Assembly: GCA_012517575.1 (NCBI GenBank) | Contig: JAAYUQ010000033.1 | Coordinates: 1-42,513 of the forward strand | Direction: 5' to 3' | Origin: Bacteroidales bacterium | Lineage (GTDB): Bacteria > Bacteroidota > Bacteroidia > Bacteroidales > Paludibacteraceae | Length of the DNA: 42,513 bases | Shown: piece by piece, positions 1-42,513 of the stretch | Layout of the letters: the number at the start of each line of letters is the position of its first letter | How positions within the stretch are numbered: the first letter of the stretch is position 1 | The notes under the pieces: model-generated | Told to the model about the DNA's origin: nothing | The model's input: only the letters and a program-made list of their open reading frames with translations | Database searches by the model: none | Position numbers and translations under genes: made by a program

Positions 1-92
1 AATAAATTCAAAAATGGTTCGGTAATTTTTCCATTGAATCGAAATTTTTCATGGTAGAGACGTAGCATGCTACGTCTCATGCAAATACCCAA
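1..92. repeat. Dispersed repeat, copy 1, with 22-bp perfect palindrome
   Basis: This is the left copy of a roughly 92-bp element repeated at 125-216. Shared blocks include TTCAAAAAT, GGTAATTTTTCCA, GAAATTTTT and CAAATACCCAA. The core at 57-78 is a perfect palindrome made of GAGACGTAGCA followed by its reverse complement. The copy begins at the window edge, so the element or an array of copies may extend further left. It has no coding potential. An intergenic palindromic (REP/MITE-like) element is the best description; its function is unknown. Confidence 0.75.
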
Positions 93-124
93 TTTGGTGG
101 TAATAAATTGGATTCAAAACACGG

Positions 125-216
125 AATTAATTCAAAAATTGTAGGGTAATTTTTCCAATGGAATTGAAATTTTTTATGTTTGAGACGTAGCATGCTACGT
201 CTCTACAAATACCCAA
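125..216. repeat. Dispersed repeat, copy 2, with 22-bp perfect palindrome
   Basis: This is the second copy of the element at 1-92. Its palindrome core at 182-203 is identical to that of copy 1, while the flanks show scattered substitutions and a 1-bp length change. Arm conservation with flank drift suggests selection or recent spread of the palindrome itself. The 32 bp between the copies (93-124) show nothing recognisable. Confidence 0.75.
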
Positions 217-377
217 AGAAATGAACATTTTCGGGAAATATATCGTTTATTTAAATGAACAATTCCCCCAACATTTAGAATTTGCTTAAAAACGGAAAAA
301 TTTTGAATATTTATTTGGCGGGGAATATTTTTTGTTTTATCTTTATCGCCCTTTTCTTTTTTTGCACGACGTTTACA

Positions 378-398
378 TTTTGTAACGCTTTTGTAACG
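378..398 (+). repeat. Tandem 10-bp direct repeat TTTTGTAACG
   Basis: TTTTGTAACG occurs at 378-387 and again at 389-398, 11 bp apart (one helical turn), in the leader region of the first gene. Such spacing is compatible with a protein-binding site, but nothing else identifies it. Confidence 0.35.
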
Positions 399-414
399 GT
401 GGCGAAAAACCGTT
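395..414 (+). other. Small hairpin upstream of first gene
   Basis: AACGGT (395-400) and ACCGTT (409-414) form a perfect 6-bp stem with an 8-nt loop, followed by a T-rich stretch. It could be a terminator of a gene left of the window or part of the 5' leader. It is too short to decide. Confidence 0.3.
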
Positions 415-429
415 GTTTTGTTTCCGGGT

Positions 430-437
430 TATCTTTG
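430..437 (+). promoter_or_regulatory. Possible -7 box (TATCTTTG) for the first gene
   Basis: TATCTTTG matches the Bacteroidota -7 consensus TAnnTTTG and lies 64 bp upstream of the start codon at 502. No good TTTG -33 element is seen at the usual spacing, so the call is weak. Confidence 0.35.
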
Positions 438-501
438 TTTGTTGTATGTATGCTTTCATTTTTGTAATTCATATTGTTTTACTTTTAAAAATTTTATCAT
501 T

Positions 502-2715
502 ATGAAAAAACTTACTTTTTTAAAATCGTTGCTGCTGGGCGTATTAATGACTGTTAGCGCTAATATGTATGCCTTAGGTGCCGGTGATATTGCTATTATT
601 GCCGTGAACACCGATGCAACAAAAACATTTACCTTTGTGGCTTTAGCAGATATCCCTGCCAGCACCACTATCAGTTTCACTGACAATGCATGGGATGCTT
701 CCACTCCAGCATGGAGAGCAGGTGAAGGTACCATTCAATGGTCGCACACAGCCAATGTAACTGCTGGAACGGTCATAACCGTAACATTAACAACTACTCC
801 TACAGTTTCAATCGGTAATGTAACTAAATCAGGGAGTTTTGATTTATCTGCCTCCGGAGACCAGATTTTAGCCTATCAAGGAACAACTGCTCCTACTACC
901 AACCCTGATGCTAATTGGTTATTTGCTTTTTCTACGGAAAATTTTGTTTGGGGAAATAATTCCAATACTTCTGATGTTCCTACTTCACTTACAGCAGCAA
1001 GTGTGGCAATGACTACTTCTGCAACTGAAACAGATAATGCTTACTTTGCGAACGGAAGTACAGCTCAAAGTTCGGTGACTGTTTCAGGAACAAAATCGGA
1101 ATTGTTGGCATTATTTACTGATGCATCAAAATATTATAAAAATGATGCTGGCGCATTAACAATTCCTACATATACGATTACCGTGAATTCTTCTTCCAAT
1201 CCTGTAGCCGCTACTCCTGAATTTTCTCCGGCAGCCGGCACGTATACTTCGGCACAGAGTGTAACCATTAGTTGCGCCACTTCGGGAGCAAGCATTTATT
1301 ACACCACCGATGGAAGTGATCCAGACAATACCAAAACGCAATATACCGGTGCAATTTCTGTCACTTCTACCACTACCATCAAAGCCAGAGCCTACGCTTC
1401 GGGGTATGATCCCAGCGCCATAGCCTCAGCCACGTATACCATCAATGTCGCTCCCACCATTACCGTTACCGAAGTAACTTTGCCTGCTTTCAGCGCTACA
1501 GCCGGCAGCAGTCAGGATCAAACCATCACGGTGAACGGTTCCAATTTAACCGGCAATATTACGTTGGCGCTTTCGGGTACCGATGCCGCTGCATTCAGCC
1601 TCTCCGAAAGTTCCATTACTCCAACGGCAGGGTCGGTAACCGACAAGGTAATCACCATTACCTATGCTCCCACTGCTCCTGGCAGCCACTCGGCTACGCT
1701 GACGCTTTCCAGCTCCGGTGCAACGGACGTTACACGCGACCTGACGGGCACGGCTACGCTGGCAAAACCCACTGTAAACACTGCAAGCAACATCGGGAAA
1801 ACTGCCCTTACGCTGAACTGGAATGCCGTCTCCGGTGCAACTTCCTACGAGGTGAATGTTTATACGAAAGATGGTTCAGGAGAATCAACACTTTTGAGTG
1901 AAGATTTTAGTAAATTTACTGCAGGATCACCGAATGGTAGTGCCGATGGAACAGATATTTCAGATAAATTGGATACTTACACTTTAGTTCCCGGTTGGAC
2001 AGGTAGTAAAGTATATCAGGCAGGAGGTACAGCTAAAATGGGAACATCAAGTGCATTGGGTTATCTTGTTACACCATCTTTAGATTTAAGTGGCGGAGAA
2101 GTTACCTTGTCTTTTAAAGCAATGGCATGGGCAGGTGATGCTACGGAATTAAAAATTTATGTTGATGATGCACTTGCTTATACTGCTACCGGTTTGAATA
2201 ATACCGATTATACTTTAAGTTCCTATTCCACTACTTTGACAGGTGGAACAACAGCTTCAAAAATTAAATTTGAAGGGAAACAAGCATCGAAAGGTAGGTT
2301 ATTTTTAGACGATGTCGTTGTCACGAAAAGCGGTTCAAAAACTCCCATTTCCGGTTCTCCGTTCACGACAACCGAAACTTCTCTGCAAGTCAGCGATTTG
2401 ACAGCTGCCACCACGTATTACTATACGGTAACGGCAAAGAACGGCACTTATGTTTCGCCCGCATCGGATGAAGCTTCTGCTTCCACGCTGGGCACCGCCA
2501 CTTCCAATGTAAGCGTACAGGGAATTTTTGTACGCAATGGTAAGGTAATCGTAACGGCTCCGGCTGCAGGCGAAAGCATCGAAATTTTCAATGCCGTTGG
2601 TCAACGTCTCGTATCAACACTTTCTACGGCAGGCGAAAACGAAATTGCCGTTCCGGCCAAAGGAATATTGCTGGTAAAAGCAGGTTCGCAAGTTACCAAA
2701 GTGATGATGCCGTAA
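502..2715 (+). CDS. Secreted multidomain surface protein (CHB_HEX_C, split Fn3, DUF6383-like C-terminus)
   Basis: A 737-residue secreted protein of unknown exact role. The start at 502 (MKKLTFLKSLLLGVLMTVSA) was chosen over the in-frame TTG at 418 because it begins a clean signal peptide. Residues 27-230 form a beta-rich domain (GDIAIIAVNTD, FVALADIPASTTISFTDN) resembling domains seen in other bacterial surface proteins, whose name I do not recall. Residues 236-316 look like a chitobiase/hexosaminidase C-terminal-type domain (FSPAAGTYTSAQSVTIS, YYTTDGSDP). Residues 320-420 are another beta-sandwich. A fibronectin type III domain is split into 422-456 and 611-662 by an inserted jelly-roll-like domain at about 460-609 (LSEDFSKF, YLVTPSLDLS, FLDDVVV). 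Residues 672-737 (VEIFNAVGQ-like block, IEIFNAVGQRL) form a C-terminal domain like DUF6383, without YPNP, shared with the next gene. No catalytic motif is visible; adhesion or glycan binding is inferred. Confidence 0.75.
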   Translation: MKKLTFLKSLLLGVLMTVSANMYALGAGDIAIIAVNTDATKTFTFVALADIPASTTISFTDNAWDASTPAWRAGEGTIQWSHTANVTAGTVITVTLTTTPTVSIGNVTKSGSFDLSASGDQILAYQGTTAPTTNPDANWLFAFSTENFVWGNNSNTSDVPTSLTAASVAMTTSATETDNAYFANGSTAQSSVTVSGTKSELLALFTDASKYYKNDAGALTIPTYTITVNSSSNPVAATPEFSPAAGTYTSAQSVTISCATSGASIYYTTDGSDPDNTKTQYTGAISVTSTTTIKARAYASGYDPSAIASATYTINVAPTITVTEVTLPAFSATAGSSQDQTITVNGSNLTGNITLALSGTDAAAFSLSESSITPTAGSVTDKVITITYAPTAPGSHSATLTLSSSGATDVTRDLTGTATLAKPTVNTASNIGKTALTLNWNAVSGATSYEVNVYTKDGSGESTLLSEDFSKFTAGSPNGSADGTDISDKLDTYTLVPGWTGSKVYQAGGTAKMGTSSALGYLVTPSLDLSGGEVTLSFKAMAWAGDATELKIYVDDALAYTATGLNNTDYTLSSYSTTLTGGTTASKIKFEGKQASKGRLFLDDVVVTKSGSKTPISGSPFTTTETSLQVSDLTAATTYYYTVTAKNGTYVSPASDEASASTLGTATSNVSVQGIFVRNGKVIVTAPAAGESIEIFNAVGQRLVSTLSTAGENEIAVPAKGILLVKAGSQVTKVMMP

Positions 2716-2748
2716 AGAATGTAGAAAAACGGTTTTCCCGACAAACTA

Positions 2749-2797
2749 AAACCTAACAGGTTCTGAAAACCTGTTAGGTTTATAAAATAATTTTTTT
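2749..2797 (+). terminator. Perfect 14-bp hairpin with downstream T tract
   Basis: The arms 2749-2762 (AAACCTAACAGGTT) and 2768-2781 are exact reverse complements around a 5-nt loop. A run of seven T's follows at 2791-2797 after about 9 bases. It lies 33 bp past the stop of the first gene and probably terminates it. The T tract is displaced from the stem, and similar CCTAACAGG hairpins recur between genes in Bacteroidota from memory, so it may also be a dispersed palindromic repeat. Confidence 0.6.
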
Positions 2798-2798
2798 G

Positions 2799-2806
2799 TA
2801 ATTTTG
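2799..2806 (+). promoter_or_regulatory. Possible -7 box (TAATTTTG) for the CBM4/9-like gene
   Basis: TAATTTTG fits the TAnnTTTG consensus and leaves a leader of about 45-50 nt before the ATG at 2860. It sits just after the hairpin of the upstream gene, as expected for an independent transcript. No clear -33 TTTG element is seen. Confidence 0.4.
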
Positions 2807-2859
2807 AACTTTCTATTGTAAACATAATTATTTATTCATTTTAAAAAAACAGTACAGAC

Positions 2860-3669
2860 ATGAAAAGAACTACTTTATTGGTTTCGTTATTTTTGGCAAC
2901 CGTTGCCTTTACAAATGCACAAACAAACTTGGTTTCCAATCCGGGATTTGAAACATGGGGCGAAACCTTGCCCGATCCTTGGTATATCTTTTCAACCTCC
3001 GTTACGGGTGTTACACCGGCACCCAGCACGACAGTATTTGCAGAAGGAGCACAATCGCTTAAAATTGATGCTGCTGTTGCAAGTGGAACTTTCAACATGG
3101 CACAGGGTATCACCATTATACCCGGCCACAACTATAGCTTCTCGGCCAAATGCTACGTGGAAAGCGGTGATGGAACGGATGCCAGATTGTGGTGCAATTT
3201 TAAGAAAGATGCCACGACGTATTTTTCTGAAACTGAATTACAAGCTACGGGACTTTATCCTACTTTAAGAAGTGGAAACACAAGTAATTCGGGTTCATCC
3301 TACTTAACTACTACCATCGGTTCGTGGTACACTGCAACCGGAACATTTACCGCACCGGATAATGCCGTAGGATTCGATTTCCAGTTCCGTACTTACAAGG
3401 GGGCTATTGTTTATTGGGACGATATGCAGTTGGTTGATAATTCTGCTTCCGGAATCAATTCTCCTAAAGCCGAATCACTGAAAGTTTGGGCAGACGCAGG
3501 AAAGATTAAGTTTCATGCTGTTTCGGGCGAAAAAGTAGAAATTTTCAATGCAGTGGGACAATCGCTTTACCGAGCTTTGGCAACGGACGGTATCAATTCC
3601 GTAAGCATTAAAAATCAAGGTGTTTCCATTGTTAAGGTGGGTAACCGGATAGGGAAAGTTGTGTTGTAA
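2860..3669 (+). CDS. Secreted CBM4/9-like protein with DUF6383-like C-terminus
   Basis: A 269-residue secreted protein. Residues 1-20 (MKRTTLLVSLFLATVAFTNA) are a signal peptide. Residues 23-193 have the pattern of a CBM4/9-type jelly roll: NLVSNPGFETWG at the start, a GHNYSFSAKCYVES strand, and VYWDDMQLVD at the end. The last ~70 residues contain VEIFNAVGQSL and end in IGKVVL, matching the tail of the preceding protein; both resemble DUF6383. No enzyme motif is present, so the likely role is carbohydrate or surface binding. Together the two plus-strand genes form a pair of proteins with the same sorting or anchoring tail, different from the YPNP tails on the minus strand. The hairpin before it and the terminator after it suggest a monocistronic unit. 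Confidence 0.75.
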   Translation: MKRTTLLVSLFLATVAFTNAQTNLVSNPGFETWGETLPDPWYIFSTSVTGVTPAPSTTVFAEGAQSLKIDAAVASGTFNMAQGITIIPGHNYSFSAKCYVESGDGTDARLWCNFKKDATTYFSETELQATGLYPTLRSGNTSNSGSSYLTTTIGSWYTATGTFTAPDNAVGFDFQFRTYKGAIVYWDDMQLVDNSASGINSPKAESLKVWADAGKIKFHAVSGEKVEIFNAVGQSLYRALATDGINSVSIKNQGVSIVKVGNRIGKVVL

Positions 3670-3710
3670 ATTCACAGAGTTTGCATTTCTTTTTTAACGA
3701 TTTTAAGAAA

Positions 3711-3742
3711 AGGGGCGTTGTTATGAGACAATGCCTCTTTTT
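3711..3742 (+). terminator. Intrinsic terminator of the CBM4/9-like gene
   Basis: AGGGGCGTTGT (3711-3721) pairs with ACAATGCCTCT (3728-3738) in an 11-bp stem with two G-U pairs, directly followed by T's at 3738-3742. It lies 42 bp past the stop codon. On the opposite strand the stem is weaker (two A-C mismatches) but is followed by TTTTCTT, so it may also help stop the convergent lipB transcript. Confidence 0.75.
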
Positions 3743-3818
3743 GTTTAGTATAATTTTAGAGAAAAGATTGGCTAAAAATATTCTTCAGATTTTGTTCAAA
3801 TATTGGTTTTCTAATCGC

Positions 3819-3864
3819 ATCGAAATTTTCATGGTGAGGCTGTATTCAAAGTAGGAACAGTCTC
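3819..3864. repeat. Degenerate relative of the left-end repeat, with hairpin
   Basis: ATCGAAATTTTCATGGT at 3819-3835 matches 38-55 of the left-end repeat apart from one T in a T run. It is followed, as there, by an inverted repeat, here GAGGCTGT (3836-3843) and ACAGTCTC (3857-3864) with one G-U pair. The arm sequence differs from the left-end palindrome, so this is either an eroded copy or a cousin. It lies just past the lipB stop and may form a weak terminator. Confidence 0.45.
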
Positions 3865-3878
3865 TATCGGGTAAAAAT

Positions 3879-4544
3879 TCACAAAAATTCCTTTTTGATT
3901 TGAATGGTGAGCAGATTTTTTACCTCGTCTTCATTTACGGTTTGCCCAAGTTCTTTCTGGAGAGAAGTTACGCCTTTATCTACAAACCCGCAAGGATGTA
4001 TGTAATTGAAATAATTCAGGTCGGTGTTGACATTGAGCGCAAAACCGTGCATGGTAACAAAATGGGAGCTTCGCAAACCAATGGCACAAATTTTTCTTGC
4101 ATTAGGTGTTTCTGCATCCAGCCATACACCTGTTGCTCCCGATAATCGAGCGCCCTGCAATCCATAATGTTCGAGCAATTGAATAATGGCTTCTTCAAGT
4201 TTGAAAATAAATGCTTTCAGTCCCAAGTGCAATTTTTCAAGGTCAAAAATCAGGTAGCCTACCACCTGCCCCGGCCCATGAAAAGTAATATCGCCGCCTC
4301 TATTGGTGTGAAAAAAGCTTACACCACGGTCTTGCAACTGAAGTTGGTTGAGCAGTAAATTTTCTTCCCGCCCGTTTTTCCCCAACGTATAAACGGGATA
4401 ATGCTGGCAAAAAACAAAATAATGCCTGTTAAAATCGGCGTTTGTTTTATTTAGAAGCAACTGCTGAAACAATTCTTCCTGCCTTTGCCACGCATCGGCA
4501 TACTCTGTCAAACCCCAATCCAGAAAATCAATTTGCCGGTTCAT
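3879..4544 (-). CDS. lipB: Octanoyltransferase LipB
   Basis: Lipoyl(octanoyl) transferase, 221 residues, moves the octanoyl group from acyl carrier protein to the lipoyl domains of 2-oxoacid dehydrogenases and the glycine cleavage H protein, in the cytoplasm. The LipB signature RGGDITFHGPGQ is at 82-93. KICAIGLRSSHFVTMHGFAL at 151-170 includes the family's conserved Lys151. PCG at 184-186 carries the catalytic Cys185. Length is normal for the family and there is no signal peptide. The start lies 2 bp after the mtgA stop, so it is the last gene of the AlaX-like, mtgA, lipB operon. The 3' end faces the convergent CBM4/9-like gene. A LipA gene is not in the window. Confidence 0.95.
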   Translation of the reverse strand: MNRQIDFLDWGLTEYADAWQRQEELFQQLLLNKTNADFNRHYFVFCQHYPVYTLGKNGREENLLLNQLQLQDRGVSFFHTNRGGDITFHGPGQVVGYLIFDLEKLHLGLKAFIFKLEEAIIQLLEHYGLQGARLSGATGVWLDAETPNARKICAIGLRSSHFVTMHGFALNVNTDLNYFNYIHPCGFVDKGVTSLQKELGQTVNEDEVKNLLTIQIKKEFL

Positions 4545-4546
4545 GG

Positions 4547-5269
4547 CTACTTTCGTTTTTTATGTTTTGGAAATTTAAATTCCCAATGTTCAAAATAAAC
4601 CGGTTCGATTCTGTTCATCATGGCCATAATGCGACCTTGGCGTCGCAAGATATATCCTGAAGGATGTGCAGGGTTGAATCTACGTGGATTGGGCAAACAG
4701 GCAGCAATCAGCGCCGCTTCGGATTTTGTAAGCTTTGATGCATGTTTACCGAAATATTCCATTGAGGCAGCTTCTACGCCATAAATTCCGTCTCCCATTT
4801 CTATCACGTTCAGGTAAACTTCCATGATTCTTTCCTTGCTCCAGAAAAGTTCTATCAAAACGGTAAAGTAAGCTTCCAATCCTTTTCTTACGTAAGAACG
4901 ATGCGGCCAAAGGAAAACATTTTTTGCCGTTTGCTGCGAAATGGTACTGCCCCCACGAATGCGCCGGCTTCGTTTGTTGTGCTCAATGGCTTCATTGATG
5001 GCTTCAAAAGAAAAACCGTGATGATGCAGGAACTGGTCATCTTCTGCTGCCACAGCAGCCTGAATCATATTATGGGAAATTTTGTCGATAGGCACCCATT
5101 TTTTGCTTATTTTTGGCGTTTCTCCGGAAAAAATGGATTCTGCAGTGCGGATAAGCATCAGGGGCGTAACCATTACCGGAACAAACCGATCGACAATCAC
5201 CCAACCGATGCTAATCAGAAAGAATAAAACAACAAAATTTTTGATGAATTTAAAAGCTTTCCTGAACAT
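4547..5269 (-). CDS. mtgA: Monofunctional biosynthetic peptidoglycan transglycosylase
   Basis: A GT51 glycosyltransferase of 240 residues that polymerises lipid II into glycan strands at the outer face of the inner membrane. A single N-terminal membrane anchor spans about residues 10-30 (NFVVLFFLISIGWVIV). GT51 motif 1 is AAEDDQFLHHHG at 74-85 with the catalytic Glu76. Motif 2 is RGGSTISQQTAKNVFLW at 105-121. Motif 3 is KERIMEVYLN at 145-154 with the second acidic residue Glu150. No penicillin-binding transpeptidase domain follows, which fits the monofunctional form. It starts 12 bp after the AlaX-like stop and ends 2 bp before lipB, so all three are probably cotranscribed. The linkage of cell-wall and lipoate genes looks like ordinary housekeeping rather than a functional module. 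Confidence 0.93.
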   Translation of the reverse strand: MFRKAFKFIKNFVVLFFLISIGWVIVDRFVPVMVTPLMLIRTAESIFSGETPKISKKWVPIDKISHNMIQAAVAAEDDQFLHHHGFSFEAINEAIEHNKRSRRIRGGSTISQQTAKNVFLWPHRSYVRKGLEAYFTVLIELFWSKERIMEVYLNVIEMGDGIYGVEAASMEYFGKHASKLTKSEAALIAACLPNPRRFNPAHPSGYILRRQGRIMAMMNRIEPVYFEHWEFKFPKHKKRK

Positions 5270-5281
5270 AGCAAAAATTTT

Positions 5282-5740
5282 TTAGTCGATCAAACGAAAA
5301 CGTAGACGCCACCGACCATCTTCATAATCATGGCTGATAATTTCGAAATGACCGATTTCGGAAGTATTGTTCACATGCTGCCCGATGCAGGCGCACACAT
5401 CATAATCGCCAACTCTGACAATCCGCAAAACGTCGGAAGCATCATCGGGAAGTTTGGATAAATCAACAATACCGGAAGCATCTTCCCTTTTCAAAAATTC
5501 TATGGTTACCGGAAGATGGCTGTCGATCACGGCATTTACGCGATTGGAAAGTTCCTGAATTTGTTCTTCAGTAGGCGCTTGAGGTAATAAATAATCGCAC
5601 TTGCTTTTTTTCCGCTCAATATGAGCATTCTGAGAACGCCCACAGCCAAACATGCGAATCATCGTCTGATTAAGAATATGTTCACACGTGTGCATGGGTT
5701 CGTAATATTGCTTTTTGGGCTCATTAATCTGATTTTCCAT
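5282..5740 (-). CDS. AlaX-like tRNA synthetase second additional domain (SAD) protein
   Basis: A 152-residue cytoplasmic protein resembling the editing (SAD) domain of alanyl- and threonyl-tRNA synthetases. The zinc-binding pattern is present: HTCEH with His17 and His21, and CxxxH with Cys118 and His122 (CACIGQH). Family knowledge suggests hydrolysis of mischarged aminoacyl-tRNA in trans; which mischarged tRNA it acts on cannot be read here. It is short for AlaX and lacks the N-terminal beta-barrel of longer forms. The start is supported by a Shine-Dalgarno AGGAGA at 5746-5751, 5 nt from the ATG, which is unusual in this window, and by a promoter just upstream. It is first in the operon with mtgA and lipB. 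Confidence 0.7.
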   Translation of the reverse strand: MENQINEPKKQYYEPMHTCEHILNQTMIRMFGCGRSQNAHIERKKSKCDYLLPQAPTEEQIQELSNRVNAVIDSHLPVTIEFLKREDASGIVDLSKLPDDASDVLRIVRVGDYDVCACIGQHVNNTSEIGHFEIISHDYEDGRWRLRFRLID

Positions 5741-5745
5741 CTATC

Positions 5746-5751
5746 TCTCCT
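5746..5751 (-). promoter_or_regulatory. Strong Shine-Dalgarno of the AlaX-like gene
   Basis: On the minus strand AGGAGA is followed by five bases and the ATG at 5740. Strong anti-16S pairing is uncommon in Bacteroidota and is not seen before the carbohydrate enzymes here, so it helps fix this start. Confidence 0.6.
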
Positions 5752-5771
5752 TTGCTTTCGTTTGACGTCTG

Positions 5772-5779
5772 CAAAGATA
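5772..5779 (-). promoter_or_regulatory. -7 promoter box TATCTTTG of the AlaX-like/mtgA/lipB operon
   Basis: TATCTTTG on the minus strand is a full match to TAnnTTTG and lies 31 bp upstream of the ATG, giving a leader of roughly 25 nt. A clear TTTG -33 box is not seen. It is the best promoter candidate in the window. Confidence 0.6.
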
Positions 5780-5879
5780 ATGAATCCTTATGAAAAATTT
5801 TTATCAATGTTACAGTGTTATTTTTCAGGTTTAATTTGGTTTCTTGGTTTCACAAAAATACCATGCCTCTCCCCTTATC

Positions 5880-5910
5880 TTGATGTTTTCTAATTTTTTC
5901 TGAACATCAA
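5880..5910 (-). terminator. Possible terminator hairpin after the GH127 gene
   Basis: Arms 5880-5887 and 5903-5910 (TTGATGTT / AACATCAA) are perfect complements with a 15-nt loop, 10 bp past the GH127 stop. No T run follows on the minus strand, so this may be a 3'-end stability hairpin rather than a classical terminator. Confidence 0.3.
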
Positions 5911-5919
5911 ATTACGAGT

Positions 5920-8679
5920 TCATCCATTTTTTTTCACAAATTTGGCAATGTCTATTCCTTTATCGGAAAAAAGTTTTACCAGATAAATCCCATCGCTATA
6001 ACCTGCTGTATTTAAAATAGCAATACCTGAAGTTACTGCAGTGGAATAAATTTGGTTTCCTGCCACATCGAAAACCGCCAGACACCCGCTTTGCGGAATG
6101 TTGATAGACAAATCGCTCGATACCGGATTAGGATAAAGAACTAATTTATCCGTTGTTTTCTTGGTCGGCACATTTGTGTCCGAAAGCGATAAAACTACAA
6201 TATCATCCCAAATGGCAGTTGAGTTGTAGGAACGGACTCCAATACATCCACTTGAATATGAGTTATCATTAAAATCAATTTTCGGGACGCTCATATCATC
6301 CACATAAAATTTAATGTTGTTGCCTTTTGCTACTACGCGAATATTGTACCATTGGTTTGCATTGATTTGCATTTTGGAAGCAATCAAAAAATGCCACGAA
6401 CCATCAGCTTTTCCAACTTCAATTTGTTGTCTTTCGTTGCTGATTAATGCATAATAACCGCTGTATTCATCGGGCCCAAACGACAGACAACTTGCACGGA
6501 ACAAAATTCCTGCATCACCCGTGCTGCTCACCTGAATTTTAGCATCATAGATAAAATCCGAAAAATTGGTTGCAGGGAAAACCGATTTTGAACAGGGATG
6601 ACTTGCCTCAAGCTTTCCTGCAAAATATTCGCCATCTTTCACATAAAAACTTCCGCTGTACTGCACCCAGCCTTTTTGTCCTTCAGAGAAATCTTCAGCA
6701 AACCTGTCGGTTATCAATTTTTTCTCGCCAACAACAGGGAAACACGTAACCCGAAGCGTTTCTGAGCCATAAGGAACAAGCGTTACCTGCTCCAATTGTT
6801 CAGAAGTTTCCACAGGACTGAAAGGCGGATCAGTTGCAATGCGATCGTTGTGCGATAAAGTCCAGGAAGGAAGTTTACGCGCAGAAACCGAAAGTGTTAC
6901 AGGAGGTTCAGCAAAAGGATTTTCAGGCATTGTTGTGTTTACAACCCGATTAACCTGGATAGAATTTTCCGGATTATTTTGGTCAATCACCAGTGCATAA
7001 TTCCAAGTCGAAGCAGGCAACACTTCATATTCACGGAAACCATTCCCGTAATCGTTGCGTACAGACCAATTTTCATTCATTTTCAACGAATAAACCAACG
7101 GTCCTCTTTGAATACTGACGGCATTGTTGACTTCCTGATTGATAACTATGGGCATTGGAAAGACGATATTTACAACATCATTGTTGCTCCAAGTGCGATG
7201 AATGGTATAAAATTCGCCGGGAACAATATTACTTTGCGCTACGCCATTTACTTTAATTTCGGGTGATTTGCACCATGCCGGAATTCTAAATTTCAAGGGA
7301 AATTTTGCCGATTGGTCAGCAGAAATAACAAATGTCAGTTGTTCGTCGAAAGGATAATTTGTAATTTCGTGAATACCAATCTTTACATTATCGGCCACCA
7401 ATGCGTTAACCGTACACGGAGCATAAGCCATAGCAGCCAAACCGTTGTCGTGAGTAGCTGCCCACATCGTTTTTACAAAATAAGGAAAACCCATGTGAAA
7501 ATTGAAACGACAACATCCATATCCGGAATACGGACCGGGCATATTTCCGTTATCGTAATTTTGGGCAAAACCGATGTATCCAAATTTGCTGACAACCTGA
7601 TTGGCTTGTTGATAATACTGCAACCCTTTCATATCGTTGGTCAACCCGCCGGGCAAAGCATTAAAAGCAACTTTTTCCAACAAATCGCCAATGGAAGCAT
7701 CGCCAAGAATCATTTGCACCGTTTCGCAAGTCTGCATTTGTTCCACTGCCGAGCAAAGTTCAAGCCCGGTCAAAGAAGATTTTCCAGCAAGCATTTCGTT
7801 TCCCGATTCCATTCCGTGTGGCTGTCCGTGTTCGCAAATCAAATGTTCCCGCCCTACAGTATAAGCATCTCTATCGGCTTGCGACAAAGATTTTTGATAA
7901 TAAACGGCCGGCATTTTCATTGCTTGCGGAACATTTACATTATGTTTGGGCTGAAAATCGGCACCAAATTGATTAAATTTGTTGTTGGTAAAAATATCCG
8001 TCCAGTCGTAAGCCTGGTTTTTCAGTTTGTCAGCAAGGTCGAGCAAGAAAGTATCGCCGGTTTGGTTGTAGAGCCAAAAAACAAGTTCGATGTTATCTCC
8101 AGCACGCGATTTCGCCCAACTGTCCAAAGGCTGGGTGTCAAGGTAATTGAGCTGAAATTGGAAGTATTTGGTAAAAAACGGTATCACTCGGCTGTCGCCG
8201 GTAGCTTCAAAATAATCTTTGAGAGCGTACAGCATCGGGATGCGCGGCCACCAGTCTTTGTTGTTGACAGGACCGAAAAAGCCGCTGCGTTGTTGATGGT
8301 TCAATGTCCAGTCGATCCATTTTTGTGCTTTTGTTTTGAGGCTGTCGTTATCCAACTCGTAAGCCAAAGGTACCAATCCTTTTAAATAATAAGGCACCCG
8401 TTCCCAGCTGTCGCCTGTACCACCCAGCCAATCGCTGCCAGAGCCTAAATCGTTGTTGCTGTTGTACAAAGTTTCCGCACAGCCGGTCAATCCATCTCTT
8501 TGAAGTTCTAACTGCTTCAGCAGCCAACCTTCAGCTTTTACCGAACCAATGGGCAATTGTATAAACGGAACTTCCGCCAGAGGTGCACGATTTTTGATAT
8601 AATTATCGGCCTTTGCATTGAGAATAAATAAAAAACAGCCTAAATTAACGGCGAACAATAAAAATAATGATTTTTTCAT
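5920..8679 (-). CDS. GH127-family beta-L-arabinofuranosidase with LamG-like domain and T9SS tail
   Basis: A secreted glycoside hydrolase of 919 residues, predicted to release beta-L-arabinofuranose. Residues 1-24 are a signal peptide. The alpha-barrel catalytic region (about 30-640) has the GH127 residues in the same spacing as the characterised Bifidobacterium HypBA1: Glu291 (acid/base), Glu307-x-Cys309 and Cys389-Cys390 (GYGCCRFNFH), the zinc-thiolate site with Cys389 as likely nucleophile. Residues 659-835 are a LamG/DUF1080-like jelly roll (GILFRAS, IKFYVDDMSV, WDDIVVLS). Residues 845-919 are a type A T9SS sorting domain (LVLYPNPVSSDLSINI). Its ATG overlaps the GH76 stop in ATGA, implying translational coupling. 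It is the last gene of the cluster. GH146 or another DUF1680-type family is an alternative, with the same sugar expected. Confidence 0.88.
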   Translation of the reverse strand: MKKSLFLLFAVNLGCFLFILNAKADNYIKNRAPLAEVPFIQLPIGSVKAEGWLLKQLELQRDGLTGCAETLYNSNNDLGSGSDWLGGTGDSWERVPYYLKGLVPLAYELDNDSLKTKAQKWIDWTLNHQQRSGFFGPVNNKDWWPRIPMLYALKDYFEATGDSRVIPFFTKYFQFQLNYLDTQPLDSWAKSRAGDNIELVFWLYNQTGDTFLLDLADKLKNQAYDWTDIFTNNKFNQFGADFQPKHNVNVPQAMKMPAVYYQKSLSQADRDAYTVGREHLICEHGQPHGMESGNEMLAGKSSLTGLELCSAVEQMQTCETVQMILGDASIGDLLEKVAFNALPGGLTNDMKGLQYYQQANQVVSKFGYIGFAQNYDNGNMPGPYSGYGCCRFNFHMGFPYFVKTMWAATHDNGLAAMAYAPCTVNALVADNVKIGIHEITNYPFDEQLTFVISADQSAKFPLKFRIPAWCKSPEIKVNGVAQSNIVPGEFYTIHRTWSNNDVVNIVFPMPIVINQEVNNAVSIQRGPLVYSLKMNENWSVRNDYGNGFREYEVLPASTWNYALVIDQNNPENSIQVNRVVNTTMPENPFAEPPVTLSVSARKLPSWTLSHNDRIATDPPFSPVETSEQLEQVTLVPYGSETLRVTCFPVVGEKKLITDRFAEDFSEGQKGWVQYSGSFYVKDGEYFAGKLEASHPCSKSVFPATNFSDFIYDAKIQVSSTGDAGILFRASCLSFGPDEYSGYYALISNERQQIEVGKADGSWHFLIASKMQINANQWYNIRVVAKGNNIKFYVDDMSVPKIDFNDNSYSSGCIGVRSYNSTAIWDDIVVLSLSDTNVPTKKTTDKLVLYPNPVSSDLSINIPQSGCLAVFDVAGNQIYSTAVTSGIAILNTAGYSDGIYLVKLFSDKGIDIAKFVKKNG

Positions 8680-10898
8680 TTTTTTAAGAATTTAGCAAAA
8701 AAACTTTCGTTACTGCTTGAAATATTGATAAAATAAACTCCCGATTGGTAATCCTTTACATTCAAGGTTGTTTTTCCTGCAAAAATATTGGCAAATGCAA
8801 CCTCCTTCCCTGAAGAATTATAAATACTTGCATATCCATTTTGAGGAAAATCCACATGCAAAACCGTCGTGGCCGGATTAGGATAAAGAGCTATAATGGA
8901 TTTTTCGGAGGGATTTTTGAGTCCATTTCCTTCAGAATTAAAACTGAATTTATCCATTTTAAAACCATTGCCTTTGAAAACGAAATAAATATTATGTTGT
9001 CCGGTAAGAGAAACCGAAGTCGATAGGTCTGTCCATGAATTTCCAGCCGGGACGTTGACCGTGGCAAGCAATTGTCCGGAAACGCTCCCGTCGTGCAGCT
9101 CTATGCTGCCGCCACTTGCGCCATAAACGCGAATCACAATGCTGGTGGCAGTTCCGTTTCCAAAATCAACGTTGTTGTATGCCGTATAATAATTATCCTG
9201 AATATTTCCGATACAGGTCGGATTGCGAGAGCTCTTTTCAACAAAAACACCTTTCAGATAATCAAAATTTTCGGCTTCGATAGTTGAGAACGCATCTTTG
9301 ACAATCAAGTTTTTGTCGAGTGGAGCATTAAAAGCAGCGGAAACGGCAGTAGAGCAACCAAATGGTTTGTTTGAAAAATCGTATCCATCCGAAAAGATAA
9401 AATTTTCGGAAGTTTTTTCCCACCACGCCGTCCAGATCACACCTTTTGAATTTCGGTTATTAAAAGCCTGCAGTGCATTTTGTTGCAGCCATTCCACCTT
9501 GTCGGGTAAAGCCAAATCAACAACATAACGACGCAAATAACGCATCAATATTCCTTTAAAACCTTGCAGGTCATCGCCACTGCCGCAAACTTTGATGACG
9601 CCATGCGTATTGCACAAATCATTTCTCGTCCATTCTGCAATTTTATTTGCATCGGTGCGATATTGTGCAGTGCCATAGTGATTGAAAAGCATCAGCGCTG
9701 CACCCAGAAAAGTTCCCTGATTGTAGGTAGAAACCCAGTAATTGCCTACCGTAAAAACTCCGTTGTTCCACGAACCCGAATCATACACTTTGCCTGTGGC
9801 GGGATCATAAAGATATTGTCTTTGGAGCGCATAAAGTTTTTTTGCTTTTTCGTAATAAGAATCGTCGCCGGTAGCCATGGCAAGGTAACACGCGGCAACT
9901 TCTGCCGGTCCGTTGATACAGGAATTGCTGCCCTGATTACCGGTTGGAGTTTGTTTCCATCGCAACATTCCCGATGGTAACAAGGCTCGGGAATACATAT
10001 TATCATAATTGTTTTTCGCAATTGTCAAATAATTGATTCCGGAATTGGGATGTTGTCCAAACATAAGATATGCTCTGACACTTGCCAACACAGCCCAAGC
10101 AATGTCATCATTGTATTCATTCCATGTCCAGTCCTGTCCGTTTCCCGGTTGTCCCCAGCCGGCAGGATAACTTACAAAATGTTCGTAAACCTGTTCAAAC
10201 ATCGTTTTGTATTCCTGTTTTCCGGTAGTTTCATAAGCATCGAGAATTGTTTCCATCATTTCGGCTTCGCCCCAAAATCCGGTAGAAGTTTTCAACATGT
10301 TGAAATACCTGTTTTTCCATCCCAGCATGACGCTATCGCGCAACGCTTCCGACATGCCAATGGGAAAATTGGGTGTTGACTCTACAAACCACATTTGGCG
10401 AATAGAATCGGCATCTGTTTTCTTGAGTTGTAGCTTAATAGCCGAAGCATTGGCATCGGTATCCGGTTCAAGATAAAGATAATTGTCCGAAGATTGAATA
10501 GAAAAACGGATAAAATACGCATTAGGATATGCTCCATTTGCAACCGGAAGAAATTCCCATTTACAATATGTGTTATCGTTTACGTCCTGTATAATTTTGT
10601 CGCCGGCTTTAGGACGATGTGAACTTTCGCTCATCACCAATCCGGAATAGGCATTGGCCAGATAAAAAAAATTATCTCCGGATGCCACGGCAGTCCAACG
10701 TTGCGCATCTACATTGGTTTCCGTCCAAGTGATAACATCAGCTTTTGCGTCAAGCGACGAGTTGGTTGTGGTAAGCGATTTTCCGGCTGCATAAAAGGAT
10801 GCTATTCTGTAAGTTTTTCCTGAAGAAATTTGAGCAAAAACCGACGAAAAATGAAAAACAAAAAATGAAAAGAAAAAAATTATAAATATGCGTTTCAT
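8676..10898 (-). CDS. GH76-family alpha-1,6-mannanase with ricin-like and CBM6-like domains, T9SS tail
   Basis: A 740-residue secreted endo-acting enzyme, predicted to cut alpha-1,6-mannan backbones. Residues 1-22 are a signal peptide ending VFAQ. Residues 25-175 resemble a ricin-type beta-trefoil (KTYRIASFYAAGKSL, QRWTAV, KWEFLPV). The GH76 domain spans about 185-535 and contains the catalytic Asp pair in NEYNDDIAWAV (Asp264, Asp265). Residues about 560-665 look like CBM6 (IEAENFDYLKG, FKMDKFSF). The last ~70 residues are a type A T9SS domain (IIALYPNPATTVLHVDF). It is coupled to the downstream GH127 gene through ATGA. A 127-bp gap separates it from the GxGYxYP gene, so GH76-GH127 may be a second transcript. 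Its pairing with GH92 suggests an alpha-mannose-containing substrate. Confidence 0.88.
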   Translation of the reverse strand: MKRIFIIFFFSFFVFHFSSVFAQISSGKTYRIASFYAAGKSLTTTNSSLDAKADVITWTETNVDAQRWTAVASGDNFFYLANAYSGLVMSESSHRPKAGDKIIQDVNDNTYCKWEFLPVANGAYPNAYFIRFSIQSSDNYLYLEPDTDANASAIKLQLKKTDADSIRQMWFVESTPNFPIGMSEALRDSVMLGWKNRYFNMLKTSTGFWGEAEMMETILDAYETTGKQEYKTMFEQVYEHFVSYPAGWGQPGNGQDWTWNEYNDDIAWAVLASVRAYLMFGQHPNSGINYLTIAKNNYDNMYSRALLPSGMLRWKQTPTGNQGSNSCINGPAEVAACYLAMATGDDSYYEKAKKLYALQRQYLYDPATGKVYDSGSWNNGVFTVGNYWVSTYNQGTFLGAALMLFNHYGTAQYRTDANKIAEWTRNDLCNTHGVIKVCGSGDDLQGFKGILMRYLRRYVVDLALPDKVEWLQQNALQAFNNRNSKGVIWTAWWEKTSENFIFSDGYDFSNKPFGCSTAVSAAFNAPLDKNLIVKDAFSTIEAENFDYLKGVFVEKSSRNPTCIGNIQDNYYTAYNNVDFGNGTATSIVIRVYGASGGSIELHDGSVSGQLLATVNVPAGNSWTDLSTSVSLTGQHNIYFVFKGNGFKMDKFSFNSEGNGLKNPSEKSIIALYPNPATTVLHVDFPQNGYASIYNSSGKEVAFANIFAGKTTLNVKDYQSGVYFINISSSNESFFAKFLKK

Positions 10899-11025
10899 TG
10901 ATTTTTAAATTTTTTTTCACAAAGTTTTTTATAAATGATAACGAAAAAAATTGATCTAATTTTTCAAAGTATTCTTTCTACTTAAAGTTTTCAGTTTTAC
11001 AAGCAAAAGAATGCAAAGTTTTCCC

Positions 11026-13302
11026 CTAGTCAATTATATATTTGCATGTTGTTAAAGATTGCTTTGTTTTCACCGAAATCAGATAAATACCTTTTGAATA
11101 AGAACTTAAATCCAATTGTTGCCTGGCTTGCAGACTCTTTTGATTGAACAGCAACTTTCCGCAAATGTTATAAACTTGAATGTTACACTCATCATTATCT
11201 GTAAGATTCGCGATTTCAATGTTCACGATTCCGCGTGTTGCAGAAGTTACAGGATAAATTTTAATCTCAGAAGAAGAATTTACCTGATCAATGCCATTGG
11301 GATCGGCTCTGAATAACTGGCTTTTCGGAATAATTTCACGAGATTGAAACGCACTTGCCCATTCCAATTTGCACGAAGCCGTATTCCGGTTATCAAAAAA
11401 TTCCACTTTGATTTCCGATTTTTCACCGCCAATCAGCGAAATTTTACCGGTTGCCGTCGCTATATTACCGACCCAATTATCGATAATCAATTGATCGTTT
11501 ACCCAAAGTCGACTGCCAAAGTCGCTTGTTAAATAAAAGGTATAAATACCGGAATATCGCGGCATTACTTTCCCTGCCCATCTTACCGAAAAATTATCGG
11601 GATTAGTAATTTCGGCAACCGGCGCATTTGCACCCCAATTGAAGTTCACTGTTGTATCTGTACGAGTTACGACCTGTTCTTCAAAGTTTTTACCATTAAA
11701 ATAAGTTCCAGTCAAACCGTCTCCATTCCCTTCTATGCCGCCCGGGTTGACCGTAAGTCCATTTGCTTCGCGAATAAGTTGAAAAATATGGTCGGGGCGA
11801 ACAACTACATAGTTTGTGTCGAGCGTATTGGCCACATTTTTAAAACTTGTCGGAGTAATGTTGTTCCACGGAGCTGCCTGAATAATTATGAAGCGCGGAG
11901 TTCTGCCACTCCAACCCGAAGCAGCAGAGGCAATATGGTCTATCATAGCCTGTTCGCCATTACAGTAATTACACGAAAGCGGTTTTCCCGGCAACAATTG
12001 ATTGTAAATAACAAGAGCACCTCCGGTATTTTGAGCAGTAACACCCAACAAAGTTGGTGCATTGTTTGCATAAATGTTTCCAACACTGCCATTGATGCCG
12101 CCAGTTATCGTATTCCAAACTGTAATAACACGAATACCGGCTTTCACATTATATTCTTCGGTCTTTTTCACAAAATTTGCCAGTGCAGCGGGATTCCAAT
12201 TATTGGGATAAGTATAGCCATAGCCCGAAGGTCCGGAAATCAAATTATCATTATCTGTCGCTGATTGATGATAATAATTCAATGCGCCCGGCATGGCATC
12301 AACCATCGATGGAGACAAAGTCCATCCCATGGGGACGGAACATCTGTCAGGATTATTCCATACTTTTCGCATCAAGTGTTCAACATACTGCAAATTATCG
12401 CCATCACTCAAAATAAAAGCAACATAAATTTTATTTTTCAAAGCCGGTTTTGCAGGCATTGGATGCGGATCTATATCTCGTGGCATCCCGCTATGAAAAG
12501 TCAAGTTAGAACAATAATCGCTTGCAATAGTTGTAAATCCGTAATTAGAAACACGCGTTACGCCCGGTTCTTCTTCGGGCCACCAGCCGATATAATTTGC
12601 TCCGGCTGGCATAGAAGCCAAAAACTTATTGAGTAAAGCACTTTCCTCTGAAACTTTTGGATCGAGCCAAACAACAGCTATTCCCAATGCTGAGACATAT
12701 TCACGCAACGAAGCTTTGTGAAAAATGGGGTCCAACCCAACCAACAAACGCTTGTCCATATTTTGCCAAAGAGAATCGTACATCATTTGGTAAATTTGAA
12801 GTTTGCTTGTGAATCGACCACGCAAATCCCTGAGAATTGGAAAATTAAATGGAGCAGCCGTTAATCTGCTCAAAAGTGTCGGAGAAGCTACCAGTGCATT
12901 CAGGTTTTTTGCCATTGAAGCAGCCAAATTTACCGTATGGAGTTGGTCGGGATCATACACTATTAAACCTGAAACTTCGGATTTATACTTCGACAACACT
13001 GTCCAACCGTCCGTTTCGTTATATTTCACCCCTAAAGAATTGAGCCAAGTATAGGCGCCTTCGGCAAGTGCATCTCCTTCATAAGAAAAAATACGCGGTT
13101 GTCTGCGGTTAACAAGTCCTTTGAGGGACGAAAAAAGGTACAATTCTGCATCAGAATTATTGTTGTTCAGATAAATCAAATCCTGTGTTGATGCCGATGC
13201 AGGAAAAGAAGGCAACAACTGGCCTTCCGGCCATGAAATTTGCGCAAAAGAAACCGTTAAAATACAAAATGCAAAATTTAAAATTACAAGGAAACGTTTC
13301 AT
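11026..13302 (-). CDS. GxGYxYP-family putative glycoside hydrolase with PA14 domain and T9SS tail
   Basis: A 758-residue secreted protein of the GxGYxYP family (PF14323 type), long listed as putative glycoside hydrolases without, to my knowledge, a firmly established reaction. Signal peptide 1-20. The defining motif GYGYTYP is at 360-366 (GPSGYGYTYP). An acidic segment FILSDGDNLQYVEH at 297-309 may contribute active-site carboxylates. Residues about 528-665 are a PA14 domain (GLTGTYFNGKNFEEQ, YTFYLTSDFGSRLWVND, DNW), a common glycan-binding module. The C-terminus from about 685 is a T9SS-type domain (IKIYPV, GKLLFNQKSL, GIYLISVKT), with YPV in place of YPNP. It starts 40 bp after the GH92 stop and is probably cotranscribed with it. 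Confidence 0.85.
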   Translation of the reverse strand: MKRFLVILNFAFCILTVSFAQISWPEGQLLPSFPASASTQDLIYLNNNNSDAELYLFSSLKGLVNRRQPRIFSYEGDALAEGAYTWLNSLGVKYNETDGWTVLSKYKSEVSGLIVYDPDQLHTVNLAASMAKNLNALVASPTLLSRLTAAPFNFPILRDLRGRFTSKLQIYQMMYDSLWQNMDKRLLVGLDPIFHKASLREYVSALGIAVVWLDPKVSEESALLNKFLASMPAGANYIGWWPEEEPGVTRVSNYGFTTIASDYCSNLTFHSGMPRDIDPHPMPAKPALKNKIYVAFILSDGDNLQYVEHLMRKVWNNPDRCSVPMGWTLSPSMVDAMPGALNYYHQSATDNDNLISGPSGYGYTYPNNWNPAALANFVKKTEEYNVKAGIRVITVWNTITGGINGSVGNIYANNAPTLLGVTAQNTGGALVIYNQLLPGKPLSCNYCNGEQAMIDHIASAASGWSGRTPRFIIIQAAPWNNITPTSFKNVANTLDTNYVVVRPDHIFQLIREANGLTVNPGGIEGNGDGLTGTYFNGKNFEEQVVTRTDTTVNFNWGANAPVAEITNPDNFSVRWAGKVMPRYSGIYTFYLTSDFGSRLWVNDQLIIDNWVGNIATATGKISLIGGEKSEIKVEFFDNRNTASCKLEWASAFQSREIIPKSQLFRADPNGIDQVNSSSEIKIYPVTSATRGIVNIEIANLTDNDECNIQVYNICGKLLFNQKSLQARQQLDLSSYSKGIYLISVKTKQSLTTCKYIID

Positions 13303-13342
13303 TTTTTATTGTGTTTTTATTTTGATTATTTCTGATTAAATT

Positions 13343-15610
13343 CTATTTGGTCATTGAATAGGGCAAGTCGCTTTTCTCTATTCCCCGCTTTTTATTCGGA
13401 ATATTACTCATTCTGAAAAGTAGTTTTACTCCTTTTTTCAACGAATCGATATTTAAATAATTGTGGGTGTAGCTTTTGCCGTTTATTTTCAAATTATCCA
13501 CATAAACATTTTCGGTATTATTGTTAGTTGACAGTATTTCAGTTGTTTTTCCATTTGATAAATGCAAAACAACCTTCGAGAAAAGCGGCGAACCTATAAC
13601 ATATTGTCCGCTACCAGGACAAACAGGATAAAAGCCAAGCGCTGAAAATACGTACCACGCCGAAGTTTGACCATTATCTTCGTCGCCACAATAACCGTCG
13701 GGCGTAGGAAGATATAATTTATCCATCACTTGCCTGACATGATATTGCGTTTTCCATGGTATACCTGCATAATTGTAAAGATAAATCATGTGCTGAATCG
13801 GCTGATTTCCGTGTGCATAATTTCCCATATTCATAATTTGCATTTCACGGATTTCGTGTATGGTAGAGCCGTAATAGCTATCATCGAAAACAGGTGGTAA
13901 AGCAAAGACCGTATCAAGCATTTGATTGAACATCTTCGTTCCACCCATCAAATTGATTAACCCTTGAGGGTCGTGAAAAACGCTCCAAGTGTAATGTAAA
14001 GCATTCCCTTCAGTAAAATCGCCGCCCCATTTAAATGGACTGAATGGTTCCGAAAAATATCCGTCATCTTTTCTTCCTTGCATTAAATTGTATTTCGAAC
14101 TGAAAAGATTGCGATAATTCCGGCTTCTTTGGGCATATATTTCTATTTCACTTTCGGGTTTGCCAAGTGCTTTCCCCAATTGATAAATGCACCAGTCATC
14201 GTAAGCATATTCGAGCGTGCGGGCTGCACTTTCGTTGATGCCGACATTGCAAGGCACATAACCCAGGCGGTTATAATATTCGTAACCTAAACGGCCTGTA
14301 GAAGAAACTTGCGGATGAACATGGTTGGCAGTATAGGTAATTCCTTCCCATAAAGCGTCGGTATCCTTCACCTTGATTCCTTGTAAAAATGCATCCGCAA
14401 GAACTGAGGCAGAATTATTTCCAACCATGCAGCCACGATGTCCCGGACTTGCCCATTCGGGGAAAAAGCCGCTTTCCTTGTAAGCATTGATTAAACCTTC
14501 CTGCATCATCGCATTCATTTCGGGATAAAGCAAATTGAGCAAAGGAAAAAGACAGCGGAAAGTATCCCAAAATCCTGTGTCAGTAAATAGGTAACCCGAT
14601 TCGGTTTTGCCGTTATACGGACTATAATGCACTACTCCGCCACTTTTATCATATTCAAAAAAACTGCGTGGAAAAAGCACAGAGCGATACAGACAAGAAT
14701 AGAAGGTACGCAATTTATCTATATCGTTGCTTTGAACTTCCACTCTACCAAGAATTTCGTTCCAACGTTTTTTACCGATGGTTTTTATTTCTTCAAACGA
14801 ATGATTTCCGAGTTCTTTTAAATTGATTTCTGCTTGTTCAAAACTGATAAATGAAGATGCTACCCGAGCATGTACCAATTCACCGCGTTTTGTAGAGAAA
14901 CCAATTATCGAACCTGCGTGGTCGGCTTTCCCTTCCAATTCATTTTCACTAAATTTTCCGTTGATAATTAATGTTTTATAACTAAATTTTTTATCGAAAA
15001 CAATAACAAAGTAATTTTTGAAATTTTCGGGCACTCCGCCTGAATTTTTTGTCGTGTAACCAATGATTTTATTCTCCTCCGGAATGATTTTTATAAATGA
15101 GCCGTTGTTAAAGGCATCCACTACTACATATGAACAATCTCTTTCAGGAAAAGTAAAACGAAACATGGCAGCGCGTTCTGTCGGGGTTATTTCGGTAGTA
15201 ACATCAAAATCGGCAAGATATACTTTGTAGTAAAAGGGTTTGGCTATCTCAGCCTTATGTGAAAACCAGGAAGCTCGTTCATTTTCGTCGAAAACGGGTT
15301 TACCCGTAATCGGCATAATAGAAAATTGTCCATAATCGTTTATCCAAGGACTGGGCTGGTGAGTTTGCTTGAAACCGCGAATTTTATCAGCATCGTAGGT
15401 ATAGGTCCAGCCATCGCCCATTATACCGGTTTGCGGTGTCCAGAAATTCATTCCCCATGGAAGCGCAACTGCAGGATAAGTATTTCCGGTGGATAAATAA
15501 TTTTTAGACTGAGTTCCAACCAGCGTACTGACGTAATCGACAGGTGATTGGGAGAACAAAAAATTGAGAACTAAAAATGAAAAATTTAGAACTAAAAAAA
15601 ATTGTTTCAT
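13343..15610 (-). CDS. GH92-family exo-alpha-mannosidase
   Basis: A calcium-dependent inverting alpha-mannosidase of 755 residues, expected to remove terminal alpha-1,2/1,3/1,4/1,6-mannose. The N-terminal beta-sandwich begins VDYVSTLVGTQS and includes FKQTHQPSPWINDYGQFSIMP. The (alpha/alpha)6 barrel contains EGNALHYTWSVFHD with Glu534, probably the general acid, and CGDEDNGQTSAWYVFSALGF with Asp643 and Asp645, the probable base pair; these positions are close to those of Bacteroides BT3990. Signal peptide 1-20 contains a duplicated LVLNFxF heptad. There is no T9SS tail: the protein ends IEKSDLPYSMTK, so it is likely periplasmic, unlike most neighbours. It starts 5 bp after the DUF5005-like stop. 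Confidence 0.92.
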   Translation of the reverse strand: MKQFFLVLNFSFLVLNFLFSQSPVDYVSTLVGTQSKNYLSTGNTYPAVALPWGMNFWTPQTGIMGDGWTYTYDADKIRGFKQTHQPSPWINDYGQFSIMPITGKPVFDENERASWFSHKAEIAKPFYYKVYLADFDVTTEITPTERAAMFRFTFPERDCSYVVVDAFNNGSFIKIIPEENKIIGYTTKNSGGVPENFKNYFVIVFDKKFSYKTLIINGKFSENELEGKADHAGSIIGFSTKRGELVHARVASSFISFEQAEINLKELGNHSFEEIKTIGKKRWNEILGRVEVQSNDIDKLRTFYSCLYRSVLFPRSFFEYDKSGGVVHYSPYNGKTESGYLFTDTGFWDTFRCLFPLLNLLYPEMNAMMQEGLINAYKESGFFPEWASPGHRGCMVGNNSASVLADAFLQGIKVKDTDALWEGITYTANHVHPQVSSTGRLGYEYYNRLGYVPCNVGINESAARTLEYAYDDWCIYQLGKALGKPESEIEIYAQRSRNYRNLFSSKYNLMQGRKDDGYFSEPFSPFKWGGDFTEGNALHYTWSVFHDPQGLINLMGGTKMFNQMLDTVFALPPVFDDSYYGSTIHEIREMQIMNMGNYAHGNQPIQHMIYLYNYAGIPWKTQYHVRQVMDKLYLPTPDGYCGDEDNGQTSAWYVFSALGFYPVCPGSGQYVIGSPLFSKVVLHLSNGKTTEILSTNNNTENVYVDNLKINGKSYTHNYLNIDSLKKGVKLLFRMSNIPNKKRGIEKSDLPYSMTK
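15554..15595 (-). repeat. 21-bp tandem duplication inside the GH92 signal peptide
   Basis: Two adjacent 21-bp units (15575-15595 and 15554-15574 on the minus strand) differ at four positions and encode LVLNFSF and LVLNFLF. The duplication lengthens the hydrophobic core of the signal peptide in frame. Confidence 0.7.
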
Positions 15611-15615
15611 GCCAG

Positions 15616-17946
15616 TTAGGATATTTTATTGAATTTAAAAGTTTGTATTCCTGTTTCTGTTTCTATTTTAAGTATATACATTCCAGCAGACAAAAAAGAA
15701 ACATCTATTGATTTGCCATCCGACAATTTGCCGTTAGCTATTTTTCTGCCCGAGATATCGAAAATCTGTACATTTTTAATCATTCCTACTCCGTTTTCAA
15801 TTGTTAACTTATTTTTGACGGGATTAGGATAAATATGAATATCTTGCTGCCCAATAACTTTTATTGCCGATTCACCCTCATAAAAAAAATCAACATATCG
15901 TCCGAAAAGTTGCCACTCTGCAATTTGTAAATCTGCAGAATTTTTGGTTGCCAATACATTCAAACGAAAATATTTGCAAGTTTTCGCAATTTTTGGTGTG
16001 TAGGAATTGGTCTGGGAACGCTCCGAAAATTCAGCATAATACCGTTCATCTAATATCGACCAATTTTCGGCATCGTCAGAGCCGAGCAGTTGCCAGTGAA
16101 GTGGGTCGCTATCGGGATTGTCGGGTGCAGAAGTGATTGTATATTGACGTAAAATTGTTTTTTGCGGTAAAACGCCGGTAAGGCTAACGCCATTGCTTGC
16201 CATTTGCACCTTAAAAACGGTTGTCGCATCATTATCCATAGCAGGATATTCTGCAGCAAGCCGATAGTCAATATCTACAGCAGGTACTGCTGGCAAATCG
16301 TTTGTAACCACATTTAATTTCCCTCGCCAATTTTTCACACGGAAAAAATAAGGCAGATAATAATTTGCCGATTGATTTGTTCCGTAACGGTTGAAGTCGC
16401 CATTATAGTTTTTACTCACCGAATACAGCAATTCGCCGTTTATTGAGAACTGTTGGTGCAAAGTAGGAATGTAACAAATAAAATTATTGGAAGTAATTTC
16501 AGCGGGTAGCTGACCTACTTTCCGGCGATTGGTAAAGGGTCCCACCGGTGAAGCAGCATCGTGAACAAAGGAATTCGGGCTAAAACACGGCTCCTGTTCA
16601 AAAGCAAAATATTTACCGCCATCTTTAAAAACAAAAATCGCATTGTTCAACAATTGGTGTCCAGCATTCCACCAGCCATCCGTATCACTTTCCGCCCAAT
16701 CATGTGTGGTTGTCCATTTTTTTGTTGCCGCATCATAAAATTCCCAAGTTCCCGTTAAATCTCCATCGATATTTCGAGCCACAAAAGTAGCGCTCACGCA
16801 AATGCCAAAATTTCGTTCGCCGTAGATATACACCACACCATCATCGTCGTCAAAAGCGATATTTGCAAATCCAACTTTTCCGGTATAACGGTCTTTTGCC
16901 ACTCGTAGCAGTTGCAAATTGGGCAACGAAAACACAGCCACATCCACTCCAACGCTTTGCATCCCCCATTGTCCGCCTCCGGCATTGACAGTATGTTCGA
17001 GCAAAATTTGTAATTCAGGCGTTCCGTTACGGTAATAAACGTGCCCGCCCATAGGCCAATACCATTCTTGACCATCAGGAAGCGGATTGCCATTTGCATC
17101 AGTACAGCGAATTGCAGGCTCTATTTGCCCAAGATTTTTACCAGCTGTCAATAGGCGAAATGCGCTAAAATCGAGACCATCTTGTGTCATCAAAGCATTG
17201 CGCAAAAATTGGGCAAGTTCAGTCAAGCGGTTTCGCTGCGAATTGACAACACCACAATCGTAATCGCCCCAAGTCCATACGCTTCTACCATCAGGTAAAA
17301 GCGTAGAAATACCAACATCGCCACCATTCCAGCCATAGTAACGCTCGAAGAAACCATCGAAATCCTTGTCGGCAAAATATTTCGTGGAAAAATTACCGGT
17401 AATGGATTGCCAATTATACGTTTTTGGAGCGGGAAAGCTATTTGTGTTATTGACCAACACATGAAACGGCTCACTGACAAAAAGTTGATTTATGGTATTC
17501 GACGGATCTTCGCCGGTTGCATATTTGAGTGAAAAATCGCCAGTATTTTCATTTGTAACAATTGCAAAAGAAAAATCAACTACAAATGTATTGCGACTGC
17601 TGAATGTTATTTTATCGAGTGCACGTCCGCCCCACCAATAATATCCGGCTGGCGTTTCGAGATTTCTGGAAAGATAATCGCTGTAAAATTGGCAATAAGC
17701 AAATTGTCCTTTCACCGTGTCGCCATTCGAAAACGCAATGGTAAAGTCACCACCTTTTCCCGCCACGCACCAACCGACCGGTAACAATAGGCCAAATAGA
17801 TTCCGCGTTTCGCCACGAATGCCAGTTGCCGCACTCCACTTCAACGACAAGTCGAACTCAGAAAAATTATCAACCGTATATGTTTGCGAATGAACACTCA
17901 AAAACAAGCACAAGGGGGAAAAAAGAATCAATAAAAATCTATTCAT
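15616..17946 (-). CDS. DUF5005-like secreted protein with discoidin domain and T9SS tail
   Basis: A 776-residue secreted protein. Signal peptide 1-20. Residues about 185-545 carry the features I associate with DUF5005/DUF4185 beta-propellers: FERYYGWNGGDVGISTLLPD at 200-219, RSVWTWGDYD, WYWPMGGHVYY, and repeated short beta-strand blocks. The family has no reaction known to me; its propeller-like layout recalls GH43/GH32 enzymes or sugar-binding proteins. Residues about 22-165 are an extra beta domain. Residues about 560-690 look like an F5/8 type C (discoidin, CBM32-like) domain (WQLLGSDDAENWSILDER, YFRLNVLATKNSADLQIAEW). Residues 702-776 are a type A T9SS tail (DIHIYPNPVKNKLTIENG). Its ATG overlaps the GH78 stop (ATGA) and its stop is 5 bp from GH92, so it is deep inside the operon. 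Confidence 0.65.
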   Translation of the reverse strand: MNRFLLILFSPLCLFLSVHSQTYTVDNFSEFDLSLKWSAATGIRGETRNLFGLLLPVGWCVAGKGGDFTIAFSNGDTVKGQFAYCQFYSDYLSRNLETPAGYYWWGGRALDKITFSSRNTFVVDFSFAIVTNENTGDFSLKYATGEDPSNTINQLFVSEPFHVLVNNTNSFPAPKTYNWQSITGNFSTKYFADKDFDGFFERYYGWNGGDVGISTLLPDGRSVWTWGDYDCGVVNSQRNRLTELAQFLRNALMTQDGLDFSAFRLLTAGKNLGQIEPAIRCTDANGNPLPDGQEWYWPMGGHVYYRNGTPELQILLEHTVNAGGGQWGMQSVGVDVAVFSLPNLQLLRVAKDRYTGKVGFANIAFDDDDGVVYIYGERNFGICVSATFVARNIDGDLTGTWEFYDAATKKWTTTHDWAESDTDGWWNAGHQLLNNAIFVFKDGGKYFAFEQEPCFSPNSFVHDAASPVGPFTNRRKVGQLPAEITSNNFICYIPTLHQQFSINGELLYSVSKNYNGDFNRYGTNQSANYYLPYFFRVKNWRGKLNVVTNDLPAVPAVDIDYRLAAEYPAMDNDATTVFKVQMASNGVSLTGVLPQKTILRQYTITSAPDNPDSDPLHWQLLGSDDAENWSILDERYYAEFSERSQTNSYTPKIAKTCKYFRLNVLATKNSADLQIAEWQLFGRYVDFFYEGESAIKVIGQQDIHIYPNPVKNKLTIENGVGMIKNVQIFDISGRKIANGKLSDGKSIDVSFLSAGMYILKIETETGIQTFKFNKIS

Positions 17947-20900
17947 CTTTTTGTGAATTTTACAGATTGTATTCCGTCGTCAGTTTTTATTTTCAAAAAA
18001 TATACGCCGATTGGCAACTTTGAAATTTCTACATACTTACCTTCAGCCAATTGGCAATTCATTATTTCTTTTCCAGATAAATTTATAATTTCCACACTTT
18101 TAATCGACAATTCGGTATTGTCGACAATCAACCTGTTGTTTGCAGGGTTGGGATAAACATTCAGTTTATAGTTTTTTTTTACAGTTTTAACTCCTGACGC
18201 GTTACTGCTTTTATTATCAAAAACATATGATCCTGACTCGAGTTCCAATACAAAACGTTTTGTTTCGGTAGTAAAATTAATAACACCTTCCACTTTTTCA
18301 GCAGCTACTCCATTTTGATATACCTTTATTGTATCGTTGTATCTTGGCAAATAAAGTGTTGCAGTTGTATTTGCAGGAACAGTGAGTACATAGCGGTAGT
18401 TTCCGTCAGCTAAGCGTTCCCATTTGATTTTAATTTTTCCATAGTACGAACCAAAAGAAGCATCAACCATAGTGATTCTTTCATTTTCGGGCACATCTCG
18501 CAAATCGGGTGTAGGTTGGAGAAGGAAATGCTTAAAGCCCGGATTTTTTTCATCTGCTTCTATACCGGCCATATATCGGAACTTCCACTCAGAAACTGCA
18601 CCATAAGAATAATGATTGAAAGAATTCATGGACGGATCACCAAAACCGCTGGCAATGGTGTATGAATTCCAACGTTCCCAAATGGTAGTTGCTCCTTGAT
18701 CAACACTGTAAAGCCACGAAGGATTATTACGCTGCAACAAGAGATTATAAGCCACATCCGAAGCTCCAAACTTGCTCAAAGTTTGATTTAAAATACCGGT
18801 GCCGACAAATCCGGTACTTAATTTGTTCCCGTTGTTCCGAATTTTTTCAACCAAATGATTGACAGCATTCTGTGTTTTTTCGGCATTCGGGAATAAATCA
18901 TTCTGCAATGCAAGTAAATATGCAGTCTGTGTATCCACAGAAAGGAATCCGTTACGCGAATTAACGTATCGCGATTGAAATTCTGATTTGATATTGTTGT
19001 AAAGCGTTTGATATTTGGCGGCTTTTTGGGCATAAAAATCATTAGCCGATTGGCTCAAAGCCGCAGAAATTTTCGTCATAAGCTGGGCAACATAAGCATA
19101 ATAACATACGCTGATAAAACGAGGATTTGTTTCTTCATAAGCCAACCAGTCGCCATATTGTGTATTACCACCATTGTAAAGATAGCCGTCAAATTGCTGA
19201 GTTGCCATCCAATCCATAAATTTTTCCATAGAAGCGTAATTGCTGTTCAAAACTTCTTTGTTTCCATACATTAAATACATATTCCACGGAACGATAATAC
19301 CAGCTTCTGCCCAAGCCGTACGGCCTGAACCTACGCCCCAATTATATGGTACTACCGAAGGATAAGTACCATCGGGTTGTTGGCTGTCCAGCACATCTTT
19401 TGCCCATTTATTGAAAAATGATACAACATCAGCATTATAAGCAGCAGCGCGTGAAAAAATTTGCGTATCGCCCATCCACCCTAAACGCTCATCACGTTGA
19501 GGACAGTCGGTAGGAACACTCAAAAAATTGCTTCTCTGACCCCATATTATATTGCTATACAATCTATTAACCATTTCATTGCTTGTGGTAAAAGATGAAT
19601 TTTCTTCATTTGCCGTTCCTACCACTTCACCATTAACATATTCAAAGTCGGTATTTTCCGTAGCAGTAATTTCACAATAACGAAATCCGAAAAAAGTCAT
19701 GGAAGGATTGAAAATTTCACCCATGGCATCTCCTTTCAGAATGTAATTCAATGTAGCTTTGGCCGAGCGAAGATTTTTCAAATAAAGCGTTCCTTTGGCG
19801 TTATCGTTTCCACGTCCACTTTCCCCTGAATCGTTCAACATTTCGGCAAATCGAGCACGGACTTTTGTTCCACTTGATCCTTTTACCTTAAACTTAATCC
19901 AACCTGCAAAATTTTGACCGAAGTCTATTATTGCCGTTTCCCCTTTTTGCAAAGAGAAAGGCTGAGATGCTGCAAACATACGCACTATGTTTATTTGTCC
20001 GTAAGTTGAGGCATCAGGATTAATACCATTATAAATGACAATGGATTTCGGTTTTTGTTCCAAAGATGTTCTCACCCGAACAGGCTGTCCGATAAATGCC
20101 AACATATCACCTGTGAAATAGTTATTTACATCTGTTTCAAGCCAATCAGAATCGTCAAAATCACTGGTAGTCCAATTACTTTCTTTCCGAGCATCATAAT
20201 TTTCACCATCATAAATATCAGCCATTCGTATGGGAGAATTGGTTGTAGCTTTCCAATTGGAGGTGTTGGTTACAAATGTTTCAGTTGTTCCATCGGAATA
20301 TGTTACCAAAATTTTAGCAATAAAAGCAAGCGGATGCACTCCATATTCATTGTGAGCAATGCGTCCTGTGAACCAACCAGAAGAAACTTCCGCTCCTATG
20401 GCATTTTGTCCCGATTTGAGCAAATCTGTTATATCATAAGTTGAATAAAAAACGGTTTTGCGATAATCTGTCCATCCGGGTTTCAGTTCGTCATAAACGA
20501 TATTGCCATCGGATTGCGGTGTGCCAACACGTCTGCCATTGATAAACATATCGTAAATTCCCAAAGCTGAAGCATAAATGCGGGCTGACTTTATGGGTTT
20601 TGCGATGACAAATTCATTACGAAACATGGGAATTCCCTGTACTTCGTTTTGCAACACCCGAAAATCGGCATTTCCGTTTGCCATTAAGTCCATTTTGGTG
20701 TTTCCGTTCACCATGATGGTATTGGCTTCCTCAAAATCGTTTGAACCATTTTCAAAATTTTCGGTAAAAGTTTTTGGTATGCCGTTTTCGGAGTATTTAT
20801 ACTCAATATTGTCAACATAAGCATGTTCGTGTGTTCCATTATCGCCGGTATAAACGCGAAAGCCGATGAACCCATTCTGCAAAGCCGGACTGTTGTATGT

Positions 20901-21638
20901 GTCCACAAGTACGCCATCAAGATAGGTATAAATCACATTATCAACCACATCTATTTTTAATCTTCTTTCATGATTAAGGATTTGTTCCGTTGTAAATTGC
21001 GCTGGCAACGGAATATCTGCTATAGCAGTTGCATTCCCATCTATAAAAATGTGTCGGCGCAAAATGGGATGACTTACCTGATAAGTATTTATTGCCCACA
21101 TATACATATTATTAGCATCTTTGGCACCAAAAATTACTCCTGCATTCTGATCAATTACCGTTATATCGCAGGCGAGCGTAAAGCTCACAGGTTCGGTACT
21201 TTCAGATTTTTCTTTTATTTTCAGCCAATGGGCTCCACTCCAACCCGATTGCATTAGTCCCGTTTCAAAAAAAGCTTCTTCATATGACGAAATTTTGGTG
21301 CCGTTTTTATCCCACACATCAACTTTCCAAAAATAGCGGGTGGAAGGTGAAAGAGCAGAACCAGCATATTTTATTCCAACAGAAATATTGGAATTAATTT
21401 TTCCCGAATTCCAAACTACTTTAGTTCGATCGCCATCGAACAATGCAATTTGATAAGCTGTTTGGCATTGCCCAGTTTCATCCGATTCCATTTCCCAACT
21501 GAATTGCGGATTTGGTGCATCAATTCCAATAGGATTTTTCAAATATTCCACCCGAAGATTTTGTATTGTTGTGGTTGAATACACATGAAAGCTGAGAAAA
21601 AATAAAATTCCGCACAAAAGCAACCACTTAATTTTCAT
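17943..21638 (-). CDS. GH78-family alpha-L-rhamnosidase with inserted LamG-like domain, T9SS tail
   Basis: A 1231-residue secreted inverting alpha-L-rhamnosidase. Signal peptide 1-21. The N-terminal Fn3-like domain (about 24-140) ends SGWSGAHWLKI. It is followed by an unusual ~195-residue LamG/DUF1080-like insertion (141-337; AGVIFGAKDANNMYMW, IYTYLDGVLVD, YVDNIEYKYS) before the usual rhamnosidase N domain resumes at FRNEFVIAKPIKSARIYASA. The catalytic barrel has DCPQRDERLGWMGDTQ at 711-726 with general acid Glu717, and TTIWERWNSY with the probable base Glu988, matching known GH78 enzymes. A C-terminal beta domain (about 1030-1140) and a type A T9SS tail (KLNVYPNPANNRLIVDN) follow. The start is 29 bp after the CotH stop; the end overlaps the DUF5005-like start. 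Confidence 0.92.
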   Translation of the reverse strand: MKIKWLLLCGILFFLSFHVYSTTTIQNLRVEYLKNPIGIDAPNPQFSWEMESDETGQCQTAYQIALFDGDRTKVVWNSGKINSNISVGIKYAGSALSPSTRYFWKVDVWDKNGTKISSYEEAFFETGLMQSGWSGAHWLKIKEKSESTEPVSFTLACDITVIDQNAGVIFGAKDANNMYMWAINTYQVSHPILRRHIFIDGNATAIADIPLPAQFTTEQILNHERRLKIDVVDNVIYTYLDGVLVDTYNSPALQNGFIGFRVYTGDNGTHEHAYVDNIEYKYSENGIPKTFTENFENGSNDFEEANTIMVNGNTKMDLMANGNADFRVLQNEVQGIPMFRNEFVIAKPIKSARIYASALGIYDMFINGRRVGTPQSDGNIVYDELKPGWTDYRKTVFYSTYDITDLLKSGQNAIGAEVSSGWFTGRIAHNEYGVHPLAFIAKILVTYSDGTTETFVTNTSNWKATTNSPIRMADIYDGENYDARKESNWTTSDFDDSDWLETDVNNYFTGDMLAFIGQPVRVRTSLEQKPKSIVIYNGINPDASTYGQINIVRMFAASQPFSLQKGETAIIDFGQNFAGWIKFKVKGSSGTKVRARFAEMLNDSGESGRGNDNAKGTLYLKNLRSAKATLNYILKGDAMGEIFNPSMTFFGFRYCEITATENTDFEYVNGEVVGTANEENSSFTTSNEMVNRLYSNIIWGQRSNFLSVPTDCPQRDERLGWMGDTQIFSRAAAYNADVVSFFNKWAKDVLDSQQPDGTYPSVVPYNWGVGSGRTAWAEAGIIVPWNMYLMYGNKEVLNSNYASMEKFMDWMATQQFDGYLYNGGNTQYGDWLAYEETNPRFISVCYYAYVAQLMTKISAALSQSANDFYAQKAAKYQTLYNNIKSEFQSRYVNSRNGFLSVDTQTAYLLALQNDLFPNAEKTQNAVNHLVEKIRNNGNKLSTGFVGTGILNQTLSKFGASDVAYNLLLQRNNPSWLYSVDQGATTIWERWNSYTIASGFGDPSMNSFNHYSYGAVSEWKFRYMAGIEADEKNPGFKHFLLQPTPDLRDVPENERITMVDASFGSYYGKIKIKWERLADGNYRYVLTVPANTTATLYLPRYNDTIKVYQNGVAAEKVEGVINFTTETKRFVLELESGSYVFDNKSSNASGVKTVKKNYKLNVYPNPANNRLIVDNTELSIKSVEIINLSGKEIMNCQLAEGKYVEISKLPIGVYFLKIKTDDGIQSVKFTKR

Positions 21639-21667
21639 AATATTTTAAACTAATTTGTATGAATGAA

Positions 21668-24016
21668 TCAATAAATTATTTTCAATGTTTTTCCGTGTAA
21701 ACGAACAAGATATATTCCGCGAGCAGGCAAAGCAATCTTCAATGTGCTGCTTACTGATTTTTGTTGTTTGAAAAGTCTCCCATCTATACTATAAATCTGA
21801 ACATTTTCACCTGACAACAAACCATTGATAATAAGATTTCCGTTGCTTACATAATAGATAAAATTTGTCTCCTTGTTTGGTGAATCTACAAAATTTGTTT
21901 CATTGCTTTGTTCTTCGGATGTAATATAAATTCCAACGTCGATTAACTGCCCACCTGCAGTTTGTGTACATTTTGCCGCCAATATATTCCAACCTTCGTG
22001 TAATAAATTTTTGTCGAATTCAAAATACTGGTAAGCTGTAATATAGCCTTCACGGTGCAAAGCAAGTTCGTTATTGAGATAAATTTCGCAATCTTCATCG
22101 TGCCAAATGTAGAAATAGGTTTTATCGAGCGCTTCCAAATCTTCACTGTTCACATAAAATTTCTTTCGAATAAATATCTGATTGGAAGTCCAAGTGGTAT
22201 TTTGCAGGTTTTGTTCTGTTCCAAAAGGTGCTTTCCCCGATTGCCAACCACTGTCATCAAAAGTATTTGTGTACCAATTTGAAGCGGGCGAGTCGAAAGT
22301 GTATTGCCAAGTTTGCGCCGTATCGTTTTTCAACGAAATCGGCAAAATAGCTTTCCGTTGCTGAGCAATTTCGTCGAACCATGTAAAACGGTCTACTATG
22401 TATTGTTTTACAAAATCGATATATTCGTTATACGTATTAAAAAGTGCATCTTCAAACCAAACTTTACGGTTCAAAGAATTCCATCTTGCAAAATTTAATG
22501 CTTGAGATTGCTGCAAAAGGGCTGAATTTTCGTCCATGTATTCGAGCAAATGTTGCTGCAAATTATCGCTTTTAACCTCTTTCCATAAACGTCTTAATAC
22601 TGTTTGAGCCGTATCTGTTTGCATAATTTTTCTGAACCATTCCAGCGCAACACCGAAATTTGTTTTCAAGGTTTCGCTGTAGCGTGGCACTCTTTCATTG
22701 GTCAAAAAGGCCTGGTCATAATCCCAAACAGGGCCAAAATAAAGTCTATCATCTCCCCGTTTTTTATAACAGGGAATACACCAGTACGAATCGCAATTGC
22801 CGCTCAGCTCGGAATGAAGATAATACTTTACTGCGCTTTCAATATCGATGTACTTTTCAAGTGCCTCATTTGTGTTGGTAAACAACGAATTTTCCAATAC
22901 ACCGACATGATTTTCTATCCATTTTTTTTGTTCAGGCAAAATTTCGTCGCTGTCAGGGGATTTAATCGTAAATGGGACTCCACGCTGCGTAGTAAAATGC
23001 ACCGGCTCCTGGTCGGCATAAGCGTCAATTTCGAGTTGATAACCGCCAGAAATATTGTAAGGATCGACATCGGCAGTTGTCATTTCATCAATATTCACTC
23101 TATTATTGTCCACATCAACATTGTCGCTTGCCATGAATGTTCCATAATAAAACCCATCCAAAACAACATCAACCATAACACATGAAGGAGTAAATTCAAA
23201 ACCGAGCGCTTTGCTCATTTCAAAAGCTAATCCATTGCGTAGCAAAGTTTTATCAACTGCAAGAGCTATCAATGTCCAGTTTTTTGCTTTGGCAGGCATT
23301 CCCAGAAAATGTTGCTTTGCATTGAATTTAATTTTAAAAGATTTCTTTTCCATGAAATCCCAAGAAGAATTTCCTCTTCCACGCACTTGTGCATCAAAAA
23401 TCTCAACCAAATCGGCATTTGAAACCGCCACTTTTGCCGGAACATAAGTTTCCTTGTTTACAAAATCAAATTGCCCAGCCGTCTCCAGATATATGGTCGG
23501 CAAATTTGTAAGTTTTGGATAATTGATGGTTTGTAAATTCAGATCAGTATAAAATTCGAGCTCGGCAATGCTGCAACGATGGTCGGGATTCATACAACGC
23601 ACATAGCGAAAAGTTTGAGGGGTAGTAATATCGTAAGTAATATATTCGCCGGCATTAGGCGTTTGAGTTACAGTAAAAAGTGTGACGGGATTAGCAAAAT
23701 TAGGATTATCTGCTCCTTGAAACTGAGTACCGACAAATTGCTCATTCCGGTCGGGCATAGGATAAATGCGGATTTTTCGGATGGGAAAATTTTCTCCCAA
23801 ATCAAGTCCTACCCACCCACTAACATCATGAGCCATAAAACTGGTTGCTTCGTTCGTGTCGAAAGCATTGTAAGCGTGGCGAGTGTAATTATCGTCGGGA
23901 ACAGTCGACATAACAACGCCACGGAGTTTTTGATAGTCGGCTAAATTTTGCGCACACAAAAACGAAATAAATATACTGAAAATTAATAAGTTGAGTATGG
24001 ATAACGAGCGTTTCAT
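21668..24016 (-). CDS. CotH-like kinase family protein with discoidin and GH2-type domains
   Basis: A 782-residue secreted protein of the CotH family, atypical protein kinases first known from Bacillus spore coats; Bacteroidota members are mostly uncharacterised. Signal peptide 1-22 (FLCAQ). Residues 30-158 are an F5/8 type C domain (YNAFDTNEATSF, GWVGLDLGENFPIRKIRIY, SIAELEFY). The CotH kinase core has RGRGNSSWDFMEKKSFKIKF at 212-231, including the conserved RGxSS-type and Lys residues, and FGPVWDYDQAF at 427-437 with the metal-binding Asp pair. Residues 568-700 are a GH2-type beta-sandwich (FDDSGWQSGKAPFGT) also found in the DUF4965 protein nearby. The C-terminal ~75 residues (VQIYSIDGRLFKQQ, GIYLVRLHGKTLKIIY) resemble a T9SS tail without YPNP. 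Its ATG overlaps the GH43 stop (ATGA). Confidence 0.88.
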   Translation of the reverse strand: MKRSLSILNLLIFSIFISFLCAQNLADYQKLRGVVMSTVPDDNYTRHAYNAFDTNEATSFMAHDVSGWVGLDLGENFPIRKIRIYPMPDRNEQFVGTQFQGADNPNFANPVTLFTVTQTPNAGEYITYDITTPQTFRYVRCMNPDHRCSIAELEFYTDLNLQTINYPKLTNLPTIYLETAGQFDFVNKETYVPAKVAVSNADLVEIFDAQVRGRGNSSWDFMEKKSFKIKFNAKQHFLGMPAKAKNWTLIALAVDKTLLRNGLAFEMSKALGFEFTPSCVMVDVVLDGFYYGTFMASDNVDVDNNRVNIDEMTTADVDPYNISGGYQLEIDAYADQEPVHFTTQRGVPFTIKSPDSDEILPEQKKWIENHVGVLENSLFTNTNEALEKYIDIESAVKYYLHSELSGNCDSYWCIPCYKKRGDDRLYFGPVWDYDQAFLTNERVPRYSETLKTNFGVALEWFRKIMQTDTAQTVLRRLWKEVKSDNLQQHLLEYMDENSALLQQSQALNFARWNSLNRKVWFEDALFNTYNEYIDFVKQYIVDRFTWFDEIAQQRKAILPISLKNDTAQTWQYTFDSPASNWYTNTFDDSGWQSGKAPFGTEQNLQNTTWTSNQIFIRKKFYVNSEDLEALDKTYFYIWHDEDCEIYLNNELALHREGYITAYQYFEFDKNLLHEGWNILAAKCTQTAGGQLIDVGIYITSEEQSNETNFVDSPNKETNFIYYVSNGNLIINGLLSGENVQIYSIDGRLFKQQKSVSSTLKIALPARGIYLVRLHGKTLKIIY

Positions 24017-25170
24017 ATGATCAGTTTTAATGTCTCGGACTGGTTGTTTTTATATTGAATTGCCACCACATAACATCCCAATTTTTTCATCAGAAATGAA
24101 AATGGAGCATTGTTTTTGCAAGCTATGAGGCATCCATTTGTGTCGTATAAACTGACTGTGTTTATCTCGTATCCCGTGATAACTACTTGTCGGCTTTCAA
24201 CCGAAATTTTTGCTTTTTCAGCATTTTGTATAGTTTTAAATCCCATACCGACAGGCTTTATATAAGCGGGCTGATATTCTGTGCTAACAGTTAAAACATC
24301 TCTTCTGTTACCCGGCACAAATTCAACTGAGGTGGTGTACATTTCGCGGGGATTGACTTCAGTTTCGCTGTGATGAGCATGAAAAGCCATCCGCAATTGT
24401 CCGTCTTTGTCGGTAAAAAGGCAATGATGGCCGGTGCCGTAAAGTCCATCGGGTTTTTGCAGTATGGGATTGTTAGGATTTTTCACCCAACCACCGGAAA
24501 TATTGTCAGTATAAGCATAACCCACACCATATTTTTGACTTCGGTAATCGTTTGCCGAATAAGTTAAATAATACAAGCCATTATGCTTAATACAAAACGG
24601 GCTTTCGTTAACTTTTCCCATATCGGCTTCCCAACCTGAAGTATTCGCAGCAAAGCAAAGATGCAATGTGTTGGTTTTTATGGTTTTATAATCTTTTTCA
24701 AGTTCTGCCATCCAAATTGCATTTCCATCAGTAAAACGGACAAAGAAAAGATAAGGGGTTCCATCATCATCAATAAACAGAGAATTGTCAATACCTTTTT
24801 CTTCGAACATAGGTTGCTGAATGTCTTGTACAAATGGGCCCAGCGGCGAACTGGAAGTTGCCACACAGATATGTTCATCGGCGGAATAATACATGTAAAA
24901 CTGTCCGTTGATGAAATAGACTTCAGGCGCCCAAAACCAACGATCGGCATAAGAATTGTTTTTATGCAGGGCAAGATTAGACTGCTTTGTCCAAAATTTC
25001 AAATCGTCCGAAGTATAAACCACTATTCCATCAGCATCTGAAGTACCGTAAGCATAATATTTATTTTCATAACAGAGAATAAATGGGTCGGCAAGAGGTA
25101 ACTTTTGCTGACCTAATGCAAAATGCAAAACAAAAAAAACAAAATAAAGAGATAAAAATAAACGTTTCAT
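24013..25170 (-). CDS. GH43-family beta-propeller glycosidase, probable T9SS tail
   Basis: A 385-residue secreted enzyme, probably an arabinofuranosidase, arabinanase or xylosidase. Signal peptide 1-20. The three GH43 acids are visible: base Asp28 in LADPFI, Asp128 in GIDNSLFIDDDG, and acid Glu189 in KVNESPF. Other propeller landmarks include WAPEVYFINGQFYMYYS and GTGHHCLFTDKDG. The last ~60 residues (VSLYDTNGCLIACKNNAPFS, CYVVAIQYKNNQSETLKLII) look like a T9SS-type beta domain, though without YPNP. Exact substrate cannot be fixed from sequence alone; neighbours suggest an arabinose-containing side chain. The stop overlaps the CotH start, so the two are translationally coupled. It lies 94 bp after the GH31 gene. 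Confidence 0.88.
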   Translation of the reverse strand: MKRLFLSLYFVFFVLHFALGQQKLPLADPFILCYENKYYAYGTSDADGIVVYTSDDLKFWTKQSNLALHKNNSYADRWFWAPEVYFINGQFYMYYSADEHICVATSSSPLGPFVQDIQQPMFEEKGIDNSLFIDDDGTPYLFFVRFTDGNAIWMAELEKDYKTIKTNTLHLCFAANTSGWEADMGKVNESPFCIKHNGLYYLTYSANDYRSQKYGVGYAYTDNISGGWVKNPNNPILQKPDGLYGTGHHCLFTDKDGQLRMAFHAHHSETEVNPREMYTTSVEFVPGNRRDVLTVSTEYQPAYIKPVGMGFKTIQNAEKAKISVESRQVVITGYEINTVSLYDTNGCLIACKNNAPFSFLMKKLGCYVVAIQYKNNQSETLKLII

Positions 25171-25264
25171 TTCAGATATAAAATTAGGGTAATATTTATC
25201 TTACGATACTTTCGTTTCAGCTTTTCAAAAAAATTTTCTTTATTTTCGGCATATCGCTTTCACT

Positions 25265-27541
25265 TTAATTTTCTATTACTTTAACCGATAATTTTGAGTC
25301 GCAGGGTTGAAGAGGTAAATCAATTGTAAGCGTTTTAGTTGCAGAATTGTACTGAAATTTTCCTTTTTTCCCATCAATAAATTTAACTGCTAAAGGTTTC
25401 GGTCTTGCTAAAAGTTCGAGACGATAAACACGTTTTGCAGGCATACCTGCAAATGTTCCTTGTCGTGGATAAATGGTATAAATTCCCTCAACATCTTTTT
25501 TCGATTGTGTAATTTTAGTAAAAGTACAGGCTCCTGTCTCATAATTATCATTATCATTTTCATCTTCATAAAGCAAAAATTCACCTGATTTACCAGGAGC
25601 AAACTGTAAAATAAGTGTATCGGGACGTTGCTTCAAATGACCGATTTTTGGATATTTAGGAATAATTGCCCCCTCGCGGTAATAGTATGGAATTTGACTT
25701 CGGCTAAAACTCCGGTTAACTACCCGATTTCCTTCGAGTAACTCTCCTGTAGAAACTTCGTACCATTTCCCTTTAGGCAACCAAACGGTTTGAGTTACCA
25801 AATTGGTACCTTTGTCCGACTTAACTATTGGCGACACTAGAATATCATTTCCAAACATGTATTGACCTTCGTAACGATAAGCTTCTTCGAGTTCTGGGTA
25901 ATCGTAATACATGGGACGACAAAGTGAAATTCCCGTATCATAAGCGTAGCGGGAGTAAGTATAAATGTAAGGGATCAGCGAATAGCGAAGTTCCAAAGCC
26001 TGACGCATTAGAGAAAAATTTGGATAGCGCCAAATACGTCGTTCGATATGGCGGGCATTGGTAGCGTGTGTTCGCATGATGGGCGAAAAAACACCGTATT
26101 GAATCCAACGCAAATACAGTTCAGGATCATTGTCGCCGCTTTGCTGATGACCTCCTATATCATGGCTCCAATAGCCATAACCAACATTGGAAGCAGTGGC
26201 CGTAAAATAAGGCTGAAAAGCAAGCGAAGGAAAAGTTGCATACGTATCACCGGAAAAACCTATCTGATAGCGATGATTACCTAACCCTCCCCAGCGATGA
26301 AAAATGATAGGACGTCCTTTACGTTGTAATTTTTTGTCTGTAAAAAACACATGGTTCAACCAAAACGTATTTCCCAAATCAGGCTCGTTGCGGGCTATCA
26401 TCCATTGTTGCCAATCAATCCACCAAAAGTCCACTCCCAAATTTTCGAGAGGTCGAAGTATGTATTTGAAAAACTCTTGATAAAATTGTTTGTTTTCGAT
26501 GTTCCACGGAATGGTTTGTCCATCAGTAACTTTCAAACTGGCTGCTAATTTCTCGTAATTATCCTCTTTCGGAAAAATGCCCTCAGCAGGATGGAGATTA
26601 AGCGTTGTTTTCAAGTTTTGTTGGTGAAGCCATGCAATAAAGCCGGCAGGGTCAGGAAATAAAGCTTTATTCCACGACCAGCCAGTCCATTCCGTATTGT
26701 CGGTACTGCCAGTTTTACCATTCCTGTGCCAGTCCATGTCTATAACCATTACATCGATAGGAATATCGTTTGCCTTAATTTCATTCACTATGTCGATAAA
26801 ATCCTGTTGCGAATAGCGCTGGTATTTTGAATACCAGTATCCAAACGCATAAAGTGGTGGCATGGGAATCTTTCCTGCAATGCGGGTAAAATCGTATAAG
26901 GCTTTTTTATAATCATGCCCGTAACCGAGAAAATACCAGTCGAGTGAGTGGGGATCTTTTCGTTGTGCTACCCAATTAATTCCTTCGCTTCCGTCGAACA
27001 TCAGGCTTAAACTGCCGTCATTTCGCCTTTGTTTTTCATCTATCACTGCCCAGCCCGAACGGGAAAGTAAACCATCTTCGAGCCAACTGCGCACATCACC
27101 TTCAGCATTATCCAAAGTTCTTGTCGTGCCTTTCAGATTAAACGGATCTTTTTTACCTGGATACCAAATCACATCTTTACCATTCAACTTCAAAGCAATT
27201 TGCAAATTTGGATGGACTGAGTCGTTATTGACAGGATAAGAACCAATTTTATATCGCAACTCAAGTTTATCTGTAGTAATAATCAAATAACCATTTTCGT
27301 TGTGTGAAGTGAAAAAAGGAACAGGCAAATCGCGATTGACAACCACAAATGATGCTCTATCTTCAAACAAATTTAGAGCGCTCCATTCTATGCGGACAAG
27401 TTCAGGCGTCAGCACAGTAAAACGCATATTGCCAGATGTAACAATGGCAGCAGGATTTGCTTTCGGGTTATTTTCCGCATAAAGCGGTTGATAAAAAATA
27501 AACGCAAGCATATAAATCAAAAGAAATAAATATTTTTTCAT
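25265..27541 (-). CDS. GH31-family alpha-glycosidase
   Basis: A 758-residue GH31 retaining enzyme that acts on an alpha-linked sugar (glucose, xylose, galactose or GalNAc are all known in the family). Signal peptide 1-22. An N-terminal beta-sandwich (about 30-215) precedes the TIM barrel starting PPLYAFGYWYSKYQRYSQQD. The likely nucleophile is Asp376 in DFWWIDWQQW and the acid/base Asp432 in GFSGDTYATF; NVGYGYWSHDIGGH follows. Gln379, three residues after the nucleophile, stands where Glu or Asn is typical (WIDMNE, KTDFGE), so the substrate may differ from standard alpha-glucosidases. A DUF5110-like C-terminal beta domain is present (FLLYEDENDNDNYETG). There is no T9SS tail, suggesting a periplasmic enzyme. 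Gaps of 87 bp and 94 bp separate it from GH51 and GH43. Confidence 0.9.
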   Translation of the reverse strand: MKKYLFLLIYMLAFIFYQPLYAENNPKANPAAIVTSGNMRFTVLTPELVRIEWSALNLFEDRASFVVVNRDLPVPFFTSHNENGYLIITTDKLELRYKIGSYPVNNDSVHPNLQIALKLNGKDVIWYPGKKDPFNLKGTTRTLDNAEGDVRSWLEDGLLSRSGWAVIDEKQRRNDGSLSLMFDGSEGINWVAQRKDPHSLDWYFLGYGHDYKKALYDFTRIAGKIPMPPLYAFGYWYSKYQRYSQQDFIDIVNEIKANDIPIDVMVIDMDWHRNGKTGSTDNTEWTGWSWNKALFPDPAGFIAWLHQQNLKTTLNLHPAEGIFPKEDNYEKLAASLKVTDGQTIPWNIENKQFYQEFFKYILRPLENLGVDFWWIDWQQWMIARNEPDLGNTFWLNHVFFTDKKLQRKGRPIIFHRWGGLGNHRYQIGFSGDTYATFPSLAFQPYFTATASNVGYGYWSHDIGGHQQSGDNDPELYLRWIQYGVFSPIMRTHATNARHIERRIWRYPNFSLMRQALELRYSLIPYIYTYSRYAYDTGISLCRPMYYDYPELEEAYRYEGQYMFGNDILVSPIVKSDKGTNLVTQTVWLPKGKWYEVSTGELLEGNRVVNRSFSRSQIPYYYREGAIIPKYPKIGHLKQRPDTLILQFAPGKSGEFLLYEDENDNDNYETGACTFTKITQSKKDVEGIYTIYPRQGTFAGMPAKRVYRLELLARPKPLAVKFIDGKKGKFQYNSATKTLTIDLPLQPCDSKLSVKVIEN

Positions 27542-27628
27542 GCTATGTGTGTTATAATTAAATGAATCAAATTCTTTAACAAAACTCCTAAAACCTTTGA
27601 TTAAAATCGGTCTTATCGTTTAAATCAC

Positions 27629-30283
27629 TTACAATACCACAATTTTCTGAGTTTTTTGGAAACCTGAATCTGTAACTTTTATTATGTAAGCACCTGACGA
27701 CAAAGCTAAGAAATCATTGTTTTTTGTAAGCAATTTGTTGTATAAATTTTCCCCTAATAACGAGAAAATATTCACTTTTGCGTTTAAAAATGGGTTATTG
27801 CAATTAATATTCACTCCTCCCTTTGAACCCGAAACAGTAATTCTCTCTTCATTCGCACTATTTACACTTGTCCCATTTTTCATAATGCGAATAATGGTGT
27901 ATGAATAGGCTGGAAAATTATAAGCAAAAGAAGCGTTTTCGAGAGTGATTTTTGAGAATTGGGGAATAATTTTTTCAGGTTGCTCAGGGGTATTATCACC
28001 ACTCAAAGCAGCCGTTAATTGAATAACATCAGCCATCCCTTTTGGATTGAAATTCTGTATATTAAAGCTTTGATTGACATTTGTCGGTTGTGTGTTGACA
28101 ATGTGAAGCACCAGCGTTTGAGCATTTTCGTCAGTAGTGGCCGTAACATCAAGCGTTAAACCTCTTGATGTTTGTTTTACGCGTTTCGGCAAATGATTTT
28201 GGGCTGCCATTTGTTGTGCATAATATGTTGGCATTCCCCACACTTGCGAAGGAGTAAAAAATATCTGACCTTGATCCCATCCGTTGTCATTTTGCAAATA
28301 AGGCTGAAGTGCATTCGCAGCGCAAGAAGTCAATACAAAATCTCCCATGCGACGCACGGTATTCAACACAGTAGCATGAGCCAGAGCACGCTGAAAATTA
28401 TGAAGATTTCCATTTTCTTCAAAAATAGCGCATTTCATATTGGTATTGACATCCCATTCTTTAAATTTTTCTTGCATTTTTCGCAATTCCGTTTCTATTG
28501 TTTTCCCCGATGTCAGTTCATCTGTCCATGGATGGTAGTCCCAAAAATCGGCTTTACCGTTAAATGCATTAAAAACACGTTGTGAATTGGTGGATTCAGG
28601 ACGCCACCATGCAGAATTAATAAATTTTAAATTTGGGTCTTTTGCTTTCATCGCATTGAATAAATCGAGAAAACGTTCAATATAATGTGTGTATTCTGCA
28701 GTAACATCACCATTAAAAAGAACTTCTTCATTTCCTATTTCTATGTACTTAACCCTGTAAGGCTCTGGGTGTCCATTTTCGGCGCGTTTTGCTCCCCATA
28801 CTGTTGATGTCTCGCCATTCAAATATTCAATCATATCAGCGGCATCCTGAGCTGTTTCTTCGATATTAATAGCAAAAGCAGGTTCAAAACCAGCAGCTTC
28901 GCAAAATTTCAAAAAATCTTCAATTCCAAAACCATTTGTCGAAAACGGATACCAATGTCCACGGTAAGGTGGTCGTAAATCGGGATCGCCTATCATCTTT
29001 TTGAACCTATATTCTGGAGCATTCACCATTGTTCCTCCGTAACGGAGAAAAGTAAGTCCTTGTCCAACCATAGCATTTCCAATATCGGCACGACAAGGCA
29101 AATTGTGAAACCGTTCTTCTCCAACTCCTTCGAGTACTACCTGATCAATCCACAGTAAACCTTCGTTTTCTATCCAAAAGGCAAAACGCGCATTGCTGTC
29201 AGTGGCGGTTGAAGTGAGTTGAAACGGATATTTTGCCCATGAAGAACCGATATTTTTCAATTTCTGTGAAGCATAAATTGACTGACAATCAGCACTCAGC
29301 AGAGCGACAGTAACATCTCCTGAAAAATTTGCACAACGAAGATACATGCGTCCCTGAAACTGTTGTCCCGTTTTTACAGCAATACCCCAACGATTCAGTC
29401 CTCCATTTATTAAACCTGCTCTGCCACTACCATCTGCAAAAACAATTTTTTGTGCTGCCGTACCGTTAAATGGGTCTTGGTGTTCGCGAATAAAAGTTGC
29501 ATTTGGATTTTCGCGAAGAATATCCCACTGACCGCTTCGAGTAACAACACCCGAAAAAGGTAAATCAGTCCAGTCTCCATTTGTTTTTATTTTTAAATTC
29601 CGGAACGAAACATTAGAACGCCATGTACGTAAACCAATTTTACCAGAAAGAAAAGGAACATTGTTATCAACATAATCAACATTGGGAGCAATAGCATCAT
29701 TCACATAAATTCTGATTCGGCTGCCTGACAATTCAACCCGGAGTCGCGTCCACTCATCAGAGTTGAAATTAACGGCAGTATTGCCAAGCGGCTGCCAATT
29801 GTGCTGATGTTTACCGAGAATTATTTCATGTGTAATGGCATTCAACCCTATTTCGTAACCATCCCAATTGTCGGCACCAATTCCCGGATTATTTACTCGC
29901 AGGATGAGTGCAGCACTTTCGCAGACATCATTAAATTTCATTTCAACCTCTATGCTACCATCAGAAAAGGATGAATGATGCAACAATTTCGACCCATCAT
30001 CTGCGGTTACTGACAACGCAGATGATGAGACAGACCAATTGCCTCCGTAATCGTCAAATTCATCAAAACTCATGCTTTGAGAATCTTCCTCGAAACTTTC
30101 TCCAAAAATTTTCTGGTCATACAATCCGCCATAAATTTCATGATTGACATCTTCGATACAAGACCCATAAAGATAAGGAGTAATCGTATTTTCGACTGTA
30201 GCGACATCAATAGTAACAGGATTCTGAGCAAAAATAATGTTCAGCGACACAATAAAAAGGTATAAAATAGAGAGTTTTTTCAT
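27629..30283 (-). CDS. GH51-family alpha-L-arabinofuranosidase with inserted LamG-like and CBM4/9-like domains
   Basis: An 884-residue secreted retaining alpha-L-arabinofuranosidase. Signal peptide 1-19. The family start ITPYLYGSCIEDVNHEIYGGLYD is at 34-56. It is then interrupted by a LamG/DUF1080-like insertion (about 70-236; ALILRVNN, RIRIYVNDAIAPNVD) and a CBM4/9-like segment (about 240-386; FWIENEGLLWIDQVVLE). The TIM barrel resumes near 398 (GLTFLRYGGTMVNAPEYRF). EIGNEE at 515-520 carries acid/base Glu519, and AIFEENGN at 619-626 carries the nucleophile (Glu622 or Glu623). The C-terminal ~75 residues (AKVNIFSLLGENLYNK, GAYIIKVTDSGFQKTQKIVVL) form a T9SS-type tail without YPNP. It lies 72 bp after the DUF4965 gene. 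Confidence 0.9.
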   Translation of the reverse strand: MKKLSILYLFIVSLNIIFAQNPVTIDVATVENTITPYLYGSCIEDVNHEIYGGLYDQKIFGESFEEDSQSMSFDEFDDYGGNWSVSSSALSVTADDGSKLLHHSSFSDGSIEVEMKFNDVCESAALILRVNNPGIGADNWDGYEIGLNAITHEIILGKHQHNWQPLGNTAVNFNSDEWTRLRVELSGSRIRIYVNDAIAPNVDYVDNNVPFLSGKIGLRTWRSNVSFRNLKIKTNGDWTDLPFSGVVTRSGQWDILRENPNATFIREHQDPFNGTAAQKIVFADGSGRAGLINGGLNRWGIAVKTGQQFQGRMYLRCANFSGDVTVALLSADCQSIYASQKLKNIGSSWAKYPFQLTSTATDSNARFAFWIENEGLLWIDQVVLEGVGEERFHNLPCRADIGNAMVGQGLTFLRYGGTMVNAPEYRFKKMIGDPDLRPPYRGHWYPFSTNGFGIEDFLKFCEAAGFEPAFAINIEETAQDAADMIEYLNGETSTVWGAKRAENGHPEPYRVKYIEIGNEEVLFNGDVTAEYTHYIERFLDLFNAMKAKDPNLKFINSAWWRPESTNSQRVFNAFNGKADFWDYHPWTDELTSGKTIETELRKMQEKFKEWDVNTNMKCAIFEENGNLHNFQRALAHATVLNTVRRMGDFVLTSCAANALQPYLQNDNGWDQGQIFFTPSQVWGMPTYYAQQMAAQNHLPKRVKQTSRGLTLDVTATTDENAQTLVLHIVNTQPTNVNQSFNIQNFNPKGMADVIQLTAALSGDNTPEQPEKIIPQFSKITLENASFAYNFPAYSYTIIRIMKNGTSVNSANEERITVSGSKGGVNINCNNPFLNAKVNIFSLLGENLYNKLLTKNNDFLALSSGAYIIKVTDSGFQKTQKIVVL

Positions 30284-30355
30284 GGTATTATTGTGTTAAA
30301 ATCCTGGTTTTTCAATTTCAAAATTGATGTATTTCAGTCAGCTGTAAAACATTTT

Positions 30356-32896
30356 TTATTTCATTTTTTCTTCCAGCATCTTTATAAAATATCCACCTAC
30401 CACAGAACGTGCCTGAAAACCTGATTGTTTGGCATCTGTAGTCCAAAACCAGTCGGACATCGGAACCCGTGTCGGGGTTTCGTTTACATATTTATAGAGA
30501 GGCGAAATAAATTCTTCGAAAGTTGCCTTATCATTTGCCAAAGTTGCCGTCCAAATAATCCAATCGGCTTTGGAGTAGGCTTTACGATTGTCAAGAGGTA
30601 AACCATATTTGTTTTGTTTTGTCAGATAATAAGCAATTTCTTTTTCGGCAACTTCCGACGGGAAAATATTAAATTTCAGCAGTTTATCCCAAATCAAATT
30701 ATATTTCTGGCTCCAAGTTCCCGGTTTATCGAAAGTCAAACGATAATGATCCCCATCATCGGCCATAGTCATCCATTTCGCTGCCATTTCTTTAGCGATG
30801 TTGGTATATTTTTCGGCTAAATCTTTCTTATTCAACATATTTGACAAATATCCGTAAGAAGCAATTCCCATAATCGCCTTTATAGACAAATTGGTGTTGT
30901 GAGCAAAATGTCCAGCAAAATCATCAGTACAGAGTTGATTTTCGGGGTCTAATCCTTCTTTTACAAGATAATTTGTCCACACAGTAAGAACATCCCAATG
31001 TTTTTCGGCATATTTAGCGTTACCTTCGCGTGCTGCCAAAGCTGCTGTAATAATCAACATATTACAAGTTTCCTCCAATGGCATATCCCCACCGTAAGTT
31101 TGTCCATTTGCAAGTGGATATGTTCCAATATCATGAGCTGCAAAGGGTTTTGTCCATTTTCCACTTTCGCTGTAATAAAAAATATGATTAAGCAAACCTT
31201 TGACCAACTCTGTGTTATATAAAAGATAAAGTGGAGCGGATGGATAAGTAATATCCACTGTCCCGATAGAGCCGTTACTGAAATTTTCTTTCGATAGAAA
31301 TAAAAGTTCTCCGTTTGGAGCTTGAACAAGTTTATGAGCTGCCACAGACTGACGATAAGCTAATGCACAAAGATCGGCATACTGTTTTCCGCCAACTCTA
31401 ATAGCGTCTTTCATCAATTGTTGATCAAAAGCTGTACATTTTTTCAACATTTTTTTGTAATCCACATTAGCTTGCTCAAATTGTTTTACTATAGACGACT
31501 TCCCATCTGCATTCCAGTATGGACGGAGGTTTTCGCCGAAATACTGAATGGAATACAAATCGTCGTATCCAAGCATAATTTTACCCGTTCCCAATTTTGT
31601 TTTACCCAAATCACGTATCAATGCAGTATTAGCGGGATAAACTTCACCTTGTTTTAATTCTTTGCCATCGGTCCCAAACGCAAAGAATTCGAAATTTTTA
31701 CCGGGATTTGTATTTTTTCCTTTATAAGTATCCTGAATAAATGCATTCCGTAAATTGCCTGTATTGCCCATCATTGGAACAGTATTTTTCTGTTCGGCAA
31801 CCAAATAAAAGTATCCCCAATCAATTCGCACATCATCTCCTTTTTTGCCGAGAATATTCTGATCTTTGCTGCCGGTTTTAAGAAAAACAAGTCCTTTATT
31901 ATCTGTAATGCATTCAGAGGCAGCTTTTTGATAAGGTGTATCCAGAGCCCAGTTTGCTGCTGCTTCAAAATATATCTGAACATCGTGCTTTTGCCCGTCA
32001 TTACTCGAAAAAGAATAGGTTATATAATTTACCGGACGTGACATCAATTTTAAATTATCCATTAACAGTGGCGCCGTAAAAGTCAAGTTCAAATCAATCG
32101 GACCGCATGTAAACGCATAATGAGTTTGGGTTGCCTGTACATCAACAAACTTTTGAGTTGCGGTATGTTTAAAAAATGTAGAATTTTCTTTTTCTGCCAC
32201 TATGCCGAAATCGAGCAAACCGTTTGCAACAGAATTGTGGCAATAAGCAGCAATGGTATTTTTGCCTTTTTTCAGTGCTGAGCGAACTCTGCCAGAAAGT
32301 TTGATTTGTGCATTTTTATTACAGCAAGCAACGTCCGAAATTTTTACACCATTAATATAAAATTCTGCCTCGTCATCATTGGTATAAATAAAATAAAGCT
32401 CACGGGATAGCGCTTCTGCTGGAATTTCTACAGTTCGTCGCACCCAAATGGACTCTTCCATCCAGTCAGTTTTTGCCATCGATTCGGTATATTTTGAAAT
32501 CGTGCCAAAAGCACCTTTGCCCGTTTTCCATGTAGTATCGTCGAAATCTTCTTTCATCCAATCGGCAGAAGGTTGAATTGTAGTGTATTTTCCTTCCCAA
32601 ACTTTCTGTTCCGAAGTTTGAACCATTACATCCATTTCTGCAGTTTCTTTCCCCATAAAGCGATACGTTTCCCCATCAACTTTGATAATTCCCAACAATG
32701 GAAAGTTCTTACCAGTCCAATGTTTCACTGATCCATCGTAAAGGTTATCCGTAAAAGCCCATGCACTTGTATAAGGATCTATTGTGATAAGAGGATAGGC
32801 GGGAGCACGTAAATCATTTTTAATTTGTTTATTCCCCGAAAAACAAGACAATGAGATAAATGTACCTGTCAAAAAAATCAAAAATTTCTGTTTCAT
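30356..32896 (-). CDS. DUF4965/DUF1793 glutaminase-family protein with inserted GH2-type domain
   Basis: An 846-residue exported protein of the GtaA-like family (DUF4964, DUF4965, DUF5127 and DUF1793-type segments). Fungal members are called glutaminases; in Bacteroidota they lie often beside glycoside hydrolases and their true substrate is uncertain. Recognisable blocks are APAYPLITIDPYTSAWAFTD at 31-50, DINLTFTAPLL-like DLNLTFTAPLL, IDWGYFYLVAEQ, YADLCALAYRQSVAAHKLV, AHDIGTYPLANGQTYGGDMP and LEETCNMLIITAALA. Residues 98-236 are an inserted GH2-type beta-sandwich (DFDDTTWKTGKGAFGT) like that in the CotH protein. The signal segment has Cys18 (SLSC), so it could be a lipoprotein, although the lipobox is imperfect. 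No T9SS tail. It starts 37 bp after the GH32-SGNH stop. Confidence 0.85.
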   Translation of the reverse strand: MKQKFLIFLTGTFISLSCFSGNKQIKNDLRAPAYPLITIDPYTSAWAFTDNLYDGSVKHWTGKNFPLLGIIKVDGETYRFMGKETAEMDVMVQTSEQKVWEGKYTTIQPSADWMKEDFDDTTWKTGKGAFGTISKYTESMAKTDWMEESIWVRRTVEIPAEALSRELYFIYTNDDEAEFYINGVKISDVACCNKNAQIKLSGRVRSALKKGKNTIAAYCHNSVANGLLDFGIVAEKENSTFFKHTATQKFVDVQATQTHYAFTCGPIDLNLTFTAPLLMDNLKLMSRPVNYITYSFSSNDGQKHDVQIYFEAAANWALDTPYQKAASECITDNKGLVFLKTGSKDQNILGKKGDDVRIDWGYFYLVAEQKNTVPMMGNTGNLRNAFIQDTYKGKNTNPGKNFEFFAFGTDGKELKQGEVYPANTALIRDLGKTKLGTGKIMLGYDDLYSIQYFGENLRPYWNADGKSSIVKQFEQANVDYKKMLKKCTAFDQQLMKDAIRVGGKQYADLCALAYRQSVAAHKLVQAPNGELLFLSKENFSNGSIGTVDITYPSAPLYLLYNTELVKGLLNHIFYYSESGKWTKPFAAHDIGTYPLANGQTYGGDMPLEETCNMLIITAALAAREGNAKYAEKHWDVLTVWTNYLVKEGLDPENQLCTDDFAGHFAHNTNLSIKAIMGIASYGYLSNMLNKKDLAEKYTNIAKEMAAKWMTMADDGDHYRLTFDKPGTWSQKYNLIWDKLLKFNIFPSEVAEKEIAYYLTKQNKYGLPLDNRKAYSKADWIIWTATLANDKATFEEFISPLYKYVNETPTRVPMSDWFWTTDAKQSGFQARSVVGGYFIKMLEEKMK

Positions 32897-32933
32897 AAGT
32901 GTTCTAATTTTTATAATGATTGGTTTTATTTTT

Positions 32934-35900
32934 TTATAAGCGTATTGTTTTATTAATCAACCCATAAGATGTATTGACAGAAACAAGGTAAATACCGTTC
33001 GGTAAAAAATCCAGCATATATTCGTTGCAATTTTGTTTGCCGAAATCTTTGAGTAATTTGCCCTGCAAATCAAAAATTTTGAGATTAACACCCGGATATG
33101 ACGCTAAAACTTTCAACGTTTTACCACATTGAACAAGATTAAGTTCGTTTTTTTTAAACTGAACATCCTTTACACCACTCAATATTTCTATTTCCGTCTG
33201 ATCTTTTGGCAATTTGTAATAAAATCCCACACAAAAATTGTAAAGTGGATATGGTTGGTCGTAAATTATTTTTCCATTGTCATCCACAGGCTGATAAGCG
33301 GGACGCAACGAACGATTATCATTTCGTGGGAAAATATAATTACCATTACTATCTTTAGCATCAATATCCGTATAATTGAATACGGCCTGATAGGGATCGC
33401 TGTCGCGCAAGTTTCCCTGTCCAGTAGCATTTTCTCCTGCATAAGTTATTTCAACATCATCCGTCAAATCGTTTGCGCAAGTAATTTCCACTTCATCGAG
33501 ACTGATAATCTGAATTCCGGTAATAGTTTGTGTTGCACGTTTGGAATAAACTAAAAAGCCATAATCAGCAATCTTCGGCAATATTTTAGTATCGAGTACC
33601 AGCGGTGGTACAGGAACTTGAAATTTGATTATTATTTTTTTTGGATTGGATAAATCACGACGAATGCTTTGCGGTTGCAAAGGGATAAATTTTTGACCTA
33701 AAATTTTGGTTTTGTAGTAAACTTTTCCGAGCATTTCTCCATACCAACGGTAACCGTTGGCGTCGAGATGTCCGTGGCTATAGTTAGTCATCTGATAAAG
33801 CGGGCCTGCACAAACAATGTCAGTATTTTCATTGGCCGCTTCCACTTGTGCCATGCCAATTTCCACCATCCGTCCACGCACATACTGACCGCCAGTTTGA
33901 TAGGTAATAAACAATGGACGTTCTTTCTGTCCATATATGTGTTGAACATCATTTTGCATATTGTTTTTTAATGTCAAAAGCAATTGTTTGTAACCGGCTT
34001 TGGTATTGTTGGGTTTTGATCCGGATGTTAATCCGCTACCTTCCTGCGTGTAATTCCATTCGCCCTGCAGCCAGAAAATAGCAGGATTGTAAACAGAACT
34101 TTGTGTACGCGCCACTGCTTGTTTCCCAAAATTCAAAGCTTGCGTATAAACACCGTACAAGCGTTGAACCTGACTTTCCTTAGAAAGATCTTCGATAGAT
34201 TTTCCACTGTCGCCAGTAGAAGAGGCAATAATATTGTTTTCATAACCTTTTAAACGGATATGATTTGCTGCTCCTATAATAGGCGGCTCAAAGAGATCAT
34301 TCGACATCCCAAATGCAGAATGTCCAACGAGTGGATTGATTTCAGTCAAGTCATAGTTCCCGTAGTTGAACCAGACCTGCTGTCCAAGCATATACACACC
34401 TTCGACATTGTCTCGTGAAAGAGCGGTTCCAGCCTCATGTCCTGTGGATAAACTCTGACCATACATAATTAAATGCGTGTACTCTTTGGGATTGGCAATT
34501 GCTGTAGCTGTATTGTTCCAAATGCTACGCATTGGAAATATTTCAGCATTTACAGTTGAAGCCGTCCCTGTAGAGAAAACTTCCAAACTGTCGCATTCAG
34601 CAGCAGGATAAATCAATGTTGAACCTATTAGTGTATTATCTGTACTAAAAACTTCGACGCAATTTCTATCAACAAAAATGCGCATTTTCAATTTTCCGTC
34701 CACAACAGCCGATTTTGGAGCTATTCCGATAAATTTATCGCGGTAACCACCAATTCCGGTTCGCGTACGATCGTTATAAAACTGATTATTGGTAGTATTG
34801 TAGCCTATTTTGGTGTAGTAACCGTTTCCGGAACGAACACGAAAGCCAACTTCCACTGCATTTGTTATGTCAAATTCAGCAAGAATTTCGTATGATTTTC
34901 CTGTAAAATCTACCGGCTGAACTCCATATATCGTTTGATTTGTCAATTTAACAACTTTTGTCGAATCACGTAAACTTTCATATTCTGCAATAGGGGTTTG
35001 CTGAAGCAGATATTTCCCGTTAGCGTCTTTAATAAGCGACAATTCGTTTTGAATGGTCATTTGCCCGTTGAAAATTTTATTTCCGTTGTCTTTTCCGATA
35101 CTTGTAGCACGAAAATTCTGCCAGCTAATTTCGACAACACGCTGGGGTACATCAAAATTTCCAACACTGTAAGTTTGAGTTGCGTAAGCATCATTTCCAT
35201 AATTCATACTGCCATTGCTGCTTGCATAATAACTGTCTGGTAAAAATGTCCATTTGCCATTTACCTGACGGAAATCACCTACTTTGTAACCTACACCGCC
35301 ACAGCTAAGCACCCATTTCCGCTCGCCTTGTCCACCATTTGTTACTGAAAGCGGAAAAAAATCAGGACATTCTGTGTTGATATTGGTGTACGTCGATTCT
35401 ATCGTCCAGTTAAGCAGATTGTCCGATGAATATATGCGCAGAGGTCCGCCTGCAATTACCAAAAACCATTTATTTTGATAGCGAAAAACTTTAGGATCAC
35501 GAAAAGCACGATCATCAATAGGGTCTTCCGTCCAATCAATCGACACGCCATCTGCTTTTGCAAAATGTCGTCCATCTTTACTGTATGCTATAATTACACG
35601 TTCACCATTACCATCGGCTGTAACAATCAAAACCATGCCACCGGTTTGCGAAGGTGTTCCGTCAGGATTTTTAAATAAGCCGTAAGTATTGTTTTCGTCT
35701 ACCACAGCTGAACCTGAAAACATTGTTCCGTGTTCGTCAGGATAAAGAGCAACAGGAAGTTCTGTCCAATGAATTAAATCGGTACTTACTGCGTGTCCCC
35801 AATGCATTGGGCCCCAATCGATGCCAGGGTAATGCTGGTGAAAAAAGTGATATTCGCCATTATAATAAACCAACCCATTGGGATCGTTACTCCACCATTG

Positions 35901-36887
35901 TTTTACCGACCAATGATACTGTGGCCGATCAAACTCGTTGTAGTACAAATCACCAGCCTTTCGACGGATAACGATAACACGATAAAGAACCTTGGCATTT
36001 GCATTAGTGCATTCGATAGTAACAGTATTGTTGCCTACCTGCAAAGGAACAATGGCATCGGGATAAACCGTATCACCAATTTTTACGATTACATTTGTCG
36101 AAGGATTTTTTTTCTCGAAATTCAGAGCAACTTGCTGTGTCTCATTAGTTACGGAAGTGATTGACACATATTGTGTAGAATCGAAAAGTACATTGTGTTC
36201 TACGCACCCTCCGACAGCCTGAATAGAAAGGTTGGAAAGCTGTGGGTCTGTGGCTGTAGAAATTTCGGTAACATAAACATTTTGATACGTACAGTTGGCC
36301 TTCCATGAAAGCAAACCTAAATAATGCCCTATAAAAGCATCATTTTGTCCCATAACATTTCCCATCGTATAGTCGGCTGTATTGGCAACTACCTGTCCAT
36401 TCAGCGAGTACACAATATGATTACCAATAACCGTAACACTAAAATGATATTTATTATCGACCGGACGCGTTACAGTACGTTGAGCTACCAAATCGAAAGC
36501 CTCCTGTCCTCTTAATCCCGTTTTCTGAAATTTGAAAAGCCGGGTAACGCCATTGTGAACATGGATATTGGCAACGTACATGTTTTTACTTCCCAAATCA
36601 TTTGTAGAGCCAAATACGAGAGATGCTGCTGATTCATTGGAATTATTGAAAGTTACATCGCCTTCATATACAAAGTTTTTTCCGGCAATGGTATTTGATA
36701 CCACAAAACCATCTCCACTCAGATTGCTGCTGATCAGACCTCTGTCATTAACAGTCCATGTCCCAGCATCATAGTTCAGACCTTCGAGATTGGTATGAAA
36801 CTGTTGCGAGCTGTTGTCAATAGGACTTAATGCAAAAGCTGAATAAAAAAATACAGAAAAAATTGCAAATAAAAATATGCGTTTCAT
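32934..36887 (-). CDS. GH32 fructosidase fused to SGNH esterase, with LamG-like domain and T9SS tail
   Basis: A 1317-residue secreted fusion enzyme. The start at 36887 (MKRIFLFAIFSVFFYSAFAL) gives a normal signal peptide; an in-frame upstream extension of 11 residues is unlikely. Residues 25-210 are LamG/DUF1080-like. Residues about 238-310 look like a cadherin-like beta-sandwich. GH32 spans about 315-795 with nucleophile Asp335 in WWSNDPNGLVY, Asp464 in FRDPKVF and acid/base Glu506 in ECPDFF, so beta-fructofuranoside (levan, inulin or sucrose-type) hydrolysis is expected. Residues about 800-1065 form an SGNH domain: GQSLSTGHE with Ser812, WLQGEWN at 939-945 and SHGHLDANGYRWYGE near His1040, resembling sialate-O-acetylesterase-type enzymes. 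A further beta domain and a T9SS-type tail (VNLKIFDLQGKLLKDFG, GIYLVSVNTSYG) end the protein. A 158-bp gap upstream may hold a promoter. Confidence 0.88.
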   Translation of the reverse strand: MKRIFLFAIFSVFFYSAFALSPIDNSSQQFHTNLEGLNYDAGTWTVNDRGLISSNLSGDGFVVSNTIAGKNFVYEGDVTFNNSNESAASLVFGSTNDLGSKNMYVANIHVHNGVTRLFKFQKTGLRGQEAFDLVAQRTVTRPVDNKYHFSVTVIGNHIVYSLNGQVVANTADYTMGNVMGQNDAFIGHYLGLLSWKANCTYQNVYVTEISTATDPQLSNLSIQAVGGCVEHNVLFDSTQYVSITSVTNETQQVALNFEKKNPSTNVIVKIGDTVYPDAIVPLQVGNNTVTIECTNANAKVLYRVIVIRRKAGDLYYNEFDRPQYHWSVKQWWSNDPNGLVYYNGEYHFFHQHYPGIDWGPMHWGHAVSTDLIHWTELPVALYPDEHGTMFSGSAVVDENNTYGLFKNPDGTPSQTGGMVLIVTADGNGERVIIAYSKDGRHFAKADGVSIDWTEDPIDDRAFRDPKVFRYQNKWFLVIAGGPLRIYSSDNLLNWTIESTYTNINTECPDFFPLSVTNGGQGERKWVLSCGGVGYKVGDFRQVNGKWTFLPDSYYASSNGSMNYGNDAYATQTYSVGNFDVPQRVVEISWQNFRATSIGKDNGNKIFNGQMTIQNELSLIKDANGKYLLQQTPIAEYESLRDSTKVVKLTNQTIYGVQPVDFTGKSYEILAEFDITNAVEVGFRVRSGNGYYTKIGYNTTNNQFYNDRTRTGIGGYRDKFIGIAPKSAVVDGKLKMRIFVDRNCVEVFSTDNTLIGSTLIYPAAECDSLEVFSTGTASTVNAEIFPMRSIWNNTATAIANPKEYTHLIMYGQSLSTGHEAGTALSRDNVEGVYMLGQQVWFNYGNYDLTEINPLVGHSAFGMSNDLFEPPIIGAANHIRLKGYENNIIASSTGDSGKSIEDLSKESQVQRLYGVYTQALNFGKQAVARTQSSVYNPAIFWLQGEWNYTQEGSGLTSGSKPNNTKAGYKQLLLTLKNNMQNDVQHIYGQKERPLFITYQTGGQYVRGRMVEIGMAQVEAANENTDIVCAGPLYQMTNYSHGHLDANGYRWYGEMLGKVYYKTKILGQKFIPLQPQSIRRDLSNPKKIIIKFQVPVPPLVLDTKILPKIADYGFLVYSKRATQTITGIQIISLDEVEITCANDLTDDVEITYAGENATGQGNLRDSDPYQAVFNYTDIDAKDSNGNYIFPRNDNRSLRPAYQPVDDNGKIIYDQPYPLYNFCVGFYYKLPKDQTEIEILSGVKDVQFKKNELNLVQCGKTLKVLASYPGVNLKIFDLQGKLLKDFGKQNCNEYMLDFLPNGIYLVSVNTSYGLINKTIRL

Positions 36888-37045
36888 GATTATAAAAATT
36901 TGATCTAAAAAATAGAACAATAATTTTTTTACAACGAGGTTATACTCAATTTTAAAATTTCTGATACTTTGAAATACGTCGAATTATTTGAATTTTAATA
37001 GAAATGATTTGAATGAACAAACTTTATGATTCTTTTTTCATGGTT
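36888..37045 (-). other. AT-rich leader upstream of the GH32-SGNH gene
   Basis: This 158-bp gap between the GH115 stop and the GH32-SGNH start is strongly AT-rich. No full TAnnTTTG match, hairpin terminator or RNA gene is seen on the minus strand. It is long enough to contain a promoter for the downstream operon. Confidence 0.3.
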
Positions 37046-40000
37046 TTACATTACTACAACTTTTGCTGCCGTATTGCCTTCTTTGGCGATGATTCTCACA
37101 AAATAAACTCCTGAAGGTAATGGTACAAAAGTTTGATTATTCACCAACCCTTGCGAAAGGATTTCTACGCCTGAGACGGAATACACCTGCATTTTAGCAC
37201 TTACCGCCATATCGGCGACACGAACAAAAAAACCGCCTTTCGCATTCTCGACACTATAATTTTTCAATTTTATTTCGTTTTTTTTTAAGCCGGAAGTAAA
37301 AAGCTCTTTCAGTTCCAAACGAAAATTATCCACTTTAAACAAGCCCGATTCCAATGAAGTTTCTCGCGATCCATTTTTATACTGATTGCTCGTACGAATA
37401 CCTATCCGCAGAGTCTCGCCTTCTTGCACATCTGTTTCAACCTGCATTTCTTTCAAAAAAAACGATCCGTTGGGTGTCCATCCGGCAAAACTATTGTTTT
37501 CTCCGGGCGTAAGATTCACATTGTAATCCTCTTCCTTCCCAAAATACTGCACATTTTTATTGGCAAATAAACGCTGCGTTGTCAAAAGACGACTTTCTTT
37601 AACAGCCAAACGACACTTAACCATATATTTCCCCGCCGGAATACCCTTTATATTCTGATACAGTTCAAAAGAGTTTGGAAAAGGAGTGGAATAATACCAG
37701 CAAGCTCTTTCACCTGCTATATTGCCAGCATCATTATTTGATCCAAAAGAATTTCCGCTTATTCCACCAGTATCTTGCCAACCATAAGGTGTTCCCCGAT
37801 AAGTTACATCTCCATCCTGCTGCATACCGGTTGTAATTTCAAAACTCGGATTTACAATATAGGAAGTTGATTTTATTACGCTTCGACGATATTGAGCCAT
37901 CGCCGCTTCAAGAGTGGCGATGGCATCAATTTGTTCTTCAAAAGTAGTGGTAGTTTTATCTCTCACGGAAATTGCCGTCTGAATTGCTTCGTTGAAAATC
38001 GCTCGGTTTTCGGAAGAATACATTCCGTCATATACACCTTCCGATGTTGAGTTAAAGAGCGTCTGAGCTTCATTTACAAGATTTTTCAAACGATTAAGAG
38101 GAGTTGATACAGAATAGTCTGTAACAAGTTCAAGACGAAAATAATCTACTTTAAACCAACCACCGTTATCGGTAGCCAAAGAGCCGTTTTTGTGCTTATT
38201 TGAGGAACGAATGCCAATTGATAAATTGGTAGTGTCAGAAACAACAAATTTCAAAGACATTTCTTTGAGGTTTATACCTGAGCCATTACCTGGATCGACA
38301 GCATAACCTGCAAAAGTATTTATTTCGCTTGGAGTAAGGTTGTTTTGATAATCCGATTCCTTTCCGTAATACTGGACTTTATTGCCGGCAAAGAGTCGCT
38401 GCGTTGTAATCCCTCCGGTAGCAGGAATACCAAGCCGACAGCGCAAAATATATTCTCCGGGAGGTAAATTGTTAATGGTTTGCGATAATTGAAATGCTGA
38501 AGGCATCGGCGTAGAGTTGTACCAACAAACATACTTTCCGTGATAGTTGGCAGCATCGGCATTTACACCCCATGATTGTCCGTTAAGCTCACCAGTACGC
38601 GTCCAGCCAAAAGGGTCCCCTCGATACACACTTCCATCAAGACGCATACCTTCCGTAATTTCAAAATCAGGATTTGTAATTAGCCTTGTTAAATCATTTT
38701 CTGCAGGATAAACAACAGACAAACCGCTCAACACCAAACCCGGCTCAGCAAAATAAATCCGGATAGTAATGTTTTTGTTCTCGCTGCTTTGGTAGAAAGT
38801 CTCACCAAGAGTATAACTGCGACGGACATCCACAAGCCAACGTGCATTTTCACCCAATGCATTTCCACCGCCCAAACCGTTGCCTACAGTTACAAAAGCC
38901 GGCGTTCCGTTATCAATAGAAATAGCGTAACGAAGTCCTTTCCCCTCGTAAAGCGGAAAGGTAGGAAAACATTTCACCTGAATGTTGTTCTCTCCTTTAG
39001 ACACAGGTATGCTGTATTCAACATAAGGTGCGGTTGTTATGTTACCTTCATTATAAACGGTATAATCAATTGGTCTTACCGTGAGTGAAGCTGTACCAAT
39101 ACCCAAACCCGGAATTGTTGAAATAGTCTTCCCATTGTTATTTTTTGCAGTATACGAGATAATTTCAAAATTTCGGACTGAATCCTGTGGTGTAGGTGTT
39201 ATGTTTCCAGCATCTATTTGCTCTTCATCAATCACAACTGGATCGTAAAAGAAAGAGTGATTGCGAGGTGCATAATCCATCATTCCATCCCATTTTCCAC
39301 CGGCAATACCATGATTGTATTTGTAGGTTAAATCTTGAATAAGTTGATATGCCTGTTGTGCATCCAACGCTATGGCAAGAGCATCTTCTCGCCGACCACG
39401 AGCCGCATATTCAAAACTTAGCTTTGCTCCCAAAATTTTGCGATTCATCGCCCAGGAGGCTTCAACGGGATAACCAATCAGTTCAAAATAAGCATCTTTC
39501 AAACGTTCGGGAAGTTGGGATTCTATGGTTTTCATTTTATTTACCAGCTTGCCGAAATCATCAATACGTTTTTCCATCTCGCTAATGGAATAAACATTCC
39601 AATTGATATGTTCAGCGCGTCCCTGCGAAATCAGATGATAATATTCTGTTTTGATTTCTGCAATTTGTTGCCCAAATGTTGTTCCAAAAGTTTCATTTGC
39701 CCAAAACAAGACGTAATCTGCAGCATTTTCAGGTTTCCATCGATCGGCATCCCAAGCTAAATCCATGGCAAACTGATACTCTAATTCAGCCGGTTTGATA
39801 TCGCCCACATTGAAAATCCATGCGGTTTTACAATTCAACTCATAGGCCTTTGTCATTTCAAAACTTATATGAGCAGGCGAAGTACCACCCAGCCAAAGAT
39901 AGTCGTATCCATTATTCCCTCCCCAATATGAGAAGTGGAAATAAACTCCTCCTCCACCACTCCGCATCTGCTCAACAGGGTTGGCAAGTCGTCTGATATA

Positions 40001-41227
40001 ACCAAAATTATCGTCAACCCACATAATGGTAACATCATCGGGAACTTTCAAACCAAGGTTATATACAGGCAACACTTCTTTATAGGGAATAAAAAGCTGT
40101 GGAATTTGGTTAGCGGGTTTACCAAGTGTATCTTGCAACATCGAGCGCTGTGTAACAAAAAGGTCTTCGAGAGCATCTTTACGTTCTGCATCGGTATTGT
40201 AACCTTCCATTCCGCTATCATGAATACCGCGCATGCCAATTCCGTAAACAGCCGGATTGTTTTTGGACTCCTTAATGCGATCACCCCAGTAGCGGATAAG
40301 CGTTTGACGATTTGTGCGCCAATTGTAGTCGCCGGGTGCATGTCCGTATTCTAAAACAAAATTATTACGCCATTCATCTTCGTTGTCACGCAAAAGAATA
40401 TCGCAGTGACTACCACCAAGAGCAATTTGATATTTACGTGCTATTACCGGATTTTGTTTATAGAACCAAAAGGCTTTGGTACAACTGTGCATGGCAGGCC
40501 AGAAATAATTGGATTTTGTACGCAACATTAATTCAAAAATTCGCTCGTGAGCGTTGGGGCCAATATCTCCACCTCCGTTTGGACGAATGCCGGGATCCAT
40601 ATTCTTAGCTGCCCAAGGTTGCATTCCCCAATCTTCGTCATTGATAAACATACCGCGATATTTTACCGAAGGAGGTCCGAAAATGCTTTCACCTTTAGTA
40701 ACATAAACTTCGTTTTTGTGTTCGGGAAGCACATCTGCAAACCAAACCCAGGGAGAAACACCCATCATGCGCGAAAGTTCAAATACACCATAAGCCGTAC
40801 CCCGCGGATCACTTCCGGCAATGACCAATGCTTGCTCAACACCCGGCAGTGGATTATCAATAACCGAAATAAGGAAAGTTTCCCATTTCCCTTCGAGTTT
40901 TGTGGCATCAAGTTTTCCTGCATTTACCAATTGTTGAATAAACAAAGAACCAAGCGTTCCCACAATCATTGGTTTTAATGTGGTAATGGAATTGAAAACT
41001 TTTGGTCGAAAACCTGTTACAAGATTCACATCTCCGGAAAAAGCCGTGGCTGCAACCGTAACAACTTCAGTATCCTGTGCATCAACGACAATTTGTGTTG
41101 TCATACCTCCCGCAACAACAGGAAAAGCTCCCTCAGCCTGAGAATTTGTAACCGAAATCGGAGCAGCTTCAGCAAAAAAAACCTGAAACGCCAAGCAAGC
41201 AGTTAATAAAAATTTTGAATGTTTCAT
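37046..41227 (-). CDS. GH115-family alpha-glucuronidase with CBM-FIVAR-CBM array and T9SS-type tail
   Basis: A 1393-residue secreted GH115 enzyme, expected to remove alpha-1,2-linked glucuronic acid (or its 4-O-methyl ether) from polymeric xylan or a similar acidic glycan. Signal peptide 1-22. Family landmarks include GSDPRGTAYGVFELSRMMGVSPWVWF (split here: GSDPRGTAYG, GVSPWVWF), YRGMFINDEDWGMQPWA, YFWPAMH, YGIGMRGIHDSGM, MWVDDNFGYIRRL, and HFSYWGG. The catalytic region spans about 30-665 and a GH115 C-terminal beta domain about 680-842. Two homologous CBM4/9-like domains follow (848-1035 and 1122-1306), separated by a helical FIVAR-like segment (1042-1116). The C-terminal ~66 residues (MQVYSVSGVEILSQG, GVYFVRIIAKEG) are a T9SS-type tail lacking YPNP. 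It is flanked by a 331-bp and a 158-bp gap, so it may be a single transcript. Confidence 0.92.
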   Translation of the reverse strand: MKHSKFLLTACLAFQVFFAEAAPISVTNSQAEGAFPVVAGGMTTQIVVDAQDTEVVTVAATAFSGDVNLVTGFRPKVFNSITTLKPMIVGTLGSLFIQQLVNAGKLDATKLEGKWETFLISVIDNPLPGVEQALVIAGSDPRGTAYGVFELSRMMGVSPWVWFADVLPEHKNEVYVTKGESIFGPPSVKYRGMFINDEDWGMQPWAAKNMDPGIRPNGGGDIGPNAHERIFELMLRTKSNYFWPAMHSCTKAFWFYKQNPVIARKYQIALGGSHCDILLRDNEDEWRNNFVLEYGHAPGDYNWRTNRQTLIRYWGDRIKESKNNPAVYGIGMRGIHDSGMEGYNTDAERKDALEDLFVTQRSMLQDTLGKPANQIPQLFIPYKEVLPVYNLGLKVPDDVTIMWVDDNFGYIRRLANPVEQMRSGGGGVYFHFSYWGGNNGYDYLWLGGTSPAHISFEMTKAYELNCKTAWIFNVGDIKPAELEYQFAMDLAWDADRWKPENAADYVLFWANETFGTTFGQQIAEIKTEYYHLISQGRAEHINWNVYSISEMEKRIDDFGKLVNKMKTIESQLPERLKDAYFELIGYPVEASWAMNRKILGAKLSFEYAARGRREDALAIALDAQQAYQLIQDLTYKYNHGIAGGKWDGMMDYAPRNHSFFYDPVVIDEEQIDAGNITPTPQDSVRNFEIISYTAKNNNGKTISTIPGLGIGTASLTVRPIDYTVYNEGNITTAPYVEYSIPVSKGENNIQVKCFPTFPLYEGKGLRYAISIDNGTPAFVTVGNGLGGGNALGENARWLVDVRRSYTLGETFYQSSENKNITIRIYFAEPGLVLSGLSVVYPAENDLTRLITNPDFEITEGMRLDGSVYRGDPFGWTRTGELNGQSWGVNADAANYHGKYVCWYNSTPMPSAFQLSQTINNLPPGEYILRCRLGIPATGGITTQRLFAGNKVQYYGKESDYQNNLTPSEINTFAGYAVDPGNGSGINLKEMSLKFVVSDTTNLSIGIRSSNKHKNGSLATDNGGWFKVDYFRLELVTDYSVSTPLNRLKNLVNEAQTLFNSTSEGVYDGMYSSENRAIFNEAIQTAISVRDKTTTTFEEQIDAIATLEAAMAQYRRSVIKSTSYIVNPSFEITTGMQQDGDVTYRGTPYGWQDTGGISGNSFGSNNDAGNIAGERACWYYSTPFPNSFELYQNIKGIPAGKYMVKCRLAVKESRLLTTQRLFANKNVQYFGKEEDYNVNLTPGENNSFAGWTPNGSFFLKEMQVETDVQEGETLRIGIRTSNQYKNGSRETSLESGLFKVDNFRLELKELFTSGLKKNEIKLKNYSVENAKGGFFVRVADMAVSAKMQVYSVSGVEILSQGLVNNQTFVPLPSGVYFVRIIAKEGNTAAKVVVM
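37310..38686 (-). repeat. Duplicated CBM4/9-like domain inside the GH115 gene
   Basis: The segments 38123-38686 and 37310-37864 encode homologous domains. Shared blocks include NPDFEIT/NPSFEIT with GM, GWTRTGELNGQSWG/GWQDTGGISGNSFG, TTQRLFA, VQYYGKESDY/VQYFGKEEDY, IGIRSSNKHKNGS/IGIRTSNQYKNGS and FKVDYFRLEL/FKVDNFRLEL. The DNA has drifted, so the duplication is old. Confidence 0.85.
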
Positions 41228-41558
41228 GTGTATTGAATTAGTCCCTTAAAAAGGAAAGAAAAACATGATGAAAAAAATTCATACTTTGCTCTTTATTCCC
41301 TTATGAAGGTCAGATAGTTTTAATTACTCATTATTGCCAATTTTATTCATTGGAATTAAAAGTTACGTTAGGAAATTGATATTGGTGGAAAGTATTATTT
41401 CTATAACCACTTGAAGCATGCCATTTGAAAGCAATATTATTACGCCGTTTTAATTTAACTGGTGCTAATCACTAATTTCACCTACTTATATTCACACTAA
41501 CGAGGCTTTTTTATATCATTTTGCAAATACCGTAAAAAAATCCCCATGTCGATTTATT
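41228..41558. other. 331-bp intergenic region before the GH115 gene
   Basis: No gene, tRNA or clear hairpin terminator is seen on either strand. The sequence is AT-rich and has stop codons in all frames at short intervals. Its length suggests the 3' end of the SGNH-LamG transcript and a promoter for GH115, but no full TAnnTTTG match was found on the minus strand. Confidence 0.4.
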
Positions 41559-42513
41559 TTATCTGTCTATTACTATCTTTTGCGATTTTATCTCACCACG
41601 GTCCGATAAAATTTTAACGACATAAATTCCAGCTGAAATTTTTTTTGTGTAGTCAGAATCAATATTCATTGTATGAAATAATCTTTGTCCAAGAAGCGAG
41701 TAAAACGTTATTTCCTTGATTTTTTGATTTTTATTGAAAGGTATTTCATTCCAACCACTTAAAGTATTTTCTTCATCTATACTCAACGTATTCAAACTTT
41801 GAGCAGCATTGAACAATACATCTTTTTCGGAAGAAACATCGAATGGTGCATAAATTTCGAGACTCGATTTCAACATTTTGCCTTGATACAAAGCAGCAAT
41901 TTCTTCGGCACACATGCCAGCGCGGTGAAAAAAGAGTTCGCTATATTCAATAAGTTGTGGTGCATTTTCAAAATCGTTGAGAAAAAACTTTATTGGCACA
42001 AGTTTTTCATTTTCAGGTCTAATTCGAGGAATGCGTGCACCATCAATATAAAGTTGAGTAACTCCCTGTGCATAATAATGTGTCAAACTCACTGTATGCC
42101 AATTGCCATCATTCAGCGCTGCTACAGAAGCCTGCCCCTTGTAAGTGAGTTTACCATCGCTGCCTAAAACCAAATGTGCCGTATCGCCATTTTCAGTAAC
42201 AAATGAAGAAATGTTTCCAGCACCTGTAGTTTTAAAACTAAAAGTGAGTGTAAAAGAATGAAGTATGTTTTCGGGTGAAAAAGCAATACGTTTCACTGTT
42301 TTGTCTTTTGTTAAAACAAGTGACGTATGTTGTTTTCTTACAGGTTGAGGTTTTCCTGCAGCCAAAGCATCCATGAGTGAAGGGACAATAGCATAAAACA
42401 TTTCGGCATGTCCAGCAGTATTGGGATGTGCATTATCGGCCATGTAGCCCGATGCCCACTGACCTGCACCGTTATCAATTGCACCAAGCAAATTAACACT
42501 TGGTACATCCCAT
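41559..42513 (-). CDS. SGNH/GDSL esterase with LamG domain and T9SS-type tail (5' end outside window)
   Basis: The C-terminal 317 residues of a gene that runs off the right edge; the frame stays open to the last base (WDVPSVNLLGAIDNG precede the apparent start). ADNAHPNTAGHAEMFYAI matches the last SGNH block, in which Asp and His of DxxHP form the catalytic pair, so an acyl or carbohydrate esterase is likely. The nucleophilic Ser block would lie outside the window. The next ~180 residues form a LamG (concanavalin-like) domain (FTLTFSFKTTGAG, DGNWHTVSLTHYY, TQLYIDGARIP). The last ~60 residues (EITFYSLLGQRLFHT, GIYVVKILSDRGE) are a T9SS-type tail. It is the second SGNH domain in the cluster, beside GH115, which suggests removal of acyl groups from a glucuronic-acid-bearing glycan. 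Confidence 0.85.
   Translation of the reverse strand, partial: WDVPSVNLLGAIDNGAGQWASGYMADNAHPNTAGHAEMFYAIVPSLMDALAAGKPQPVRKQHTSLVLTKDKTVKRIAFSPENILHSFTLTFSFKTTGAGNISSFVTENGDTAHLVLGSDGKLTYKGQASVAALNDGNWHTVSLTHYYAQGVTQLYIDGARIPRIRPENEKLVPIKFFLNDFENAPQLIEYSELFFHRAGMCAEEIAALYQGKMLKSSLEIYAPFDVSSEKDVLFNAAQSLNTLSIDEENTLSGWNEIPFNKNQKIKEITFYSLLGQRLFHTMNIDSDYTKKISAGIYVVKILSDRGEIKSQKIVIDR

What the first reader, a model, noticed from the sequence alone, without database searches (positions are those of the whole stretch)
21668..24016. CotH-like kinase translationally coupled to glycoside hydrolases
Seen: RGRGNSSW and PVWDYD kinase motifs, a discoidin domain, a GH2-type beta-sandwich and a T9SS-like tail in one protein whose start overlaps the GH43 stop and which is 29 bp from GH78. 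Known: CotH proteins are atypical kinases in spore coats. Inferred: a secreted kinase co-made with glycan-cleaving enzymes could phosphorylate released sugars, the enzymes or surface proteins, or may have been repurposed for a non-kinase role. ATP supply outside the cell is an open problem, which makes the arrangement worth testing.
Basis: partly seen in the sequence, partly recalled or inferred. Interest (0 to 1): 0.65.

Follow-up and report, generated by a model that had tools for sequence, protein, structure and literature searches.

The report
Sugar-binding CotH kinase-fold secreted protein
A Bacteroidales bacterium makes, in one run of a dozen genes that mostly code for sugar-cleaving enzymes, a secreted protein that joins a sugar-binding module to a CotH-type kinase fold whose key acidic residues are intact; similar pairings are known from cellulosomes, so it is an interesting variant of a known puzzle rather than a new kind of system.

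Summary
Window 21668-24016 encodes 782 aa: signal peptide, CBM62-type module, CotH kinase domain, jelly-roll domain, T9SS tail. It overlaps the GH43 stop by 4 bp and lies 29 bp from GH78, in a co-directional run with 12 other genes, mostly glycan-enzyme families. The AlphaFold2 model matches CotH 5jd9 (Z 30) and CBM62 2yfu (Z 21). The aspartates matching B. subtilis CotH D228 and D251 (my mapping) are present in 54 of 54 aligned rows. The catalytic-loop Asn of 5jd9 is not kept: Ser in 51 of 54, Cys here and in two full-length orthologues. Activity is plausible but unproven. Linkage to enzyme genes recurs (nearest orthologue L054, 59% identical; L083; L103) but is a minority pattern: 14 of 80 relatives within 10 kb by a local search, not L053, the other full-length orthologue. 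CotH proteins among secreted glycan-degrading enzymes are known from cellulosomes, role unsolved. Less expected: 75 of the 80 nearest relatives carry a CBM62 or ricin-type module, 0 of 59 other CotH proteins do (both samples selected, see report). Verdict: new variant of a known kind; substrate and ATP source open.

The parts
21668..24016 (-). CotH gene, 782 aa
23951..24016 (-). signal peptide, residues 1-22, cleavage before Gln23 (read by eye, no predictor run)
   Evidence: sequence; helix 3-18 in the model
23537..23944 (-). CBM62-type carbohydrate-binding module, residues 25-160
22352..23506 (-). CotH kinase-fold domain, residues 171-555
22790..22792 (-). codon of D409, aligned with the Asp of 5jd9 that I take to be D228 of B. 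subtilis CotH
   Evidence: the B. subtilis numbering is inferred from the equal spacing of 23
22721..22723 (-). codon of D432, aligned with the Asp of 5jd9 that I take to be D251 of B. subtilis CotH
   Evidence: numbering inferred as above
22763..22798 (-). catalytic loop, residues 407-418, NCDSYWCIPCYK; Cys408, Cys413, Cys416 shared by the three full-length orthologues; no Asn where 5jd9 has one
21893..22345 (-). jelly-roll domain like that of the GtaA-like protein, residues 558-708
21671..21868 (-). T9SS type A sorting tail, about residues 717-782 (borderline score)
24013..24016 (-). ATGA overlap of GH43 stop and CotH start
24013..25170 (-). GH43 enzyme, upstream partner
17943..21638 (-). 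GH78 alpha-L-rhamnosidase family with T9SS tail, downstream partner, 29 bp away
15616..17946 (-). DUF5005 protein with T9SS tail (function unknown)
13343..15610 (-). GH92
11026..13302 (-). GxGYxYP putative glycoside hydrolase; homologue next to CotH in L054
8676..10898 (-). GH76; homologue in the L054 run
5920..8679 (-). GH127-like
25265..27541 (-). GH31
27629..30283 (-). alpha-L-arabinofuranosidase (GH51-like domains)
30356..32896 (-). GtaA-like six-hairpin protein (DUF4964/DUF5127); homologue in the L054 run
32934..36920 (-). GH32 with extra domains
37046..41227 (-). GH115

Best explanation
It is a Sec-exported, T9SS-sorted, glycan-docked member of the CotH family, encoded in the same gene run as a set of glycosidases. 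Shown: the domain order, the CotH and CBM62 matches in sequence and modelled fold, the intact Asp pair, the gene layout, and T9SS homologues in the genome. Inferred: the CBM62 module and perhaps the jelly-roll domain hold it on glycan or on the glycan-covered cell surface beside the glycosidases, where the kinase domain transfers phosphate from ATP (leaked, released by lysing cells, or met during export) onto co-secreted proteins, tuning or fixing the surface enzyme assembly, as has been suggested for cellulosomal CotH proteins.
For: CotH profile E 1.5e-37; model Z 30.0 to CotH 5jd9 over 330 residues; D409, D432, R214, K224, D255, N261, E403, K418, W431, D434 identical in 54 of 54 rows, window included; 46 of 58 kinase-domain positions that are at least 90% conserved in the other 51 rows are kept in all three full-length orthologues; the kinase domain is the best conserved domain against L054 (66% against 57% CBM, 59% jelly-roll, 40% tail), so it is under constraint. 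CBM62. T9SS sortase and SprA homologues and 57 sorting-tail matches in the genome, 10 of them on this contig. Gaps of -4 to 127 bp across the run. L054 keeps CotH on one strand with GtaA-like, GxGYxYP and GH76 homologues at 58-65% identity. Suggested roles of cellulosomal CotH: PMC12484212 (passages).
Against: The catalytic-loop Asn seen in 5jd9 is Ser in 51 of 54 rows and Cys here; no ATP source outside the cell is known; no substrate was identified; the T9SS tail is borderline, and only 9 of 54 A3 rows match the Pfam sorting tail; the full-length orthologue L053 showed no homologue of the window's enzymes within its 22 kb, and its four Pfam-scanned neighbours are a GDSL hydrolase, an outer-membrane barrel, YceG and an unknown; most of the 80 relatives showed no enzyme homologue nearby.
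Confidence: 0.48

Rival explanations
1. Pseudokinase or scaffold: the CotH fold is kept as a structural or ligand-binding unit (lectin-like adhesin or enzyme holder) without phosphotransfer. (The rivals overlap, so the odds need not add to one.)
For: Catalytic-loop Asn replaced by Ser/Cys across the branch; 75 of 80 nearest relatives carry CBM62 or ricin-type modules; no extracellular ATP supply known.
Against: Both Asp and several other charged positions are invariant in 54 of 54 rows, more than a mere scaffold would seem to need.
Confidence: 0.32
2. Passenger: the gene sits in the enzyme island by chance rearrangement and has no functional tie to the glycosidases.
For: Linkage is a minority pattern: homologues of the query enzymes adjacent in 4 of 80 loci, within 3 kb in 11, within 10 kb in 14; no glycoside-hydrolase family hit among ten scanned neighbours of seven same-family relatives, one of which is a BNR-repeat protein.
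Against: A 4-bp overlap and 29-bp gap in mid-run; the closest orthologue keeps GtaA-like, GxGYxYP and GH76 partners; other CotH-enzyme runs in L083 and L103.
Confidence: 0.15
3. Glycan kinase: it phosphorylates sugars of the bound or released glycan, in the manner of the eukaryotic kin Fam20B (kinship and function recalled, from no call).
For: CBM62 or ricin-type modules in 75 of 80 nearest relatives and a gene run with glycosidases.
Against: No residue or genomic evidence for a sugar acceptor; no phosphosugar-uptake or phosphatase family among the Pfam hits of the 15 window ORFs scanned.
Confidence: 0.1

Closest known systems
Bacillus CotH spore-coat kinase (5jd9/5jda from B. cereus; B. subtilis CotH)
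   Same: Same fold by model (Z 30.0, 330 residues, 3.0 A) and an Asp pair with equal spacing.
   Different: 16% identity; lacks the loop Asn; carries CBM62, jelly-roll and T9SS tail.
Cellulosomal CotH proteins (C. thermocellum CseP/Cthe_0044, Cthe_0239; anaerobic fungi)
   Same: CotH domain exported together with glycan-degrading enzymes; role described as unclear (PMC12484212, PMC6083626, PMC8665504; passages read).
   Different: Those carry a dockerin; here CBM62 and a T9SS tail, linked to the enzymes by gene order, with no dockerin hit.
CBM62 of C. thermocellum Xyl5A (2yb7/2yfu)
   Same: N-terminal module, 36% identity over 133 residues, Z 21.1.
   Different: Attached to a CotH domain; two Arg of 2yb7 are Met and Gln here; whether they touch ligand was not checked.

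Membership tests
CotH family (PF08757) | profile match above curated cut-off | tested here: met
   130.3 bits against 23.8
CotH family (PF08757) | CotH fold | tested here: met
   Z 30.0 to 5jd9, model residues 171-555, on a predicted model
CotH family (PF08757) | Asp equivalent to B. subtilis D228 and D251 (mutants D228Q and D251A inactive, PMC7821199 passages) | tested here: met
   D409 and D432, 54 of 54 rows; B. subtilis numbering inferred from the 5jd9 alignment and spacing
Catalytically typical CotH kinase | catalytic-loop Asn as in 5jd9 (metal role recalled from the HRDxxxxN motif, from no call) | tested here: not met
   aligned, with a one-residue gap, to Ser in 51 of 54 rows and Cys in 3 of 54; Ile414 at equal spacing is no Asn either
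Catalytically typical CotH kinase | protein kinase activity | not testable with these tools
   needs protein and ATP assay
CBM62 | sequence and fold | tested here: met
   E 4e-19; Z 21.1
CBM62 | galactose-type ligand residues | not tested
   ligand contacts not looked up; two Arg of 2yb7 are changed
T9SS cargo | C-terminal sorting domain | tested here: inconclusive
   28.8 bits, over cut-off, in the genome scan; 22.4 against 23 as a single protein; no Pfam hit
T9SS cargo | secretion machinery in the genome | tested here: met
   sortase 1232.9 bits, SprA 2841.5 bits
Cellulosomal CotH | dockerin | tested here: not met
   no dockerin among the Pfam hits of the protein up to E 0.01
Polysaccharide utilization locus | SusC/SusD pair | tested here: inconclusive
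   none among the 15 window ORFs scanned, but the contig ends on the upstream side and not all ORFs were scanned

The most novel reading that the evidence does not exclude
Bacteroidales hold a group of lectin-tethered extracellular kinases (CotH plus CBM62 or ricin-type modules) that phosphorylate glycans or co-secreted glycosidases at the cell surface, with a modified catalytic loop (Ser or Cys for Asn; three Cys around the catalytic Asp in the window's branch) suited to an unusual donor, metal or redox setting.
Probability: 0.12. Interest if true: 0.8.

Novelty: new variant of a known kind. Interest (0 to 1): 0.42.

Why it matters
If active, it would put protein or glycan phosphorylation into the secreted glycan-degrading apparatus of Bacteroidales and would give a genetically linked set of candidate substrates (the cluster enzymes and their glycan) for the unsolved question of why CotH proteins travel with secreted carbohydrate enzymes. 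The CBM or lectin fusion in the group suggests where it acts even if the chemistry is unknown.

Tried and rejected
General conserved linkage of this CotH group with enzyme genes: rejected. By local phmmer with 18 queries (12 window proteins, DUF5005 and the GtaA-like protein included, plus six proteins taken from L054, L066 and L103, which biases the count upwards), homologues were adjacent in 4 of 80 loci, within 3 kb in 11 (three of these only through DUF5005), within 10 kb in 14; near against far genes Fisher p 0.14, adjacent against far p 0.043. Families not among the 18 queries are missed, and many loci are cut short by contig ends. A Pfam tally of 73 adjacent genes showed TPR families (4 members), dockerin (4), CotH (3), radical SAM (3), and 2 each of GH43, GH30 and sulfatase; only 25 of 134 families are printed, so single members are hidden. 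The 73 come from 52 of the 53 loci with an operon-like neighbour: I left out L061, whose neighbour is another CotH, and at L103 I took the next gene instead of the second half of its split CotH.

With the window's enzymes as queries (phmmer E 1e-5), 20 stretches around CotH genes of the genome itself and its relatives showed no enzyme homologue; the two non-CotH hits were to a ricin-type part of L040's own CotH and to a sorting tail in L050.

Chance motifs: rejected by profile, fold and conservation. Ordinary discoidin domain: replaced by CBM62. Lipoprotein: no lipobox by eye (Cys21 follows Leu). The CotH structure paper is not held; the paper on fungal cellulosome CotH kinases was seen only as a citation. 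Literature: searches gave listings only (open-licence library); I opened passages of five relevant papers and did not open others that mention CotH once or twice. PMC3413522 holds both CotH and CBM62, but in the passages seen CBM62 is in a different protein.

Full report
Observation. The ORF is exactly where stated but on the minus strand. It encodes 782 aa. Its start overlaps the GH43 stop as ATGA, and 29 bp separate its stop from the GH78 start. It lies within a co-directional run from 41227 down to 5920: GH115, GH32, GtaA-like, GH51-like, GH31, GH43, CotH, GH78, DUF5005, GH92, GxGYxYP, GH76, GH127-like, with gaps of -4 to 127 bp. The host is of the order Bacteroidales: G293, listed as 'same order' as the window's genome, carries a CotH gene identical to that of L053, whose record is titled Bacteroidales bacterium.

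Domains. Pfam gives CotH at 211-541 (E 1.5e-37). Residues 25-156 match CBM62 of C. thermocellum Xyl5A by sequence (E 4e-19) and by fold (Z 21.1, 1.8 A). An AlphaFold2 model from 54 sequences has mean pLDDT 82.5, above 85 over most of the kinase domain, below 50 at 555-611. Residues 171-555 match CotH 5jd9 with Z 30.0, 3.0 A over 330 residues. The 558-708 region resembles a domain of the GtaA-like protein in the same window; its Foldseek matches to GH2 enzymes are weak. The T9SS tail is just under cut-off alone and above it in the genome scan. The genome has T9SS sortase and SprA homologues. Among the 54 A3 rows only 9 match the Pfam sorting tail at E 0.001.

Active site. The profile alignment with 5jd9 sets D409 and D432 against two Asp that are 23 residues apart, the same distance as D228 and D251 of B. 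subtilis CotH; D228Q and D251A are described as inactive (PMC7821199, passages). The B. subtilis numbering is my inference. Alignment A3 holds the window protein and 53 of the 80 loci (27 loci, among them fragments, split or very long proteins, were left out). D409, D432, R214, K224, D255, N261, E403, K418, W431 and D434 are identical in 54 of 54 rows. The Asn five residues after the first Asp in 5jd9 aligns, with a one-residue gap, with Ser413 in 51 of 54 and with Cys in the window protein, L053 and L054; Ile414, at equal spacing, is no Asn either. Both an Asn type and a Ser type occur in Bacteroidota CotH; a rough pattern count over 59 CotH ORFs gave 28 Asn, 18 Ser, 13 other. The role of this Asn is recalled from kinases in general. 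The three full-length orthologues also share Cys408 and Cys416 beside the catalytic Asp; L118 and L129 have Cys408 and Cys416 with Ser413. Of 58 kinase-domain positions conserved at 90% or more in the other 51 rows, 46 are kept in all three and three are changed in all three: N287D, S413C, I514S.

Relatives. The CotH Pfam family is common: 154 of 247 Bacteroidales genomes (E 1e-10, completeness 90 or more) and 60 of 148 Bacteroidota genomes. The full-length architecture looks rare: among 393 genomes of the order only one besides the window's own had a near full-length match, the L053 genome. L054 is a third member. On a kinase-domain tree of 91 rows the window and L054 (SH-aLRT 98), then L053 (99), form one branch.

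Linkage. In L054 (59% identity) CotH lies between a sulfatase gene and GxGYxYP followed by GH76, with gaps under 20 bp, and with a GtaA-like gene upstream on the same strand (one gap of 178 bp); shared genes are 58-65% identical. L053 shows no such run. L083 has CotH, an unknown, a melibiase-type gene and a GH78 in one run. L103, whose CotH is split into two ORFs, lies among alginate-lyase, GH28, GH95 and GH2 genes. Across 80 loci the pattern is a minority: 4 adjacent, 11 within 3 kb, 14 within 10 kb. Linked rows are somewhat clustered on the tree (8 changes against a shuffled mean of 11.5, 0 of 500 as low), but near-copies inflate this. Ten scanned neighbours of the same-family relatives L034-L040 gave no glycoside-hydrolase family; one at L036 is a BNR-repeat protein with sorting tail, and one at L040 a hybrid two-component regulator. 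A more distant CotH pair, L051, has a glucuronyl-esterase-type gene nearby.

Lectin fusion. With the 2yb7 sequence as query, 56 of the 80 loci carry a CBM62-type module; 19 carry a ricin-type module and 75 carry either. The 80 were ranked by similarity to a query that contains CBM62, which favours that module; of the nine query rows I know only L040 to carry the ricin-type module. None of 59 CotH ORFs from two family-profile samples has either. Those samples are the best-scoring loci, not random ones, with about 1.5 kb of flank. So this points to one branch, not to the family.

Known context. CotH domains travel with secreted carbohydrate enzymes in bacterial and fungal cellulosomes; their role is described as unclear, possibly structural or regulatory, or speculated to be in cell-wall binding (PMC12484212, PMC6083626, PMC8665504; passages). 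That is the same open question as here. No paper on a Bacteroidales CBM62-CotH protein appeared in the listings (open-licence library only; most listed papers were not opened).

Verdict. A real, well-delimited CotH-family protein with a signal peptide and sugar-binding module in an enzyme gene run; plausible but unproven kinase; a new variant of a known kind.

Noticed in passing
L033:9069-11042 (G000 contig C8): The genome's other CotH of this group (CBM62 plus CotH) has an in-frame TAA between the two domains: a decayed gene or an assembly error.
   Followed up: partly
L050, L051, L052: A recurring pair of CotH genes (about 530 and 1040 aa) with a gene of 161-173 aa beside them; the shorter CotH lacks the full WD.D motif in these three loci while the longer one keeps it, suggesting a kinase/pseudokinase pair. 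L048 has the same layout but its shorter CotH was not checked.
   Followed up: partly
L063, L068, L086: A DUF5005-like gene lies divergently next to a long CotH gene in three related loci (Pfam checked for L063 only; the others by phmmer); DUF5005 is also in the window run.
   Followed up: no
genes adjacent to CotH in the loci: Four of 73 adjacent genes match the Pfam dockerin family; which loci they are in was not looked up.
   Followed up: no
L125: A contig labelled Williamsia (Actinomycetota) carries a Bacteroidota-like CotH, possibly a binning or labelling error.
   Followed up: no
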